Positions 1-64,000 of a stretch of DNA of 64,000 nt are shown one piece after another. Positions within the stretch are counted from its first letter, which is position 1, and each line of letters starts with the position of its first letter. Location: NCBI RefSeq assembly GCF_016924755.1, contig NZ_JAFFJX010000002.1:744001-808000 (forward strand), read 5' to 3'. The position numbers were made by a program, and so were the translations under genes. The notes beneath the pieces are model-generated. The model worked only from the letters and a program-made list of their open reading frames with translations, did no database searches and was not told the DNA's origin. This stretch comes from Longitalea arenae (GTDB lineage Bacteria; Bacteroidota; Bacteroidia; Chitinophagales; Chitinophagaceae).

Positions 1-42
1 CAGCACAGCTACAAGAATATCCAGGTCCTCATCTTTGATCAT
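1..42 (-). CDS. Start of a truncated leftward gene, product unknown
   Basis: An ATG at 42-40 opens a leftward reading frame that runs off the window and encodes MIKDEDLDILVAVL. It lies 32 bp beyond the stop of the CHASE3 hybrid kinase, the same short spacing seen between the other genes of that leftward signalling operon, so it is probably its next gene. Fourteen residues are too few to assign a family. The start choice is provisional; the other upstream ATG, at 61-59, runs into a stop after two codons. Confidence 0.35.
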   Translation of the reverse strand, partial: MIKDEDLDILVAVL

Positions 43-74
43 ATTTGCTTTTTTACAGCATGGAAAAGGTGTCT

Positions 75-3000
75 TTACTTATACAACCACACGCGCAGAA
101 GGGAAATAAGCTGATCAACATCTACCGGTTTGGTGATGTAATCAGATGCACCTGCCGCAATGCATTTTTCCCGGTCGCCCGTCATGGCTTTGGCAGTAAC
201 GGCTATTACGGGTAAGTTACGATATTGTGGCATCTGGCGCAAACGTTTGGTGGTTTCATAACCATCCAGCTCGGGCATCATCATATCCATCAAGACCATA
301 TCGATCTTGGTATTGGCTTCCAGCTGCCGTAATGCTTCCTTCCCATCGATGGCCGAGAGCACATTCATGCCATAACTCTCCAGAGACTTGGTCAATGAAA
401 AAATATTGCGCACGTCATCATCTACTACGAGCACGGTTCTTCCTTTCAATACTTCACCCGTCTCGATCTTGCGGCTGCGGCGATAGGCCGGTTTCTCCTG
501 CTGGTTTTCTTCTACCAGGTGCAGGAACAATGATACTTCATCGAGAATACGCTGATAGGAGTGCGCCGTTTTTACAACGATTGAATCGGCATATTGCCTC
601 AGTTTCAGTTCTTCGGTTTGCGACAGGTTCTTGCCTGTGAAAACAATAATGGGAATATCTTCCAGGCCTTCTGTTTTTTTCACCAGGTCCAGCGTGTCAT
701 AGGATTGTTGCGCAGGTATGCCCATATCCAAAATCACACAATCGATCTCTTTCTTGTTGAGCGCCTGAATGCCTTCATCAACAGAATTTTTTATTTCAGA
801 AGCGACATTGTAATTGCTTAAAAAATAAGCGAGCGCCCTGGCGTGCTGGGCATTCTCTTCAACGATCAGTACTTTTTTAGGTTCGCGGTTGAGCGCATTC
901 TCAATTTTTGAGAACATTTCGCCCAGCTTCTCAAAGGCCACCGGTTTGTTAATGAAATCAACTGCGCCTTTTGACAAACTTTTGGTTTTAACCTGGTAGG
1001 CCGACATCATATGTACCGGAATATGCCTGGTGCTGTGATTTGATTTCAATTCATCCATTACCTGCCAGCCGCTCATCACCGGCAACTGCAGATCGAGTAA
1101 AATACCCAGCGGGATGTATTGTTTGGCAAGGCTAATACCTTCATCGCCCCGTACGGCTACAATGCCTTTATATCCTTTTGTGCGCGTATAGTCGAGCAGC
1201 GAGCGGGCGAAGGCAGTATCGTCTTCAATGATGAGGATCACTTTGTCGCCAGCCTCTATGTTTGGCCGGTCGTCGTCAACCGGAGAAGGGATTACCGGAG
1301 ACACAAACTGGTTTTCGCCCTGGCTTAGGGGGGCGCTCCTTTTTTCTTTGACGTCCCGGTAAACGGGTGGTGCTTCTGGTATCCCTGCCGGCTTTTCAAT
1401 TTTAGCGTCTTTCGTCGATGGCAAAACGAGGGTGAACTCGCTGCCTTGTCCCGGCTCACTGTTCAACAGTATTTCGCCATTCAGCAATTGAGCCAGTTTG
1501 CGGCTAATGCTCAATCCGAGGCCGGTACCACCAAATTGCCGGCGGGTACTGCCATCTGCCTGTTGAAATGCTTCAAAAATGATCGCCTGTTTTTCTTTAG
1601 GAATGCCAATGCCGGTATCCTTTACAGAGAACCAGCAATCGTTCCCTTTTTTTGTAATGCTAAGCGTTACGGAACCTTTTTTGGTAAACTTCAGTGCATT
1701 AGAGATCAGGTTGCGTAAGATCTGGTTCAGCCGCATTCTGTCCGTCTCCATAGTAAGCGCGCTGTTGTTTTCGTGCTCAATGATAAAGGCGATGCCTTTT
1801 TCTGATGCCAGTGGTGAGAACAGGGAATCCAGCTCATTTACTATTTCACTGATCCGTACGTCGGTATACTCGAGTTCCATTTTACCGGCTTCTATTTTCG
1901 AGAGGTCGAGGATCTCATCGATCAACGAAAGTAATCCCTTGCCGGAGGTTTGGATCACATTGGCATATTCGATCTGGTCTTTGGTTAGGTTATTCGAATG
2001 GTTTTCGGTCAATAAACGCGATAAAAGCAGGATGGAATTAAGCGGTGTGCGCAGTTCGTGCGACATATTGGCCAGGAACTCCGATTTATACCGGGTGCTT
2101 TGGGCCAGGTCATCGGCCCGCTGTTGTATTTCCAGGTTTCTTTCCAGGATCATTTCATTCTTCTCTTCCAGCAAACGGCTTCTTTCTTCCAGCTCCTGGT
2201 TGGCATGTTGCAGTTCTTCCTGTTGAACCCTTAATTCTTCTTCACTGGTTTGCAATCTTTCTGCCTGTGCTTCCAGCTCGGCATTGATATTTTCCAGTTC
2301 AGTATGTTGTGCCTGTAATTCTTCTGATTGGGCCTGGGTCTCCGCCAGCAGTTCCTGCAGGCGCTGATGGTCACGGGCGCTATGAATGGCCATACCGATA
2401 TTATACCCGGCGTCGCGTAAAAACTTGAGTTTGATCTTTGAAAAGTTCTCCAGTGCGGCGATCTCCATAACGCCTTTTAGCCGGCTTTCAAAATAGATGG
2501 GAATGGCAAGGATGGCAACCGGCTTAACCGAACCGCCTGAGAAATTAATGATCAATTGTGATTCAGAAATATTTTCGAGCAATACCTGCCGGCCTGCCTG
2601 GGCACATTGACCGGCAATGCCTTCGCCAAAGTAAATAGTTGTATTTTCGGCCCTGTTGCTGATGCCTATACCGGCGGCCAGTTGCAGGCTGTTCTCATCT
2701 TTTCGCAAATAGAAGGCGCCCAGGGCCGCACTGGTATAATTGGTGATAAAGTCAATGACATCATAAGTAAGGATCTCCAGTTCTTTCTTTCCGATCATGA
2801 TCTCGTTCAGTTGCGCAATTCCCGCCTGCAACCATTGCTGATCTTTGAGCTCAGTAAAGGATTCATGCAGGGCATTGGTCATTTTATTGAGGGAGCCGGC
2901 AATGCTGGCAAGCGCATCGTTACCGGTATCTTCTACCTTTACATCATAATTGCCTCCGGATACTTCGGTAGCCACCTCGTTGATCATCTGTATCCGTTGT

Positions 3001-3665
3001 GAGATCTGCTCGTCTTTTTCCTGCAAGGCCTGTTGCAGGGCGGCCCTTTTCTGAAAATCGTTTAAAGTTCGTACAAAAGAAATAACTGTTACCACCAGGC
3101 CCAGCGCGCAGGCAATTAAGATCAGGGCAGGGGTGCTGGCAACAAAACGGTTCATGTTCTTCGTTCTCACGTTCAGCAGCGCTTCTTCCCGTTCCTGCAT
3201 TCGTTTTACAATGGCTCTTATTACATCCATATGCCTTTTGCCCTCTACGAGCAGACTGTCGTCTATAGTTTCACCGTTGCGCTTCCGCTGAATGAGTGTT
3301 TCCAGGTAATTCAACCGTTTAATAACATGACTTTGTAAAAGCGCTACATCTTCCTTTTGTACTACATTGTCTGCAGTAAGCTTTTTTATGTCACTCAGCA
3401 GTATGTTCGTTCTGTCGGGAACGCCGTTATACTGTTCAAGAAATTCTTTTTTGCCGGTTAACAGGTAACCGCGCTGGCCGGTTTCGGCGTCTACCAAACC
3501 GGTCATTACCTTTTCTACTTTTTTGGCCACTTCATTGGTGTGATTGACCAGTCTTGCACTGAACAATAAGTTGTTGATGCTGATGTACGACGCAACGGCG
3601 CTTACGACCAGCAGTAACAACGAAATGCCATAACCAATAATGAGATTGCGCTTGAAAGCATGCAT
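75..3665 (-). CDS. CHASE3-HAMP-GAF hybrid sensor histidine kinase with three receiver domains
   Basis: This 1196-aa membrane hybrid kinase would autophosphorylate on His and relay phosphate to its own receiver domains. Residues 8-30 and about 175-200 are membrane spans bracketing a CHASE3-type sensor with the family hallmark ETGQRGYLLTG. A HAMP linker, a GAF domain (about 280-430), and a long Glu/Gln-rich coiled coil (about 435-525) follow. HisKA has the H-box SHELRTPLN with H536, and HATPase_c has GIGIP and GTGLGLSISRKL. Three REC domains start near 808, 929 and 1075, each with a candidate phospho-Asp. No DNA-binding output is present. It shares its layout after the sensor with the kinase at 11209. 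It is the third gene of a leftward operon, 30 bp after the REC-kinase. Confidence 0.95.
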   Translation of the reverse strand: MHAFKRNLIIGYGISLLLLVVSAVASYISINNLLFSARLVNHTNEVAKKVEKVMTGLVDAETGQRGYLLTGKKEFLEQYNGVPDRTNILLSDIKKLTADNVVQKEDVALLQSHVIKRLNYLETLIQRKRNGETIDDSLLVEGKRHMDVIRAIVKRMQEREEALLNVRTKNMNRFVASTPALILIACALGLVVTVISFVRTLNDFQKRAALQQALQEKDEQISQRIQMINEVATEVSGGNYDVKVEDTGNDALASIAGSLNKMTNALHESFTELKDQQWLQAGIAQLNEIMIGKKELEILTYDVIDFITNYTSAALGAFYLRKDENSLQLAAGIGISNRAENTTIYFGEGIAGQCAQAGRQVLLENISESQLIINFSGGSVKPVAILAIPIYFESRLKGVMEIAALENFSKIKLKFLRDAGYNIGMAIHSARDHQRLQELLAETQAQSEELQAQHTELENINAELEAQAERLQTSEEELRVQQEELQHANQELEERSRLLEEKNEMILERNLEIQQRADDLAQSTRYKSEFLANMSHELRTPLNSILLLSRLLTENHSNNLTKDQIEYANVIQTSGKGLLSLIDEILDLSKIEAGKMELEYTDVRISEIVNELDSLFSPLASEKGIAFIIEHENNSALTMETDRMRLNQILRNLISNALKFTKKGSVTLSITKKGNDCWFSVKDTGIGIPKEKQAIIFEAFQQADGSTRRQFGGTGLGLSISRKLAQLLNGEILLNSEPGQGSEFTLVLPSTKDAKIEKPAGIPEAPPVYRDVKEKRSAPLSQGENQFVSPVIPSPVDDDRPNIEAGDKVILIIEDDTAFARSLLDYTRTKGYKGIVAVRGDEGISLAKQYIPLGILLDLQLPVMSGWQVMDELKSNHSTRHIPVHMMSAYQVKTKSLSKGAVDFINKPVAFEKLGEMFSKIENALNREPKKVLIVEENAQHARALAYFLSNYNVASEIKNSVDEGIQALNKKEIDCVILDMGIPAQQSYDTLDLVKKTEGLEDIPIIVFTGKNLSQTEELKLRQYADSIVVKTAHSYQRILDEVSLFLHLVEENQQEKPAYRRSRKIETGEVLKGRTVLVVDDDVRNIFSLTKSLESYGMNVLSAIDGKEALRQLEANTKIDMVLMDMMMPELDGYETTKRLRQMPQYRNLPVIAVTAKAMTGDREKCIAAGASDYITKPVDVDQLISLLRVWLYK

Positions 3666-3695
3666 CTTATTCAGTATGTTTTTAGGTGATTATCG

Positions 3696-4943
3696 CTATT
3701 GCGGATTGTTGCCTTGTTTTACAGGAAGTACAATGGTAAAGGTAGCCCCTTCTCCTTCCTGGCTTTTTACCCCGATCACGCCGTTGTGCTTTTCTACTAT
3801 TTTCTTTACAATCGCCAGGCCGATACCCGTTCCCTCATATTGCGTTTTGCCATGCAAGCGTTGAAAGATCACAAAGATCTTATCAATGTACGATTCATCG
3901 AGCCCAATGCCGTTGTCGCTGATATGGATCCGAATGTACCGGCCCTCGTTACAGGCAGGAGCATCGAGCGACAGTTCATTCACCAGCTCACTATAGATCT
4001 TAACTACCGGCCGCACCTCTTTTTTTGAGAATTTCAGGGCATTGCTCAGGAAATTCTGAAACAATTGTCGCATTTGTCCGGGTATTGCCTCAATCTCGGG
4101 CAGCTTGCAAACCTGGATATCAGCCTGCTTTTCTTTCACGGTTATTTCGAGGTCGGCGAGGGCGTCTTTTATCACTTCATTCAGGTTTACCGCCGTAAAC
4201 AATGAGGCGGCCGAGAGTTTTGAATAGCTCAGCAGCGCATTGATCAAATTCCGCATTCTTTCGGAAGAGGTGATCACCTTCGATATCTCCTGTTTTGCTT
4301 CGGGGATATCAGCCAGGTATTTGTCTTCTATGATCTTAATGAAGGTAATGATCTTACGCAGCGGCTCCTGCAGGTCGTGACTGGCCAGATACGCATATTG
4401 CGCCAGCTCTGCGTTCCGGTTCTCCAGGTCTTTATTTAATTGCAAGAGGTCTTTTGTCCTTTCTTCAACTTTATATTCCAGCAGCGAATTGATCTGTTCT
4501 ATTTCCTGTTGCGATTTTTTGCGCATTTCAATCTCTTTCCGGAGCGCCTCTTCCACTTTTTTCAGTTCCTTTTTTTGCTGGTAAAGCCGGTTAAAGGTCC
4601 TTACTTTTAGCAATAATAATTCATTGTCAAATGGTTTGGTGATATAGTCCACACCGCCGGAGTCATACCCTTTGGCAATAAAACGCTTGTCGATGTTCAC
4701 CGCCGAAAGAAAAATGATCGGAATGTCCCTCGTTTTATTAAGTCCCGAAATGGCTTCGGCTACTTCATATCCATCCATATCCGGCATCTGCACATCGAGG
4801 ATGATTACCGAATATTCATTCTTTAAGATTTTTTTCAGCGCTTCTTCTCCTGAAGAGGCAGTATCAGTTTCGTAAGCATATAATTGCAGCAGGGATCTTA
4901 ATGAAAACAGGTTTTCATATTTATCATCAACGATAAGGATCAT
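3696..4943 (-). CDS. Response regulator-histidine kinase (REC-HisKA-HATPase_c)
   Basis: This is a 415-aa soluble protein. An N-terminal REC domain (residues 1-115, phospho-Asp D50 in LDVQMPDMDG, conserved Lys in TKPF) is joined by a coiled coil (about 120-180) to a HisKA domain with H189 in ASHDLQEPL. The HATPase_c domain follows, with NALKFS, DNGIGLD and GTGIGLAIVKKI. It has no membrane span, so it is probably cytoplasmic and takes its input through the receiver. The H-box and the FxxFQRLHG motif resemble the bacteriophytochrome-like kinase group. It sits 24 bp after the single-domain REC gene and 30 bp before the CHASE3 hybrid kinase, so the three are likely co-transcribed. Confidence 0.95.
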   Translation of the reverse strand: MILIVDDKYENLFSLRSLLQLYAYETDTASSGEEALKKILKNEYSVIILDVQMPDMDGYEVAEAISGLNKTRDIPIIFLSAVNIDKRFIAKGYDSGGVDYITKPFDNELLLLKVRTFNRLYQQKKELKKVEEALRKEIEMRKKSQQEIEQINSLLEYKVEERTKDLLQLNKDLENRNAELAQYAYLASHDLQEPLRKIITFIKIIEDKYLADIPEAKQEISKVITSSERMRNLINALLSYSKLSAASLFTAVNLNEVIKDALADLEITVKEKQADIQVCKLPEIEAIPGQMRQLFQNFLSNALKFSKKEVRPVVKIYSELVNELSLDAPACNEGRYIRIHISDNGIGLDESYIDKIFVIFQRLHGKTQYEGTGIGLAIVKKIVEKHNGVIGVKSQEGEGATFTIVLPVKQGNNPQ

Positions 4944-4967
4944 ATGAACGACTACTAATAAGAATAA

Positions 4968-5423
4968 CTAACAAACGATGAAACAACTTATATCTTTTTC
5001 CAGTGACTGCAAGGTTGATGGAAGTTTAGGTATAGGTGTATGTGCAATGGCCGATAACAGTATTTTTAATTCTTTAACGCCCCATGGCTTGGTAATAAAA
5101 CACATGGCCCCCAGCATCATGGTTTCTTCAATGTCTGAAGATTGGGAAGATGTGGTGTACATAAGCACAGGAATATGTTTCAGCCTTTCATCCTGTTTAA
5201 TGGTCTTCAAACACTCCTTGCCATCCATACGGGGCATGTTGATATCGAGAAATATCAGGGAAGGTAATTGATTGATATTGTCAGTGAGAAAGTCAATGGC
5301 TGCTTTACCATTCGTTGCAGAGAAAAACTGTATTTTTTCATCCACCTTTTTCAGGCTTTCCTGAAAAATAATTATATCGTCGATATCGTCATCAACGAGT
5401 AAAAAACTACGGGGCTGAATCAT
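4968..5423 (-). CDS. Single-domain response regulator (CheY/Rcp1-like)
   Basis: The 151-aa protein is a stand-alone receiver domain: acidic cluster DDD at 11-13, phospho-Asp D60 in FLDINMPRMDG, Thr in MYTTSS and Lys in TKPWG. No output domain follows, so it should act by protein-protein contact or as a phosphate shuttle between kinases. It is the first gene of the leftward signalling operon. A related stand-alone REC at 18169 occupies a similar position in the rightward operon. Confidence 0.93.
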   Translation of the reverse strand: MIQPRSFLLVDDDIDDIIIFQESLKKVDEKIQFFSATNGKAAIDFLTDNINQLPSLIFLDINMPRMDGKECLKTIKQDERLKHIPVLMYTTSSQSSDIEETMMLGAMCFITKPWGVKELKILLSAIAHTPIPKLPSTLQSLEKDISCFIVC

Positions 5424-5454
5424 ATGAACAATTCCTGATTTATGAGAATAAATG

Positions 5455-5521
5455 ATTTTCTATGCCTGATCCCTCACATTATCGTTTTTCTCATTGATTG
5501 TCAACGTAAGGCATAGAAAAT
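5455..5521. promoter_or_regulatory. 13-bp perfect inverted repeat, candidate operator
   Basis: ATTTTCTATGCCT at 5455-5467 is matched exactly by its reverse complement at 5509-5521, with 41 bp between. The left arm begins 32 bp upstream of the leftward REC gene's start. No T-run follows, so a terminator is unlikely. A dimeric regulator contacting two sites, or a long-range RNA hairpin in the leader, would both fit; the binding factor is unknown. Confidence 0.5.
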
Positions 5522-5773
5522 ACATTTGCAATCCACAGACCACGGGAACTCGGGTAAAAAAATCCACAAATTTATCGGAAACCGTTCATTAAATCGTTCT
5601 TTTTCAAAATATTTGTACATGTATGGGTGATATTGGTAACAGTAATAAGTAAACCCTCACCGGTTATGGAATCGCCGTTTTAACCCCTAAGACCCTTATT
5701 CTCTATACCCGAGAACGAAGCGACCTTTGTTGTACAGTCTGCCGGCCCTGATCCCTGTTTGATGCGGATGTCG

Positions 5774-5808
5774 TTTTTGGCGGCATACTGTTAACAAATA
5801 TTACTTTG
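5774..5808 (+). promoter_or_regulatory. Possible Bacteroidota-type promoter for the hybrid regulator
   Basis: TTTTTGG at 5774-5780 and TTACTTTG at 5801-5808 loosely resemble the -33 TTTG and -7 TAnnTTTG elements, about 20 bp apart and 46 bp before the ATG at 5855. The -7 element departs from consensus at its second base, so this is only suggestive. Confidence 0.25.
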
Positions 5809-5854
5809 GAAAAGCTTTTAAGCCCGCCCTTCTTTTATTATACTTGCCGCCGGA

Positions 5855-8800
5855 ATGCCGCCCTATTTAAAACCCTTTGCCAAAACCCTGGTTTTGCTGC
5901 CTGTATGTATCAGTATGATCATGCTATTGCAGGCACAACATCCTTCCTTTCATTTTGCACAGCTCGATATCAACCAGGGGCTCTCCAACAACCAGGTCAC
6001 CTGCATTTATAAGGGCAGAAAAGGTTTCATGTGGTTTGGCACCATGAGCGGGTTGAACCGTTTCGATGGGTACACCTGTAAGATCTTCCGGCATTCTATC
6101 CAGGATACTACCTCCATTGGCGACGATTGTATCACAAAGATCACTGCCGGTCCCCTTGGTAAACTATGGGTACTGACAAACCTCGGATTCAATATTTACG
6201 ATCCGGCAACAGAACGATTTGACCGGCGTGTTGATAAATATCTGCAGCGGCTTGGATTGCCTGCTTATGGCCTTACAGATATTGTTCCCTTGCAGAAAGG
6301 ATCTTTGTTTGTGTACCGCGACGAAGGCGTTTTTTATTTAGAAGAAGATAAACCTGTTGTGCGTTTAATTGACAATGGCAACCGGGAGTTCAATATCATT
6401 GCCGATGTGAAAGAAGATGCACAGCATAATATCCGGGTTTTGTATTGCAATGGCATGATGGAGCTTTTTAATGGCGCCACAAAAAAGCTGGTGGCCCGCA
6501 GCAGCCTGCTGCAACAAAAACTGGGAACGAATAAACATGCATATCGTTTGTTTATCGATGCCCAAAATGAGTTATGGGTTTTTGGCGCCGGCATTACCAA
6601 TGGCGTTTACCGCATCAACACTTCGCGTAATACTATTCAGCAAATTGCCCATAGTGAGGGCACAGCCATACTCAGCAGCAATATTATAGTGAGTGTGGCA
6701 GCAGATAATAAAGGGCTGATCTGGATCGCCACCGACCACGGCGGCCTCAATATCCTGAACAAGAACACCCAAACGGTTCAGGTGATAAGGAATAAACCGG
6801 GCGATGCCGGCAGCCTGGCACAGGATTGCCTCACCGGACTCTATAAAGATGACCTGGGTATCATGTGGGTGGGAACCTTTAAACAGGGGATCAGCTACTA
6901 CCATGAAGGCATTGTAAAATTTCCCCTCTACCAGCATAAAGAAAACAGCACAACCAGTTTACCGTACAATGATGTGAACGAATTTGCGGAAGATAACAAA
7001 GGAAATATCTGGATCGGCACCAATGGCGGGGGACTGATCTATTTCGACCGCGCCAATAATACCTTTAAACAATTCAGGCATGATCCTAAAAATGAGAACA
7101 GCTTGTCGAGTGATGTGATCGTAAGCCTTCGTATCGACCATTTGAATGTGTTGTGGATCGGTACCTATTTTGGCGGCCTGGATAGTTATGACGGTAAAAA
7201 GTTTACTCATCACCGCCATAGTGTAAACGATAGCACCAGTTTGGCCGATAACCGCGTTTGGGAAATATTTGAAGACAGGAATAAAGACCTTTGGATAGGT
7301 ACGTTGGAAGCCGGTCTGGAAAAATATGACCGCACTGCCAACCGCTTCACCCATTTCAAACCATTGGCGCCACATTCGGTGCATACCGGTTATATTGCTG
7401 ATATTACTGAAGACAATACCGGAAAATTATGGATCGGAACTTCCTATGGAATTGATGTGCGTGATGGAAATACCGGCGTTTTTAAACAATTACTCGATCG
7501 TGATACCCGGCTCAGCAATAATAACATCATTTGTATTTATAACGATAGCCGGGGCCTCATTTGGGTAGGCACCCGCGATGGGTTGAATGTATATCATCCG
7601 GGCAAAAACAGCTTCCAGGTTTTCCGGAAAGAAGACGGCCTGCCCGACAATATGATCCTAACCATAGTGGAAGACAATGCGCATGATCTGTGGATCAGTA
7701 CGCCCAATGGGATCAGTAAAGTGAGCTGTTCCGGCACATTGAATACCGGTATCCGGATAAATTGTATAAATTATGACCGGCTCGATGGTTTGCAGGGAGC
7801 CGCATTCAATGAAAATGCAGCCCTGAAAACGAAGAGAGGCGAGATCATCTTTGGCGGCCCCAACGGCTTTAACCTGTTCGATCCGGCCCGCCTAAGCACC
7901 AACATTAGTGCACCGCCGGTGGTATTGACCGGCCTGCAAGTCTTCAACCAGCATATTGGCACGGGCGACCGCTTCAGTAACCAGGTGATATTACAGAAAT
8001 CGATCGCCGAAACCGAAGATATTGTGCTGAACTATGATGAAGATATTTTTTCCCTGGAGTTTGCTGCACTTGGTTATATCAATCCCCTGAAATGCAAATA
8101 TGCTTACCGGCTAACAGGTTTCAACAATAATTGGTTATACACCGACGGCAGTTCGCGCAAGGTGACCTATACCAACCTGGACCCGGGAAAATATACATTT
8201 TATGTTAAAGCCGCCAACGACAAAGGCGTATGGAACGCGCAGGGTATAGCGGTGAACATTATTGTATTACCGCCGTTCTGGTTAACGCCCATGGCTTACC
8301 TCCTGTATTTGCTGGCAGCACTGGTCATTTTATTCTTAGCCCGGCGGATGACCATTCAACAGGCGAAGATGCGCTTTATGCTGGAGCAGGAAAGAAAAGA
8401 AGCCAGCCGTATGCAGGAACTGAACATGATGAAGATCCGCTTCTTCACCAACGTGAGCCATGAATTCCGTACACCGCTTACCCTGATCCTGACACCGCTC
8501 GAAAGAATGATCGGAACTGCCACCACGCCGGCACAACGATCCCAATACCAGTTAATACATCGCAATGCCCGGCGCTTGCTGAACCTGGTAAACCAGCTGC
8601 TCGATTTTCGCAAGATGGAAGTGCATGAATTAAAACTTCATCCCGTCGAAGGCGATATCATAAAATTCATTGAAGAGACAACGGGTTCATTTGCCGATAT
8701 AGCTGAAAAGAAACAGATCCGGTTCTCTTATACCGCAAACAATAAAAGCCTGTACACGCAATTCGACCATGACAAACTGGAACGGATCATCTTTAACCTG

Positions 8801-9976
8801 CTTTCCAATGCGTTTAAGTTTACGTCTGAACATGGCGCTGTGTCGGTAGCAGTGATCACTGGCAAAAACCAGCACGGAAGCTGGCTGGAAATAAAAGTAA
8901 AAGATACAGGTATTGGTATTCCCGCGGGCCGGCATGAAAAAATATTTGAACGATTCTTTCAGCATGATGTGCCGGGCACCATGGTGAACCAGGGCAGCGG
9001 CATCGGCCTGGCCATTACCAAAGAATTTGTAAACCTGCTGAATGGCACGGTGCGGGTAGAAAGCGAAGAAGGTAAGGGCGCTTGCTTTACGGTATGGTTG
9101 CCGGTAAAGGAAATTACGCAGGCCGCAGCAGCGCCGCCCGTTGAAACGGCCATTAAGGCCATCGATGATACCCCGCCCAAGGATGCCCCAGTAAGTGCTG
9201 AAAAAAAGGAATTCACCATCCTGCTGGTAGAAGACAATGAAGATTTCCTGTTTTATCTCAAGGACAACCTGCGCGAATACTACAATATTGCAGAAGCGGT
9301 AAACGGGCGCGAAGGCTGGCAAAAGACGCTGTCGGTACATCCTGATATTGTTGTCAGCGATGTGAATATGCCGGAAATGAGTGGTATTGATCTGTGTAAA
9401 AAAATAAAGCAGGACCAACGCACCAAACATATTCCCGTAGTACTATTAACGGCCCTGGCCGGTGAAGAGCAGGAATTGCGTGGTATTGAAACCGGTGCAG
9501 CCGATTATATGACCAAGCCTTTCAATTTTGAGATCCTGGTAAGCAAAATAAAGAACCTGTTGCAGCAGCGACAGTCAATGAAACAAAGCTTTACCAAACA
9601 GATCGCCGTTAAGACAACGGATGTGCCTGTAGATTGTGCCGACGAAAAGTTTGTACAGGAAGCCCTGGCCATTGTAGAGAAGAATATTTCGAACGGCGAT
9701 TTTTCGGTAGAAGAATTAAGCCGGGCTTTATTGCTGAGCCGGGCGGCCGTGTATAAACGCTTATTTGTTTTAACCGGTAAAACACCCATAGAATTTATAC
9801 GATCCGTAAGGCTGCAACGGGCTGCCCAGCTGCTGGAAAAAACGAAAAAAACGATTGCGGAAATTGCCTATGAGACCGGCTTCAATAATCCCAAGTACTT
9901 CTCAAAATACTTCAAAGCGGAGTTTGGAAAATTACCTTCCGCATACCAGGCTGACGCCAAAAAGGGCGATCATTGA
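5855..9976 (+). CDS. Hybrid two-component system regulator (Reg_prop/Y_Y_Y-HisKA-HATPase-REC-AraC)
   Basis: This 1373-aa one-polypeptide sensor-regulator starts with a signal peptide (about 1-28). A periplasmic beta-propeller of Reg_prop repeats follows, with many IWIGT/LWIGT blocks to about 650, then a Y_Y_Y domain (about 740-800) and a membrane span (about 810-830). HisKA has H869 in SHEFRTPLT, HATPase_c has GIGIP and GIGLAITKEF, REC has D1169 in SDVNMPEMSG, and a C-terminal AraC/HTH_18 domain ends in FNNPKYFSKYFK. In Bacteroidota this class senses glycan fragments and activates polysaccharide loci. Here the neighbours are other kinases and no carbohydrate-active enzyme is visible, so its ligand and targets are unknown. 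Confidence 0.96.
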   Translation: MPPYLKPFAKTLVLLPVCISMIMLLQAQHPSFHFAQLDINQGLSNNQVTCIYKGRKGFMWFGTMSGLNRFDGYTCKIFRHSIQDTTSIGDDCITKITAGPLGKLWVLTNLGFNIYDPATERFDRRVDKYLQRLGLPAYGLTDIVPLQKGSLFVYRDEGVFYLEEDKPVVRLIDNGNREFNIIADVKEDAQHNIRVLYCNGMMELFNGATKKLVARSSLLQQKLGTNKHAYRLFIDAQNELWVFGAGITNGVYRINTSRNTIQQIAHSEGTAILSSNIIVSVAADNKGLIWIATDHGGLNILNKNTQTVQVIRNKPGDAGSLAQDCLTGLYKDDLGIMWVGTFKQGISYYHEGIVKFPLYQHKENSTTSLPYNDVNEFAEDNKGNIWIGTNGGGLIYFDRANNTFKQFRHDPKNENSLSSDVIVSLRIDHLNVLWIGTYFGGLDSYDGKKFTHHRHSVNDSTSLADNRVWEIFEDRNKDLWIGTLEAGLEKYDRTANRFTHFKPLAPHSVHTGYIADITEDNTGKLWIGTSYGIDVRDGNTGVFKQLLDRDTRLSNNNIICIYNDSRGLIWVGTRDGLNVYHPGKNSFQVFRKEDGLPDNMILTIVEDNAHDLWISTPNGISKVSCSGTLNTGIRINCINYDRLDGLQGAAFNENAALKTKRGEIIFGGPNGFNLFDPARLSTNISAPPVVLTGLQVFNQHIGTGDRFSNQVILQKSIAETEDIVLNYDEDIFSLEFAALGYINPLKCKYAYRLTGFNNNWLYTDGSSRKVTYTNLDPGKYTFYVKAANDKGVWNAQGIAVNIIVLPPFWLTPMAYLLYLLAALVILFLARRMTIQQAKMRFMLEQERKEASRMQELNMMKIRFFTNVSHEFRTPLTLILTPLERMIGTATTPAQRSQYQLIHRNARRLLNLVNQLLDFRKMEVHELKLHPVEGDIIKFIEETTGSFADIAEKKQIRFSYTANNKSLYTQFDHDKLERIIFNLLSNAFKFTSEHGAVSVAVITGKNQHGSWLEIKVKDTGIGIPAGRHEKIFERFFQHDVPGTMVNQGSGIGLAITKEFVNLLNGTVRVESEEGKGACFTVWLPVKEITQAAAAPPVETAIKAIDDTPPKDAPVSAEKKEFTILLVEDNEDFLFYLKDNLREYYNIAEAVNGREGWQKTLSVHPDIVVSDVNMPEMSGIDLCKKIKQDQRTKHIPVVLLTALAGEEQELRGIETGAADYMTKPFNFEILVSKIKNLLQQRQSMKQSFTKQIAVKTTDVPVDCADEKFVQEALAIVEKNISNGDFSVEELSRALLLSRAAVYKRLFVLTGKTPIEFIRSVRLQRAAQLLEKTKKTIAEIAYETGFNNPKYFSKYFKAEFGKLPSAYQADAKKGDH

Positions 9977-10383
9977 CATAATATACCGTTATAATAGACC
10001 TTTTTTCACTTATGGCAACATTTTGATACCCTATTTTAGACGCCATGATACCCTCCCAATAATCAGAAGCTGCTAATTTCACACCGTCAAAAATGCTTGT
10101 CATCTGAGTGAAAAAATGATCGCTATGCGGTTTATACGATTTGCTTTGTGTTTTTCCTTGCTGTGTTCGAATGGTCTTTCGGCAATCTTTATATTTATCG
10201 CAGAGAAAAGTGTCATTATTAAGCGGACGCATATGATTCATTACTGGAAACCAAATGACCGTTTGACCAGGTACAATATTATTTTCCGGAGCTTGATTGT
10301 TCAATAAGCCACTTGTCCGGTAACGAATTATAAGGGTAATCCCTACATTTTTGGGAGGTACAGGAAACTAAGGATCAAAATGT

Positions 10384-10445
10384 TCTGAAAACAGACCGCC
10401 CGGTTGCAAACCGTTTTGGATTACGGGGGCGGTTTTGTTTTCAGA
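10384..10445. other. Nested stem-loop structure, possible ncRNA or bidirectional terminator
   Basis: TCTGAAAACAGACCGCC (10384-10400) pairs with GGCGGTTTTGTTTTCAGA (10428-10445), leaving only a one-base bulge and one mismatch. Inside it, CGGTT-GCA-AACCG (10401-10413) forms a second small hairpin. On the + strand the right arm is T-rich. It is about 400 bp beyond the hybrid regulator's stop, so it could end that transcript or belong to a small RNA. Confidence 0.45.
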
Positions 10446-10711
10446 CGAATGAGAATTATCTTCCATGCAAAATTGACCACTGTTTTAAATGATATCACCT
10501 TCTGGTCGGGCGAACCAGGTACAGCAGGTAGTTATAAAGGCAACTGCCAACAACAGCTTTGCCATTAAAAAGCCGGCGACTGCTAAAAAGCGTTGATCAA
10601 AAAAAATGCTAATCCTACAGATACCAGTAGCAACATCATTCGCGTTACTATGAGGAAGGGTGAAACCGTAGAATTAATTTTTTGATATGTAGGTTTATGT
10701 GAAGAAAGAGA

Positions 10712-10741
10712 GGCATCCCGCTTACGCGGGGTGCCTTTTTT
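10712..10741 (+). terminator. Rho-independent terminator-like hairpin
   Basis: GGCATCCCGC (10712-10721), a TTAC loop and GCGGGGTGCC (10726-10735) form a 10-bp stem with one G-T pair, followed by six T. No gene ends just upstream on the + strand, which suggests a short non-coding transcript or a very long 3' leader. Confidence 0.6.
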
Positions 10742-11208
10742 ACATGTATTGCTATTCGTAATTTCCTGGTGCAAAAATTCCTATCTCTAAGGCCCGTACC
10801 ATCGTAATCATTGAAGGCGATCCCTCCCTTGTTAATCGTTAAAACACGATCTTTCATGGCGTACAACTGCAATAAGAGGCGCTTGTTCCATGGGGTATGT
10901 TCACCCTGTCTTTGTATCGTTTACCATTGACCAATGACCATTGACGTAAATTGACAGTAATCAATAAATTATTAATTGATTTAATTCAAATAATTATCGT
11001 AATTTCAACCAGTCCAACAGGTTACAGGGCTATATCTTTCTAAGATTCTGTTAAGTACACCCGATTTTTGAGGTTCCTGAATAGACTGGCTCAGGTTGAT
11101 GTATAATAAACATTTATCGGCCTGAAAAATGAACAGGTTAGGTCTGCCGTAGCAATTTTTCCATCTGCAGCTATTTACCGGTGTAATGCTGCATAATCGC
11201 ATATTGCT

Positions 11209-14200
11209 ATGAAATTTATCCAAACGCTGTCGATCAGGAACAAACTGCTTATAGTATCCCTCGTTCCCCTGGCCGCCTTGTTGTATTTTTTGGGTGTTGA
11301 TGTCATGGATAAGTTCTCCAAACGGAAGAATATAAAGCACGTATATAATAATGTACTGGAAATTGAAAAGATCAGCGATATCATCAGCAGCCTGCAGGAT
11401 GAACGCGGGTTTTCCATCAGTTATTTGGCCAGTGGCGGAAAGGAAGATAAAAATGCGCTGCTTAATCAGCGCGTGCAAACCGACCGGGCAATAGCTGCCT
11501 ATAATAAACTCCTAGAAGAACAGCATAAGCGCAAGGAATTGACCATGTTGCAGAATATCGGCGATGTGCGTATTGCCGTTAACCAGTTAACAGCGGATGT
11601 TGACACCATGGCGAGGACTTATGCAATCATGAATGTTCTGCTGTTAGACGATGCAAATATTACCTACCGCAGTGCACAGGATATCGATATCAGGAACGGC
11701 ATTGAAACGCACCTTTATTTATTGAACACCAAGGGCTATTTAGGCCAGCTGCGAATGCGCCTGCACATTGCCCTGCTTGAAAAAGGGTTCAGTAAAGGCG
11801 AATATGCTGAATTTGCCAGGCTTAAAGGAAAATTTGAAAACCATTTTGACCGCTATTTTAAAAACGCATCGCCTGCCCATGTAGCTGCTTTTAATGAACG
11901 AATGAAAATTCCGGCGGTGGCGCTGACAAGAAAATGGATCGATTCGGTATTTAAATATCCGGAACTGGCCGGCACGATTTCGGTTAACGCCTGGCGTATT
12001 AATATTACCGCTTTTCTGAATGCATTAAATGAACTGGAAGACCTGTTGGTGAATGAGACCCGCAAACTGGTGGAAGAGAAACAGGCATTTTTAACGGCAT
12101 CGTTGATCAGCGGGATGATCATTGTAATACTTGTGATCGCAGGCATCGCTATCCTCCTGTATCTGGTTATCCATTCTATTTCCACTTCTTTATCGGTTAT
12201 TAAGAACGCTGCCGACCGTATTGCACTGGGGCAAATTGATCTTACCATTCCTGTTGATTCCAGAGATGAAATAGGCGATCTGGCAGTTTCATTCAATAAA
12301 CTGATCCAGGTTTCCAAAGAATACACAGTGATCGCTGATACCATTGCCAAAGGCGATTATACGCCCGAGATCAATATCCGGGGCGATGACGACATCTTGG
12401 GCAAAGCCCTCACTAACATGAAAGATAACCTGCTGAAGTTGTCGGCTGAAAACGAGATCCGTACCTGGGTGCTCACCGGCGCCAGCGAACTGAATGTTAT
12501 TTTACGGGGCGAAAAAGCGCTGCAAGACCTGGCCCAGCAGGTGATCAATATGATTACGGCTTATCTGAAAGCGCAGGTAGGCGCCATTTATGTGGTAGAA
12601 GACGATCAACTGCAACTGGTAGGCAGCTACGCTTTTTCGCATCGCAATGGGAATATGAATAAATTTCAGCTGGGGGAAGGATTGGTAGGGCAGGCCGCCC
12701 TGGAAAAAAAACCGATCATATTTGCTGACATTCCACCTGATTACATAAAAGTGAATTCAGGCCTGGGCCAGGCAGCGCCCCGTAATATCCTGGTATATCC
12801 ATTCCTGTACGACAGTTCTGTAAAAGGGGTGATCGAAATCGGCAGTGTGCGGGAGTTCACTGACCTGGATCTCCAGTTGCTGAAAATAGTGGCTGAAAGT
12901 ATTGGCATTGCCATCAATTCTTCGCAGGTAAGAACGAAACAAAAAGAATTGCTGGAAGAAACGCAGCGCCAGGCCGAAGAACTGGAAACCCAGCAGGAAG
13001 AGCTGAAACAAACCAATGAAGAGCTGCAGGAAAAGACCCAGTTGCTTGAGCGGTCACAAGCCGAATTGCGCGCCCAGCAGGAAGAGTTGCAGCAAACCAA
13101 TGAAGAACTGGAAGAAAAAGCCAATTTACTGGAAGAACAAAAAGAAAAACTGGAGCTGGCCAAGCTGGAAGTGGAAAGCAAGGCGCAGGAACTGGAGGCC
13201 ACCAGCAGATACAAATCGGAGTTCCTGGCCAATATGTCGCATGAACTGCGCACACCGCTTAACAGCATATTGATACTGGCCCAGCTCCTGGCCGAGAATA
13301 AGAACAAATCACTCACAGAGAAAGACATAGAGTTTGCCACCAATATTCATAATTCCGGTTCCGACCTGTTGAACCTCATCAATGAGATCCTCGACCTGTC
13401 GAAAGTGGAAGCCGGAAAGATAGAGATCGAAATAGAGGAAGTGCCGGTGACTGAGCTTACGCAAAGCCTGCATCAGATGTTCAGTGAAATAGCCCGGAAC
13501 AAGAATATCTATTTTACGATCAATTGCCGGGAGGATCAATTTTCTTCACCACTGCAAACCGACCGGCAACGCCTGGAACAAATATTACGCAACCTTCTTT
13601 CTAACGCGTTCAAATTCACCGACCGCGATGGGCAGGTTACAGTTAATATTGAAGTGCAGCGCCCGGATGTACGCCTGCGGAACGCCAAACTTCGCAGTCT
13701 GCCCGCAGTTGCCGCCTTCTCCGTTACAGATACGGGCATAGGCATTCCTGAGAGCAAGCAGGGTATCATTTTTGAAGCATTTCAGCAAGCCGACGGCTCA
13801 ACCAAGCGAAAGTTTGGCGGTACCGGCCTGGGCTTGTCAATAAGCCGGGAGCTGGCCGGCGCGTTAGGCGGAGAAATTCATCTGGCCAGTGAGGAAGGTA
13901 AAGGCAGCACCTTTACCCTCTATCTGCCACTGGCATTTGATGCCGCCAATGTTGTGAAGGGAGAAAAGAATATCGAGATCAGGAAGCCGGAGCCGAAAAA
14001 GGTTTTTCCGGTAGTTCCTCCCCATGTGCCATTAACCGAAAAGGAAGCTGAGGACGATCGCTATACCATCAAGGAAAATGATAAAACCATATTGATCATT
14101 GAAGATGATGTAGCGTTTTCACGGGTATTGCTGGACATTGCCCGGGAAAAAGGGTACAAAGGTATAATTGCGCATCAGGGTAATACGGGTTTAAGCCTGG

Positions 14201-15252
14201 CGCGCTATTATCGTCCTGATGCCATAATCCTGGATATGAAGCTGCCGGTGCTGGATGGCTCGGAAGTGTTGCGGTTGTTGAAAAACGATCCCGAATTGCG
14301 GCATATACCGGTACAGATCATCTCCGGGTACGATCGCCGGAAAGAAGGGCTTGAACTGGGTGCCTTTGATTTCCTGCGCAAACCCATTACCCACGAGGCC
14401 GTAAAAGGGGCCTTTGATCGTATAGAAGATTTTATGAACCGTAAGCTGAAGAAGCTGCTGGTAGTAGAAGATAACCCCCAGCAGAATAAAGCCATCAGGG
14501 AACTCATCGGCAATGGCGACATAAAATCTTTTGCAGCCTACACCGGCCAGGAGGCATACAATATGTTGCAGGACGAGCGGTTCGACTGCATCATAATCGA
14601 TCTGGGACTGCCCGATATGAGCGGCTTTGAGCTGATGGAAAAGATCAAGGAGCGCGAAGACCTGAACCGCATTCCGATCATTGTATATACCGGCCGGGAT
14701 ATGAACAAGGATGAAGCCCGCCAACTGGAAAAGCTGGCGAATACCGTCGTATTGAAAACCTCCAATTCAAAAGAACGGTTGTTAGATGAAACAGCGCTGT
14801 TCCTGCACCGGGTTGAATCGAAGTTGCCGAAGGAGAAGCAGCAGATCATCCGCAAACTCCACCGTACGGAAGAGATCCTTAGAAATAAAAAAGCGCTTAT
14901 TGTTGATGATGATATGCGCAATATTTATTCCCTGACCAATGTGCTGGAGGAAGAAGGGATGAAATGTTATGTAGCGGAAAATGGCCGGGTAGCCATCGAG
15001 ATGTTACAAAAGCATCCCGACGTTGACATCGTTCTTATGGATATCATGATGCCCGAAATGGATGGTTACGAAGCCACGGCCGCTATCCGTAAAATGAATG
15101 CATTTAATAAACTGCCCATCATTGCGCTAACGGCGAAAGCGATGAAAGGTGACCGGGAAAAATGCCTCGAAGCGGGCATGAGCGATTATGTTTCAAAACC
15201 GGTGAATATAGACCAGTTGCTGTCGCTGATGCGTGTATGGCTCTATCGATAA
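11209..15252 (+). CDS. NIT-HAMP-GAF hybrid sensor histidine kinase with three receiver domains
   Basis: The protein is 1347 aa. The first membrane span is at about 13-30. The extracytoplasmic domain carries the NIT (nitrate/nitrite-sensor-like) hallmark LQDERGFSISYLASG, and a second span lies at about 298-325. HAMP, GAF (about 420-570) and a long Glu/Gln-repeat coiled coil (about 575-665) follow. HisKA has H678 in SHELRTPLN; HATPase_c has GIGIP and GTGLGLSISREL. RECs begin near 957, 1080 and 1228. It is a paralogue of the kinase at 75-3665 from HAMP onward but has a different sensor. It heads a six-gene operon with CheR 12 bp downstream. The NIT call is from motif recognition; the ligand is not shown. 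Confidence 0.95.
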   Translation: MKFIQTLSIRNKLLIVSLVPLAALLYFLGVDVMDKFSKRKNIKHVYNNVLEIEKISDIISSLQDERGFSISYLASGGKEDKNALLNQRVQTDRAIAAYNKLLEEQHKRKELTMLQNIGDVRIAVNQLTADVDTMARTYAIMNVLLLDDANITYRSAQDIDIRNGIETHLYLLNTKGYLGQLRMRLHIALLEKGFSKGEYAEFARLKGKFENHFDRYFKNASPAHVAAFNERMKIPAVALTRKWIDSVFKYPELAGTISVNAWRINITAFLNALNELEDLLVNETRKLVEEKQAFLTASLISGMIIVILVIAGIAILLYLVIHSISTSLSVIKNAADRIALGQIDLTIPVDSRDEIGDLAVSFNKLIQVSKEYTVIADTIAKGDYTPEINIRGDDDILGKALTNMKDNLLKLSAENEIRTWVLTGASELNVILRGEKALQDLAQQVINMITAYLKAQVGAIYVVEDDQLQLVGSYAFSHRNGNMNKFQLGEGLVGQAALEKKPIIFADIPPDYIKVNSGLGQAAPRNILVYPFLYDSSVKGVIEIGSVREFTDLDLQLLKIVAESIGIAINSSQVRTKQKELLEETQRQAEELETQQEELKQTNEELQEKTQLLERSQAELRAQQEELQQTNEELEEKANLLEEQKEKLELAKLEVESKAQELEATSRYKSEFLANMSHELRTPLNSILILAQLLAENKNKSLTEKDIEFATNIHNSGSDLLNLINEILDLSKVEAGKIEIEIEEVPVTELTQSLHQMFSEIARNKNIYFTINCREDQFSSPLQTDRQRLEQILRNLLSNAFKFTDRDGQVTVNIEVQRPDVRLRNAKLRSLPAVAAFSVTDTGIGIPESKQGIIFEAFQQADGSTKRKFGGTGLGLSISRELAGALGGEIHLASEEGKGSTFTLYLPLAFDAANVVKGEKNIEIRKPEPKKVFPVVPPHVPLTEKEAEDDRYTIKENDKTILIIEDDVAFSRVLLDIAREKGYKGIIAHQGNTGLSLARYYRPDAIILDMKLPVLDGSEVLRLLKNDPELRHIPVQIISGYDRRKEGLELGAFDFLRKPITHEAVKGAFDRIEDFMNRKLKKLLVVEDNPQQNKAIRELIGNGDIKSFAAYTGQEAYNMLQDERFDCIIIDLGLPDMSGFELMEKIKEREDLNRIPIIVYTGRDMNKDEARQLEKLANTVVLKTSNSKERLLDETALFLHRVESKLPKEKQQIIRKLHRTEEILRNKKALIVDDDMRNIYSLTNVLEEEGMKCYVAENGRVAIEMLQKHPDVDIVLMDIMMPEMDGYEATAAIRKMNAFNKLPIIALTAKAMKGDREKCLEAGMSDYVSKPVNIDQLLSLMRVWLYR

Positions 15253-15264
15253 AAAGTTTTGTGA

Positions 15265-16077
15265 ATGATTGCCAATGAAGAATACAGGCAGTTCCTGGAA
15301 TCTGTCCGTTTTGTATATGGATACGATTTTACTGAGTATGCAGAAGCATCGGTGATCCGGCGAATACGGAGTTTCATGGAAGCCAATCAGATCCCCTCGC
15401 TTAAAGACCTGGGCAAAATGGTGATGAAAGATGAAACGGCATTTGAACATTTTATCCAGGAGATCACGGTGAATGTGACCGAGATGTTCCGTGATCCGCT
15501 TTTTTACAAAAGCCTGCGTAAAAATGTGATCAGCCGGTTGGCGACCTATCCTTTTATCAAAGTATGGATCGCCGGTTGTTCAACCGGTGAGGAAGTATAC
15601 TCCATGGCCATTCTGTTCCGGGAAGAAGGTTTGTTGGAAAGAACGGTGATCTATGCCACCGATATAAACCAGGATGCCCTGCAAAAAGCAAAAGAAGGGA
15701 TCTCTGCTATTACGAACATGAAGAATTATACCGAAAATTATCTGAAAGCCGGAGGAAAGAACTCCTTCAGTGATTACTATAAGGCTAAATACAACTCGGT
15801 GCTGTGGGATAAGAGCCTTCGGCAGAATATTGTTTTTTCGGTACATAACCTGGCCATGGATAAATCGTTCAACGAATTTCAATTGATCCTGTGCCGGAAT
15901 GTGCTCATATATTTTAACCAATCCTTGCAAAGTAAAGTAATCAGCCTGTTCTATGAAAGTTTATGCCCTTTTGGTTTCCTGGGCTTGGGTAACAAAGAGT
16001 CGTTATTGTTTGCTGAAAAACAAAAGTGCTTCGAGGAGATAGATAGGAAAGAAAAAATTTTTATGAAAACGAAATAA
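15265..16077 (+). CDS. cheR: CheR-type protein-glutamate O-methyltransferase
   Basis: The 270-aa protein has the full CheR layout. The N-terminal helical domain (1-70) ends in LTVNVTEMFRD-like sequence (VNVTEMFRD at 69-77), the SAM-binding loop is GCSTGEE (104-110), and the signature CRNVLIYF is in the C-terminal third. CheR methylates Glu side chains of signalling helices using S-adenosylmethionine. It lies 12 bp after the hybrid kinase and 15 bp before CheB. No methyl-accepting chemoreceptor is encoded here, so the substrate may be a coiled coil of the hybrid kinases (inference). Confidence 0.95.
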   Translation: MIANEEYRQFLESVRFVYGYDFTEYAEASVIRRIRSFMEANQIPSLKDLGKMVMKDETAFEHFIQEITVNVTEMFRDPLFYKSLRKNVISRLATYPFIKVWIAGCSTGEEVYSMAILFREEGLLERTVIYATDINQDALQKAKEGISAITNMKNYTENYLKAGGKNSFSDYYKAKYNSVLWDKSLRQNIVFSVHNLAMDKSFNEFQLILCRNVLIYFNQSLQSKVISLFYESLCPFGFLGLGNKESLLFAEKQKCFEEIDRKEKIFMKTK

Positions 16078-16092
16078 CCCGGGAAACCAGCC

Positions 16093-16674
16093 ATGCAGTT
16101 AAGAAATGCGTATGATGCGATTGTTATCGGCGCTTCAGCAGGAGGACTATATGCCATGATCGAGATCCTGCGCGATTTGCCGGCCGGTTTTCCTTTACCG
16201 ATAATAGTGGTGCAGCACCGGTCGAAAGATGAGCGCGCTTTACTGGAAGAAGTATTACAGCAGAAAAGTAAAATACGTATAAAACAGGCCGATGAAAAGG
16301 AACTGATCGAGCCCGGTACGGTATACTTTGCACCGCCTGATTATCATTTGCTTATTGAAGGGGACGGCAGTTTTTCCTTAAGCTTTGATGCGCCGGTAAA
16401 TTTCAGCCGCCCTTCGATCGATGTGCTGTTTGAAACGGCAGCAGAAGTATATAAAGAAGGCCTTCTTGGAATTATACTAACCGGCGCCAATAAAGACGGC
16501 GCCAGGGGCATACAAAAGATCTCTCAGGCAGGTGGCACAACCATTGCCCAGTTACCTGAAACAGCTGATTACCCGGCGATGCCGAGAGCCGCCATAAATA
16601 CCGGGTACGTTCAGCATATTTTAACACCGGTCGAAATAGGGGAATTTTTGCTCATAGTTGAAAAACGAAAATAA
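16093..16674 (+). CDS. cheB: CheB-type methylesterase lacking a receiver domain
   Basis: The 193-aa protein is the catalytic domain alone: S15 in IGASAGG, H42 in VQHRSKD and D135 in GANKDGARG match the Ser-His-Asp triad. It would hydrolyse the glutamyl methyl esters made by CheR. Classical CheB has an N-terminal REC that controls activity; that domain is missing here, although stand-alone and fused RECs surround it. Its stop overlaps the next gene's ATG by one base (TAATG), implying translational coupling. Confidence 0.94.
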   Translation: MQLRNAYDAIVIGASAGGLYAMIEILRDLPAGFPLPIIVVQHRSKDERALLEEVLQQKSKIRIKQADEKELIEPGTVYFAPPDYHLLIEGDGSFSLSFDAPVNFSRPSIDVLFETAAEVYKEGLLGIILTGANKDGARGIQKISQAGGTTIAQLPETADYPAMPRAAINTGYVQHILTPVEIGEFLLIVEKRK

Positions 16675-18176
16675 TGGTGAAACAGGCACAAGACCACATT
16701 CTAATTGTAGATGATAAGATCAATAATATCTATGCTCTTGAACAGATCCTGGGCCGGCCGGGCCGTAAGCTCATCAGCGCTACCAATGGTAATGACGCCC
16801 TGAAAATAGCGCTTAACCAGGAAATTGACCTGATCCTGCTCGATGTACAGATGCCCGGGATGGATGGTTTTGAAGTGGCCCAGATCCTTAAATCCAATAA
16901 GCGCACGAGCGAAACCCCGATCATTTTTGTTACCGCCGAAAAAAAAGATCACAAGTTCGTAATGAAGGGATTTGAAGAAGGGGCGATCGATTACCTGTAT
17001 AAACCCCTCAATCCCGATATCACAGAAGCGAAGGTTTCGGTACTGCTGCAGCTGCACCGCCAGCAGCGGGAGCTGAAAGAAAAGAACCAGGCGCTCGAAA
17101 ATTACGCCCTGCTGATCAACAATTCTGCCGATCTTATTTGTATAATCAATAGCGGCTCCTTTCGATTTGAAGAGGTGAATGAAGCCGTGTATTCACTCCT
17201 GGGTTACACGCCGCAGGAGCTGAAAGGTTCTTCCCTGCTCGATTATTTGTCGGAGGAAGGCCAGGAAAGGATCAGATTATTAGCCAAAGAGTACCAGCCG
17301 ATTTTCTCATTCGAAGTGCTGATGTTTACAAAGGACGGCGAACACCGGTTTTTCAGCTGGAATATTGTGCATAAGGATAATCTGTGGTTTGCCAATGGCC
17401 GTGATATCACCCGGCAAAAAAAGGCTGATTTCGAAATTAAGCAATTGAATGTAACCCTCGAAAGGAATATAGCCCAGTTACAATTGACCAATAAAGAGTT
17501 GGAATCATTTTCTTATTCGGTATCACACGACCTGCGGGCGCCGCTGCGCAGCATCAATGGCTATGCCCAAATGATCCAGGAAGACCATGCCCATGAATTC
17601 GGCGAGGAGGCGCAACGCATGTTGAATGTGATCAGGAACAATGCCAAAAAAATGGGCACGCTCATCGATGACCTGCTGTCTTTTTCAAGAATGGGCCGTA
17701 AAGAGATTACCCGCGTGACCATTGATTTTAACAAGCTGTTGGAGCCAATTATCGCCGACCTGAAGCAAAACGCACCTGCGGGCACGAAAATTACAATACA
17801 TGCCCTGCATAATACGCAAGGCGATCCTGCGCTGCTGTCGCAGGTGTTTATTAACCTGATATCCAATGCAATAAAATATTCTGCAAAAAAAGAGACACCA
17901 GTGGTTGAAATAGGTTCAAATGAAAAGGACGAGGAAATTGAATATTATGTAAAAGACAACGGGGCCGGATTTGATATGCAATATGCACACAAGTTATTCG
18001 GGGTATTTCAACGATTGCATGGTAATGATGAATTTGAAGGAACAGGGGTGGGACTGGCCATTGTACAGCGCATTGTCGTGAAACACGGGGGAAAAGTATG
18101 GGCGGAAGGAAAGCTGAATGAGGGAGCAACTTTCTATTTCTCATTACCAAAAACCAATAACCTCCTATATGATTGA
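16674..18176 (+). CDS. REC-PAS sensor histidine kinase
   Basis: The protein is 500 aa and soluble. REC (1-120) has D57 in LLDVQMPGMDG and KPLN. A PAS domain (about 135-255) with NSADLICIIN and LLGYTPQELKG follows. HisKA has H285 in SVSHDLRAPLRS, and HATPase_c has NAIKYS, DNGAGFD and GTGVGLAIVQRI. The H-box places it with phytochrome-like kinases. It starts on the last base of cheB and overlaps the following REC gene by 8 bp, so the expression of the three is tightly linked. A phosphorylated receiver may gate kinase output. Confidence 0.95.
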   Translation: MVKQAQDHILIVDDKINNIYALEQILGRPGRKLISATNGNDALKIALNQEIDLILLDVQMPGMDGFEVAQILKSNKRTSETPIIFVTAEKKDHKFVMKGFEEGAIDYLYKPLNPDITEAKVSVLLQLHRQQRELKEKNQALENYALLINNSADLICIINSGSFRFEEVNEAVYSLLGYTPQELKGSSLLDYLSEEGQERIRLLAKEYQPIFSFEVLMFTKDGEHRFFSWNIVHKDNLWFANGRDITRQKKADFEIKQLNVTLERNIAQLQLTNKELESFSYSVSHDLRAPLRSINGYAQMIQEDHAHEFGEEAQRMLNVIRNNAKKMGTLIDDLLSFSRMGRKEITRVTIDFNKLLEPIIADLKQNAPAGTKITIHALHNTQGDPALLSQVFINLISNAIKYSAKKETPVVEIGSNEKDEEIEYYVKDNGAGFDMQYAHKLFGVFQRLHGNDEFEGTGVGLAIVQRIVVKHGGKVWAEGKLNEGATFYFSLPKTNNLLYD

Positions 18177-18624
18177 AAGTTTAAACTGTGCTAAAGTGGA
18201 GATAGTGCTGTGTGAAGATAATGCTGACGATGCAGAGCTGACGATCCGGGCCCTTTCAAAACAAGGATTGGCCAACTCTCTTATCCATTTGAAAGATGGC
18301 GAGGAATTACTGCATTTCATTTATGGAACCGGGCCTTACAATGGCAGAAATGTAGCCCTGCAGCCCAGGTTGATCATCCTCGACCTCAAAATGCCGAAAG
18401 TAGATGGACTGGAAGTTGTGCGAAAACTGAAAGCAGATAAAAGCACCAGTATGATACCCCTGGTGTTGCTTACCTCATCAAAAGAAGAGAAAGACATTAT
18501 GGAAAGTTATTCGCTTGGGGTAAACAGCTATATAGTTAAACCGATGGAATTTGAAGGATATGTAAAGGCAGTTAGTACCATGGGCCTTTACTGGTTAATA
18601 TTAAATCAACCCTATCAATCGTAA
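18169..18624 (+). CDS. Single-domain response regulator (Rcp1-like)
   Basis: I start this 151-aa protein at the ATG 18169, giving an 8-bp overlap with the kinase. An upstream in-frame start at 18118 would add residues encoded within the kinase tail and lies before the conserved domain. It is a stand-alone REC: E16-D17 in LCEDNADD, D72 in LDLKMPKVDG, TSS, and KPMEF. The insertion between the first strand and the phospho-Asp resembles phytochrome-partner regulators such as Rcp1. It is probably phosphorylated by the kinase just upstream. Confidence 0.92.
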   Translation: MIESLNCAKVEIVLCEDNADDAELTIRALSKQGLANSLIHLKDGEELLHFIYGTGPYNGRNVALQPRLIILDLKMPKVDGLEVVRKLKADKSTSMIPLVLLTSSKEEKDIMESYSLGVNSYIVKPMEFEGYVKAVSTMGLYWLILNQPYQS

Positions 18625-18627
18625 TTT

Positions 18628-20103
18628 ATGTCTACTGTGAAACCTACCAAATTGCTGATCCTCGAGCACGATGAGAATGACCTGGAATTGTTATTATATG
18701 AACTGAAGAAAGGCGCCCTGCATTTTATTCCCAAAATTGTCGAAAACAAGGAACAGTTCGGCAATGCATTGGTTGATTTTTGTCCGGACATCATCTTGTC
18801 GGATTATTCGTTACCCGGATTTGACGGCGTTTCTGCCTTCCGGATGAAACAGGAGATCTGCCCTGATGTGCCGTTCATCATCGTATCAGGCACTATCGGC
18901 GAAGAAAATGCTGTTGAGCTGATCAAGAACGGGGTGACCGACTATGCCATAAAAGACAAGTTATTCACTGTGATCCCTAAAATAAAAAGGGCCCTGAATG
19001 AAGCCAACGAACGGATGGAAAAGGCCGTCGCCGAACAGGACCTGCGCAACAGCCAGCGCCAGTTGGCCGAAGCGCAGCGTATTTCCAAAATAGGAAGCTG
19101 GGAGTTGGGGGAGAAGGGAGAGGTGATTGCCTGCTCCGATGAATTGTACCGCATTTTGGATATGGGTGAAGATACTCCTTTGACCTATGAGCTCTTTCTC
19201 AGTTTCGTACATCCCGATGATAAGGACATTGTATTGAAAGCGCAGCAAAAAACAGTGGAAACAGGCTCTACCGAACCCGTTCAATTCCGCATCATCAGTG
19301 CAACAGGGGTTGAAAAATATATCGAAGGGCGTGGCTCCCGGCGCCTGGATGCCTATGGTATCAGTTTCATAGGCACCTGTCAGGATGTTACCGAAAAAGT
19401 AAAAGCCGAACAACAGCTGGCCAGCTATTCAGAGCAGATAGCCCGGGAGCGTGAAGAGCATCAGCGCAAGCTGGTACGTGCTTCCATTGAAAGCCAGGAA
19501 CGGGAAAGAGCCGAGATCGGCCGGGAATTGCATGATAATATCAACCAGATCCTGGCAGTTACCAAAGCGTATATAGAAGCCTCTTTGCAGGAAAAGGACA
19601 TGCAGGAGGAACTGGCGCAACGCAGTATCAATAACCTGCAGCTGGCTATTAATGAGATCAGGAAGATCTCCAAGTCATTGGTTCCGCCGGTGATGGATAA
19701 GAACGGACTTATCGATTCCGTGCAGGACCTGATTGAAAATATCCGCCTGGTAAATCCTTTCGCTATCAATTTTATGTATGAAAAAGAGCAGTTACGGAAC
19801 ATTACCCCGCAGCAGCAACTGGCCCTGTACCGGATTGTACAGGAACAGTTCAATAACATCATAAAACACGCGCAGGCGCATAATGTATCTATTGAACTGT
19901 TTGAAAAGAACAACTTTATAGATCTCTGGATAAAAGACGATGGCAAGGGCTTCGATCCCAAGGAAAGAAGAAAGGGCGTGGGCTTGAGCAATATCCTCAG
20001 CCGCATCGAATTATTCGATGGCAAGCTGGAGGTCATTTCCTCCAAAGGGCAAGGCTGTACCATAAAGGTGCATGTGCCGAAGATGAGTAAGGAAGTAGCT
20101 TAG
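18628..20103 (+). CDS. REC-PAS histidine kinase of the HisKA_3 (NarX/DesK-like) type
   Basis: The protein is 491 aa and soluble. REC (1-125) has D59 in LSDYSLPGFDG, and a PAS/PAC domain (about 155-265) follows. A HisKA_3 dimerisation helix has H302 in GRELHDNINQILA, and HATPase_c ends with DDGKGFDP and GVGLSNILSRIE. HisKA_3 kinases normally pair with LuxR/NarL regulators, but none is encoded in this window. It is the last gene of the 11209-20103 operon, 3 bp after the REC gene and followed by a strong terminator. Confidence 0.94.
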   Translation: MSTVKPTKLLILEHDENDLELLLYELKKGALHFIPKIVENKEQFGNALVDFCPDIILSDYSLPGFDGVSAFRMKQEICPDVPFIIVSGTIGEENAVELIKNGVTDYAIKDKLFTVIPKIKRALNEANERMEKAVAEQDLRNSQRQLAEAQRISKIGSWELGEKGEVIACSDELYRILDMGEDTPLTYELFLSFVHPDDKDIVLKAQQKTVETGSTEPVQFRIISATGVEKYIEGRGSRRLDAYGISFIGTCQDVTEKVKAEQQLASYSEQIAREREEHQRKLVRASIESQERERAEIGRELHDNINQILAVTKAYIEASLQEKDMQEELAQRSINNLQLAINEIRKISKSLVPPVMDKNGLIDSVQDLIENIRLVNPFAINFMYEKEQLRNITPQQQLALYRIVQEQFNNIIKHAQAHNVSIELFEKNNFIDLWIKDDGKGFDPKERRKGVGLSNILSRIELFDGKLEVISSKGQGCTIKVHVPKMSKEVA

Positions 20104-20150
20104 CGATTGGGGGATTCCGATGCTGCGATTTCGGGATTTAAAAAATTGAA

Positions 20151-20181
20151 AACCATTTACCGGAAAGTAAATGGTTTTTTT
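20151..20181 (+). terminator. Rho-independent terminator of the signalling operon
   Basis: AACCATTTAC (20151-20160) pairs perfectly with GTAAATGGTT (20167-20176) around a six-base loop, followed by a run of T to 20181. It lies 47 bp after the last kinase stop. The A-rich left flank may also let it end the convergent hydrolase gene. Confidence 0.85.
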
Positions 20182-20201
20182 ATTGGCCGGGCAAAGCCAA
20201 T

Positions 20202-20897
20202 TCAGGCTCTTTCCCTTATGAACCCATCGATCAAAAACGCTAATAACGACAGGTTTACCTGTTCAAAAGCGTGGGGAGTGCCTGGTAAAACACCGAACCG
20301 GGCATTCGGTAATTGTTTATAAACGGCAAGGGTTTCTTCCAGGGTCACCATCTTGTCGCGGTCACCTAATAATACCAGGCTCGGTGTCGTAATTGTCGCA
20401 TAATCTTCTGGTTGTAAGGTATTATTATTGCCAAGGGCTGTAAGCAGTTGTCTGGTCTTATCGAGCAAAACCAGCCAGTCGTTGGGTGCATGCCGTTCTT
20501 GTAATTGAGCAGCGAAAGCCGGTACTTTTTCCCGGATGATGTTGCCGTCGAGCATCTTTACTTCTCTGGCAGCTGTTTTTTCATCCCAGTGAAATTTAGT
20601 GGCCAGGGTAACCAGCTTATTGACCTTAGCCGGAAGGTGTTTGGCCAGGTACATGGCGGCATAACCACCCATGCTGTAACCGAATATATTTGTCTGTTCA
20701 ATCCCTGATTCCTGTAAATATTCGGCTATTTGTTCGCTAAAGAGGGGAATGGAGAGATTTTTTTCGGGAAATGGCCGCCCACCATGACCGCTAAAGTTGA
20801 AAGTATGGATTTGGTATGAATTGTGCAAAGCAGTGGCCAACGGTTCCATTTGGTCTTTGCTGCCTAAAGCGCCATGTAGTAAAAGAAGGTGTTGCAT
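20202..20897 (-). CDS. Alpha/beta-hydrolase fold protein
   Basis: With the ATG at 20897 the protein is 231 aa; a longer frame would add a hydrophobic leader that the family lacks. HGALGS (8-13) forms the oxyanion region. S75 in GYSMGG is the nucleophile, and Asp in LLGDRDKM and His in GTPHAFE complete the triad. It is probably a cytoplasmic esterase or MenH/BioH-like hydrolase; the substrate cannot be deduced. It stands alone, convergent with the signalling operon. Confidence 0.9.
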   Translation of the reverse strand: MQHLLLLHGALGSKDQMEPLATALHNSYQIHTFNFSGHGGRPFPEKNLSIPLFSEQIAEYLQESGIEQTNIFGYSMGGYAAMYLAKHLPAKVNKLVTLATKFHWDEKTAAREVKMLDGNIIREKVPAFAAQLQERHAPNDWLVLLDKTRQLLTALGNNNTLQPEDYATITTPSLVLLGDRDKMVTLEETLAVYKQLPNARFGVLPGTPHAFEQVNLSLLAFLIDGFIRERA

Positions 20898-21424
20898 CGG
20901 AGATATTATAAGTTTCAAATATAAAAAATCAATAACAAGTGTAAACACATATAACTAACATATGATAAAGAAGCATATGCAAGCCAGGGATATTCATTAA
21001 TAATTATCAGTGAGCGTCTTGTATGTACCAACTTCTTTTCATGTGGAAGCTCTATATTGCAAATTCTTTTTGTCAAATTTATTAGTGCGTTGTTTAATAT
21101 AATAAAGGGGGCCTGTTTTCTGTAAGGGGGGAATTATTCGCTACACCATCAGATGCCAAATGAAATAAACCTGTACCGGGTACCAAGGGTTTGTAGCAAT
21201 ATTGTACTTCCTTCATTTATACTTCCCTGTATCAAAAATAAAATATAATCCGCATTGCCATATGTAATGCTCAGCCTTTTACGGGGTGCCCGTTTAAAGG
21301 TATTTCGTCGCCCATACATTACGGGATTGCCGGTGGCCATCAAAAAATATTGTAACAGCGTTGGTCCAACGCCGTTTGAAACAGTTTGTCTATTATTTTC
21401 ACACCATAAAAAACCGAATCGAAT
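20898..21424. other. Intergenic region upstream of a small secreted protein
   Basis: About 530 bp between divergent genes. I found no convincing gene. It is AT-rich near 20940-21110 and holds a near-perfect palindrome at 21354-21376, listed separately. Confidence 0.5.
21354..21376. promoter_or_regulatory. 23-bp palindrome upstream of the small secreted protein gene
   Basis: GCGTTGG-T-CCAACGC (21358-21372) is perfect, and AAC/GTT at the outer ends extends the arms to 10 of 11 paired positions. It lies 48 bp before the ATG at 21425. Its odd length and lack of a T-run point to a dimeric regulator's operator rather than a terminator. Confidence 0.5.
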
Positions 21425-21760
21425 ATGAAAAAGATGATCGCGATCTTCGTACTGGCATGTACGTTTTCTGCTGCCGCTGTTAAAGCCAATACTAATGCAG
21501 CCATTGAAGCAACCAATGCTTTCATTCAACCATTCAATCAGTCCTATGCCCTGAGTAACGATTATCTTTGGTTCACCGACGCTGACCTTACGAACCCGAC
21601 CGGATCTTATTGCGACATCTGGTATGAAATGCAATGCCTGCGGAACATATTTCCGGGTTACTCATTTTCTCATGTTCATTATGCGGGACTTACTCCCTTT
21701 GAATATGGGTATAGCGCACCGTTTTATTATGCCACTATTTTCAGCAATTTGCCCCGATAG
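21425..21760 (+). CDS. Small secreted protein of unknown function, two cysteines
   Basis: The 111-aa product has a clear signal peptide: KK, then a hydrophobic core, with probable cleavage after KA near residue 21. The mature part is aromatic-rich and has only two cysteines, C63 and C71, which could form a disulphide. I do not recognise the family. The gene converges on the SusD gene (10 bp between stops) and has a palindrome just upstream. It resembles the 97-aa peptide at 49249 in size, export signal, cysteine spacing and SusC/D neighbourhood, not in sequence. Confidence 0.7.
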   Translation: MKKMIAIFVLACTFSAAAVKANTNAAIEATNAFIQPFNQSYALSNDYLWFTDADLTNPTGSYCDIWYEMQCLRNIFPGYSFSHVHYAGLTPFEYGYSAPFYYATIFSNLPR

Positions 21761-21770
21761 CAGTAATGCC

Positions 21771-23201
21771 TTAATAACCCTCATTTTGGATTAAGGCCGG
21801 GTTTCGGATACGTTCTACGCCTGGTATCGGCCAAAGGGCAGCACTGGTTTTCCAGGTATCAGGACGGCATACGCGCATTACTTCATCAATGCGTTTTTGT
21901 CCGGGAACTGTTGCAGTATAGGCCGGCCATCGTTTCAGATCGAACCAACGGTGCCCCCATTCGGCAAAAAGTTCAATGCGCCGTTCCTGTTCTATGGCAA
22001 CCAATGCCTGACTTTGAGAAGTAAAATGGGTCAGATCTGGCAACCCCGCCCTTTTTCTTATGGTGTTCAGATCACTGACAGCTTCCGCCAGTCGATCCAA
22101 CCTGGCATAAGCTTCCGCACGAATACAATATTGTTCTGCCAATCGCAGGACCATATTGTATTCTTCCCGGGAAGCACTGTTATTTAATTTATATTTCCAG
22201 GGGGAGTTGTATGGTTTGCCACCACTGGTCACAGTTCTTATCCATACGCGGCGTTTATCAATGGGATCAATTTTTTTCATTAGTGAATCACTAAGTATGA
22301 AAGCGGGTCTTGCGGTAGGGCTTATAGGAACAAACAAAAAACCTTCCGCTGTATTATAGGCATCGATCACCGGCATAAACTGCAGAATAGCTTCCCGGCT
22401 TTTGTACCGGAATGTTTTTAAGAGGTCTGTTTCCAACTGGTAAGTACCCGATTGAATGACCTCTGTGGCGGCTGATGCTGCGTTGGTCCATTCTCCAAGA
22501 TATAGATAGAGCCTGGCTTGAAAGGCTTTTACCGCCAGCCGGTTTACCCGGATGCGAACATCCGGGAAATCAGGTGTTGTTACATACGTGTCGGTTAATA
22601 AATTTTCAGCTTCCTGCAGGTCTGCCATCATTTGAACGTAAACAGCATCAACCGGTATTCTTGGTATTTTGGCGTTGTTAGTGTAATCGGTCGTGAGTAC
22701 CAATGGAACATCTCCAAACAAATTCACCAGGTAGAAATAGTTAAAAGCCCGCAGGAAATGGGCTTCTCCCAGTAACTGATTCCGTAAAGAGGGAGTGATC
22801 GCCTTATTATCGGTGAGTCCCGCTATTGCATCATTACATTGATAAATATACGCATAACTCAGGGTCCATACTTCCCATACCGTATTATTATCTACTGGTA
22901 TGGTGTTTGATAAAAAGGGCTGGTCCTGGTCTAATGGGCTCCAGCGGTCCAGCTCCCCGGAAGCAAGGCCCGCGTACCGGCTCATATAACCATTGGATGG
23001 TCCAAATCTTTCCATCATTTTGTAATAAATACCGATCAGTGCAGCCTGCGCCAGCGAATCGCTGGTATAGACCTGCGGAGTTATTACTTTGTCAGGAGGG
23101 CCTCCCGCATCTAATAATTTATTACAGCCGCAGATAAGCAACAGTACTGCAACCAGCAGCACTGAAACCATCCTTGTATATGTCGATCTGTACGCAGGCA
23201 T
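21771..23201 (-). CDS. SusD/RagB-family nutrient-binding outer-membrane lipoprotein
   Basis: The protein is 476 aa with a lipoprotein signal (LLLICGC, lipid Cys near residue 26). The SusD/RagB core includes LGEAHFLRAFNYFYLVNLFGDVPL, here split as GEAHFLRAFNYF and LVNLFGDVPL, and the C-terminal RRIELFAEWGHRWFDLKRW motif. SusD lids cap SusC channels on the cell surface and hand over substrate. It starts 9 bp after SusC and is the last gene of a sigma-FecR-SusC-SusD locus. The ligand is unknown because no degradative enzyme is adjacent. An internal ATG at 23171 is an alternative start. Confidence 0.95.
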   Translation of the reverse strand: MPAYRSTYTRMVSVLLVAVLLLICGCNKLLDAGGPPDKVITPQVYTSDSLAQAALIGIYYKMMERFGPSNGYMSRYAGLASGELDRWSPLDQDQPFLSNTIPVDNNTVWEVWTLSYAYIYQCNDAIAGLTDNKAITPSLRNQLLGEAHFLRAFNYFYLVNLFGDVPLVLTTDYTNNAKIPRIPVDAVYVQMMADLQEAENLLTDTYVTTPDFPDVRIRVNRLAVKAFQARLYLYLGEWTNAASAATEVIQSGTYQLETDLLKTFRYKSREAILQFMPVIDAYNTAEGFLFVPISPTARPAFILSDSLMKKIDPIDKRRVWIRTVTSGGKPYNSPWKYKLNNSASREEYNMVLRLAEQYCIRAEAYARLDRLAEAVSDLNTIRKRAGLPDLTHFTSQSQALVAIEQERRIELFAEWGHRWFDLKRWPAYTATVPGQKRIDEVMRVCRPDTWKTSAALWPIPGVERIRNPALIQNEGY

Positions 23202-23210
23202 ATGCTCAAT

Positions 23211-26200
23211 TTATAACGTTATTTGCACACCAATCGTAATGGTCTTTTGCAGCGGTAAGCTAAAAGGGACCTGTAATTCCGGATCGGCGCCTTCAAATGA
23301 AGTGACCGTAAAGAGGTTCTCGGCACTGGTGTACACACTGGCTCCTTTTATATGTTGTTTTTTGCAAAATCTTTCGGAGAAAACATAAGATAATTGTGCT
23401 GTTTTCAATCGCAGATAAGATGCATCCACCAACTGAGCATCCGAATTGAGCCAGTTGTTAATTCCATTTTGAATAGGAACTGAACCAAGCGAACTAACCT
23501 TTTGCCAGGCCGCTTCGTCTCCCGGCTGGCGCCAGCGGTTTTCCAATTCACTGGGTTGATTGCTGAAAAGGTCCTGATTGAGTTTACCCGGATGTAACTG
23601 ATAGCTATACATGTAAGACACAAAATGCGGTGCTTTCTGTTTACGGAACTCAAAGTAAGTAGTCAATTCCACTTGTTTATACCGTAGTGAATTGTGCAGG
23701 CCGCCAAAGTATACAGGATCCAGTTTGCCCGCCAGCCGCTCATTGGGATCAGCAATGGTAAACAAGCCTGAACTGGCATCAACACCTGTAAATCGCTGCG
23801 TGATCACAATGTTCATCGGTTGGCCGGTCATCAAATTCTTATTATAGGTGGAGTTTTCCAGATCATCGAAGCGCACCAGTTTGTTTTGTGGCACTGCCAG
23901 GGTCAATTTGCTGCACAATGAAAAATTGCCCCATGCTTTTTTAAACGCTGCATCTACTTCAAGACCTGTATTTTGAATGATGGCGGGAAAATTCTGCACA
24001 ACACTTCCAAAACCTACCTGGCCCGGAGGTAAATAAGTGATCACCTGGTTCCTGCTCCGGTTCCGATACCCTGCAATAGTTGCGCTAAACTGATCGTTTA
24101 AACGCAGTTCCAGGCCGGCTTCCAGTTTACGGGTCACTTCCCATTGGTAATAGGGGTTAGCCAATCCATTGGGATATAAACCGGTTATACCCTGGTATTG
24201 TCTGGCCGCTTTATTCCAGGTATTCAAATAAGCATAGTCACCGATCTGGTCATTACCCGTTGAACCATAACTGGCCCTGAATTTCGCGTAACTATTCGAG
24301 CCCGCCTGCTTACTGCCTTCCCAGAAGATCCAGCCGGCGCCAATAGCGCCAAAACTGGCATACCGTTGTTCTGGTCCAAACCGCGAGGATCCGTCGCGGC
24401 GGGCCGTTACACTCAAAAAATACCGGTTCTTGTAATTGAACTTAAACCGGGCGAAGATCGACAGAAACAAATACTTCGATTTTTGAGGTGTGTAGTCAGA
24501 TGCGGTTGCTGCTGAAGGTATGCCTAATAAACCATCATCGGTATACCCAGTATAACTGCGTACCCATTGGTCGTTCAGCTGGGATGACCAGAAAGCGCCT
24601 AATACCCCCTGTACCTGGATCTTTTGCCAAAGCGAATCGGTATAGTGTAAACCAGGTTCCACCATCCAGGTGGTAAACAGGTTACTGGCTTCATCGTAAC
24701 GGCCGGTTTGACCTAAGTCCGGATCATAAGCACTCATTGGGAACCTGGCTTTCTCTTCCACGTGGATCTGCTGATAACCCACAGAAGTTTCCAGCCGCAG
24801 CTTTGAGAAGATTTTATATTGAACGTAGGTATGTAATAAAGTGTTACCGGTTTGAATGTTGTCATTCAGGCGGAAATAACTTAGGGGGTTGCGGAAGGAA
24901 ACGCCATTTTCCTGCCAGGTCAAATTGCCTGCACTGTCTGTTAATGCAGGCGCATTCGGCGCCAGTAAGGTGGCATTCATAATATTTTCGGTGAGCCATT
25001 TGTTCTCTGCCGTAGAATAGTAAGCAGATATGCCCGTTTTTAATTTCCGGTTCTTTGAACGGTAGTAGAAGTCTGACAACAGCGACCATCTTTTGCCGTA
25101 GATATTGGAAGGCAACACCGCGGTTTGACTGCTGTACCCGCCATTTAAGAGGAATTGAAACAGTGAATCGCCCTGCGAAAATGAGAAGTGTTGGTTCAGG
25201 CTGTTGGAAGTGCCATTCAACAGCAGTTTGTTTACATCCGTGTAGCGGGTGCTATCCCATAAGAAAAGATCGGGTGCATTGGCCGGTGTGGGCGTGATAT
25301 TGTCATTTTTAAATGCTTCTTTACGCATGGCCAGGTATTGATCCGTATTCATCAGGGACATGGCGGGCAATGAACGGCCGGCGCCATAGGACACTGAGAC
25401 GGTCAAACGCGGTTGTTTTGAGCTGCCTTTTTTCGTGGTGATCAGGATGACACCGTTGGCGCCGCGGGCCCCGTAAATGGCAGTGGCTTCCGCGTCTTTC
25501 AACACCGTAATGGTTTCAATATCCAGTGGATTGATCGTGAAGAAGGGATCAAAGCCGGCGGCTGAAATACCGGGCGCCTGAGGTTCGCCCACCATGGTGG
25601 TCAGTTGATTTACGGGCCGCAGGGAAGGGGCCCAGGGCACCCCATTCACTACAAACAACGGCGTGTTGGAAGGCCGGTAATTTAACTCCGAAACAGGCCC
25701 GATGGAGGTTGGCCCCCTGAACTGAAATTTATGGGTGGCGCCGGCTAAACCGCTTGTTGGCGGTGCGAAAATGCCCGAAACATTTTGCTGAATGATCTTT
25801 AACACATCGCCTTCCGGTATACTGTTTACCTTTAATTGCGCTACCCCGGCCGTATTCCCTTTTTCTTTCGTTGAATACCCTCGCACAACCGCTACTTCCA
25901 GGTTGGGATTTTGCAACTCCAGCCGGATAGTAAGCGGCTGCTGGCTTCTTTTCCAGGGAATATAAACAGGTTTATAATTTACATAGCTTATTTCAAGCGT
26001 GTCGTCGATACTCCAGGCAATGCTGAATGCTCCCTGGTTATTGGTGGTTATTCCGATCCGTTTCAAGCGCAATTGCACCGATGCATCGGGCAGGGGAGCG
26101 CCTGTTTCATTAAGCACAATGCCCTGCACGCGGTATTCAAAATGTGCGCGGCTCTCTGCGATCTGTTGCGGCGTTTTCTTTTCAATTATAAAATGATTCG

Positions 26201-26462
26201 CAATAAAGCGGAAATTCAGGAAGGGCTGGTCTGCAAATATGCGGTGGAGTAAGCTGTCATCTACTGGTTGTAAGGGAACATATACGGGTGTCGCCAGCTT
26301 CAACAACCTTTTATCATACACCTCAGTTTTAATTACACCTTTCGCTTTCAAGATTCTGATCACTTTTTCCAGGGAATACGCCGGTCCGCCAGGATTTTCC
26401 TCCTGTGCTTTTGCGATACTTACACAACATACCATAACCAAATAACCAAGGATCTTTTTCAT
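23211..26462 (-). CDS. SusC/RagA-family TonB-dependent outer-membrane transporter with STN domain
   Basis: I start at the ATG 26462, which gives a direct signal peptide (KKILGYLVMVCC...AKA), seven codons inside the longest frame. An STN-like signalling domain lies at about 25-95, a CarboxypepD_reg-like domain at about 115-195, and a plug with the SusC hallmark LKDAEATAIYGARGANGVILITT; a beta-barrel runs to the end. The STN domain fits regulation through the adjacent FecR anti-sigma. The SusD partner follows 9 bp downstream. The transported molecule is unknown. Confidence 0.95.
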   Translation of the reverse strand: MKKILGYLVMVCCVSIAKAQEENPGGPAYSLEKVIRILKAKGVIKTEVYDKRLLKLATPVYVPLQPVDDSLLHRIFADQPFLNFRFIANHFIIEKKTPQQIAESRAHFEYRVQGIVLNETGAPLPDASVQLRLKRIGITTNNQGAFSIAWSIDDTLEISYVNYKPVYIPWKRSQQPLTIRLELQNPNLEVAVVRGYSTKEKGNTAGVAQLKVNSIPEGDVLKIIQQNVSGIFAPPTSGLAGATHKFQFRGPTSIGPVSELNYRPSNTPLFVVNGVPWAPSLRPVNQLTTMVGEPQAPGISAAGFDPFFTINPLDIETITVLKDAEATAIYGARGANGVILITTKKGSSKQPRLTVSVSYGAGRSLPAMSLMNTDQYLAMRKEAFKNDNITPTPANAPDLFLWDSTRYTDVNKLLLNGTSNSLNQHFSFSQGDSLFQFLLNGGYSSQTAVLPSNIYGKRWSLLSDFYYRSKNRKLKTGISAYYSTAENKWLTENIMNATLLAPNAPALTDSAGNLTWQENGVSFRNPLSYFRLNDNIQTGNTLLHTYVQYKIFSKLRLETSVGYQQIHVEEKARFPMSAYDPDLGQTGRYDEASNLFTTWMVEPGLHYTDSLWQKIQVQGVLGAFWSSQLNDQWVRSYTGYTDDGLLGIPSAATASDYTPQKSKYLFLSIFARFKFNYKNRYFLSVTARRDGSSRFGPEQRYASFGAIGAGWIFWEGSKQAGSNSYAKFRASYGSTGNDQIGDYAYLNTWNKAARQYQGITGLYPNGLANPYYQWEVTRKLEAGLELRLNDQFSATIAGYRNRSRNQVITYLPPGQVGFGSVVQNFPAIIQNTGLEVDAAFKKAWGNFSLCSKLTLAVPQNKLVRFDDLENSTYNKNLMTGQPMNIVITQRFTGVDASSGLFTIADPNERLAGKLDPVYFGGLHNSLRYKQVELTTYFEFRKQKAPHFVSYMYSYQLHPGKLNQDLFSNQPSELENRWRQPGDEAAWQKVSSLGSVPIQNGINNWLNSDAQLVDASYLRLKTAQLSYVFSERFCKKQHIKGASVYTSAENLFTVTSFEGADPELQVPFSLPLQKTITIGVQITL

Positions 26463-26985
26463 ACGGTGTGTTATTTCCGGCATTCTGGTTCTGTTAAATA
26501 ATCCAGGGTTATCGCTATCACTATCAGGTAAATACGGAATACACCTTTAAAAGCTGCCCCCTGGTCGTGTTTGCGTAACTGATACCTGGCTTGGTTAGAT
26601 ATCTGTTATGAAGTTATAAAAATGATGGTTTTTTCAGGGTTCTTTTTTCTCAAATGCTCCGTATTAAGCTGTATTACAAGTTTCCACTTACCTGTATTCA
26701 TCATCGTTATAAAATCAGTATCGCCCGCATCTCCGGATCTTAAAATCCGGACGAGCAGGCGATAAGGTTAAAAGTTATGTGTTGGCTGCACATGCAGCTT
26801 TAGGTGGGAATCCCTTGTAATATGTGGTTAAAATAGGAATGCTGAGCAGTTTTAGAAAAAACTACTCAGCTATCGGCGATGCAATGTTCAAAGGAGGTTT
26901 AATGGAACATAATGGTATCTCTGCGAAGTACAGCCTGTACTATAAGTTCTTATATATCTTTATTCATTTATATTTTAAGGGTTAG
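26463..26985. other. Leader region between FecR and SusC
   Basis: The 523 bp hold no gene. This is where the sigma-dependent SusC promoter should lie. The only strong structure seen is the inverted repeat at 26719-26764. Confidence 0.5.
26719..26764. repeat. 20-bp imperfect inverted repeat (stem-loop) upstream of SusC
   Basis: The arms 26719-26738 and 26745-26764 pair at 16 of 20 positions around a six-base loop, with perfect inner (TCCGGAT/ATCCGGA) and outer (TATCGCC/GGCGATA) blocks. No T-run follows on either strand. It lies about 260 bp upstream of the SusC start and could be an mRNA leader structure or a remnant repeat element. Confidence 0.55.
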
Positions 26986-28215
26986 TTATTTTTTTTCCCT
27001 GGCCACCACCGTACCGTCCTGTAACGTGAACTGAACGCTTAGGTTCGTGTTCAGCAATTCCAGCACCGAATTAAGGGCCGTGTTCTTTTCAATGGTACCC
27101 GTTAAGGTTGTGGTTTCAGGGGTACCTGCTTCTATTTTTGTATTTACGTTATACCAGCGTTTTATTTGATCAAGAATTGACCGTACAGATTCCCCTTCCA
27201 GGTTGATCTTTCCATTCTTCCAGGCAAGCGCCTGCGCCATTTCTTCTTTCGATTTGTTCCTGACCCTGATGCTGTCACCTGAACTGACGGCCTGTTGATT
27301 TGGTTTTATGCGTTGTAACTGCCTGCCCTGTTGTACCGAAACAGATCCATTTACCAGGGTGGTAGTAACCAGCTTATCAGTATCGTATGCTTTTACGTTG
27401 AACGTAGTGCCGGTCACTTTCACTTCTGTGCCCTGTGCGAATACGCGGAAGGGTTTTGATCTATTTTCAGCCACTTCGAAAAAGCCTTCCCCCATTATTT
27501 CAACCTTGCGGTCGCTGCCCGTAAAAGCGATCGGATAGCGCAATGATGAACCGGCATTCAACCATACTTTTGAGCCGTCGGCTAACGTAACCTTATATTC
27601 GCGCCCGTATGGGATCCTCAGATTATTCAACACCTCACTGCCTGTAATTTGGTTGGTAGTATTCCTGTATTCTATCTGGTTGTTGCCCTCTTTGCTGATC
27701 TCTGTTTGATCCTGCCGGATGATAATACCATCAGGTGCGGTATCAAGGTCGATTTGCCGCTTATCTGTCAGGGTAAGTATCGCGTGCTGCCTGTCTGATT
27801 CAACGGTTTTGTTTACAACAGGGACATTATTTTGAGCGGGTACATGCTGGTTATTGATAAACCGGTAAAGGGCAAAAACACCTGCAATACCTGTTAGAGC
27901 GGCCGCTGCAAGCATCCAGCTGCGTTTCACGATCCTGGCCGTTGGCTGGGGCGCTATGGCAGTTTCCCGAAAGGGCGCCTGCGTAATGGAATGTGCGGCT
28001 TCTATACTTTCCCATACTTCGTCCTTTTTATTCTCCAGCTTATCATAAAGGCCTGCATATTCCAGTATCCGGGGGTCTTCTGCATCTACCTTCATATAAT
28101 CCGAAGCTTTGCCAGAGGTCCACTCCTCACAAATTTCCTGTTCATCTCGAGTCAACGGCGCATCATCGTTTTTCCCCAAAGCGAGTTGGGTTATATTGCC
28201 AGATATTGCGTTCAT
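26986..28215 (-). CDS. FecR-family anti-sigma factor
   Basis: The 409-aa protein has a cytoplasmic N-terminus (1-98), one membrane span (about 100-118), a periplasmic FecR domain (about 200-300, with NLRIPYGREYKVTLADGSKVWLNAGS, here seen as PYGREYKVTLADGS and VWLNAGSSLRYP) and a C-terminal DUF4974-like secretin/TonB-type domain (about 330-405). It should hold the sigma factor encoded upstream and release it when the SusC STN domain signals substrate. Gap to the sigma gene is 142 bp. Confidence 0.94.
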   Translation of the reverse strand: MNAISGNITQLALGKNDDAPLTRDEQEICEEWTSGKASDYMKVDAEDPRILEYAGLYDKLENKKDEVWESIEAAHSITQAPFRETAIAPQPTARIVKRSWMLAAAALTGIAGVFALYRFINNQHVPAQNNVPVVNKTVESDRQHAILTLTDKRQIDLDTAPDGIIIRQDQTEISKEGNNQIEYRNTTNQITGSEVLNNLRIPYGREYKVTLADGSKVWLNAGSSLRYPIAFTGSDRKVEIMGEGFFEVAENRSKPFRVFAQGTEVKVTGTTFNVKAYDTDKLVTTTLVNGSVSVQQGRQLQRIKPNQQAVSSGDSIRVRNKSKEEMAQALAWKNGKINLEGESVRSILDQIKRWYNVNTKIEAGTPETTTLTGTIEKNTALNSVLELLNTNLSVQFTLQDGTVVAREKK

Positions 28216-28357
28216 TTTTTTCGATTTGTAAGGTGTTTGGTAATAAGGTTTAATGTCATGTTATGTTACCCCCAAGATCAGTGTGAAGTATTCTTCTTTT
28301 ATAGTAAAACAACAGACAGAAGCAAAACATGAAGAAACCCCAAAACATTTTTTTCAA

Positions 28358-28960
28358 TTAGCCGAAACAGAGTTTACAAAGTAAGGCCAGTAGTATAATT
28401 ACGACAGGAATGCCATATTTACCGCCGTTCTGCTCTATGAATTCCCGGAGCTGTTTTATTCCTTTTGATTTTTGGGTATATACCTGGTTGGGACTAATAT
28501 TCAGTGCTTTAGCTATTTCATCGGGTTGCTTGTTCTCCATGGTTAACCGGATCACCGCTGCACACTGCTTTTCCAACTTACCTAGTCCGGCTTTAACCAG
28601 CCTGTGCAAATGATCCATTTCATATTTTTTATTGATAACCGGTTCTTCGGTCAGGGGCATATTCTCCTGCAGCTGTTTTCTGAATGGATCTTCTTTCTGG
28701 GCGGCTCTTAAATAATTGAGTGCTCCATTTCGTACGGAAATATATAAATAGGCTTTTAACTGCTCAACCGCATTGAAGGTGAGCTTTTTGCCCAGTAATT
28801 TCGTAATGGCTGAGATGGCAATATCCTCCGACTCGTCTTCATTTTCGATCATCCGGTATACAAATACCGTTAGCTCGGCAAAAGTGGCTTTGAATAATTC
28901 CGCATGTGCAGAAGGTTCATCATTGTTTAATCTAACAAGAAGATCGTTCGTGATATGCAT
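28358..28960 (-). CDS. ECF RNA polymerase sigma factor with hydrophobic C-terminal tail
   Basis: The 200-aa protein has region 2 (about 20-95, including KAYLYISVRNGALNYL) and region 4 (about 130-180, DEIAKALNISPNQVYTQKSKGIKQL). The last residues, GIPVVIILLALLCKLCFG, form a hydrophobic tail long enough to touch or cross the membrane. It should direct transcription of the downstream SusC/SusD genes under FecR control. The other two ECF sigmas in the window have shorter hydrophobic ends. Confidence 0.94.
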   Translation of the reverse strand: MHITNDLLVRLNNDEPSAHAELFKATFAELTVFVYRMIENEDESEDIAISAITKLLGKKLTFNAVEQLKAYLYISVRNGALNYLRAAQKEDPFRKQLQENMPLTEEPVINKKYEMDHLHRLVKAGLGKLEKQCAAVIRLTMENKQPDEIAKALNISPNQVYTQKSKGIKQLREFIEQNGGKYGIPVVIILLALLCKLCFG

Positions 28961-29529
28961 TAGTACTCATTTTAGGATTTCCCGGAATAGGGATAACAAA
29001 TGATACCCGACAGAGTTGATCTCTCGGTTAACAGCATCAATTGTCACAACGCAGAAGAATTACACGAACTTTGGGGAGAACAAGGTTTTGCGACGCAAGA
29101 TTAAACAATAATTCTTTTTAATGCAAACGATTGTTCGTATAAATTTATTTTTAACATATTCGTGACTGTAAGCGGAAACAGTAGCGGGATTCTTTCCCGG
29201 TTCAGGAAACGAAACTCTTATTTTTAAGGAAATTCATTTCTCTTATAATGCCTGAGGCATTTTAAGCCTGCGGCATACTTATCTAGGAGATCTATCCACA
29301 ATGCAGATTTAGTTATCCCGCTTAAGCCGGGCATTTCTCCTTGCGATAGCACCCACGATCCCGTTGATTATCGGAACTGTATTCCATTATCACATTATCA
29401 AATTATCACATTATCACATTATCACATTATCAAATTATCACATTGTTACTCTGCTTGCGCCAGCATCCCAAAACCCGTTGATTATCGGAACTGTATTCCA
29501 TTATCACATTATCAAATTATCAAATTGCT
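28961..29529. other. Intergenic region with palindrome and duplicated microsatellite
   Basis: The 569 bp between the sigma gene start and the glycosyltransferase stop carry no credible gene. They hold AATGCCT-G-AGGCATT (29247-29261), GC-rich short inverted segments to 29335, and the repeat block 29360-29527 described separately. The sigma promoter should be near 28961-29100. Confidence 0.6.
29360..29527. repeat. Duplicated 26-bp unit, each copy followed by an 8-bp microsatellite
   Basis: A 26-bp sequence beginning CCCGTTGATTATCGG occurs at 29360-29385 and again at 29474-29499. The first copy is followed by seven units of ATTATCA(C/A) (29386-29441), the second by three (29500-29523); each run ends in ATTG. 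The copies are identical over the first 49 bases. The second run ends 2 bp before the glycosyltransferase stop codon. Slippage in unit number between strains is likely. Confidence 0.9.
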
Positions 29530-31110
29530 TCACCGCCCCCTTACCAGCACCGTCGTAGCCGTTTCAAACAGATCCCGTTCTTTAGCTAATAACTTAAACG
29601 GTATCCCTTCCAGCTCGGGCAAATGATTTTCGCGGGAAATGATCACCGCTTGCGGGTTGGCCGTGATAAGCTGCCGCACCTGCGCCGCATCGGCTAACAT
29701 CTTTACCGGTTTGTTCAAATAGAAGTTAAAAGCCGGATTATAGATCTTGTATGAATATACCTGCTCATTCCTATGCAGCAAGGGCAAGGTTCTCGTGACC
29801 GGGTTATGCTGGTAAACGGCGGGATAGCCAATGCTCAGGAATAAAAAATTAAAGACGGAATAACCGGCGATGATCGCATGCATGGCTTTTTTCAATCCTT
29901 CTTTCCTGAAATACCACCAGCTGCTGGCTGCAGTAAGAACCGGCACAATGAACAGGAGAGCCCAGGCGCGGAAAGCCTGGGTAGCTGTTTCAAGTCCCAG
30001 CCCGATCCAGGCAGCCGTTAACAACAGCACATTAATGACGAGTAACAACCACAGGGGATATCGTTTTACAGCAATCTGTCCGGTGATGGCTTTATTGAGG
30101 AAATACCCCAGTAAAACCGCCATAAACGGGTAACAGGGCATGGGGTAATTCGGTAATTTGGTACCCGACACACTGAAAAAAACTATGAATACGACTGTAA
30201 CGTACATGCACAGCCTGACATAGGTATTTCTATGGAAGATGCGTATTTTCTTTACCAGTTCCCCGCAGAAAACAGAAACCGGTAATAACCCTATTAGCAC
30301 AAAAAGCGGCACCATGATGAACAATCCGCCATGGCCTTCCATGGCTTCCCCAAAGCGGCTAAAATTATGGCGGAAGAAGAATTCCCGGGTAAATGCGCCA
30401 TTGGTTGCCTGATGAACCATGAGGTACCAGGGCAGGGCAATCAGTATGATAACGGCTACATATAAGCCCGTTTTCCAGGAAAATAAGAGGTCGTATTTTT
30501 TTTGCGAAAGAGCCCACCAGATCAATACGGCAGCTGGCAACACCAATGCTACCGGTCCTTTAGCCAGGCAAGCCAGCGCAGCAGCCACGGCCGATAAAAG
30601 CAACCATTTTATCGTTCGCTCCTGGGCATACGCATAAAAGCAGAATATACCCGCTGTTATAAAAAAGATCAGGTAGGGGTCGGGCACCGACATGCGGAAC
30701 TCAAACAAAAAATGCGTACTCACCAGCAAAACGGCCACCGACCAGATAGCGGTGCCATAGCTCACAAAGCGTTTGGTAAAATACCAGGTTATCCAGATCG
30801 TTAACCAGCCAAATACAGCGGAAAAGAAACGGGCGGCAAAGGCATTCATGCCAAACAGGTGATAGGCCACCTGCATGAAATAATAATGTAATGGCGGTTT
30901 ATGAGGCCGCAGTTCTCCATTAAATGTAGGAACGATCAGGTCATGGCGCTCCATCATTTCCCGGGCTGCCTGGGCATTCCGCGCTTCATCGAGAATATAC
31001 ATGGGCGTGGAACCGATACCGGCTACCAGGAGGATGGCGGCAAGGACAAATAACCAGGCGGCTTTATTATTGCGTAATTGCAAAAAGACATTATTCTGTT
31101 GGTATGTCAT
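29530..31110 (-). CDS. GT39/ArnT-like polyprenol-phosphate glycosyltransferase
   Basis: With the ATG at 31110 the protein is 526 aa; that start overlaps the upstream gene by 20 bp, while longer frames begin inside it. It has about a dozen membrane spans. The first outer loop carries the acidic motif STPMYILDEARNA, then RPHKPPLHYY, both typical of ArnT/PMT enzymes that move sugars from polyprenyl phosphate to lipid A or protein. The C-terminal part is a non-membrane domain. It forms an operon with a flippase-like protein and a PAP2 phosphatase, which supports envelope lipid or glycan modification; donor and acceptor are unknown. Confidence 0.9.
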   Translation of the reverse strand: MTYQQNNVFLQLRNNKAAWLFVLAAILLVAGIGSTPMYILDEARNAQAAREMMERHDLIVPTFNGELRPHKPPLHYYFMQVAYHLFGMNAFAARFFSAVFGWLTIWITWYFTKRFVSYGTAIWSVAVLLVSTHFLFEFRMSVPDPYLIFFITAGIFCFYAYAQERTIKWLLLSAVAAALACLAKGPVALVLPAAVLIWWALSQKKYDLLFSWKTGLYVAVIILIALPWYLMVHQATNGAFTREFFFRHNFSRFGEAMEGHGGLFIMVPLFVLIGLLPVSVFCGELVKKIRIFHRNTYVRLCMYVTVVFIVFFSVSGTKLPNYPMPCYPFMAVLLGYFLNKAITGQIAVKRYPLWLLLVINVLLLTAAWIGLGLETATQAFRAWALLFIVPVLTAASSWWYFRKEGLKKAMHAIIAGYSVFNFLFLSIGYPAVYQHNPVTRTLPLLHRNEQVYSYKIYNPAFNFYLNKPVKMLADAAQVRQLITANPQAVIISRENHLPELEGIPFKLLAKERDLFETATTVLVRGR

Positions 31111-32014
31111 ACGACGGTAATGCAGGTTTTGGCGTATTGATTTGTAATGGATCGATGAATATAAAAGGCAGTCCGGGTAACGAGGAGGCAACGGTGGCGC
31201 CATAAAACAAGAGGCTGGCGATTACCGATACGGTATTATCTAATCCCAGCATATGGGCGCCCCAGAGGAAAACAACTTCACGGGCGCCGAGTCCGCCAAT
31301 GGTAAATGGCAGCACCGCCACCACAGAGGAAATTAAAAAGATAAGCATATACTGTTCAATATGCACCTGGATGTGCAAAGCCTGCAAAATGCAGTACATG
31401 CACAGCACCTGGAACAGCTGCACCGCCAAACTCCATAAGAATGTGGGAATAAATCCTGCCAGGAAATAAGAGAAGAAAATTTTTATGAGGAAGTAGAAGA
31501 GAGGAATGGTAAAAATGATGCCGCTCATCAGCCAAACACTATAGTAACCACCATTAAAAGCGATGATCCAGAAAATGCCCAGCAACAAACCCAGAGCCAT
31601 CAAACCGCTGAACCTGTCGAGTAATACCGCGGCAGTGGTTTTTTTATAAGCCACATTGAACTGTTTGGAAAGCCGTACCACTTTATAGGCATCGCCGCTG
31701 ATGGATCCTGGTAAAAATAAATTATAGAACATGCCCAGCCAGTATAACCGGATGTTCTTCCATTCAGACAAATGCACATCGATATTGCGGAAATAGATAT
31801 TCAACCGGAAGGAAGAAAAAAGTTTGGAGATCATAAAAGCAGCAATTCCCAGTACAATGGCAAGCGGATTGGCTACCGAAAGAACGCCGGCCAGTTTTTT
31901 GAGATCTATTTTATGGGAAATATACCAGATACACAAAGCCGTGATCAGGATCTTGATGAGCAATTTTATTATTTTTCGCAGCTTTTCAGACGGCATACGG
32001 AATGTAAGTATCAT
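31091..32014 (-). CDS. Lysylphosphatidylglycerol synthetase TM-region/UPF0104-like membrane protein
   Basis: The 307-aa integral membrane protein has about seven to eight spans and the family motifs NLFLPGSISGDAYK and LPFTIGGLGARE. This fold is the flippase-like half of MprF without the synthetase, and in other bacteria it often sits with glycosyltransferases. The start could also be at 31996. It overlaps the glycosyltransferase by 20 bp and follows PAP2 by 16 bp. Its role is probably lipid handling; the exact substrate is not evident. Confidence 0.88.
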   Translation of the reverse strand: MILTFRMPSEKLRKIIKLLIKILITALCIWYISHKIDLKKLAGVLSVANPLAIVLGIAAFMISKLFSSFRLNIYFRNIDVHLSEWKNIRLYWLGMFYNLFLPGSISGDAYKVVRLSKQFNVAYKKTTAAVLLDRFSGLMALGLLLGIFWIIAFNGGYYSVWLMSGIIFTIPLFYFLIKIFFSYFLAGFIPTFLWSLAVQLFQVLCMYCILQALHIQVHIEQYMLIFLISSVVAVLPFTIGGLGAREVVFLWGAHMLGLDNTVSVIASLLFYGATVASSLPGLPFIFIDPLQINTPKPALPSYDIPTE

Positions 32015-32030
32015 GAAACAAGGTTTTAAG

Positions 32031-32687
32031 TTATTGTAATTGCATATTACCTTCCTTATTCACAGCTACCCATTCAATTTTCACCTGGCGCAGATACCAG
32101 TATACCAGCATGGCCGACAGCACACCGATCAGAGCCCCTGCCACCACATCGGCCAGGAAATGCTGCCCCAGGTAAATGCGGGAATAGCCGGTAATGATGG
32201 CCGTGATCAGGTAGATCAGTGAAAATCGTTTATCATTCGTATTCAGGACCAGCAGAACAGCGAGCGCAAAAACCGAGCTGGTATGGCCCGAGGGAAAGCT
32301 GGTATAACCGGCATGGGTTACCCCATCAATAAAATAGGGATATTCAACAGAACTGATGATGGCATGAGGCCTGGGGGCATGTATCCACCGCTTCAGCAGC
32401 TGGGCAATGATGCCTGAAAGCAGGTAAGCGGTGATCACCTGCATAGCCAGGGCCGTTCTTTCCGCCAGTAAAAGAAGCAGGAAAACAGCAATGGAAAATA
32501 CGCCATCGCCGAGTAAGGTATAGTTCTGAAAAAAAGTATCGAGATATAGCGTATGGATGGTATTTAAACGAAAGAAAAGCGCTTTGCCGGAATAAGCAGC
32601 CAGGCAGGCCCCGCTTAACAGAAGGACGGAAGTGAGTACAGTCCAGAAAACAGGATCAGCCTTATAAATACGAATGAATCCCTTCAC
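32031..32687 (-). CDS. PAP2-family membrane phosphatase
   Basis: The 218-aa membrane protein has a complete PAP2 active site: K99...R106-P107, PSGH at 132-135, and S169-R170 with H176 and D180. It starts with GTG at 32687; no in-frame ATG occurs before about residue 82, inside the fold. PAP2 enzymes remove phosphate from polyprenyl or phosphatidyl phosphates at the outer face of the membrane. It is first in a three-gene leftward operon with the flippase-like protein and glycosyltransferase, so recycling of the polyprenyl carrier is plausible. Confidence 0.9.
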   Translation of the reverse strand: MKGFIRIYKADPVFWTVLTSVLLLSGACLAAYSGKALFFRLNTIHTLYLDTFFQNYTLLGDGVFSIAVFLLLLLAERTALAMQVITAYLLSGIIAQLLKRWIHAPRPHAIISSVEYPYFIDGVTHAGYTSFPSGHTSSVFALAVLLVLNTNDKRFSLIYLITAIITGYSRIYLGQHFLADVVAGALIGVLSAMLVYWYLRQVKIEWVAVNKEGNMQLQ

Positions 32688-32866
32688 CGGTTTTTGACAA
32701 ATCTATCCGGGTTATGCTACTTCAATGTTATAGCAAGGTTACCAGTTTGTTACCGGCCCTCTTGCTCAATTATACAATTTAATGGTAATTGCTGTAATTT
32801 AGATGCGGAATGCCCGTCATGCAACATCTATTTCACTGTTAAAACCGCTATAAGTAATTCAATAAA

Positions 32867-33472
32867 ATGATCTGGTACGAAAACGACGTTAAGAAACTGG
32901 AAGCATTAAAAGGCACATTACCGTACACTCCGGAAACTATCTTTTATGGCAGCTCTTCCATACGATTGTGGGAAGATATGTATGATGATCTGCAGCCATT
33001 CCATCCCGTTAACCTGGGATTTGGCGGATCGACCCTGGCTGCCTGCGTGTGGTTTTTCGATCGCATTATGGAACCGTATAACCCACGGCATATCGTTTGT
33101 TATGCAGGAGAGAACGATCTCGGCGATGGCCGGACGCCAGAAGAAGTGTATATATTTTTCCGGCAGTTGCAGCTTTGTTTGCAAAAGCGCTTTCCGGCGG
33201 TGCCTGTAACCTATATTTCCATAAAACCAAGTATTGCCCGCTGGAACCTGCAACAACAGGTGCGTTATACCAATCTGCTGATCCGGGAGGAGATTGAAAA
33301 AAGCAAAACCCCCTTTTATTTCCTCAACATTTTCGATCGCATGCTCGATGACAGCGGGCAGCCGGCAAAAGAACTGTATGAGGCAGATGGTTTGCATTTG
33401 ACCCGGAAAGGATATCTGATCTGGAAAGAAGCTTTGCTGCAGCATTTCGCATCGGTCTTCAAAATTTCATAA
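32867..33472 (+). CDS. SGNH/GDSL-family hydrolase
   Basis: The 201-aa protein shows the SGNH blocks: block I YGSSSIR (G28-S29-S30, S30 the likely nucleophile, with GSS for GDS), block II GFGGSTL, block III AGENDLG, and block V DGLHLT. No signal peptide is visible, so it is cytoplasmic. Such proteins are usually esterases or acyl hydrolases. It is the first of two rightward hydrolase genes, 48 bp before the next, divergent from the PAP2 operon. Confidence 0.9.
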   Translation: MIWYENDVKKLEALKGTLPYTPETIFYGSSSIRLWEDMYDDLQPFHPVNLGFGGSTLAACVWFFDRIMEPYNPRHIVCYAGENDLGDGRTPEEVYIFFRQLQLCLQKRFPAVPVTYISIKPSIARWNLQQQVRYTNLLIREEIEKSKTPFYFLNIFDRMLDDSGQPAKELYEADGLHLTRKGYLIWKEALLQHFASVFKIS

Positions 33473-33520
33473 CAGGCAGGGATCGTCTTTTTGCCGAACT
33501 TGTCTGTCATTTACAAACCA

Positions 33521-34246
33521 ATGAACCGGAAATATTATAAGTGGTATAGTCCTTCGTTAACCAGGCATATGGAACTGCTTGTTTTCGGTCATGCAGGAGC
33601 TTCGGTACTTTTCTTCCCAACCCGCACCGCCCGCTTTTATGATTATGAGAACTGGAAGATCGTAGGCGCGATACAGGATAAAATTGAACAGGGCCTTCTG
33701 CAATTGTTTTGTGTTGACAGTGTTGACGCGGAAAGTTTTTATGCGCATATTCCGCCAGCCAAAAAAATCGCGCGCCACCTCCAATATGAACATTATATTT
33801 TGCAGGAAGTGTTGCCCCTCATCATGTTCAGGAGTAAATTCAGTTCCCTGGTGGCGGCAGGTTGCAGCCTCGGGGGCTATCATGCCGTGAATATTGCGTT
33901 TAAATACCCGCAGTTTTTTAATAAAGTATTGGCCATGAGCGCCCGCTATGATCTTACACTATCTGCGCAAACATTCCCCGACCTGTTCAATGGCTATGTT
34001 GACGAAACCATTTACTATAACATGCCCAGTATGTACATCCCCAACTTAACTGATCCGGAATTGCTTGATAAGATCCGTAAATTGTCTATCAGTTTGGTGG
34101 TTGGTAAAGAGGATCCATTTTACGACAATAACAAACACCTGAGCGCCGCCCTCACCAGTAAGAATATTAAGCATGAATTGTATATCTGGGACGATGAAGC
34201 ACACCGGCCACATCACTGGCGAAAAATGGTAAGGTTGTATTTGTGA
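33521..34246 (+). CDS. Putative esterase of the alpha/beta-hydrolase superfamily (COG4947-like)
   Basis: With the ATG at 33521 the protein is 241 aa; an earlier start would add ten residues between the two genes. S116 in AGCSLGGY is the nucleophile. Asp in VVGKEDPFYD and His in DDEAHRPHHW are candidates for the rest of the triad. No signal peptide. Its last 34 bp overlap the 3' end of the convergent glycosyltransferase at 34213. The substrate is not known. Confidence 0.85.
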   Translation: MNRKYYKWYSPSLTRHMELLVFGHAGASVLFFPTRTARFYDYENWKIVGAIQDKIEQGLLQLFCVDSVDAESFYAHIPPAKKIARHLQYEHYILQEVLPLIMFRSKFSSLVAAGCSLGGYHAVNIAFKYPQFFNKVLAMSARYDLTLSAQTFPDLFNGYVDETIYYNMPSMYIPNLTDPELLDKIRKLSISLVVGKEDPFYDNNKHLSAALTSKNIKHELYIWDDEAHRPHHWRKMVRLYL

Positions 34247-35913
34247 ATACGGGCGATCACAAAAACATCAATGGCCTTTTCGCGCGTTCGGTGGTACAGG
34301 AAGCTTCCCGTAAGCTGGCTGATATGAAAATGCGGAAACTGTGCTATTACCTGAAGCTGGTAACCCATTTTTTGCAGCGAATCCGTTTTCTCCTTCGACG
34401 TATATATTATCACCTCTTTTTGCAGGGCATCGAGCTGCTGCTGATCGATCTTCTGCACAGCGCCCTTATAATAGAATTGAAAGGCATATTCCGAAGACAC
34501 GTCATTAAACATATATACAGTACCAGGATCTTGCTTATTCAGCAGGGCAGCCGCTGCATTGCCCGATTGATAGCGGAACAAGAGCGGGTAAAACAGTGCG
34601 TTCAAAAACAAATTCACCACCATTGCTGCGGCAAAAGATCTGGCCAATACATGCTGCAGGGAATAACCGGGAAATAAGCGGACGCAAACAAACGCCAACA
34701 ACGCCAGCAGAACGATGGCCGGTATTTTGAACGGCAGATCAACCACAAAGATCAATGCGATGCAGGCCAAAAATAACAGGTAATACAAGGCCTGCTGGCT
34801 ATAGGTGACGGCTTTCGTGAGCCCTTTATGCGTAAGGTTCATCAGCCAGTTGGCCACGATAATGGCGAAGAAAGGATAGAGGATATTTAAATAATGGGGC
34901 AGCTGGAACCGCGATAATGAAAAGACGAGAAATCCTACCAGCGCAATACCGCTACAAATGAAATTACCGGATGGTGTAATTACCCGGCGGAAATTTTTGA
35001 CAGCCGTTCCAACCAGCATGAATAAAATAAGGGACCAGGGCAGAAAAGCCCATAACAAAGTATGCACATAAAATAACTTGTCGCCTTTACCTTTTATAGG
35101 ACCGGTATTGAAAAACCGGCCAAACTGGCTGTCCCAGAAAAAGAAGCGGATGCCTGATACATTTTGCTGACCGAAGATCCATTTTTCCGGATGCCGGTCA
35201 AACTGCAGGTATAAACTGACCAGTTCGGGCATAATGAATAATAACACCAGTACCATACTTACATACCAGCGATAGTTGAGGAATTGCTTCCATTCTTTTT
35301 TGATGATCCAGTCAATTACAAAGCCGGCCATCACCATACAAATAATAAATATGCCTTTGGTCATTACGGCAAATGCCAGTAATAAAGAGCCGGCGACATA
35401 GTGTCTCCATTTATTATTTTTATAAGCCAGGTAATAATAATAGGCGGCGCCTATCATCAGCCCGGTCAAATAAGGTTCGGCCCGCACATCGTTATTGGAA
35501 AGCATCAAATGCTCAATGGAAAGATAAATGAGAACGGCCCATATAGCAGTTTGTTTATTATATGATTTGCCGGCAAAAGCATAGGTGTAAGAGGCCCCGG
35601 CCAACCAGAAAAGCAGTGCGGGAAATTTATAGGCAAATGAATTGATGCCAAAAAGTTTAAAGCTCAAAGCGGTTATCCAGAAAGGGAAATGAGGTTTATC
35701 GAGCCAGTCATTACCTTCCATCATCAAATTCACAAAGTCGCCGGAAAGCGCCATGTTTTTGGCAATGGTGGCATACAGGGCGCCGTCGGGTTCAAGTATC
35801 GGCAAAAACAAACCACTGGCATTAACAATAATACCAATGACGCTTAACCAAAGAAACCAGGCAGGATACGGATCTTTTTTGCTGAGATCAACGGATGGTG
35901 ACAAATGCATCAT
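34213..35913 (-). CDS. Second GT39/ArnT-like glycosyltransferase
   Basis: This 566-aa polytopic membrane protein shares the layout of the enzyme at 29530: first span, outer loop PILEPDGALYATIAKNM with the catalytic-type acid, DKPHFPFW, repeated spans, and a soluble C-terminal domain. It would transfer a sugar from a polyprenyl-phosphate donor on the periplasmic side. It follows a PAP2 gene by 12 bp. Its final 34 bp overlap the convergent esterase gene. Confidence 0.9.
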   Translation of the reverse strand: MMHLSPSVDLSKKDPYPAWFLWLSVIGIIVNASGLFLPILEPDGALYATIAKNMALSGDFVNLMMEGNDWLDKPHFPFWITALSFKLFGINSFAYKFPALLFWLAGASYTYAFAGKSYNKQTAIWAVLIYLSIEHLMLSNNDVRAEPYLTGLMIGAAYYYYLAYKNNKWRHYVAGSLLLAFAVMTKGIFIICMVMAGFVIDWIIKKEWKQFLNYRWYVSMVLVLLFIMPELVSLYLQFDRHPEKWIFGQQNVSGIRFFFWDSQFGRFFNTGPIKGKGDKLFYVHTLLWAFLPWSLILFMLVGTAVKNFRRVITPSGNFICSGIALVGFLVFSLSRFQLPHYLNILYPFFAIIVANWLMNLTHKGLTKAVTYSQQALYYLLFLACIALIFVVDLPFKIPAIVLLALLAFVCVRLFPGYSLQHVLARSFAAAMVVNLFLNALFYPLLFRYQSGNAAAALLNKQDPGTVYMFNDVSSEYAFQFYYKGAVQKIDQQQLDALQKEVIIYTSKEKTDSLQKMGYQLQVIAQFPHFHISQLTGSFLYHRTREKAIDVFVIARIHKYNLTIFRQ

Positions 35914-35925
35914 ATTCGGTAATAG

Positions 35926-36537
35926 CTAGGGCAAACTTAACGAAGGATTTCTTAAATACTTATTGTGATCCCGCCTAACCCAGGTTTCAAATATTTTAAG
36001 CATACACAAACCGGTAATTATACCCAGGGCAGCACCGGCCACAATATCGAGGGGAAAATGTTTGCCTACATACACCTGGGCCAGCCCGATCATAGATGCC
36101 CAGATCCAAAGCCAGTACCATTTGAGGCGGTTTACAAATTGAATAGCAAAGAACCAGTAAGTGGCCAGTCCGAAATGATTGGCGGCATGGGAAGAAGGAA
36201 AAGAATATTTACCGCCGCAGCCGATAAGGCCGCGGATAACAGCGGTCATATCTTCATCGTAACAGGGACGTAAGCGCTCGAAATGATATTTTAGAATGCC
36301 GGAGCTGGTATAATCGGTAATAGCAAAACAGAGAAGCGTTAAACAAATGAACTTTAAACCGGTAGGCCTGTCCTGCCGGAATAAGACCCAATAGATCATA
36401 AACATATACAACGGTATCCAGGTATATTGATTGCGCAGCAGCAGCATAACAAAATCGAGCCAGCGCGCACTCATATCCCTGTGAATGAAGGTAAAAGCAA
36501 TTTTGTCAATTTGATCGAGCCAGTCGAATAGATACAT
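35926..36537 (-). CDS. PAP2-family membrane phosphatase with altered motif 3
   Basis: The 203-aa protein has motif 1 K83...R90-P91, motif 2 PSSH (114-117, Ser in place of Gly), and motif 3 with H160 and D164. The usual Ser-Arg of motif 3 is Ala153-Gln154. That Arg normally binds the phosphate, so activity or substrate may differ. Several membrane spans. It is the first gene of a two-gene operon with the second glycosyltransferase, repeating the PAP2/glycosyltransferase pairing at 29530-32687. Confidence 0.87.
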   Translation of the reverse strand: MYLFDWLDQIDKIAFTFIHRDMSARWLDFVMLLLRNQYTWIPLYMFMIYWVLFRQDRPTGLKFICLTLLCFAITDYTSSGILKYHFERLRPCYDEDMTAVIRGLIGCGGKYSFPSSHAANHFGLATYWFFAIQFVNRLKWYWLWIWASMIGLAQVYVGKHFPLDIVAGAALGIITGLCMLKIFETWVRRDHNKYLRNPSLSLP

Positions 36538-36731
36538 TACCGGTAGATTTTGGTAATGAAAAATAGAATGGGCATGTGATGTAAGTTTTACCGGCGTATT
36601 AATTGTGTGTGATCATATACGCAGCCGCGGCTTTGAAACAAAATTGGTGGTGGTAATATAGATGCGCCGCACTTTCAGTGTGTGGCACATTTGCTATAAG
36701 CTTATCTTCGCAACCAATAACATTCCGTATT

Positions 36732-37568
36732 ATGGTATTAAAGAAAATCACCTTACTCACGATTGCGTTTTTTTGCATGGCATTTGTTTTCAGCCAGTCG
36801 ATGATCATCGGAACATTTAATTTACGCTACGATAATCCCCGCGATACCGGTAACCTGTGGGTGAACCGGGCGCCCATCGTAGCCTCTTTGATCAGGTTTC
36901 ACGATTTTGATGTGCTGGGTACCCAGGAGGGATTACGCAACCAGCTCGATGACCTTAAGAACGCATTGCCTGAGTATACGTATTATGGGGCAGGCCGCGA
37001 TGATGGTAAAACCAAAGGGGAGCACTCGGCCATCTTTTACAAAACGGATAAATACAAGGTGTTGAAAAGCGGTGATTTCTGGCTGAGCCCTACGCCTGAA
37101 AAACCCGGGCCGGGCTGGGATGCACACCTGAACCGCATTTGTTCCTGGCTGCAATTGCAGGATAAGAAAACGAAAAAGAAATTTTATGTATTTAATGTGC
37201 ACTACGATCACCAGGGGGTGCAGGCGCGCCGGGAAAGCAGCCTGCTTATTCTAAAAAAGATCCGGGAAATAGCAGGTAAAGACCCTGCGATCTTTACCGG
37301 CGATCTCAATGGCGGCTACGACAGCGAATGGTATAAAAGCCTGAATGCATCGGGTTGGTTAAAAGATACCCATAACCAGGTGGCGCATCCTTATGCCAAT
37401 AATGGTTCATTCAACAGTTTTGGCAATGCATTACACCGCTCAGAAATAATCGACCATATTTTCGTTACAGCCCCGTTCACGGCGACAAAATGGGGGATCT
37501 TATCAGACCATTATCATGGCAAATTCCCGTCGGACCACTATCCGGTGCTGGCAGTGATAAAAATGTAA
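36732..37568 (+). CDS. Secreted endonuclease/exonuclease/phosphatase-family protein
   Basis: I start at the ATG 36732, which gives a signal peptide (VLKKITLLTIAFFCMAFVFS) and a 278-aa protein. EEP motifs follow: IGTFNLRYDN, LGTQEG, GEHSAIFY, FNVHYDHQG, TGDLNGGYDSEWY, and the C-terminal SDHYPV. The family comprises Mg-dependent phosphodiesterases, including DNases and sphingomyelinase-like enzymes. Export suggests breakdown of extracellular DNA, nucleotides or lipids. It is monocistronic with a terminator 26 bp downstream. Confidence 0.92.
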   Translation: MVLKKITLLTIAFFCMAFVFSQSMIIGTFNLRYDNPRDTGNLWVNRAPIVASLIRFHDFDVLGTQEGLRNQLDDLKNALPEYTYYGAGRDDGKTKGEHSAIFYKTDKYKVLKSGDFWLSPTPEKPGPGWDAHLNRICSWLQLQDKKTKKKFYVFNVHYDHQGVQARRESSLLILKKIREIAGKDPAIFTGDLNGGYDSEWYKSLNASGWLKDTHNQVAHPYANNGSFNSFGNALHRSEIIDHIFVTAPFTATKWGILSDHYHGKFPSDHYPVLAVIKM

Positions 37569-37594
37569 ATACTTACTAGTTCTATTCATATAAG

Positions 37595-37634
37595 GGCATC
37601 GCTTTCCGGTTCAGCACCGGGCGATGCCTTTTTT
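37595..37634 (+). terminator. Rho-independent terminator after the EEP gene
   Basis: GGCATCGC (37595-37602) pairs with GCGATGCC (37621-37628), and an inner CCGG/CCGG pair extends the stem; six T follow. Confidence 0.85.
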
Positions 37635-37721
37635 ATTAAGAAAAAAGGTAACATTCATTTAATGCAGCTTAGCGGTTCTTATAGTTACCTTGCGGCGGTT
37701 TTGGCCGATTAAATCAACTGC

Positions 37722-38183
37722 ATGAAGTGGATCCTGATTAGTAACGAATCTACAGGCATTAAAGAATTTCAGCTTATACAGAATAACCTTGTATTGGCCG
37801 TGATGAAGTATAACCCCCAACATCACTCTATACGCATTACATACGAAGGAGGACACCTGGTGTTCTTTATGGAAACGATGGGTTATGCGAACCGCATTGC
37901 CTTTAAAAATGTTTATGGAATTGATCTGGGCAAATTTTCCCATTACCGCAATAATACCGGCAGGTTGGAGATCAATAAAAAAGTATTCGATTACCAGATC
38001 GTAGATAAGAACCAACCAAAGCTGATCATTCATCAGCACAATCAACACGAGCCATTGGCGGTATGCCAGCTGCCAGCCGATTCCGTTCGCGAGTCGTCGT
38101 ATTATGCGTATGCCGGCCTGGTACTGAGCTCGTGCAGCTATGCTGCCATACCGGTAGTAAAACAAAGGCAGCCACCGCAATAG
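37722..38183 (+). CDS. Hypothetical protein, beta-rich, unknown function
   Basis: The 153-aa protein has no signal peptide. Alternating hydrophobic strands over residues 1-120 look beta-rich, and the pattern (ISNESTGIKEFQLI, then repeated I-x-x strands) recalls tubby/LURP-like barrels, which is only a guess. The last 35 residues contain a short hydrophobic stretch, LVLSSCSYAAIPVV. It stands alone between a terminator and a gene-free region. Codon pattern matches neighbours, so I accept it as real. Confidence 0.6.
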   Translation: MKWILISNESTGIKEFQLIQNNLVLAVMKYNPQHHSIRITYEGGHLVFFMETMGYANRIAFKNVYGIDLGKFSHYRNNTGRLEINKKVFDYQIVDKNQPKLIIHQHNQHEPLAVCQLPADSVRESSYYAYAGLVLSSCSYAAIPVVKQRQPPQ

Positions 38184-38658
38184 GATGCAGGTTCTTACCG
38201 GACTTATTCACACCGGGCTATCTTTATTGATTTTTTTTCAACAGATCTGCGCTTCTGATGGTTGCCCATTAAACTGTTAGGAGCTTTAATAGACATTCTA
38301 TAACAAAGTAGTATTTATGTTGTAAAATGTATATAACTATTATGTGGGCAGTATATGCAACTGCGTTAATAATTATTTAAACACAGCAATATCAAATTTG
38401 ATTATTTTTACGACATCAAACCTTACGCCTGCTACATTATCAACGCTGCGATTGAACCTATTCCCTGCTTGTCAGCAACCTTTTACCAGAAAGCAATCAA
38501 AACCTTTCCAAAAGAACGTCGGGGAGGATGTGTAATACCAGGCGACCGATAATCAATCACCGAACTGTATACGGGTGAAACACGGATAAAATTTTCTTTG
38601 TGCGGGTGATGGCTGTGTGATGGGCTCAAATTAATAGCAATTCTTAACGGACTGGTTC
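38184..38658. other. Upstream region of the second ECF sigma gene
   Basis: The 475 bp are AT-rich in 38220-38440 and contain no convincing gene; the short frame around 38344-38535 has no family-like sequence. The sigma gene's promoter should lie here. I could not pick out a -33/-7 pair with confidence. Confidence 0.5.
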
Positions 38659-39243
38659 ATGAAGAATCCGGGACATCACATTATTGCCGGTTTTCAGCAG
38701 GGAAGCAAAGAAGCCTTTGCTGCCGTATATAATTTGCATTATAACCGCTTATATGGCTTTGTAAAAAAGCTGATCGATGACCGCGAAGAAGCAAAAGATA
38801 TCACGGCCGAAACATTTGTAAAACTGTGGAAGCTGCACGCCAATTTCGCTACGCAGGAAAATATCAAAGCCTTCTTATACATTACCGCGCGCAATGCCTG
38901 TATGGATTATCTAAGATACCGCCAACGCCAAACAGCCAACAGGCAGGAATTGGGTTATGTTTTGGTGCAACAGGAAGAACAAATGCCTGCAATCAATGAT
39001 GAAATCAAAGCAGCGGTGCTGAAACAGATCCACCAGGAAATTGAGCATCTTCCCACACAATGCAAACGCATTTTTAAAATGGCCTGGCTCGAAGGTAAGA
39101 AGAACGCCGCCATTGCTATAGAATTAGCGCTCACCGAACAAACCATACGCAATCAAAAAGCCCGCGCTGTAAAGATCTTAAGGCTGGCCCTCGCCAACTA
39201 TAATATGGAATTATTGGTGTTGGTTATTTTATGTATGGTGTAG
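38659..39243 (+). CDS. ECF RNA polymerase sigma factor
   Basis: The 194-aa protein has region 2 (FAAVYNLHYNRLYGFVKKLI; DITAETFVKLW; FLYITARNACMDYLRYRQRQ, each within about 25-105) and region 4 (about 130-180, AIAIELALTEQTIRNQKARA). It ends in a hydrophobic stretch, ELLVLVILCMV. It should control the FecR-SusC-SusD genes downstream, but unlike the other two loci its FecR gene is not adjacent: 951 bp with a decayed repeat lie between. Confidence 0.93.
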   Translation: MKNPGHHIIAGFQQGSKEAFAAVYNLHYNRLYGFVKKLIDDREEAKDITAETFVKLWKLHANFATQENIKAFLYITARNACMDYLRYRQRQTANRQELGYVLVQQEEQMPAINDEIKAAVLKQIHQEIEHLPTQCKRIFKMAWLEGKKNAAIAIELALTEQTIRNQKARAVKILRLALANYNMELLVLVILCMV

Positions 39244-40194
39244 AGATCATTTTGCCGCCTCATAAGCTTTCAATCATTGAACTTAGCTTAATATTGCTCC
39301 ATCATAGATCTTTTGCGGGGATCAGAAGTTTTTTTATGGCCGGTACCAGCCTTTTCGCCATAGGTCGCAGCTTCTTTTTTCGACATCCTCGATCTTTTAC
39401 TACAGATCATAGATACTTTATTGTAACTAGCAGACTTTGGGTCATCGATCGTAGACCCAATACTGCGAATGACAGTTGTTTTATGGCCGCAAGTAACTTA
39501 TCTGTCAACGATCGGATCTTGGTTGCTCTAAACCCATGGATCTTTTACAGGACTGATAGATGCATTAATGCCGTTAGCAGGCTTTGTTGTCATGGATCGT
39601 AGCTTTTTTCAGCTGAAAAGATGTATTGTATGGCTACCCTTAGCCGGCTTTTTATGATCAATCGCAGCTTTTAATGGAAATACAAAGGTTGATCGCCCTG
39701 ACACGAAGTTTTAACCTGAAAAAAACAGCGTTCTGCAATTATTTACGCATAAGCGGCCCAAAAACCGTTATCGAACCGCTTTTTCTACTTAATGCCGGGA
39801 ATAAGCACGCTAACACGGCCTAAATTCCAATTACCCGCACAATTTTTATTGATATTAATTAAGAACCAACAAACTTCTTTGATAATTATCAATCTATCTG
39901 CAGGAAAAAGACCGCCATCGGAATTCACTAATTAAACATCCCCCTGACAATCAATTTTATATTACCGAATTGTTATGTCATGCAATAATGCAGTACATCG
40001 TTTGGTACAAATTCACAAAGCTACGTTTCTAAGTTGCATGCGTTGATGACCTTTTCCAGCCTGATCCTTATAGCGCATGTTACCATTACCTTTTCCAGCA
40101 CTACCGATTGCCATTACCATTCATTAACAACATTAAGGAACTGATACGCCTGATTGTCACCATGGTGAGGCAGGCTATTATTTAAACTAAAGAA
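39244..40194. other. 951-bp region between sigma and FecR, no gene
   Basis: The first half holds the degenerate tandem repeat 39284-39672. The second half is AT-rich and shows only short direct repeats such as ACCTTTTCCAGC near 40048 and 40087. A 123-aa frame at 39231-39602 follows the repeat and has no recognisable features. Confidence 0.6.
39284..39672. repeat. Degenerate ~145-bp tandem repeat, about 2.7 copies
   Basis: A motif near TAGCNGGCTTT...TCATNGATCGTAGCTTTT recurs with anchors at about 39284, 39347, 39428, 39490, 39575 and 39641. Alternate anchors are 143-151 bp apart, so the larger unit is about 145 bp with two similar halves. The best-preserved pair is 39388-39453 with 39534-39602, and TTTTATGGCC recurs at the matching phase of each unit. 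Copies have diverged strongly, implying an old array. Confidence 0.7.
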
Positions 40195-41478
40195 ATGATC
40201 GTAGTAGTTAAAAGGATCGCATCCCTTATTATTAAACAATGGCGGGGTGAATTGACCGTAGCAGAAAGCATAGAGCTGGAGCAATGGGCCAGCCAGCATG
40301 CCGCTAACCGCGAGCTGTTACAGCAGTTGACAACCGATGAAACCCTGCGCCGGGAGTTGATCACGTACTATGAAGGAGAAGAGGACCGCGAAGCTGTATG
40401 GCAAAAGATCGAAGAGGCTACCCGGGAAAACACGCCCGTATATGTTATGCCTGTACAACCATCCTGCAAGTACAGATACCTGGCCGCTGCAGTTACCGTA
40501 GCAGCCTTGTTCACTGCCGTTGGCTATTTCTGGTTCCAGGGCAGATCCAAACCAGGCACTCCAGCACCTGTAGCGCGGACTACCATTAACGATGTACTGC
40601 CGGGAGGTAATAAAGCCATCCTTCAACTAAGCGATGGAAAGACCATTGTGCTCGACAATGCACAAAACGGATTGTTAGCGCAGCAAGGAAGTTCCAATAT
40701 TATAAAGCAGAACGACGGTGAGCTTATATACGATCGCGGGGATGGAAACAGCGGTAAGCCATTCGCCACTGACCATTCACCATTGACCTATAATACACTC
40801 GCCACACCTGCAGGCGGACAATTTCAACTGAAATTACCCGATGGCACAAGGGTATGGTTGAATGCAGCATCGTCGATCACTTATCCCACTGCTTTTAATG
40901 GCCATGAGCGCAGCGTGACCATTACCGGTGAAGGCTATTTTGAGGTAGCCAAAGACGCCCGCAGGCCATTTAAGGTAACAATAGCTAAAAATAATGGAAC
41001 GCAAAAAACGTCAGAAGTGGAGGTATTAGGTACCCATTTTAATATCAATGCCTATGATGATGAGGCGGCTGTGAAAACCACCTTGCTTGAAGGAAAAGTA
41101 AAGGTGGTACATGGTGACTGGTCAGTGGTCAATGGAAAAAAGATGGTGGCTCCTGCAGCCTCAGCTATTCTTACGCCAGGTGAACAGGCACAGATCAGTC
41201 ATGAAGGGCTATTGACCGTAAAGAACCATGCAGATCTGGAAGAAGTGGTAGCCTGGAAAAACGGCGAGTTCCTGTTCCAGCATGCAGATATCGGAACCCT
41301 GATGCGGCAGGTAGCCCGTTGGTATGATATAGAAGTGGAATATCCGAAGGGAAAACCCAAAGATAAATTCAGTGGAAAGATTGGCCGGAATGTGAACCTG
41401 AGTCAGCTGTTGGAGATCTTGAAATATTCCGAAGTCAGGTTTGAACTGAAAGGCCGTACGTTAATCGTGCAAAACTGA
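40195..41478 (+). CDS. FecR-family anti-sigma factor
   Basis: The 427-aa protein has a cytoplasmic N-terminus (1-92), a membrane span (about 95-115), a FecR domain (about 200-310, with TPAGGQFQLKLPDGTRVWLN and GEGYFEVAKD) and a C-terminal DUF4974-like domain (about 350-425). It should regulate the sigma factor at 38659 and receive the signal from the SusC STN domain at 41595. Two short segments, near 40771-40788 and 41117-41140, carry ACCATTGAC-like microrepeats in frame; the protein tolerates them between conserved blocks. Confidence 0.94.
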   Translation: MIVVVKRIASLIIKQWRGELTVAESIELEQWASQHAANRELLQQLTTDETLRRELITYYEGEEDREAVWQKIEEATRENTPVYVMPVQPSCKYRYLAAAVTVAALFTAVGYFWFQGRSKPGTPAPVARTTINDVLPGGNKAILQLSDGKTIVLDNAQNGLLAQQGSSNIIKQNDGELIYDRGDGNSGKPFATDHSPLTYNTLATPAGGQFQLKLPDGTRVWLNAASSITYPTAFNGHERSVTITGEGYFEVAKDARRPFKVTIAKNNGTQKTSEVEVLGTHFNINAYDDEAAVKTTLLEGKVKVVHGDWSVVNGKKMVAPAASAILTPGEQAQISHEGLLTVKNHADLEEVVAWKNGEFLFQHADIGTLMRQVARWYDIEVEYPKGKPKDKFSGKIGRNVNLSQLLEILKYSEVRFELKGRTLIVQN

Positions 41479-41496
41479 CTATAGCCATAAAAAAAT

Positions 41497-41523
41497 GCCG
41501 CCTCATGTGCGAGATGGGGCGGC
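41497..41523 (+). terminator. GC-rich hairpin between FecR and SusC, possible attenuator
   Basis: GCCGCCTCAT (41497-41506) pairs with ATGGGGCGGC (41514-41523), ten bp with one G-T pair and a seven-base loop. The downstream TGTTTGG is a poor T-run, so partial termination or mRNA end protection is more likely than full termination. It lies 19 bp after the FecR stop. Confidence 0.5.
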
Positions 41524-41594
41524 TGTTTGGTTGGGTCATTTCTAAATAAAACTGTTGAGAACATTTCTATTTATCAAACCTAAAACGCAAATGT

Positions 41595-44500
41595 ATGAAA
41601 TTACGGACCTGGTGCATCCGTAGCGGTCAGATTTTGACCAAAACTGTATTGGTATGTACAGGATTGCTGATTTTTGTAACGCTCTTTCATCCGGCAACGG
41701 CCCAGGCTGAAGACGACCGGGGCGGAATCACGATCAGGCAGCAGAATGTGCCGATCCAGAAGGTCTTTCACACCATTGAGAAGCAAAGCGGTTACCGCTT
41801 TTTTTACAATGAAACCCTGCTCCAGGGGGCGGTAAATGTAACCCTTAACCTGCAGCATGTAAGTTTACAAGTAGCCCTGGAAGCCTGTTTCCGCAACCAG
41901 CCGCTGAGTTATGCGATCGTCGACAAAACGATCATTGTGAAAAGGAGGCCCGGGCAGCCGTCCGCTGCACCAGTTACTGCTGCTGTCTCCACATCAAGAC
42001 CCCGCAAGATCATCGCGGTTCGCGGAAAAGTCACCAGCAACAATTTGCCAGTAGCCGGCGCGAGTATTGTGATCAAAGGCACCGACAATGGCGCCAGCAC
42101 CGACAAAGACGGCATATTTACCTTGCCCGAAGTGGAAGAAGATGCCACGCTGGTAGTGAGCAGCGTGAGCCATTCAGCCCGGGAAGTGCGGTTAAACGGG
42201 CAAAGTTTTATCAGCATCGATCTGTCGCAAAGAACAGATGACCTGGATGAGGCGGTGGTAGTGGCGTATAATACGACGACGCAGAGACGGAATGTAGGAG
42301 CGGTGACGGTGGTAAAAGGAGAGCAGATCACTAATTTACCCCATCTTTCTTTTGACAAATCACTTCAAGGCCTGGTGCCAGGGTTATTGGTAACAAGCGG
42401 TACCGGACAACCAGGTGGCGGTGTAAGTAATTTTGTGTTAAGGGGTGTGGCAACTAGCGCCAACCCGGAAAATGGTTCTGTTGTGAGAAACCCATTAATT
42501 GTTATAGATGGCGTTCCTGTTTCTCAGGAAACTTCCCAAATGTATATTTCAAATGCTACCACCGCAATCAATAATCCTTTGGCGCAGTTGAATCCGACAG
42601 ATATCGAGAGTATAACCGTATTGAAAGATGCGGCTGCTATCGCACTTTATGGCGCCAATTCCAGTAACGGAGTAATTATGGTGACAACCAAAAAAGGTAA
42701 ACCCGGGAAAACCAGATTCAATATTCGCCATCAGACCGATATTGCCGCCCCAACCCAATTGCAAGACATGCTTAATCAGGACGAATACCTGGAACTTGTA
42801 CACGAGACGTTGGCAAATACAAATTCATACTATCAAAATCCCCAAAAGGTGATTGATACTTTGAAAAAGTTATTTCCTACAATGGCAGACGGAAGCTTTT
42901 ATGCACAGCCTGATTGGTATGATGCCTTGTATAAAAATAATGCTACTACAATATCTAATGATCTTTCAATTTCAGGCGGTAATGAAAAGACTACTTTTTA
43001 TCTAAACTTTGAATACACGAAACAAGATGGAGTAGTAAAAAACACCGGTTTTGATAGAAAATCAATTAGATTGAATCTTGAACATAGACCTCAACATTGG
43101 TTAAAATTCGGTTTAAATACTACTGTTTCCCATACAAAGCAGGATTATGGCGCAAGTACTGCGGGGGGTAATGACGGGAAAATGGAAAATATGTTTATTT
43201 CAAGTTTATCCCCTTTAATACCTATTTATCTTGAAAATGGTGATTATAATTTTAATTTTCAACAAGGGGTTCTTGCAGAAAACACCGTAAACCCTGTAGC
43301 CGCTGCGAAATATAATACCAATCAGAATACTGCTTTTCGAGGCTTAACCAATGTATTTGGAGAAATAAATTTATTAAAGTATCTAAGTTTCCGCACCAAT
43401 GTAGGATTTGATTTTGCACTTACCGAAGCGAAAGAAAAAGCGGATCCAAGACTTCGTGACCCAGCCATCAGAAATACAGGGGGCAGAGTTGAAGAAAGAG
43501 ATACTCGTAGGGCCAATATAATTTCCACAAATATTTTACAGTTTAATAAACAATTTGGTTCGAAACACCGGCTAGGTCTTTTGGCAGGTCAGGAGGCCCG
43601 GATTTTAAATCAAAAAATTCTGGGAGTGGCGGTCACCGGGTTGTCCTCACCGTATTATGATCAAATCACTAGTCCCGGCGCAACAGTTTTCAGTCAGGCA
43701 GGATATACACTTAAAGAGACATTGTTATCTTATTTTGGCCAGCTAAATTATGATTACGAGAATAAATATCTTCTTACCAGTACCGTCAGAAGAGACGGAT
43801 CGTCCCGATTTGGAGAAGATAAGCGATTTGGTACTTATTGGAGTACCGGAGTAGGTTGGGTCATAAGTGCCGAACCTTTTATGAACGCTGCCTCACGCTG
43901 GATGAATTATTTAAAAGTGAGAGGAAGCATCGGGGCAGCGGGCAACGCTGGTGCAATTGACCGTTTTACACCTTATGACCCAATTACGCCGGGAACGTAT
44001 TCTGGCAACATTAGTGTTAGACCAGCTGGTTCGGTAGCAGGCAATGCTGATGTGAAATGGGAAAATACTTTTTCATGGGACGCTGGATTAGAACTTCGCA
44101 TATTAAACGAAAGACTTTCGTTTACAGCCGATATATACCAAAGAACCACTGATAACCTGATTTATTCTTTACCACTTTCCCGGAATACAGGTTACCAAAG
44201 TATTCTCGGTAATGTGGGTGCCATGAGAAATCGCGGTGTTGAATTGTCTTTCTCCGCCAATATTATTCGTAAGAAAAGTTTCTTTTGGCGCTTGGATGGC
44301 AACTGGAGTACCAATCAAAATAAGTTGATCAAAGCAAATAATTCTACTGTACAGTCCCAGTTGAGCGTAGCCTATAATCAGGAAGGCAAAAGTTTTAATT
44401 CGTTTTACCTCCGTCGTTGGGCCGGGGTAGATCCGTTGACAGGAGCTGCTTTATACATGGATTCTTTAGGGAATGCCAGTCCTGATTATAATGCAGCAAA

Positions 44501-45014
44501 ACCGGAATTTGTAGGCAAAGCACAGCCTGATGGTTTTGGCGCAATCACTAATACCTTTAACTATATGGGGTTGGAATTGTCAGCAATTCTTTATTATCAA
44601 TATGGCTATAATATTCTAAACAATAATAGTATTAGAACTGTCAACGATGGTTATCTTCCCTTGGTAAATGAAACCAAAGATGCATTGAATCGCTGGCAAA
44701 AACCAGGTGATGAATCTCCAAATCCAAAAAGAACAGTAAATAATATCTCAGGTTCCAACCGATCTACCCGAACCCTGTACAAAGGAGATCACATTCGCTT
44801 ACAGAATATTATATTAAGCTATCAGGTTCCTGCAAAATTGATTCAACTATTGCATTTAAGTAATGCGAAAGTCTACTTGCAAGGAAACAATTTAGCACTT
44901 TGGACAACGGCCAATACTTATGGCGATCCCTCATCAGCAAACGTATATGGTGTAATTAGCTATAGTTACCCAATTGCGCGTACGTGGTCTATTGGCATTA
45001 ATGCTGGATTCTAA
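41595..45014 (+). CDS. SusC/RagA-family TonB-dependent transporter with STN domain; mosaic composition
   Basis: The 1139-aa protein has a signal peptide (to about 38), an STN domain (about 42-115), a CarboxypepD_reg domain (about 140-215), and a plug with ITVLKDAAAIALYGANSSNG; a beta-barrel runs to the end. It should import a ligand with the SusD encoded 30 bp downstream and signal to FecR. The first ~750 bp are GC-rich like the flanking genome; from about 42,345 onward the gene is strongly AT-rich. The plug and barrel therefore look foreign, joined to a native signalling N-terminus. The reading frame is intact across the junction. Confidence 0.95.
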   Translation: MKLRTWCIRSGQILTKTVLVCTGLLIFVTLFHPATAQAEDDRGGITIRQQNVPIQKVFHTIEKQSGYRFFYNETLLQGAVNVTLNLQHVSLQVALEACFRNQPLSYAIVDKTIIVKRRPGQPSAAPVTAAVSTSRPRKIIAVRGKVTSNNLPVAGASIVIKGTDNGASTDKDGIFTLPEVEEDATLVVSSVSHSAREVRLNGQSFISIDLSQRTDDLDEAVVVAYNTTTQRRNVGAVTVVKGEQITNLPHLSFDKSLQGLVPGLLVTSGTGQPGGGVSNFVLRGVATSANPENGSVVRNPLIVIDGVPVSQETSQMYISNATTAINNPLAQLNPTDIESITVLKDAAAIALYGANSSNGVIMVTTKKGKPGKTRFNIRHQTDIAAPTQLQDMLNQDEYLELVHETLANTNSYYQNPQKVIDTLKKLFPTMADGSFYAQPDWYDALYKNNATTISNDLSISGGNEKTTFYLNFEYTKQDGVVKNTGFDRKSIRLNLEHRPQHWLKFGLNTTVSHTKQDYGASTAGGNDGKMENMFISSLSPLIPIYLENGDYNFNFQQGVLAENTVNPVAAAKYNTNQNTAFRGLTNVFGEINLLKYLSFRTNVGFDFALTEAKEKADPRLRDPAIRNTGGRVEERDTRRANIISTNILQFNKQFGSKHRLGLLAGQEARILNQKILGVAVTGLSSPYYDQITSPGATVFSQAGYTLKETLLSYFGQLNYDYENKYLLTSTVRRDGSSRFGEDKRFGTYWSTGVGWVISAEPFMNAASRWMNYLKVRGSIGAAGNAGAIDRFTPYDPITPGTYSGNISVRPAGSVAGNADVKWENTFSWDAGLELRILNERLSFTADIYQRTTDNLIYSLPLSRNTGYQSILGNVGAMRNRGVELSFSANIIRKKSFFWRLDGNWSTNQNKLIKANNSTVQSQLSVAYNQEGKSFNSFYLRRWAGVDPLTGAALYMDSLGNASPDYNAAKPEFVGKAQPDGFGAITNTFNYMGLELSAILYYQYGYNILNNNSIRTVNDGYLPLVNETKDALNRWQKPGDESPNPKRTVNNISGSNRSTRTLYKGDHIRLQNIILSYQVPAKLIQLLHLSNAKVYLQGNNLALWTTANTYGDPSSANVYGVISYSYPIARTWSIGINAGF

Positions 45015-45044
45015 TAATGACTTGCTTTTATTAAACATAATAAG

Positions 45045-46448
45045 ATGAAACGATATACATACTTTTTTATCTGTTCAGTTATTTTGACAGGAAGTGCCTG
45101 TAAAAAGGATTTTTTAGAGGTAATCGATAAGACCAAAATACTTAGGCAAGGTTATGTGGTCGATTTGCCTACTACAGAGCATTATATGAATGGAATATAC
45201 GGGGAACTGGCCACTTCTGTTGCTGGATTATTCAACATGCCTATACCTGAGATAACGGCCGATAATCTAAAGTTATTTGGCTCCGTTTCTCTTAGTCAAC
45301 TTGGAAATTTTTATAACTGGACTCAAACGACAACGCTTGATGAAAGCGGGGGAGCATGGTATGACAATTACCGTATTATCAGAGCCTGCAATTTTGTAAT
45401 TGAAAAATCAGATGAATATAAAGACCAGGACCTTGCCAAGGCAGCTATGCTGAAAGGACAAGCTCTTTGCATAAGAGCATGGATGCATTTCTCTCTGGTA
45501 AATTTGTTCGCCCAGTCTTTTAATTATTCTCAGGATGCCTCTCATTTGGGCGTTCCATATATATATACTTCAGATATTGAAGAACGTGTGACAAGGCAAA
45601 CAGTCGCGGAAGTATATGAAGCCATGATTGCCGACCTAAAAGAAGCATTGCAATTATTGCCTGCCACTGGAGTAACCAATAAACAATATATTAATTATCA
45701 GGCAGGCAAGGCACTGCTTGCAAGGATTTATCTTTTTAAATCGGATTATAACATGGCCAAATATTTGGCAGGGCAGGTCTTACAAGATGTGCCCATGATG
45801 ATTGCTGATTATCCGGCCAAGTTATATACGTCACAGGAGTCGGAAGCCTTGTTTCAAATCCCTCCGGGAAGTTCTCAGACAGCAAATTACACCACAGATT
45901 TTTATGGGAGATATTGCAGACGTACTATCCGTTTCACTGCTTCCAATGACATAGTCCAGTTATATAGGGCATATCCCAGCGATAAAAGAAACAGCTGGAT
46001 TTTAGATTCTACTATAGGTAAAGTAGTTACTAAATTCCCTAAAGGTGTAACGGGCACTCATACAATGGCTGAAGCTGATTTTTATCAAACATTCTTTCGT
46101 TCAACGGAAATGGCACTGACAGCTGCCGAGGCTTATGCCATGTTGGGCAATGATGATAGTGCTCGTTATTTTGCAAACGAAATCCGGGTCCGGGCTGGGA
46201 TTCCTGTTATTGCTCCGACAATAATGGGAGCTGCATTAATTGATTCAATTAAAATAGAAAGACGTAAAGAGATGGCCTTTGAAGGAATTCGAATGTTTGA
46301 TCTGCTTCGATGGAAACAAAACGTAAACCGTAAGGATGCACTTACACCGGCAGCACAACTTTTACCTTATCCCAGTGATAAATCGATATCACCAATTCCT
46401 TTCGCCGATGTTCAGATAGCCGGCTTGTCACAAAATCCCGGGTATTAA
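45045..46448 (+). CDS. SusD/RagB-family outer-membrane lipoprotein
   Basis: The 467-aa protein has a lipoprotein signal (ILTGSAC, lipid Cys near 19) and the SusD/RagB pattern: KGQALCIRAWMHFSLVNLF, and the C-terminal KIERRKEMAFEGIRMFDLLRW, LPYPSDKSISPIP and NPGY end. It is the SusC partner, 30 bp downstream. It shares the AT-rich codon use of the SusC barrel and the following genes, so probably arrived with them. Confidence 0.95.
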   Translation: MKRYTYFFICSVILTGSACKKDFLEVIDKTKILRQGYVVDLPTTEHYMNGIYGELATSVAGLFNMPIPEITADNLKLFGSVSLSQLGNFYNWTQTTTLDESGGAWYDNYRIIRACNFVIEKSDEYKDQDLAKAAMLKGQALCIRAWMHFSLVNLFAQSFNYSQDASHLGVPYIYTSDIEERVTRQTVAEVYEAMIADLKEALQLLPATGVTNKQYINYQAGKALLARIYLFKSDYNMAKYLAGQVLQDVPMMIADYPAKLYTSQESEALFQIPPGSSQTANYTTDFYGRYCRRTIRFTASNDIVQLYRAYPSDKRNSWILDSTIGKVVTKFPKGVTGTHTMAEADFYQTFFRSTEMALTAAEAYAMLGNDDSARYFANEIRVRAGIPVIAPTIMGAALIDSIKIERRKEMAFEGIRMFDLLRWKQNVNRKDALTPAAQLLPYPSDKSISPIPFADVQIAGLSQNPGY

Positions 46449-46497
46449 GCAATCATGCAAAGTCGGCAATATTATTAACTCATATAAACTTATAAGA

Positions 46498-49110
46498 ATG
46501 AAAAGATCGATGTGCACAATGATCTTGTGTTTATTCTGTGTTTTCATGATGGGGCAGACTGGCGATAGAACCATTTATTTTAATTTAATCATTGATTCAA
46601 CCCCTGTTTCGAAACCACTTCCGGAATTAATTACCATGAGTTATGTACCTTATGAAATAAGGCCATGGCATCAAAGAATAACAAAGAAAGATCCAAATAG
46701 GAATATTGAATGGATAATTCCGTCAAACGAACCCATTAATTTATATCTGTCTTTACCCATAGCCAATTCATTTAAAAGTTGGGTGCTTGAACCTGGCGAT
46801 AGTATTATAGTAAATTACAAAGATGAAAGAGTACGTTTTTCGGGAAAAGGAGCCGATAAGCTCATCCTGAATAACGAAATTGCCACCCTTAAAGAAGCGC
46901 TGCAAAAACCTTCAAATCCTACATTTTATGTTACAAACTCTGTACAGGATTATATAGAATGGAGGGAATACTTAAATCGTGAATTGGCTTTAATTGAATT
47001 ATTAATTGAATCCAGTAAAGAAAAATTAAATTCGTTTTCATTTAACTACCTGAAATTGACCGCCATTGAGGACTATGAAGATCGGCTAAGACATAAATTT
47101 ATGAACCTCCGGCTGGAAGAACTTCATGTTGATAAAAAAACACTTTGCAAAATATTTGACGAGGACTTTTTTACCCCTAAGCTCCTTTGGTTCAGATCAC
47201 AACCAACTGCATGGATAGGTGAGCATGTAATAACTGGATTTAATAGATTATTTCTGGCCCGACAAAACAATTTTCCTCCTGATCATAGAGGCGCATTGGT
47301 TAGTAAAGAAGAGTTTGCACTGGCAATGTTTAATAACGGCAAAAATATCTATAAAGGAGATGCGCTGGAATACGGCTTGATGGAATTTTTAACCAGCTAT
47401 GTTATAAAAGAGTTTGGCTTTTCTCCAGTCACCGAAACTTTATTACACAAATATTATAGTGATCCGGAGAGAAAGCCTGAGTTCCAGGCTTATGTCAAAA
47501 ACTTTGAGCAAAATACCCGGATGGTTACAAAAAATGAAAGAGTGCCTGATTTTACTGTCTATGATGCTCAGTTAAAACCAATTACCAGGTCAGGTTTAAT
47601 GGGAAAAGTAGTTTTAATGCATTTTTGGAAAGCCGGAGATCCTGCCAGCGCAAGGTTAGCTAATTCCCTAAAAAAAGTTGAAACCTTATTTAGGGACAAT
47701 CCAAATGTAACTTTTCTTCATATTTCTGCAGACAAAGATCGGTCAGCCTGGCTCAAGAATTTAAGCAAATCAACTTATACGACAGGAATGGGGATCAATG
47801 CTTATGTTGATCAAAAAGATGGCCAGGATAATATACTCGACTCCTTTAACATAAAAGAATTTCCCGCAGTAATTCTTGTCAACTATAATGGAAAGGTTAT
47901 TTCAAATTCACTAGTAGACTCTTTTTCTGTAAATGATAAGTTAATTGGTTTGATCAGAAAACATGCATTAAAAGCTGCGGTAGAGGACTGGCAGGGAGGT
48001 TCAGATGGTCCATATATATTACATGAAACGAGTGGTAGTAAATCATATACATTTGAAAAAGGGGTTATGGCTGTAAAGGCTATGCAGGAAGAAAATAATA
48101 AGCCTGTTTTGGTTGCTACTGACGAGCCGGGTAAAAAGTTTACGGTAAAACTAAAAGTCAATACATTCATTGAGCCATCCGTATTTCCACGGCCAGAAAA
48201 GCTCATTGCCTTTTCGGATATTGAAGGCAATTTTGATGCGTTACGAATGTTGCTGCAAAATAATAAAGTAATTGATGCACAATTTAATTGGACTTTTGGT
48301 AAAGGACACCTGGTATTTGCCGGGGATATGTTTGACAGGGGTGAACAAGTTACAGAATGTTTATGGCTGTTGTATTCCCTGGAAGAAAAAGCGAGGAAGG
48401 AAGGTGGATATGTTCATTTTATTTTAGGAAATCATGAACTAATGAACTTGGATAAAAACCATAAGTATGCAAGAAGTAAGTATAAAGAAAATGCAACAAA
48501 AATGGGTAAGACATTAGCAGAGATTTATGGCAATAACAGTGAATTGGGAAAATGGCTTCGCACAAAAAACATTGTTGAAAAGATTGGAGACATACTTTTT
48601 ATGCATGCGGGACTTAGTCAGGAGGTAAATGATCTGGGATTGACAATTGAACAAATTAATGAATTAGCAAGGCCTTATTATGACAATGCCAGTGCAGCAA
48701 AGCAATCTTCCGACCGGCGCCTTGCTTTACTTTTTGATAATGAATTGTCTCCTTTTTGGTACAGGAACTATTATAAAGAAAAACCGGTAGTATTCGGTCT
48801 TGCAAGAAATAAGCAGGTTGCAGAATATAGAACGCCTGTTAATGTCATTGATGAAATATTGACGCATTATCAGGTTAATAAAATTGTTACGGGCCATACT
48901 ATTTTTGAAGGAGTTAAGGAAGGGGATATAGGGAAAAATCTGACTGTTCACTATAATGGCAAAGTTATAAACACAGATACCAAACATGCCAGCGGACATA
49001 CTGAGGCCTTGTTAATTGTAGGAGATACATATTATAAAGTAAATAAAATGGGGGAAAGGCAAGAGTTATTTAGTTCAATTCCTGTCAGAAATAATATCGT
49101 TTTAAAATAA
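46498..49110 (+). CDS. Exported fusion: thioredoxin-like domain without active cysteines plus PPP-like metallophosphatase
   Basis: The 870-aa protein has a signal peptide (about 1-20) and an N-terminal region (about 20-340) of unknown fold that resembles the leader part of TlpA-like proteins. A thioredoxin-like domain (about 349-495) has VPDFTVYD and then F376-W-K-A-G-D-P-A-S384 where FWxxWCxxC is expected; both cysteines are replaced (Asp, Ser). From 568 on is a calcineurin-like/PPP phosphatase: SDIEGN (D574, E576 in place of the usual His), GDMFDRG, GNHE (644-647), FMHAG and GHT. The phosphatase half is paralogous to the gene at 51469. It follows SusD by 49 bp and is closed by a terminator. 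Confidence 0.85.
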   Translation: MKRSMCTMILCLFCVFMMGQTGDRTIYFNLIIDSTPVSKPLPELITMSYVPYEIRPWHQRITKKDPNRNIEWIIPSNEPINLYLSLPIANSFKSWVLEPGDSIIVNYKDERVRFSGKGADKLILNNEIATLKEALQKPSNPTFYVTNSVQDYIEWREYLNRELALIELLIESSKEKLNSFSFNYLKLTAIEDYEDRLRHKFMNLRLEELHVDKKTLCKIFDEDFFTPKLLWFRSQPTAWIGEHVITGFNRLFLARQNNFPPDHRGALVSKEEFALAMFNNGKNIYKGDALEYGLMEFLTSYVIKEFGFSPVTETLLHKYYSDPERKPEFQAYVKNFEQNTRMVTKNERVPDFTVYDAQLKPITRSGLMGKVVLMHFWKAGDPASARLANSLKKVETLFRDNPNVTFLHISADKDRSAWLKNLSKSTYTTGMGINAYVDQKDGQDNILDSFNIKEFPAVILVNYNGKVISNSLVDSFSVNDKLIGLIRKHALKAAVEDWQGGSDGPYILHETSGSKSYTFEKGVMAVKAMQEENNKPVLVATDEPGKKFTVKLKVNTFIEPSVFPRPEKLIAFSDIEGNFDALRMLLQNNKVIDAQFNWTFGKGHLVFAGDMFDRGEQVTECLWLLYSLEEKARKEGGYVHFILGNHELMNLDKNHKYARSKYKENATKMGKTLAEIYGNNSELGKWLRTKNIVEKIGDILFMHAGLSQEVNDLGLTIEQINELARPYYDNASAAKQSSDRRLALLFDNELSPFWYRNYYKEKPVVFGLARNKQVAEYRTPVNVIDEILTHYQVNKIVTGHTIFEGVKEGDIGKNLTVHYNGKVINTDTKHASGHTEALLIVGDTYYKVNKMGERQELFSSIPVRNNIVLK

Positions 49111-49131
49111 TAGTACATAAAAAACATGGAG

Positions 49132-49158
49132 CCCCACCAGATCAAGGTGGGGTTTTTT
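49132..49158 (+). terminator. Rho-independent terminator after the fusion gene
   Basis: CCCCACC (49132-49138) pairs with GGTGGGG (49146-49152), followed by six T. It ends the FecR-SusC-SusD-fusion transcript and sets the small peptide gene apart. Confidence 0.85.
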
Positions 49159-49164
49159 ATTTTT

Positions 49165-49189
49165 ATGGGTCTTGTGTAGCAAGACTCAT
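49165..49189 (+). other. Stem-loop in the leader of the small peptide gene
   Basis: ATGGGTCTTG (49165-49174) pairs with CAAGACTCAT (49180-49189), ten bp with one G-T pair and a five-base loop. No T-run follows. It lies between the upstream terminator and the palindrome at 49208; it may be an operator or, if transcribed, a 5' mRNA structure. Confidence 0.5.
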
Positions 49190-49207
49190 GCAAAATAATT
49201 TTACAAC

Positions 49208-49221
49208 GCAATGGCCATTGC
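49208..49221. promoter_or_regulatory. 14-bp perfect palindrome, candidate operator
   Basis: GCAATGGCCATTGC is its own reverse complement and lies 27 bp before the ATG at 49249. A perfect even-length palindrome in this AT-rich leader is unlikely to be chance and fits a dimeric repressor site over the transcription start. Confidence 0.5.
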
Positions 49222-49248
49222 AGATTCCATTAATTTTTAAACTTTAAA

Positions 49249-49542
49249 ATGAATATTATGAAACTGAACAATTTGAGGAAATTCTCAATACTGGGATTAG
49301 CATTGCTCGCCACTTCCGCAGTTGTAGCAGCTTTTGTTCCCAGCTCAAAATCCACTGATTCAACAGCATTAAACGGCCCAGGAAGCTTAACGCAGGCAGG
49401 AACCGATAATACTGCAACATGTGCAACCGTACAAAGCAATCCCAATTGCAATAATACCGTTACAGAAGGAGATGCCGGTTCTTCCAGCGCTGGTGGTACT
49501 ACGTCTGCTGATCTGAATCGCAACACTACATTGGCTGAGTAA
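49249..49542 (+). CDS. Small secreted peptide with two cysteines (NVEALA-like context)
   Basis: The 97-aa product has a short basic start, a hydrophobic core (about 13-29), and a mature Ser/Thr/Asn/Gly-rich tail with two cysteines, C58 and C67. There is no enzyme-like motif. Bacteroidota encode several families of such short exported peptides (for example NVEALA and DUF6520), often near propeller lipoproteins, SusC/SusD and redox proteins; this one lacks the NVEALA ending, so I do not assign it. It is bracketed by two terminators and has a stem-loop and palindrome upstream, suggesting separately controlled, strong expression. A second ATG at 49258 is possible. Confidence 0.75.
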   Translation: MNIMKLNNLRKFSILGLALLATSAVVAAFVPSSKSTDSTALNGPGSLTQAGTDNTATCATVQSNPNCNNTVTEGDAGSSSAGGTTSADLNRNTTLAE

Positions 49543-49577
49543 TCGTTAATGAATTATTCTTTCATAATGTAAAGATT

Positions 49578-49609
49578 GTAATAGAACAGTTTAAAAACTG
49601 TTCTATTAC
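49578..49609 (+). terminator. Hairpin terminator after the small peptide gene
   Basis: A 15-bp perfect inverted repeat (49578-49592 with 49595-49609; GTAATAGAACAGTTT and its complement) forms a long AT-rich stem 36 bp after the peptide stop. Only a short T-run follows, but the stem is long. Confidence 0.7.
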
Positions 49610-49686
49610 TTTCAAATTCATACTTGCAATCGGCAAAAGCAATACCTGAACAATCAACGTGTTTCATCCCAATTAGTGTTAATAAT

Positions 49687-50871
49687 ATGAAGAAGAATAT
49701 AATCTATATCACAGGTATCGTATTATTTTTCTCTTACACATCATGTAAGGAGAATGACGCTCCAATTCAGGTTGCAACCTATAATTATCAACAACCTCAA
49801 TATAACAACGTAAGTTTGGAGATAGGGTCAGATACTATGCATTTTGCACTGAGTGACACGAGTTATAATAAAGTGGGGATAATCAATCTGTTTACCGACA
49901 AGGGAGTTGAATATATTTCGATTTTTGATACCCGCTCTGAAGCTATTAACATTTATCAGTTGAATACACAACAATTGGTGAAAAGAATTATACCAGGTAA
50001 ATATCTTTCAGGCAAAGGGTCATACAAACCCACTGTTTTTTGTAAAAATTTTGATAGCATTTTTGTAAGAAATAACAGAAAGACATTGTCAATGCTCGAC
50101 AGTAGTGGACATATAAAAAAGACCATTAATTATCCGGATGTATCTTCTCACGTAATAGCATTTAAAACAAACAGGCCGTTAGTGGTGAAAAACGGTATTG
50201 TTTTCGCAGGCATTCGCCCTTCTGGTACGCTGACAACCCTTAAAAAATTAAAGCAATGGAAAACAATGAACGTGATTGATTTTAATAATAGTAAAATAGA
50301 TAAATTGTATTTTTTGCCCGAATCATACCGAAATAATTTATACGGCTATCATTTTATGAATTATAGTTACTGTTTTAATGATAGGGGAAATTTTGTATTT
50401 AGCTTTCCTGCAGATTCAAGCCTTTATGAAACAAATCTAACCGATTTCCATATAGCTCATTATGGAAAAAGCAAGTTTCAACAAGGACCAATAAGTCCTG
50501 TTAATGAGGAGGATTTGGACAGGGGAGATGGCAGCAAGCAATATCACATCAGAGATGCTTATGGAGCTGTTTATTTTGATCCGTTCCATAAAATATATTT
50601 GCGATACTTCAGGCAAAAGACCAGCGAGTCAGGCTATGACAATAATAAAAGAGAGGTTAAAGAGAGTGTTCTGATATTTAATAATAATCTCCAGATCATT
50701 GGTGAATCACCAATTCCGGAGTCTGTCAGTTTTAGCAATCTTTTTATTACAGCCAATGGACGGATCTTTGCGCAGGTAGACAAAAAAGATGAGAATGCGT
50801 TGCATTTTGTTCAGATAAAATTAAATTATAACGACCTCCCTGATGCTTCCATTCAAATAACCCAAAAATGA
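49687..50871 (+). CDS. DUF4221-like beta-propeller lipoprotein
   Basis: The start is the ATG at 49687 (394 aa); the frame opens earlier with a TTG in the terminator region. A lipoprotein signal ends in SYTSC (lipid Cys 20). The remainder is a chain of beta-strand repeats with no catalytic motif, and ends in FAQVDKKDENALHFVQIKL, similar in style to DUF4221/6-bladed propeller proteins of Bacteroidota. It is likely surface-exposed and a binding or sensing partner of the peptide upstream (inference from order). Its stop overlaps the next start as ATGA. Confidence 0.75.
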   Translation: MKKNIIYITGIVLFFSYTSCKENDAPIQVATYNYQQPQYNNVSLEIGSDTMHFALSDTSYNKVGIINLFTDKGVEYISIFDTRSEAINIYQLNTQQLVKRIIPGKYLSGKGSYKPTVFCKNFDSIFVRNNRKTLSMLDSSGHIKKTINYPDVSSHVIAFKTNRPLVVKNGIVFAGIRPSGTLTTLKKLKQWKTMNVIDFNNSKIDKLYFLPESYRNNLYGYHFMNYSYCFNDRGNFVFSFPADSSLYETNLTDFHIAHYGKSKFQQGPISPVNEEDLDRGDGSKQYHIRDAYGAVYFDPFHKIYLRYFRQKTSESGYDNNKREVKESVLIFNNNLQIIGESPIPESVSFSNLFITANGRIFAQVDKKDENALHFVQIKLNYNDLPDASIQITQK

Positions 50872-51452
50872 ATTTAAAAAGTGTGAATAGATTACAATAT
50901 TATACTAATTGTATATTAGGATACTTGCTCATAGCATGCTTTTCAAATTGTGACAATTCAGGTAGTAAGATCAATAGTTCATCCTTGATTACCGATCCTG
51001 GGATGCAGGACTCAATATTCAAGACTTTGGTAAGTTTTACTGATCACTCGATACCAGAAAATGAATTAAGCGACTCGTTAGCATTCTTGGTGTTACCAGT
51101 GGAGGCTAGCTGCCCAAGTTGCCGCAAAAGAACCATTGACAGTATATTAAAAAATATAAATAACCTTATTCAGAACCATTACATAATTATTTCAGCATCG
51201 GGAGGATATAAAACTATAAATTCCTATTTCCGTGAGCAGAATGGGAAACTTCCCGAGATGAAAAGTAATTTGTTTTTGGATACAACCCATCTGGCTTTGA
51301 AAAAAGAATTATTTGAGAACAATACAGTAATATACTATACTTCAAACCGTAAAGCTTTTAAAAAGGTAAGTAGCATTCCGGCAACAATACGAGAAGATCT
51401 GAGAGAGTTTTTTTCAGGAACCAGAAGCGATAAGCATATAACATCAAAATAA
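50868..51452 (+). CDS. Lipoprotein with CxxC thioredoxin-like motif
   Basis: The 194-aa protein overlaps the preceding gene by four bases (ATGA), so the two are translationally coupled. The N-terminus is a lipoprotein-type signal with Cys24 (LIAC) or Cys28 as the lipid site. Residues 73-90, FLVLPVEASCPSCRKRTI, place C82-x-x-C85 after a hydrophobic strand, as in thioredoxin-like folds. It could form or reduce a disulphide in an exported partner such as the two-cysteine peptide at 49249. The family is not recognised further. Confidence 0.7.
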   Translation: MNLKSVNRLQYYTNCILGYLLIACFSNCDNSGSKINSSSLITDPGMQDSIFKTLVSFTDHSIPENELSDSLAFLVLPVEASCPSCRKRTIDSILKNINNLIQNHYIIISASGGYKTINSYFREQNGKLPEMKSNLFLDTTHLALKKELFENNTVIYYTSNRKAFKKVSSIPATIREDLREFFSGTRSDKHITSK

Positions 51453-51468
51453 AGTCGGGAATTAAATA

Positions 51469-52392
51469 ATGGAAATGAACATGAATGTAAATCCTAAAAT
51501 AGCATTAAGTATTCCCAATGCAAGTAAACCGGGGAGGTATTTTTCACTTAGATTAAAAGAAGGAATAATGAATGAACCTTCTGAATATGCATTTTCCGGA
51601 AAAATACTTGCAGTATCAGATATTGAGGGGAATTTCCAGGCGTTCTGCAAATTGCTAACAAGAAACAGAATAATTAATAAATATTTTGAATGGATCTTTG
51701 AAGACGGGCATTTAGTGATAAACGGTGATTGTTTTGACAGAGGCGATCAGGTCACAGAATGTCTTTGGTTGATTTATGCGCTGGAAGAACGGGCTATAAA
51801 GGAAGGAGGTCATGTGCATTTTATTCTTGGCAATCATGAAATCATGAACTTAAATGGAGATTGGCGTTATATTCATCCCAAATATGCTGAGCAAACAAAA
51901 TCCCGAAAGCCCCCTGCAGCCATTTATGACGGGAACGGTGAGTTGTGGCGATGGTTGTGCACGAAAAACATTATTGAAAAAATTGGCGATATCTTATTTG
52001 TCCATGGTGGTATTTCCAAAGAACTGCTTAAATTAAACCTTACAATAAAAGATATAAATTTTAAATCAAGGCCTTTCTACGCTCACGCTAATCAACAATT
52101 TGTTGATCCTGTACTAAACATAGTGTTCAATAGCGACCAATCTCCTTTCTGGTATCGCGGTTATTACCAGGACACAGTTACAGAAGAACAAATTGATGAT
52201 GCCTTGAGATATTTTGGAGTGAAAACAATCGTTACGGGCCATACAACAATAGATAGGATCACCTCATTCTTTAATGGGAAAGTTATAAATATTGACACTG
52301 ATCATGCAGGAGGAAATTCACAAGCACTATTAATTAAGAATGATAGATTTTATAGAATAACGAATGATGGAAAAAGAGAAAGAATCAAGTGA
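51469..52392 (+). CDS. PPP-like metallophosphatase (calcineurin-like phosphoesterase), cytoplasmic
   Basis: The 307-aa protein has no signal peptide. Motifs: SDIEGN (D51, E53), NGDCFDRGDQVTE, GNHE (121-124), FVHGG, and GHTT. It is paralogous to residues 568-870 of the fusion at 46498, including the DIEGN variant with Glu in place of the usual metal-binding His. PPP-type enzymes remove phosphate from Ser/Thr or small molecules; the target is unknown. It lies 16 bp after the CxxC lipoprotein, as the third gene of the 49687 operon. The pair means the same activity may be placed on both sides of the inner membrane. Confidence 0.9.
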   Translation: MEMNMNVNPKIALSIPNASKPGRYFSLRLKEGIMNEPSEYAFSGKILAVSDIEGNFQAFCKLLTRNRIINKYFEWIFEDGHLVINGDCFDRGDQVTECLWLIYALEERAIKEGGHVHFILGNHEIMNLNGDWRYIHPKYAEQTKSRKPPAAIYDGNGELWRWLCTKNIIEKIGDILFVHGGISKELLKLNLTIKDINFKSRPFYAHANQQFVDPVLNIVFNSDQSPFWYRGYYQDTVTEEQIDDALRYFGVKTIVTGHTTIDRITSFFNGKVINIDTDHAGGNSQALLIKNDRFYRITNDGKRERIK

Positions 52393-52497
52393 ATATGGAA
52401 AAACTATTCACATTCACTTTGAAGTCAAACTTTCCCTGTCCATCCTATTATAAGAGATTAGGGGTAGGGAAAATTAAGCCAGCTTTTGTTTGAATTC

Positions 52498-52761
52498 TTA
52501 AGCAGTTATACGCTGGTTACTTAATTCGTCCTTTTTTAGGAAGCGAATGGTAAATGATCCTTCCTCATCATAATAATATGATTGCCGGTATTTGCAAAAC
52601 TTTATTGGTGCTCCATGAACTTTCATTATGTTTAGATATACATAAACAGTTGCCCGGGATAAACCTAACCTTTCACCTAATTTCTTAGCTGTTCCTGTAC
52701 CTTTAATTTTAATAAGGTGATCTAAAAGTTCAATACGCTTTAATGTTTCATCATAATACAT
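52498..52761 (-). CDS. Small HTH-domain protein (HTH_11/DeoR-like)
   Basis: The 87-aa protein has a helix-turn-helix (about 12-48, GTGTAKKLGERLGLSRATVYVYLNIMK in two overlapping pieces) followed by a short strand-rich C-terminus (IKFCKYRQSYYYDEEGSFTIRF). It is clearly a paralogue of the 92-aa protein at 56891 along its whole length. It is probably a local DNA-binding regulator. It lies at the end of the AT-rich island, convergent with the phosphatase gene. Confidence 0.85.
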   Translation of the reverse strand: MYYDETLKRIELLDHLIKIKGTGTAKKLGERLGLSRATVYVYLNIMKVHGAPIKFCKYRQSYYYDEEGSFTIRFLKKDELSNQRITA

Positions 52762-53003
52762 GTGGATAAGATTTTGATCTGAAATATATAAAGTGTTGAT
52801 TTATGTAAAAATATTAGTTCAATTTCAGGCGCTATTGATTATAAAGCGTTTGTTCATACATACAAGCAGTACTATAATGGTTTAAAATTACAAGCCATTA
52901 CCGCAGTTATTCTGCAGCCCAATATTATCTTTTATAACAACAAAGGTTGAATGTCAACTATTGCAAGGTTTTTATTCGATAAATTAAATGGTGTTATAAA
53001 AAC

Positions 53004-53031
53004 AATGCCCCGCGGATGCTGGCGGGGCATT
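53004..53031 (-). terminator. Strong rho-independent terminator
   Basis: AATGCCCCGC (53004-53013) pairs perfectly with GCGGGGCATT (53022-53031) around an eight-base loop. On the minus strand the stem is followed by TGTTTTTAT, a good T-run, so it most likely ends the leftward 57732-53303 transcript; on the + strand TTTTAT also follows. Confidence 0.8.
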
Positions 53032-53220
53032 TTATAATACTAATACTCTCTTTTGAATGATATAGGCTGAAGGGCTAACAGGCAATCTGAGCTATTGTAA
53101 AAGGCGCTTTAATACCAATGGGAATCGTCTCAAATCATTTTACCGGCAATTGCCTATGCACTGCTAATGACAATAGATTTCTATGGTTATGCCAAAATCG
53201 GCATTGACCGACCAACCAAA

Positions 53221-53277
53221 CCCGGGTCTTTCCGAGATCCGGGCAATAAATGTGTACAAAACGTCGTAAGACGTCTT
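53221..53277. other. Hairpin and palindrome pair downstream of the lysine-tailed HTH gene
   Basis: CCCGGGTCT (53221-53229) pairs with AGATCCGGG (53235-53243) with one mismatch-type pair. ACGTC-GTAA-GACGT (53261-53274) forms a second stem with a GNRA-type loop, and AAGACGTCTT (53268-53277) is a perfect palindrome. They lie 26-82 bp beyond the stop at 53303, so they are probably part of its 3' untranslated region. Confidence 0.45.
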
Positions 53278-53302
53278 CCAACAATAAAAACCGTCTTATC
53301 CG

Positions 53303-53638
53303 TCAGTTAAGTACCTCTGCGCTAAGATTCTGCTTTACCTCTTCTTCTTCAAGGTGAACATACTGGGCGAATTCTCTGATCGACACATAGTCTTTCTTTT
53401 TACGGCCCAATTCTTCGCGGATCGTTTGTAATAACCGCTGGGCGGTACGTATGTTAATGCCAAGGATCTTTGTGATATCATTGGTATGAATCACCAGCCG
53501 TTGGGTGGCTCTTCTGGCTGAGGCGGGCAGTTTTTTGCCAGTCTTTTTCTTTTTAACGGCGGCATTCTTTTTTGTAGCTGTTGCCTTCTTTTTTGCGGGA
53601 ACGATCTTTTTTGCAGCAATGCGTTTCTTCTTTGCCAT
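53303..53638 (-). CDS. Lysine-rich-tailed HTH protein
   Basis: The first ATG is at 53638 (111 aa); an upstream TTG three codons earlier is less likely. Residues 1-45 are Lys/Ala-rich, like a histone H1 or HU tail. Residues 50-105 form a domain with ITKILGINIRTAQRLLQTIRE and YVSIREFAQYVHLEEEEV, which looks like an HTH found in many small Bacteroidota proteins. It probably binds DNA, with the tail adding non-specific affinity. It is last in the leftward block, 171 bp after the unknown gene at 53809. Confidence 0.78.
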   Translation of the reverse strand: MAKKKRIAAKKIVPAKKKATATKKNAAVKKKKTGKKLPASARRATQRLVIHTNDITKILGINIRTAQRLLQTIREELGRKKKDYVSIREFAQYVHLEEEEVKQNLSAEVLN

Positions 53639-53808
53639 GCTGTTCAATACATTTAATGGTTAAGCCAATAGTGGCAGTTGGCTTACTAATCGGAGCATCG
53701 TGTATAAAACTTCCAAAGTATCTGTTGGCGGAAGTGCTACTTTCTGGCCGTTAAATTAAAAGGATTTTTGAAATCACACAAATTTATTACATAAAGCGAG
53801 CCGCATTT

Positions 53809-54603
53809 CTATTCGCTGTCTGCCATCGTGATGCTCGCTTTGCACCAATCAACCAGCATCAACTGCCAGGTCGTGGCCACCTGCGCAAATTCGTCGTCGA
53901 TACCGTCAGTACTGAGCAGGCATAAATGGGTAATTTGGTTGCCAACAAGTGTACCGTAATAGGTATAGTTGTCCGACTGCAGGGCAAAGCCGTTGTTGAT
54001 ATAGTCTCTCCCTTCGAGCCGGATATTTCCTTTTTTACGGATGGGAATAGCTGCGCAAAAAGCGTCAAATGGAATATTGGCCCCTAGCTGGTTGGTCTGC
54101 TGGCGGATATGGATATCCTTGTAACCCATTAAGGGATTTGTATTGCTTTCCGCTAATAAAATGGGGTCTATAAGCGCCATTTCCTCCTGTATTGCTGACA
54201 TCGCTGATATGGGCAGGAACTCCAGCTGTAGCCATTCATCCTTTGTTATATCTACTGTAAACTCCTGATAAAATGGGGTAGAAGTGGGTTGGGCATCGGT
54301 AGCATGGCGGGTGGGAACATTATGGCCTAATGCGGCCGCTTCCAACTGATCTTTGCTTAGTACATGAAGGGTCAACTTTCTGAAGATGGCTATATCGTCT
54401 GCTCCTGGCGGGTTGGCCTTAATTACCCGCCATTCCCGGCCCTCTATTACCATAGAAACCGGTTTATTGAATGCAGGCGGCAATTGCGCCAATCCAAGCT
54501 TATATTTCCCGATTAGTGTCCCCGAGATCCCATCGATACAGGTAACCCTGATCTTTCTTGGGAATAATTGCAGCGCTGCATCCAGTACCTTAGCGTAATT
54601 CAC
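53809..54603 (-). CDS. Unknown protein encoded next to the kinase-LanC fusion
   Basis: The 264-aa protein starts with GTG at 54603 (no nearby ATG), 38 bp after the kinase-LanC stop, so it is very likely co-transcribed. It has no signal peptide or membrane span. It is a mixed alpha/beta sequence with IGKYKLGLAQLPPAFNKPVS near the N-terminus and a C-terminal half ending in a helix. I do not recognise the family. It may be an accessory or regulator of the kinase. Confidence 0.75.
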   Translation of the reverse strand: MNYAKVLDAALQLFPRKIRVTCIDGISGTLIGKYKLGLAQLPPAFNKPVSMVIEGREWRVIKANPPGADDIAIFRKLTLHVLSKDQLEAAALGHNVPTRHATDAQPTSTPFYQEFTVDITKDEWLQLEFLPISAMSAIQEEMALIDPILLAESNTNPLMGYKDIHIRQQTNQLGANIPFDAFCAAIPIRKKGNIRLEGRDYINNGFALQSDNYTYYGTLVGNQITHLCLLSTDGIDDEFAQVATTWQLMLVDWCKASITMADSE

Positions 54604-54641
54604 AATATAGAATAGGTTTAATTAAAACTAAAAAAGCACTA

Positions 54642-56789
54642 CTACAACAACGGCATTCCGATCTCTTCCGGATAACAATATCGCAATAAAAAATGAATGA
54701 CACCGCTGTTGCCGGTCATAAAATCCGGGGTAGGCTGCCTTTCATGCTGTACCAGCCAAAAGGGGCCGTGTTGCGGATGCTCTTTTTTCAAATGCATGAT
54801 CACCTGTGCTATCCAGCCAGCTCTTTCATACCATGCTGATTCCTTAAACACCTTAAAAGCTTCCAGGTAAATTTCACCCAAACCGCTCAATCCATGCAAC
54901 TGGCTCAGATTGTTATCCACTACTTTAGGTGGATGATTTAATAATGCACCGGTGGCATAATGTTTATATTGTTGCTTATCAGTAGGGTTATCCGAACATA
55001 CATAAGCTTTTATAAAAGCGAGGGCGATTCCCGACGTGCCTTCGCTCCACCAGTGCATTAACTCTTTATTCTTGTCGGTGCGCCATTGAATTTTGTCGCC
55101 CCGCTGAACTGCTTTCTTCATTAACCATCGAAGTCCGGCATCTGCCGACGCCTGCGCCTTTTTATCCTGATAACGTTGCGCATATTCCAGTAAAAAATAG
55201 ATTATTCCCGAAACCCCATTGGCAAATCCCTGTCTTTTCTTTTGTTTACCCTTTACTTCTTTATAGATCCAGGAGCCATCATTTTGCTGGTTAGCTACCA
55301 GTTGATCAACATATTTGCCCAGCCGTTCTTTCACCATATCATGTTGTAAAAAATCAAGGCATAGCCAATGGGCCATACCCTGCCCGGCTAAACCATATGT
55401 AAAACCCAATTGCTGGTTATCCCGGTTCAGTAATTGTTTGATCCAGTCAAAATAAACGGTTTTGGGTTCTATTAATCCATGCCTAATGGAACAGGCCAAA
55501 GTTGCAGCAATGCCCGGTGCTCCAAAGTACAAACTGGGTGATGCCTTTTCAATCCGTTGTATATATTTCATTTCAATCAGTTCCAGTGCTTGTATGGTGG
55601 GAAGGGCCGAAGCACTGGTGTCAAATCCTACATGATGCGCAACGCTTAGCAGGTACATGGCACCGGCTGCTCCTTTGCTGAAGCTGGCATACCAGGCTTT
55701 GTTAATTTTACTTTTGTCCCGACTGGGTTCGGCATTTAAGTCTTCCGAAAACCAACCTTTATTTTCATCAGTCAATAATGGGGAGGCCAGCGTACTTATG
55801 GCTTGTTGAATTGTTTTTTGTATTTGTTCTTTGGTAAAACCGGCCGGAGTCGTTACTGGCCGTAGTTTTTTAGCCCTTAGATCATTCTGGTATAGTACCA
55901 GTTTGTCATATAAAGTTGGCAAGGCGGGCCGTTTCATCGGATCAGGATGCAGGCATTGTACGATTATGCCGGCCATGTCCTTATCTGGAATAAAGAATGC
56001 TACTTTCTCCGACAATGCTTCTAAAGGAACATCAGTAAGTTTGACAGGTGATATCCCCGTCCATACCTGCAATAACACGGCGCCGGCAGAAAATACATCC
56101 TCTTTGATCGTAGGCGTTTCTGTTTTAAGCTGCTCCGGCGACATATAGCCATGTGTTCCTAACTGAAATGGCGGCGCCGGCGCCTGTTGTTGCAGGGAAT
56201 AACTTAATTCCATATCTATCACCGCCACCTTGCCATTGGGCATAATGATAAAATTATTGGAAGTAGCATCACGGTGCACAACATGATGTTTATGCAGGGT
56301 ATTCAAAAGGTCAACGATCTGGATCAGGTAATTGATAAAGATAATGCCGATACGCGTTCCGGTTATAAGTCCATCGCGCAGTTCGCCATTCTTCTCACGG
56401 CAAGCCTTATACAGGGGTTTCCCTTTAATGCGTTCCATCACCAGGTAGTAATTGCCGTTTTCCTCAAAATGGCCCAGCAATCGCGGCATTCGGACTTTAT
56501 CCTGCAGTTGGGCATGCAATTGCTGTTGCCATATAAGCCTGTCTTTAATGTCACGACCCTGCTTGTCTTTACTATCCCCATATGTACCTTCTTTAATCAC
56601 GCAAAAACCAAAATTGGTAAGGCTTTTAATATACAGGCATTTGATAACATCATTCTTCTGGCTTTCCTTCAGGCTTTTGATGATGATATAATTGTAGCCG
56701 ATCCTTTTGCCGGCTTTTTTAATGGCTTTACCCTTTATTGCTGTTTCACCGGTGCTTTGCGAAACAGTTTTTACGGTAGCTGATCTCAT
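54642..56789 (-). CDS. Protein kinase-LanC-like fusion without lyase domain or zinc cysteines
   Basis: The 715-aa soluble protein has a Ser/Thr kinase domain (about 50-305): K66 in CVIKEG, H172-R-D174 with N179, D192-M-E194 in place of DFG, and S217-P-E219. After a linker, a LanC-like toroid (about 365-710) shows seven Gly-rich turns, for example FGAPG, YGLAGQG, ANGVSG, SEGTSG, HGLSGLGE and GNSG. LanC zinc ligands are Cys, Cys and His; here the first position reads WWSEG (581-582), the second L631, and only H632 remains. The lyase domain of class III/IV lanthipeptide synthetases is absent. It is probably a kinase using a LanC-type scaffold; peptide cyclisation is unproven. Confidence 0.88.
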   Translation of the reverse strand: MRSATVKTVSQSTGETAIKGKAIKKAGKRIGYNYIIIKSLKESQKNDVIKCLYIKSLTNFGFCVIKEGTYGDSKDKQGRDIKDRLIWQQQLHAQLQDKVRMPRLLGHFEENGNYYLVMERIKGKPLYKACREKNGELRDGLITGTRIGIIFINYLIQIVDLLNTLHKHHVVHRDATSNNFIIMPNGKVAVIDMELSYSLQQQAPAPPFQLGTHGYMSPEQLKTETPTIKEDVFSAGAVLLQVWTGISPVKLTDVPLEALSEKVAFFIPDKDMAGIIVQCLHPDPMKRPALPTLYDKLVLYQNDLRAKKLRPVTTPAGFTKEQIQKTIQQAISTLASPLLTDENKGWFSEDLNAEPSRDKSKINKAWYASFSKGAAGAMYLLSVAHHVGFDTSASALPTIQALELIEMKYIQRIEKASPSLYFGAPGIAATLACSIRHGLIEPKTVYFDWIKQLLNRDNQQLGFTYGLAGQGMAHWLCLDFLQHDMVKERLGKYVDQLVANQQNDGSWIYKEVKGKQKKRQGFANGVSGIIYFLLEYAQRYQDKKAQASADAGLRWLMKKAVQRGDKIQWRTDKNKELMHWWSEGTSGIALAFIKAYVCSDNPTDKQQYKHYATGALLNHPPKVVDNNLSQLHGLSGLGEIYLEAFKVFKESAWYERAGWIAQVIMHLKKEHPQHGPFWLVQHERQPTPDFMTGNSGVIHFLLRYCYPEEIGMPLL

Positions 56790-56890
56790 ACATATGACCT
56801 TTTGATACTTGTATTACTTACCTATTAAAATTCGGTATGCCCACTGCAATCAAACTGCAGTGACCTATTTTAGCTTACCACGAACACCCA

Positions 56891-57169
56891 TCACTCATTC
56901 AACTCCATATTATAGTTCTTCAGCAAAGGTTTCAATTTGTCTTTTGAGAAAAAGGCGATCACGAAGAACCCTTCCTCTTCATAAAAATAACTTTCCCTGT
57001 AGCTGTCGAACTTGATCGGACAACCCAATCCTTTCATAAAATTGATGTAATCGTAAATACTTCTTTCAGACAGGTTTAACCGTTCAGCCAGTTGCGCCGG
57101 GGTGCCGGTGCCCCTGATTCGAATAAGATGATCTAATCGGGAGAGCCGGTCAATAATATCTCTTTGCAT
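56891..57169 (-). CDS. Small HTH-domain protein, paralogue of the one at 52498
   Basis: The 92-aa protein has the same HTH (LAERLNLSERSIYDYINFMK) and C-terminal strand pattern (IKFDSYRESYFYEEEGFFVIAF) as the 87-aa protein. It is 101 bp upstream of the kinase-LanC gene in the same direction. Two inverted repeats lie 16-78 bp before its start, consistent with autoregulation of the HTH-kinase operon. Its codon use is less AT-rich than that of its paralogue. Confidence 0.87.
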   Translation of the reverse strand: MQRDIIDRLSRLDHLIRIRGTGTPAQLAERLNLSERSIYDYINFMKGLGCPIKFDSYRESYFYEEEGFFVIAFFSKDKLKPLLKNYNMELNE

Positions 57170-57184
57170 ATCGGGTGAGTTTGT

Positions 57185-57247
57185 GTAACGATGGTAAGTC
57201 GTTACGGGATAAGGAATCGGTTGCTGGTAGTTACGTCAGAACGTAAC
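57185..57247 (-). promoter_or_regulatory. Two GTTACG-type inverted repeats, candidate operators
   Basis: GTAACG-N9-CGTTAC (57185-57205) and GTTACGT-N4-ACGTAAC (57230-57247) are perfect and share the same half-site. Their centres are 43-44 bp apart, about four helical turns, directly upstream of the HTH gene. No T-run follows on the minus strand, so a mauE-gene terminator is less likely. Confidence 0.6.
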
Positions 57248-57288
57248 ATGGCCTTGGTGAGAAGGTAATTAACAGTGTAGTGGAATGA

Positions 57289-57732
57289 TCAGGTGAAAGC
57301 AGGCAGGTTGGCAGAGGTTCGTCGCTTTTTTCGCTCCAGGTAAATACCCCAGGCTGATAATGCCACGAAGCCGCTGTTGAATACAATATGCGCACGCCAC
57401 GACATTTCTTCCAGTACGCCTCCGCAGGAACAGGGGATCTCACTGCCGAAGACCAGCATAGCTGCAATATATAAGGTAAATAGCGACATCAGAATGAACG
57501 ACGCGCACAGGCCCGCTAGCCGTAAACGGGGTATAGCCAGACATACAGCGATCAGCAGCTCACTGGCAGGCACCCCCCAGGTCAGCAAAGCGGCAAAGGG
57601 TGCAATAAAGGGCGATTCTGAAAGTCCGAATTGGAAATTGTAATAATCAAGCAATTTGGCGGCAGCAGCGTACACAAAGAGGATACTAATTAAAGTGCAT
57701 ATGATCCCCAAAGCCACATTACTCTTTTTCAT
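57289..57732 (-). CDS. MauE/DoxX-like membrane protein with CxC motif
   Basis: The 147-aa protein has four membrane spans and the motif PCSCGGVLEEMSW (C101, C103) in the loop before the last span, as in MauE/DoxX redox-associated proteins of Bacteroidota. These are thought to pass electrons to periplasmic thioredoxin-like partners or to help disulphide formation in small exported proteins. No partner is adjacent, but the CxxC lipoprotein and cysteine peptide lie 6-8 kb away. The gene precedes the HTH-kinase operon by 119 bp. Confidence 0.88.
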   Translation of the reverse strand: MKKSNVALGIICTLISILFVYAAAAKLLDYYNFQFGLSESPFIAPFAALLTWGVPASELLIAVCLAIPRLRLAGLCASFILMSLFTLYIAAMLVFGSEIPCSCGGVLEEMSWRAHIVFNSGFVALSAWGIYLERKKRRTSANLPAFT

Positions 57733-58252
57733 AGCATTGCAGGTTCTTAATGTTGACGAATAAGGTTCTTGTCCCTGTCAAACGACAGGACGTTTTGAAA
57801 GTTTTCCTTAAATAATATATTATACGGTCGGGGTTGTTTTAAGGAGCACGGAAAAAAATGCCGGTTCATTCCAATCAGGATTGGAACGGTATTACAAATA
57901 TGACCAACCGGATATTGACAGGAGGTTAGAAGGAGTGTCGGGAGCTGGCTTTAACCTCAGCATATTATCTTAATATAAAATTACAAAGGAAATTTATTTT
58001 CCAATGTTAAGTTTTTAACGGACAACTGCACGTGAAAATTGAGTTACTAATTGTTTTACTGACAGTTCAATATTAAGCAAGGCGATAATGTAAGCTTTTG
58101 TCAAAACTGCCTGTCCGGTGTATGTACAATAAACAATAAAGCATTTGCGGCAATAGGTGTTACCAAAATATTCATGTTTGTCAGACGTGTTCATATTTTA
58201 ATAACAATACAATTTCACTCATTGATATAATTTGCACACCTCTGTTATAGTT
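57733..58252. other. Divergent promoter region of the MauE and third sigma loci
   Basis: The 520 bp contain no gene I can support. They hold CCTGTC-AAAC-GACAGG near 57774-57789, the inverted repeat at 57869-57886, and an AT-rich stretch before the sigma gene. ATAATTTG shortly before 58253 loosely resembles a -7 element. Confidence 0.5.
57869..57886. promoter_or_regulatory. 8-bp inverted repeat, candidate operator
   Basis: TTCCAATC-AG-GATTGGAA is a perfect repeat with a two-base centre, and CCG/CGG flank it. It lies 137 bp upstream of the MauE-like gene and 366 bp upstream of the sigma gene. The factor that binds is unknown. Confidence 0.4.
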
Positions 58253-58840
58253 ATGTGGCAGAATAGACCAATTAAGCCAAAAACCGGATCGCCTGATACT
58301 GATGAACTGTTATTTAATGAATGGTATCATCAGCATTGGGAATTATTATTCAAGCTCGCCTGTAAGAAAACCGGCTCAGCCGACGATGCCTATGATCTGG
58401 TGCACGACCTCTTTGCCGACATCTGGCGCTCGATGCCTGCATTATCTGATGATCCCACAGCTGTAAGGTCCTACCTCGTCGCCTGTTTATATCATAAAGT
58501 GTTCAATTATTTCCGGTCGAAAGGATTACGGGAAAAACACTATAAGAACCTGGAAACTTTTTTAACACACCAGTTAATTGCCGATCCCGCCCATGCTTTG
58601 CAGCAACAGGAACAGGAGCAGGAAAATATCCAACTGGCCATTGATAAAGAAATTACCGGCATGCCTGATAAAATGAAAAAGATCTTTATTCGCAATTATT
58701 ACGAGGATCAATCCATTTCACAAATAGCCGGTGACCTCTCCCTCTCCAAACAAACGGTAAAAAATCAGTTACATATTGCTTCCAAACGCTTACGCCGGGC
58801 GGTAAAGCAGCTTGCGATGCAGGTATTCTTCTTCCTGTAA
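58253..58840 (+). CDS. ECF RNA polymerase sigma factor
   Basis: The true start is the ATG at 58253 (195 aa), seven codons inside a frame that opens with TTG. Region 2 spans about 20-95 (AYDLVHDLFADIW, SYLVACLYHKVFNYFRSK) and region 4 about 135-185 (SISQIAGDLSLSKQTVKNQL). It ends in QLAMQVFFFL, a short hydrophobic tail. It heads the third sigma-FecR-receptor locus, 76 bp before FecR. Confidence 0.93.
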   Translation: MWQNRPIKPKTGSPDTDELLFNEWYHQHWELLFKLACKKTGSADDAYDLVHDLFADIWRSMPALSDDPTAVRSYLVACLYHKVFNYFRSKGLREKHYKNLETFLTHQLIADPAHALQQQEQEQENIQLAIDKEITGMPDKMKKIFIRNYYEDQSISQIAGDLSLSKQTVKNQLHIASKRLRRAVKQLAMQVFFFL

Positions 58841-58916
58841 CCCACCTTTATGGCTTAACATTATGGTAATATACAAGCCATGGTACTATTTGCCGGCCGT
58901 GTTATTACTATGATGT

Positions 58917-59921
58917 ATGAAACAAAGCCCCATGTCCGTTGAATCATTGATTCAGCGGTTCAGGAACAATGAATGCACCCCCGAGGAAATTGAACTGCTG
59001 CAGCAATGGATCGCCCAGCTCGACATTGCTGATGATGCTGCGGAATTGTCGCCAGCGCAACTGGATGCGGTCAGGAACCGCATGTACCGGCAACTGACGC
59101 ACCAACCACCTGTTATGCCCAACCGGCACCGGCTGCCTTATCGCCGCCTGCTCGTGGCTGCCAGCTGGCTGGTGCTTGCTCTATCGGTTACTATAGTATG
59201 GTATTTTAATCGTCCCCTGACTGTTAGTCATCAACTCGCCCAATCGCTGCCCACCGTTATTGAGAACAATCATCCCGGCATCAGGCGCATTACCCTGCCC
59301 GACGGTTCCCAGGTATGCCTGAACATGCATTCCCGCCTCGAATTTGATCCCCAACAATTCAATCGTAAAGAACGCCTGGTGAAATTATCCGGTGAAGGCT
59401 TCTTTGAAGTAGTAAGTCTGCCCCTGAACGCGTCCACCGGCGGAGGTAAAAAACCTTTCATTGTAGAAACCGGTAGTTTGCGTACCCGCGTATTGGGTAC
59501 CGCTTTCAATATTGAAGCTTATGCGCAGGAATCGGAAGTGCGTGTATCCCTCGTACATGGCAAGATCGCCCTCGATGATACTGCTACCGATCAAACTACC
59601 GTGCTTTCACCCAATCAGGCAGTACGGTACTCAAAGCAAACCCAGTCCTGGCAGGTATTACCTGTAGAAGCTGCCAATGTTGCCTTGTGGACAAAAGGCT
59701 ACCTGGTATTCAATGAGGTTCCGCTGCAGGAAGCGCTTGAACGCATTAGTAAAAGATATCAAATAACCATTGAGTATGATCAGGCGCTGCTACAGAATAA
59801 ACGTATCACGGCCAGCTTCCATAACAGCAACTTACCAACTGTGCTCACGAATATTCTTTTTGTACATGACCTGCTTTATAAAAATGCAGGTGGGAAGCTG
59901 GTTATAGTAAAGAAGGTATAG
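58917..59921 (+). CDS. FecR-family anti-sigma factor
   Basis: The 334-aa protein has a short cytoplasmic part (1-74), a membrane span (about 76-96), a FecR domain (about 115-230, TLPDGSQVCLNMHSRLEF and GEGFFEV) and a C-terminal DUF4974-like domain (about 255-330). It would bind the sigma factor at 58253 and respond to the STN domain of the receptor 58 bp downstream. A second ATG at 58932 is possible. Confidence 0.93.
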   Translation: MKQSPMSVESLIQRFRNNECTPEEIELLQQWIAQLDIADDAAELSPAQLDAVRNRMYRQLTHQPPVMPNRHRLPYRRLLVAASWLVLALSVTIVWYFNRPLTVSHQLAQSLPTVIENNHPGIRRITLPDGSQVCLNMHSRLEFDPQQFNRKERLVKLSGEGFFEVVSLPLNASTGGGKKPFIVETGSLRTRVLGTAFNIEAYAQESEVRVSLVHGKIALDDTATDQTTVLSPNQAVRYSKQTQSWQVLPVEAANVALWTKGYLVFNEVPLQEALERISKRYQITIEYDQALLQNKRITASFHNSNLPTVLTNILFVHDLLYKNAGGKLVIVKKV

Positions 59922-59979
59922 TCGCATAACGCACAAACTCTATATAAACATTAAAGCCATTCAGAACAAGCATCGTGAC

Positions 59980-62900
59980 ATGAATAAATCAACCCGTATA
60001 CTAACCGTTTTTGTTTTTTTCTTATCAATCCTGTCCTCAAAAGCACAGGTTATTACATTAAAGGAAAAGATCTCTATTTCATTAAGAAACACTACTGCTG
60101 CGCAGGTGGTGGAGGAATTGGATAAACGCAGCAATTATACCTTTTCGTACACCCGCGATCAATTGGAAAGAATACATATTAGGTCTTTCGTTTTTGAGAA
60201 TATCAGCCTGGGCAATGCCCTGGAAAACCTGCAACGACTCGCTGATCTTGAATTCAACCTGCTGGGGAATACAATTGCTGTAAAGATCAACACAATACCT
60301 GCAGCGCTTCCTTCATCAACAGCGAATCCCAAACCCGGAAAGATCACTGGCGTTATTCGTAACGAAAAGAACGAAGTAATGCCAGGCGTGACCATAACGG
60401 TAGAATCGGCAGATAAGGGCACCACCACGGCCGTTAATGGCGATTATGTATTGTCGTTGCCGCCCGGTAACTACACCTTAAAGTTCTCTTTTGTAGGGTA
60501 TCAGTCCCGCCGGATAACAGATGCCGAAGTAAAGGAGGGAGAGGTCACCGATCTCAGTATTGTACTTTCCGCCGCTTCAAAGCAAATGCAGGCCGTAGTG
60601 GTAACTGGTGGCGCCCGCCGCGAAAGCACCCGTTCTTTATTGATGGCCCAAAAGAACAGCGCCGGTATGACAAACGGGATCAGTGCCGAACAGATCCGTG
60701 TTACAGCCGATAACAATACCGCGCAGGTCTTAAAACGGGTGAGCGGTATTACCGTACAGGGCGACCGGTTCGTGACCATCCGCGGTGTGAGCGATCGCTA
60801 TAATAACGTATTGATCAATGGCTCTTCATTACCCAGTACAGAACCGAACAGAAGAAATTTCAGTTTCGACATAGTTCCCAGCTCTCTGGTAGATAACGTT
60901 ATTGTAAATAAGACCGCTACCCCCGATCTGTCCGGTGAATTCACGGGTGGAATGGTACAGATCAATACCACTGATGTACCCTTTCGCAATTTTTTAAATC
61001 TGGGCATTGGAACCGGCTTTAATACCGCCAGCACCGGCAAGAACTTCATTAGTCATAAACGCGATAAAAGAGCTGCATTAGGGATCATAGATGAAGACCG
61101 GAAATGGTTTGGCGATGGCCGGGTATTCGATCAGCAGCAATATGTAAAATACCATGGCAACCGCGATACAGCCGCTATGCGGAATATCGGCAAACAGATA
61201 CCCAATCGCTGGCAAACGTACCAGTACCAATACCGTCCCATGCAGAACTACCAGCTCTCGGGCGGCTTACACAAAAAAGTGTCAGAAAACAGCACCATTG
61301 GCGCCGTGGCGGCGCTTACCTATCGCAATGAAATGCTGTATGAAGAAGGGGAGGCCCGCAGTTTGCAGAATTACGATTACAATACCGGGCGTAACCGCTA
61401 TAACACCACCATCGGTGGTATCCTGAATGTGGCCTTTAAATCGAAAGGACATAAACTCGCCCTGAAGAATTTATACAATAACAGGTACAGCAACCAGTAC
61501 GACGACCGCTATGGATACCAGATCAGCAATTCGGGTTTCGAGAACCGTACCGGCGAAACTACACTCGCCAACCGCATGATCCAAAGCCGGGTAGAAGGGG
61601 AGCATAGTTTGTTCGACGCGAAGATCCGGGTTGACTGGTACGGGGATTATATTACGATGAAACGCGAACAACCCGACGGTCGTTACCTGGTTGGCCGCGA
61701 TGCCGACTCAGGCAGGCATACCTACCTCTACAATTTTGGCGAACGCAATTTGTTCTGGGGCGGATTATATTCTGCTACGCTCGATGAAAAAAGAATCAAC
61801 TATGGCGGTAACCTAAGTATACCCTTTACAGTGGCAAATGCAAAGCAGACATTTAAAGCCGGTTATGCCTATTCGAAAAGGGAGGCGGACTATGACGCTA
61901 CCGGCCTGCGGATCATTTCCACGGACGTCGATTTTGAAAAGAACCACCGAGGCCTGCCTTATTACAGCATCGTTACGCGCGAAGCCATTGCCGATGGCAG
62001 CCTGATCTACGTGCCCACTTATATCCGGTCTGAAAGCACCGGTGACCGCTACAACGGTGAACAGCTGCTGAATGCAGGCTACGCTATGCTTGACCTGAAA
62101 TTATTAAAACAGCTGCGATTGGTGGGTGGCATGCGATACGAGCACAATAAGGTTACCATGTCAACCGAAACCTACAATACCGATGGCTTTCCGGTCTTCA
62201 GCGATTCTGTATATACCGAGAAGGACTGGCTTCCTTCCGTTAATCTCATCTACAGTATCACCGATAAACTGAACATCCGGGCCGCTTACAGCAAAACACT
62301 GGCAAGGCCCGATTTTGTAGAACGGTCGCCCTATGTGTATTTCGACTTTGTAGAGCAGCTGCAGGTCACCGGTCAGAAAGCCTTGCAGGTAACCCGCATC
62401 AGGAATTATGATCTCAGGGTTGAATATTATCCAAGCGGTAATGAGATCCTGTCTGCTTCTGTATTCTACAAAGACTTCGATAAACCGGTAGAGCGCTTTT
62501 ACATTCTGGGAAGCCCCAATAACCTGGTTGAATACTGGAACCTGTACAGCGCCACCGCCAAAGGGATTGAGGCGGAGATCAGGAAATCATTGTCGTTTAT
62601 TGCGCCGGGTTCCAGGTGGTTGCAAAACCTCACTTTCAGCGCCAATGCCACTTACCTGGAAGGAGAAATAAAATACCTCGTTACCAAAAGTCCTTTTACC
62701 CAAAAAGACACCAGTTATATTGATAACGGCAGCCGGCCTATCCAGGGGCTGTCGCCTTACATCATTAACACCGGTTTAAATTATCAATCGAAGAACTGGG
62801 GCTTTAATGTGGCATATAACCGCTTCGGCCGCCGCATTATAAATGGAGGAACCAACCCACGCATCATTCAATATGAAAATCCAAGAGATGTGGTAGATAT

Positions 62901-63141
62901 ACAGATAAGCACACAATTGATGAAGCAGAAGGCGGAGCTCAGGTTCAATATTTCGGATCTGCTGAATCAGTATACCATCTATTATAGCAATAATATCAAA
63001 TATGCAGAAGGCGGTGGTCATCCAACAGAGAAAGACAATCATGACCCCAAAGGATCGGCTTATAATGAAGCGCTTGATTTTGCGACCTACAAGGTAAAGA
63101 AGGGAACCAGTTTCAGCATAAGCCTCACTTATAAATTGTAA
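59980..63141 (+). CDS. TonB-dependent receptor with STN domain, no SusD partner
   Basis: The 1053-aa protein has a signal peptide (to about 22), STN (about 30-105), CarboxypepD_reg (about 120-200), a plug with RGVSDRYNNVLINGSSLP and a beta-barrel ending in SLTYKL. It lacks the SusC plug hallmark (LKDA...YG) and is followed by a non-SusD lipoprotein, so it belongs to the general FecA-type receptor group. It probably imports and signals for one ligand through FecR and sigma. The substrate is not evident. Confidence 0.94.
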   Translation: MNKSTRILTVFVFFLSILSSKAQVITLKEKISISLRNTTAAQVVEELDKRSNYTFSYTRDQLERIHIRSFVFENISLGNALENLQRLADLEFNLLGNTIAVKINTIPAALPSSTANPKPGKITGVIRNEKNEVMPGVTITVESADKGTTTAVNGDYVLSLPPGNYTLKFSFVGYQSRRITDAEVKEGEVTDLSIVLSAASKQMQAVVVTGGARRESTRSLLMAQKNSAGMTNGISAEQIRVTADNNTAQVLKRVSGITVQGDRFVTIRGVSDRYNNVLINGSSLPSTEPNRRNFSFDIVPSSLVDNVIVNKTATPDLSGEFTGGMVQINTTDVPFRNFLNLGIGTGFNTASTGKNFISHKRDKRAALGIIDEDRKWFGDGRVFDQQQYVKYHGNRDTAAMRNIGKQIPNRWQTYQYQYRPMQNYQLSGGLHKKVSENSTIGAVAALTYRNEMLYEEGEARSLQNYDYNTGRNRYNTTIGGILNVAFKSKGHKLALKNLYNNRYSNQYDDRYGYQISNSGFENRTGETTLANRMIQSRVEGEHSLFDAKIRVDWYGDYITMKREQPDGRYLVGRDADSGRHTYLYNFGERNLFWGGLYSATLDEKRINYGGNLSIPFTVANAKQTFKAGYAYSKREADYDATGLRIISTDVDFEKNHRGLPYYSIVTREAIADGSLIYVPTYIRSESTGDRYNGEQLLNAGYAMLDLKLLKQLRLVGGMRYEHNKVTMSTETYNTDGFPVFSDSVYTEKDWLPSVNLIYSITDKLNIRAAYSKTLARPDFVERSPYVYFDFVEQLQVTGQKALQVTRIRNYDLRVEYYPSGNEILSASVFYKDFDKPVERFYILGSPNNLVEYWNLYSATAKGIEAEIRKSLSFIAPGSRWLQNLTFSANATYLEGEIKYLVTKSPFTQKDTSYIDNGSRPIQGLSPYIINTGLNYQSKNWGFNVAYNRFGRRIINGGTNPRIIQYENPRDVVDIQISTQLMKQKAELRFNISDLLNQYTIYYSNNIKYAEGGGHPTEKDNHDPKGSAYNEALDFATYKVKKGTSFSISLTYKL

Positions 63142-63175
63142 CCATTTACAGGATTTATCTTTAAATGATATAGTA

Positions 63176-63901
63176 ATGCGTCCACTTTTTTTTCTGAACA
63201 AAATGGCCTTATCGGCGATGCTCATCTTTGCTTTACTGATCACCAGCTGCTCCAAAAATGAGCGGGCCATTGAAGAAACCAGTTATACCACCCTTGAATT
63301 AAAGGCCATAACGGTTGATCCCCTGCTGCTGCAGTTTACGGTTGATGAAACAGCCCTGGATCATTTGCTGGCAACACCAAGTGCAAGCACCAGCCTGCCG
63401 GTTAAATACATGAACCCCACGCACCGTTTCCGGGTAGTGGATCAATATAGTAATACATTATTGGCCGATACGACGGTCGATTATAAAGCCGGCGAAAAGA
63501 ACACCATCACTTTTTTTCAGCCGGTAGCCGGTGGCATGCTGGTCTTGATCGGACCGCCGGTCAATGAACCGCCGCCGGCAGCAGAAAAGAAAAAGATCTC
63601 CATTGTATATTCTTTACCTGAAGTTCCTGAGCGGGTAAAAGTGGTTGTGGATAACAGTGTAAGCGGTAATTCAGGTGCTGATTATGCGCCATCAGACAGC
63701 TTTTCTTTGAAAAGAGGGGAGTTCTCGCCTTACTTCTGGAGCTGGAACAACAGGAAGCCGAAGCTAAGGATCTATGATGCCAACAATAGCCTGATCTTAC
63801 AGGTTAATAACAGCCAGTTTGCAGAGGCCATTGCAGATTTCTCCATTTTCAGTTTTTCAGGTATTTCCGCCGGTTCCGTATCTCTTACCAAACTTTATTA
63901 A
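63176..63901 (+). CDS. Lipoprotein of unknown function
   Basis: The 241-aa protein has a lipoprotein signal ending in LLITSC (lipid Cys 25). The mature part has two beta-rich segments joined by a proline-rich linker (GPPVNEPPPAAEKKK). No known motif. It lies 34 bp after the receptor gene, so it is probably a surface partner in ligand capture. Confidence 0.82.
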   Translation: MRPLFFLNKMALSAMLIFALLITSCSKNERAIEETSYTTLELKAITVDPLLLQFTVDETALDHLLATPSASTSLPVKYMNPTHRFRVVDQYSNTLLADTTVDYKAGEKNTITFFQPVAGGMLVLIGPPVNEPPPAAEKKKISIVYSLPEVPERVKVVVDNSVSGNSGADYAPSDSFSLKRGEFSPYFWSWNNRKPKLRIYDANNSLILQVNNSQFAEAIADFSIFSFSGISAGSVSLTKLY

Positions 63902-63921
63902 TTCCATTAATTGTCATAAAA

Positions 63922-64000
63922 ATGAAGTCTGTTTATACGCTTTTCATTGTATTATTCATTACCCAGCTCTCTTTTGGCCAGGTTGCCCTTACCCCTGTGA
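63922..64000 (+). CDS. Truncated exported protein at the window end
   Basis: An ATG 20 bp after the lipoprotein stop begins KSVYTLFIVLFITQLSFG, a clear signal peptide with a cleavage-type GQ end, then runs off the window after 26 codons. It is the next gene of the receptor-lipoprotein operon; its function cannot be told. Confidence 0.75.
   Translation, partial: MKSVYTLFIVLFITQLSFGQVALTPV

What the first reader, a model, noticed from the sequence alone, without database searches (positions are those of the whole stretch)
42340..52900. Sharp GC shift inside the SusC gene marks an acquired AT-rich surface-system island
By my count the line 41701-41760 has 37 G+C of 60, while 43201-43260 has 14 and 50881-50940 has 17; 55021-55080 is back to 32. 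The change falls near 42,345, just after the CarboxypepD domain, with the frame intact. A foreign plug and barrel seem to be joined to a native STN/signalling N-terminus, followed by SusD, fusion phosphatase, peptide, two lipoproteins and a phosphatase. That keeps host sigma/FecR control while swapping the cargo.
Basis: partly seen in the sequence, partly recalled or inferred. Interest (0 to 1): 0.78.

Follow-up and report, generated by a model that had tools for sequence, protein, structure and literature searches.

The report
Swappable receptor and peptide gene cassette
In soil bacteria of the Niastella group, an 11-kilobase block that encodes the outer-membrane pore of an importer plus a small secreted peptide appears to have been swapped repeatedly between species and genera, while the signalling parts on either side mostly stayed in place, so that one control circuit is given new specificities.

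Summary

Six of nine other genus genomes carry a full-length relative of this SusC in a like locus. In the two closest pairs, four-fold-site identity is 0.45-0.77 outside the block. It drops to about chance just after SusC's TonB box (42,272-42,335) and stays there through SusD, TlpA-phosphatase, DUF4221, thioredoxin-like lipoprotein and phosphatase. Two ordinary SusC/SusD loci in the window show no drop. Barrel, SusD and TlpA-phosphatase trees reject the host clade that FecR, SusC N-terminus and kinase/LanC-like enzyme keep. So the block was exchanged between genera, repeatedly; AT-richness is a lasting trait of the cassette, not proof of one recent arrival.

New: every kinase-linked locus seen also encodes a short exported peptide, conserved leader and hypervariable tail, in no Pfam or NCBIfam family. 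Tails vary with SusC/SusD, not with the fixed enzyme. Two other SusC loci of this genome show the same mosaic.

Likely role, inferred: lock-and-key (pyoverdine/FpvA-like) recognition of a self-made peptide.

The parts
38659..39243 (+). ECF-type sigma factor, scaffold
   Evidence: Pfam Sigma70_r2 and r4_2; 80-89% identical in G007, G001, G005, G009, but 36-39% in G003/G006
40195..41478 (+). FecR anti-sigma protein, scaffold
   Evidence: Pfam FecR and FecR_C; host clade kept in its tree, support 100
41595..42300 (+). SusC residues 1-235: signal region, STN, CarbopepD_reg_2 and TonB box; fixed part of the mosaic gene
   Evidence: Pfam; residues 1-240 77-88% identical to G007, G001, G005, G009 but 38-40% to G003/G006; 4-fold identity 0.45-0.63 to G007, G001, G005; host clade kept for residues 1-215. 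TonB box named by eye
42272..42335 (+). 5' exchange boundary, just after the TonB box (DLDEAVVVAYNTTT)
   Evidence: change point of synonymous identity, G000-G007; sequence; hinge pattern found once in the genome with up to 3 mismatches
42301..45014 (+). SusC plug and barrel, exchanged part
   Evidence: TIGR04056 743.9 bits; 4-fold identity at about chance in the closest pairs; host clade rejected for residues 241 to end, AU p 1.5e-86
45045..46448 (+). SusD lipoprotein, exchanged
   Evidence: Pfam SusD-like_3 and SusD_RagB; host clade rejected, AU p 4.8e-5
46498..49110 (+). TlpA-like thioredoxin fused to a PPP-type protein phosphatase, exchanged; signal-like N-terminus by eye
   Evidence: Pfam Thioredoxin_8 and Metallophos; phosphatase half matches cold-active protein-tyrosine-phosphatase 2zbm, E 7.9e-55; AU p 1.2e-42 for residues 1-540, 0.0025 for the rest
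49249..49542 (+). short peptide: conserved Sec-like leader (by eye), hypervariable Ser/Thr-rich tail with two Cys; proposed ligand
   Evidence: present in all 7 genus cassettes and all kinase-linked loci seen; no Pfam or NCBIfam family; leader 0.66 and tail 0.23 mean identity among 9 genus peptides
49684..50871 (+). DUF4221 protein, lipoprotein-like start by eye
   Evidence: Pfam PF13970; 4-fold identity at or near chance; host clade not rejected, AU p 0.11
50868..51452 (+). thioredoxin-like protein with invariant CPxC, lipoprotein-like start by eye
   Evidence: alignment of 16; AlphaFold model pLDDT 82.5; 8 Foldseek matches at E up to 0.001, mostly thioredoxin, best 1.2e-4 but TM only 0.38/0.49; host clade not rejected, AU p 0.19
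51469..52392 (+). stand-alone PPP-type phosphatase, no signal peptide seen by eye
   Evidence: Pfam Metallophos; 4-fold identity at chance or nearly
52498..52761 (-). small HTH protein inside the AT-rich block; counterparts at the block seen in G003/G006, not in G001, G005, G009
   Evidence: Pfam HTH_11; tblastn; GC3 0.24
53234..53320 (.). 3' exchange boundary: nucleotide homology to relatives resumes here
   Evidence: blastn: 53,234 against G007, 53,249 against G001, about 53,320 against G009 and G005
54642..56789 (-). Ser/Thr kinase fused to a LanC-like domain, no lyase domain; neighbour outside the block, proposed peptide kinase
   Evidence: Pfam Pkinase and LANC_like; LanL model matched from position 182 only; kinase motifs 20 of 20, zinc ligands lost; host clade kept, support 94
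57289..57732 (-). MauE-like membrane protein, neighbour outside the block
   Evidence: Pfam MauE; 73-79% identical in G001, G005, G009

Best explanation
Window 42,272-53,234 is an exchangeable specificity cassette. Shown by sequence comparison: the SusC plug/barrel, SusD and TlpA-phosphatase have been replaced, more than once and between genera, by distantly related versions, while FecR and the SusC STN/CarbopepD/TonB-box part on one side, and the kinase/LanC-like enzyme on the other, stayed with the five-species host clade. The peptide tail varies with the exchanged genes. DUF4221 and the thioredoxin-like protein have lost synonymous identity too, but their trees do not prove exchange. Inferred: replacement by homologous recombination, with the conserved TonB box/plug start as the usual 5' crossover. 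Inferred: SusC/SusD takes up or senses its cassette's own exported peptide, as FpvA does pyoverdine; the kinase and phosphatases set its phosphorylation and the thioredoxin-like proteins its disulfide; binding signals through STN to FecR and sigma. My confidence is about 0.9 for exchange and 0.4 for the self-peptide ligand.
For: 4-fold identity, G000-G007: 0.54-0.67 in PAP2, EEP, h153, sigma, FecR, SusC 1-240 and LanKC; 0.18-0.35 (chance 0.26-0.29) from plug to PP307. G005-G009: 0.45-0.77 outside, 0.17-0.38 inside. Of 126 orthologue pairs over 464 kb (132 reciprocal hits, short ones dropped), median 4-fold identity is 0.54; 15 are under 0.40: 5 cassette genes, 3 proteins of 72-88% identity still above chance, 7 of 24-41% identity that look like paralogue pairings. 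The SusC genes of the two other loci in the window are normal (0.50, 0.55). AU tests of the five-species host clade: kept for FecR, SusC N-terminus and LanKC; rejected for barrel, SusD, Tlp residues 1-540 and Tlp phosphatase half. Peptide: in 18 of 74 loci, all 17 with LanKC plus one cut at a contig end, none of the other 56 (5 of the 18 repeat genomes used to build the model). Of 8 stretches fetched by LanKC alone, 5 were new, and 5 of 5 have it; 0 of 5 loci with a distant kinase-LanC do. Peptide tails against SusC barrel r 0.30, p 0.0025; against LanKC 0.07, p 0.27; nearest peptide = nearest SusC in 11 of 23, = nearest LanKC in 5 of 23. Out of sample: the L266 peptide looked like that of G009; their SusC, SusD and Tlp then proved mutual best (0.67, 0.59, 0.50), with LanKC only 0.54.
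Against: DUF4221 (p 0.11), the thioredoxin-like protein (0.19) and the short plug stretch (0.16) do not reject the host clade. The tail-SusC correlation is modest. Three Pedobacter loci (L126, L129, L140) have SusC, SusD and TlpA-phosphatase of like identity (SusC 44-50%) but no LanKC and no leader peptide within the stretch held, so the receptor set can exist without this peptide. Some cells break the clean picture: FecR of G001-G009 is also at chance (0.28 against 0.26), plug of G000-G001 is 0.40 (z 2.3), barrel of G001-G009 is 0.33 (z 2.2), PP307 of G000-G005 z 2.0. Change points are sharp only in the two closest pairs; in the other eight of ten core pairs they are weak, and G003-G006 puts it at residue 101. 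In G003/G006 sigma, FecR and the SusC N-terminus are of another type, and LanKC of G003 groups with L119 and Pseudobacter, so the scaffold also changes. No same-species strains are held, so no recent swap was caught. The tails of the L141 peptide and of one of two in L125 lack Cys. Nothing shows that the peptide is made, modified or bound.
Confidence: 0.75

Rival explanations
1. No transfer: surface genes under strong diversifying selection evolve fast in place, and AT-rich, weakly expressed genes also lose synonymous identity fast.
For: Much the same gene order in all seven genomes, AT-rich in all; DUF4221, thioredoxin-like protein and plug trees do not reject the host clade.
Against: Synonymous sites are at chance where flanks keep about 0.6, even in the 69%-identical plug. 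Well supported cross-genus groupings: G005 with Pseudobacter in SusC, SusD and both halves of Tlp (95-100), G009 with Chitinophaga filiformis in SusC (99), SusD (90) and Tlp 1-540 (99), and with L266 by identity. Rate alone does not move branches.
Confidence: 0.1
2. A cassette swapped to escape phages or bacteriocins that use SusC as receptor; the peptide is a bystander or has an unrelated role.
For: Surface receptor replaced wholesale. For FpvA types, bacteriocin pressure is the published suggestion (PMC2777410 passages). Three Pedobacter loci have the receptor set without the peptide.
Against: Does not explain why peptide tails vary with SusC/SusD, nor the peptide's presence in every kinase-linked locus seen. 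Not exclusive of the best explanation.
Confidence: 0.3
3. The peptide is a bacteriocin or contact signal exported by the cell, and the cassette carries matched uptake or immunity: kin discrimination rather than autoinduction.
For: Matched sets across genera; tandem variant peptides: 3 in G003, 5 in L147.
Against: No dedicated killing or immunity gene recognised among the 15 window proteins scanned; DUF4221 and thioredoxin-like protein do not vary with the tail.
Confidence: 0.25
4. Phase-variable SusC shufflon or inversion within one genome, as known in Bacteroides.
For: Fixed N-terminus joined to alternative barrels.
Against: Hinge sequence occurs once in the genome; the next SusC genes of the genome are at most 36% identical among the listed full-length matches; one 20-nt inverted pair (80%) in 38.5-58 kb, not at the boundaries.
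Confidence: 0.02
5. Assembly chimera or single recent genomic-island insertion.
For: Abrupt GC change; a 21-nt direct repeat (90%) at 42,965 and 52,818, inside the block some 400-650 bp from its ends, which may be chance.
Against: The arrangement recurs in seven genomes, one of them a single 9.03-Mb contig; no tRNA in the window; no integrase among the 15 proteins of 38.6-57.7 kb scanned.
Confidence: 0.02

Closest known systems
RagAB of Porphyromonas gingivalis (rag locus alleles)
   Same: SusC/SusD-type importer with alternative alleles, horizontal exchange between strains and species, and a conserved N-terminal CarbopepD part (passages of PMC11817032; PMC5266723). RagA is the second-best solved relative of this SusC.
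   Different: Here STN, FecR and sigma are present, the cassette is about 11 kb with its own exported peptide, phosphatases and thioredoxin-like proteins, and exchange crosses genera. No peptide gene is mentioned in the passages I read.
Pyoverdine/FpvA of Pseudomonas
   Same: Self-made variable ligand with matching TonB receptor types; FpvA has STN, plug and barrel (passages of PMC2777410; PMC11444679). FpvR/sigma signalling is recalled.
   Different: Ligand would be a ribosomal peptide; receptor is SusC/SusD; no iron link seen; ligand not proven.
agr/ComX-type peptide pheromone loci (recalled)
   Same: Variable peptide and variable receptor between conserved output genes.
   Different: Outer-membrane TonB receptor and FecR/sigma instead of a histidine kinase; analogy only.
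Class III/IV lanthipeptide synthetase clusters
   Same: Kinase fused to a LanC-like domain near a leader/core-like peptide gene.
   Different: No lyase domain, zinc ligands lost, NCBIfam cut-offs not reached.
SusC/SusD DNA-inversion systems of Bacteroides (recalled; search listing only)
   Same: Alternative SusC/SusD behind a fixed start.
   Different: No silent copies or boundary inverted repeats found here.

Membership tests
SusC/SusD outer-membrane importer | SusC/RagA family TonB protein with SusD partner | tested here: met
   TIGR04056 743.9 bits against cut-off 368.25; Pfam SusD domains
SusC/SusD outer-membrane importer | for the regulated subtype: STN domain with FecR and ECF sigma upstream | tested here: met
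   Pfam STN, FecR, FecR_C, Sigma70_r2
RagAB-like polymorphic locus | conserved N-terminal extension, divergent plug/barrel and SusD, horizontal exchange | tested here: met
   between species, not strains
RagAB-like polymorphic locus | alternative alleles within one species | not testable with these tools
   one genome per species is held
Pyoverdine/FpvA-like lock and key | ligand and receptor vary together, independently of the rest of the locus | tested here: met
   r 0.30, p 0.0025 against SusC; 0.07, p 0.27 against LanKC; modest in size, and the ligand role is assumed
Pyoverdine/FpvA-like lock and key | the receptor takes up or senses the self-made ligand | not testable with these tools
   needs binding or uptake assay
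Class III/IV lanthipeptide synthetase | active-looking kinase domain | tested here: met
   Lys, HRD and metal-binding Asp in 20 of 20
Class III/IV lanthipeptide synthetase | phospho-Ser/Thr lyase domain | tested here: not met
   residues 25-704 match LanL model 182-843 only; 260 bits against cut-off 650
Class III/IV lanthipeptide synthetase | LanC zinc ligands (class IV; that class III cyclases lack them is recalled) | tested here: not met
   first Cys position Cys in 1 of 20; Cys-His pair complete in 0 of 20 (Cys alone in 2, His alone in 1)
SusC shufflon | inverted repeats and silent alternative copies in the genome | tested here: not met
Integrative genomic island | integrase, tRNA or att repeats at the ends | tested here: inconclusive
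   no tRNA, no integrase among 15 proteins scanned; one 21-nt imperfect direct repeat inside both ends, possibly chance

The most novel reading that the evidence does not exclude
Chitinophagaceae run lock-and-key peptide systems in which a self-made, phosphorylated or disulfide-looped peptide is recognised by its own SusC/SusD and signals through a host-fixed STN-FecR-sigma circuit. Whole ligand-receptor sets are traded between genera by recombination at the TonB box, so a genus-wide circuit is re-keyed like a siderovar or pherotype. The same design serves at least three loci of this genome with different processing enzymes (kinase/phosphatase, or S9 peptidase).
Probability: 0.35. Interest if true: 0.9.

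Novelty: new variant of a known kind. Interest (0 to 1): 0.73.

Why it matters
It shows where these Bacteroidota cut and join SusC genes: after the signalling domain, at the TonB box, so that a host circuit can survive a change of specificity. It gives an orphan class of SusC/SusD systems, those next to TlpA-like proteins and short exported peptides, a concrete ligand candidate. It offers matched pairs (such as G009/L266) in which ligand-receptor specificity can be tested directly. For annotation, a step in GC3 and synonymous identity inside susC is a cheap marker for such loci.

Tried and rejected
A donor within the same genome: rejected, listed full-length paralogues are at most 36% identical and the hinge is unique. 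DNA inversion: rejected. tRNA-linked island: no tRNA. RNA family in 38-58 kb: none at gathering scores. Lanthionine synthesis by the kinase/LanC-like protein: not supported. Low GC as proof of recent foreign origin: rejected, since cassettes are AT-rich in all genus relatives. Literature: in searches I saw only the listed titles and abstract starts (lists capped), and none describes this cassette or peptide; the term NVEALA gave no paper. A first change-point run was misled by the nearly invariant first 33 codons and was repeated from codon 40. A first comparison of the two further loci read some loci on the wrong strand and was redone.


Full report
Observation. In susC, GC3 falls from 0.60 to 0.34. 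This is not how SusC genes usually behave in this genome: of 38 STN-bearing SusC genes scored (37, one), 35 have steps between -0.11 and +0.04 and three exceed 0.1 (this one 0.26, C18:43384 with 0.27, C3:161148 with 0.15).

Relatives. The window lies in a 7.28-Mb genome of a genus of which ten genomes are held. By equal contig lengths its relatives include Niastella yeongjuensis (G009), N. vici (G001), N. caeni (G003), N. populi (G006) and Longitalea luteola (G007). Seven of ten, the window's own included, have the full-length SusC orthologue, and the same seven have the full-length kinase/LanC-like protein; one of the three without it is 61% complete. Gene order sigma-fecR-susC-susD-TlpA/phosphatase-peptide-DUF4221-thioredoxin-like protein-phosphatase, with the kinase/LanC-like gene facing it, is broadly shared. 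G006 has the peptide-to-phosphatase part inverted, G003 has three peptides and two phosphatases, and G007's contig breaks inside the locus. In G003/G006 the sigma, FecR and SusC N-terminus are of another type (35-41% identical).

Exchange, test 1: synonymous sites. At positions where both proteins have the same four-fold degenerate residue, third-base identity in G000-G007 is 0.60, 0.61, 0.65, 0.67, 0.54, 0.63 for PAP2, EEP, h153, sigma, FecR, SusC 1-240. It is then 0.23, 0.31, 0.23, 0.20, 0.35, 0.18, 0.33, 0.25 for plug, barrel, SusD, Tlp 1-540, Tlp phosphatase half, DUF4221, thioredoxin-like protein and phosphatase (chance 0.26-0.29), and 0.59 for LanKC. G005-G009 gives 0.45-0.77 outside and 0.17-0.38 inside. 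More distant pairs are noisier, and FecR of G001-G009 is at chance too (0.28). Over 464 kb of G000 against 417 kb of G007, 126 of 132 reciprocal best pairs were long enough: median protein identity 0.87, four-fold 0.54. Fifteen fall below 0.40: five cassette genes, three proteins of 72-88% identity still above chance, and seven pairs at 24-41% identity that look like paralogue pairings. The SusC/SusD loci at 21.8-26.5 and 60-63.9 kb are ordinary (SusC 0.50 and 0.55). So the drop belongs to this block, not to SusC genes at large.

Exchange, test 2: trees. The five-species host clade (G000, G007, G001, G005, G009) is kept by FecR and SusC residues 1-215 (both 100) and by LanKC (94). It is rejected by the SusC residues after 240 (AU p 1.5e-86, 247 log units), SusD (4.8e-5, 98 units), Tlp residues 1-540 (1.2e-42) and the Tlp phosphatase half (0.0025). 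It is not rejected by DUF4221 (0.11), the thioredoxin-like protein (0.19) or the plug alone (0.16). G005 groups with a Pseudobacter MAG, and G009 with Chitinophaga filiformis and Pseudoflavitalea, in the SusC tree. All are quick LG+G4 trees of 15-20 rows.

Boundaries. The synonymous change point is at residue 236 (226-247) for G000-G007 and 228 (183-255) for G005-G009, that is window 42,272-42,335 for the closest pair. The eight other core pairs give weak change points, all ten pooled give 226 (226-235), and G003-G006 puts it at residue 101. The sequence there is the TonB box, DLDEAVVVAYNTTT, nearly unchanged even in G003/G006. Downstream, nucleotide homology resumes at 53,234 against G007. 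That the TonB box is a crossover site for homologous recombination is inferred. A 21-nt direct repeat (90%) lies inside both ends, at 42,965 and 52,818; I give it no weight, but it was not tested in relatives.

The peptide. All seven genomes have an ORF of 91-112 residues (counted from the leader's Met) between TlpA/phosphatase and DUF4221 or, in G006, beside the inverted part; G003 has three. A leader model built from these nine found peptides in 18 of 74 phosphatase-bearing loci: the 17 that have the kinase/LanC-like protein and one cut at a contig end; none in the other 56. Five of the 18 repeat genomes of the training set. Against a simple rule, three Pedobacter loci (L126, L129, L140) have SusC, SusD and TlpA-phosphatase of like identity but neither kinase/LanC-like protein nor leader peptide in the stretch held. 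From a search of 294 family genomes with the kinase/LanC-like protein (22 with matches at E 1e-60 or better) I fetched 8 stretches with close relatives outside the genus: 3 were loci already seen, 5 were new and all 5 have the peptide; of 5 stretches with distant kinase-LanC proteins (28-33%), none has. Over the ten genus genomes it occurs at this locus alone, apart from two weak hits (E 0.002-0.004) in G004 and G009. Leaders are 0.66 and tails 0.23 identical among nine genus peptides; the 14 aligned tails are 27% Ser+Thr and each has two Cys, but the tails of the L141 peptide and of one of two in L125, not in that alignment, have none. No Pfam or NCBIfam model matches more than one of 14.

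Matched sets. Over 23 loci, tail distance goes with SusC barrel distance (r 0.30, p 0.0025; 0.31 with LanKC held), SusD (0.25, p 0.011) and Tlp (0.21, p 0.036). It does not go with DUF4221 (0.11), the thioredoxin-like protein (-0.02) or LanKC (0.07). The nearest peptide belongs to the locus with the nearest SusC in 11 of 23, SusD 10, Tlp 11, DUF4221 6, thioredoxin-like protein 4, LanKC 5. One case served as a forecast: the L266 peptide (another genus) resembled that of G009 when first seen; SusC, SusD and Tlp of the two then proved mutual best (0.67, 0.59, 0.50), against 0.54 for LanKC.

Other loci. The two other stepped SusC genes of this genome also sit behind FecR (the C3 one with a sigma gene) and before SusD, a thioredoxin-like protein and an S9 peptidase; near the C3 locus lie three short signal-bearing, Cys-bearing peptides, CPYC thioredoxin-like proteins and MauE-like proteins. 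Of 20 genus relatives compared with them, 8 match by N-terminus (L243, L244, L248; L255-L259): N-terminal identity 0.66-0.78 with four-fold 0.36-0.56, and barrels at 0.48-0.61 with four-fold at or near chance. The other 12 share as much barrel identity with N-termini of only 0.36-0.53. So the plug-in design is repeated.

How it may work. The kinase keeps its catalytic residues in 20 of 20, but the LanC-like half has lost the zinc ligands and there is no lyase domain: phosphorylation of the peptide is likelier than lanthionine formation. The phosphatase half of the TlpA fusion is closest to a solved protein-tyrosine-phosphatase. The 194-residue protein has an invariant CPxC and a thioredoxin-like model, with modest structural scores. 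I infer that the peptide is phosphorylated in the cytoplasm, exported, processed, and recognised by its cassette's SusCD, with STN passing the signal to FecR and sigma. None of these steps is shown. Escape from phages or bacteriocins, and kin discrimination, remain open rivals and could act together with this.

Known and new. Allelic exchange of a SusC/SusD pair with a conserved N-terminus is known for RagAB (passages of PMC11817032 and PMC5266723), and matched ligand-receptor types for pyoverdine/FpvA (passages of PMC2777410 and PMC11444679). Class III and IV lanthipeptide synthetases come mostly from Actinobacteria (passages of PMC7268733), and a SusC-type protein cluster near graspetide loci is listed in PMC8939145 (passages). 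The combination of exchange across genera, the exported peptide family, the STN/FecR/sigma scaffold and its repetition at three loci is what I count as new; the listings of my ten paper searches showed no report of it, within the limits of that library and of capped lists.

Noticed in passing
window about 41,524-41,693: The last ~71 nt before susC and its first ~33 codons are nearly invariant at nucleotide level in five species (227 of 238 codon comparisons at shared residues identical; alignment), far above the rest of the N-terminus; perhaps a promoter or an RNA/translation control element. No Rfam match.
   Followed up: partly
L208 9,252-18,958 (G000:C18) and L209/L210 (G000:C3): Two further SusC genes of this genome with the same internal GC3 step, each followed by SusD, thioredoxin-like protein and S9 peptidase; short Cys-bearing peptides and MauE-like proteins near the C3 locus.
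   Followed up: partly
window 42,965-42,985 and 52,818-52,838: A 21-nt direct repeat (90% identical) just inside both ends of the block; may be chance.
   Followed up: no
L051 2,915-3,817 and L054 12,339-13,178: Phosphatase copies in G003 (second copy) and G006 that have lost several residues conserved in the other rows, probable pseudo-enzymes kept in the cassette.
   Followed up: no
L066 1,501-2,319 (G001), L151 and L153: An extra kinase (29-33% to the kinase domain of the fixed enzyme) between thioredoxin-like protein and phosphatase in some cassettes.
   Followed up: no
L147 7,699-16,135: Chitinophaga filiformis locus with five peptide genes with differing tails.
   Followed up: no
window 53,306-54,603: Two conserved proteins without Pfam family (114 and 264 aa) between cassette and kinase/LanC-like gene; the larger recurs in several cassette loci.
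   Followed up: no
window 52,498-52,761 and 56,891-57,169: Two small paralogous HTH genes lie on either side of the kinase/LanC-like unit; the inner one is AT-rich and in the variable block, the outer one is 89-93% conserved in G001, G005, G009.
   Followed up: no
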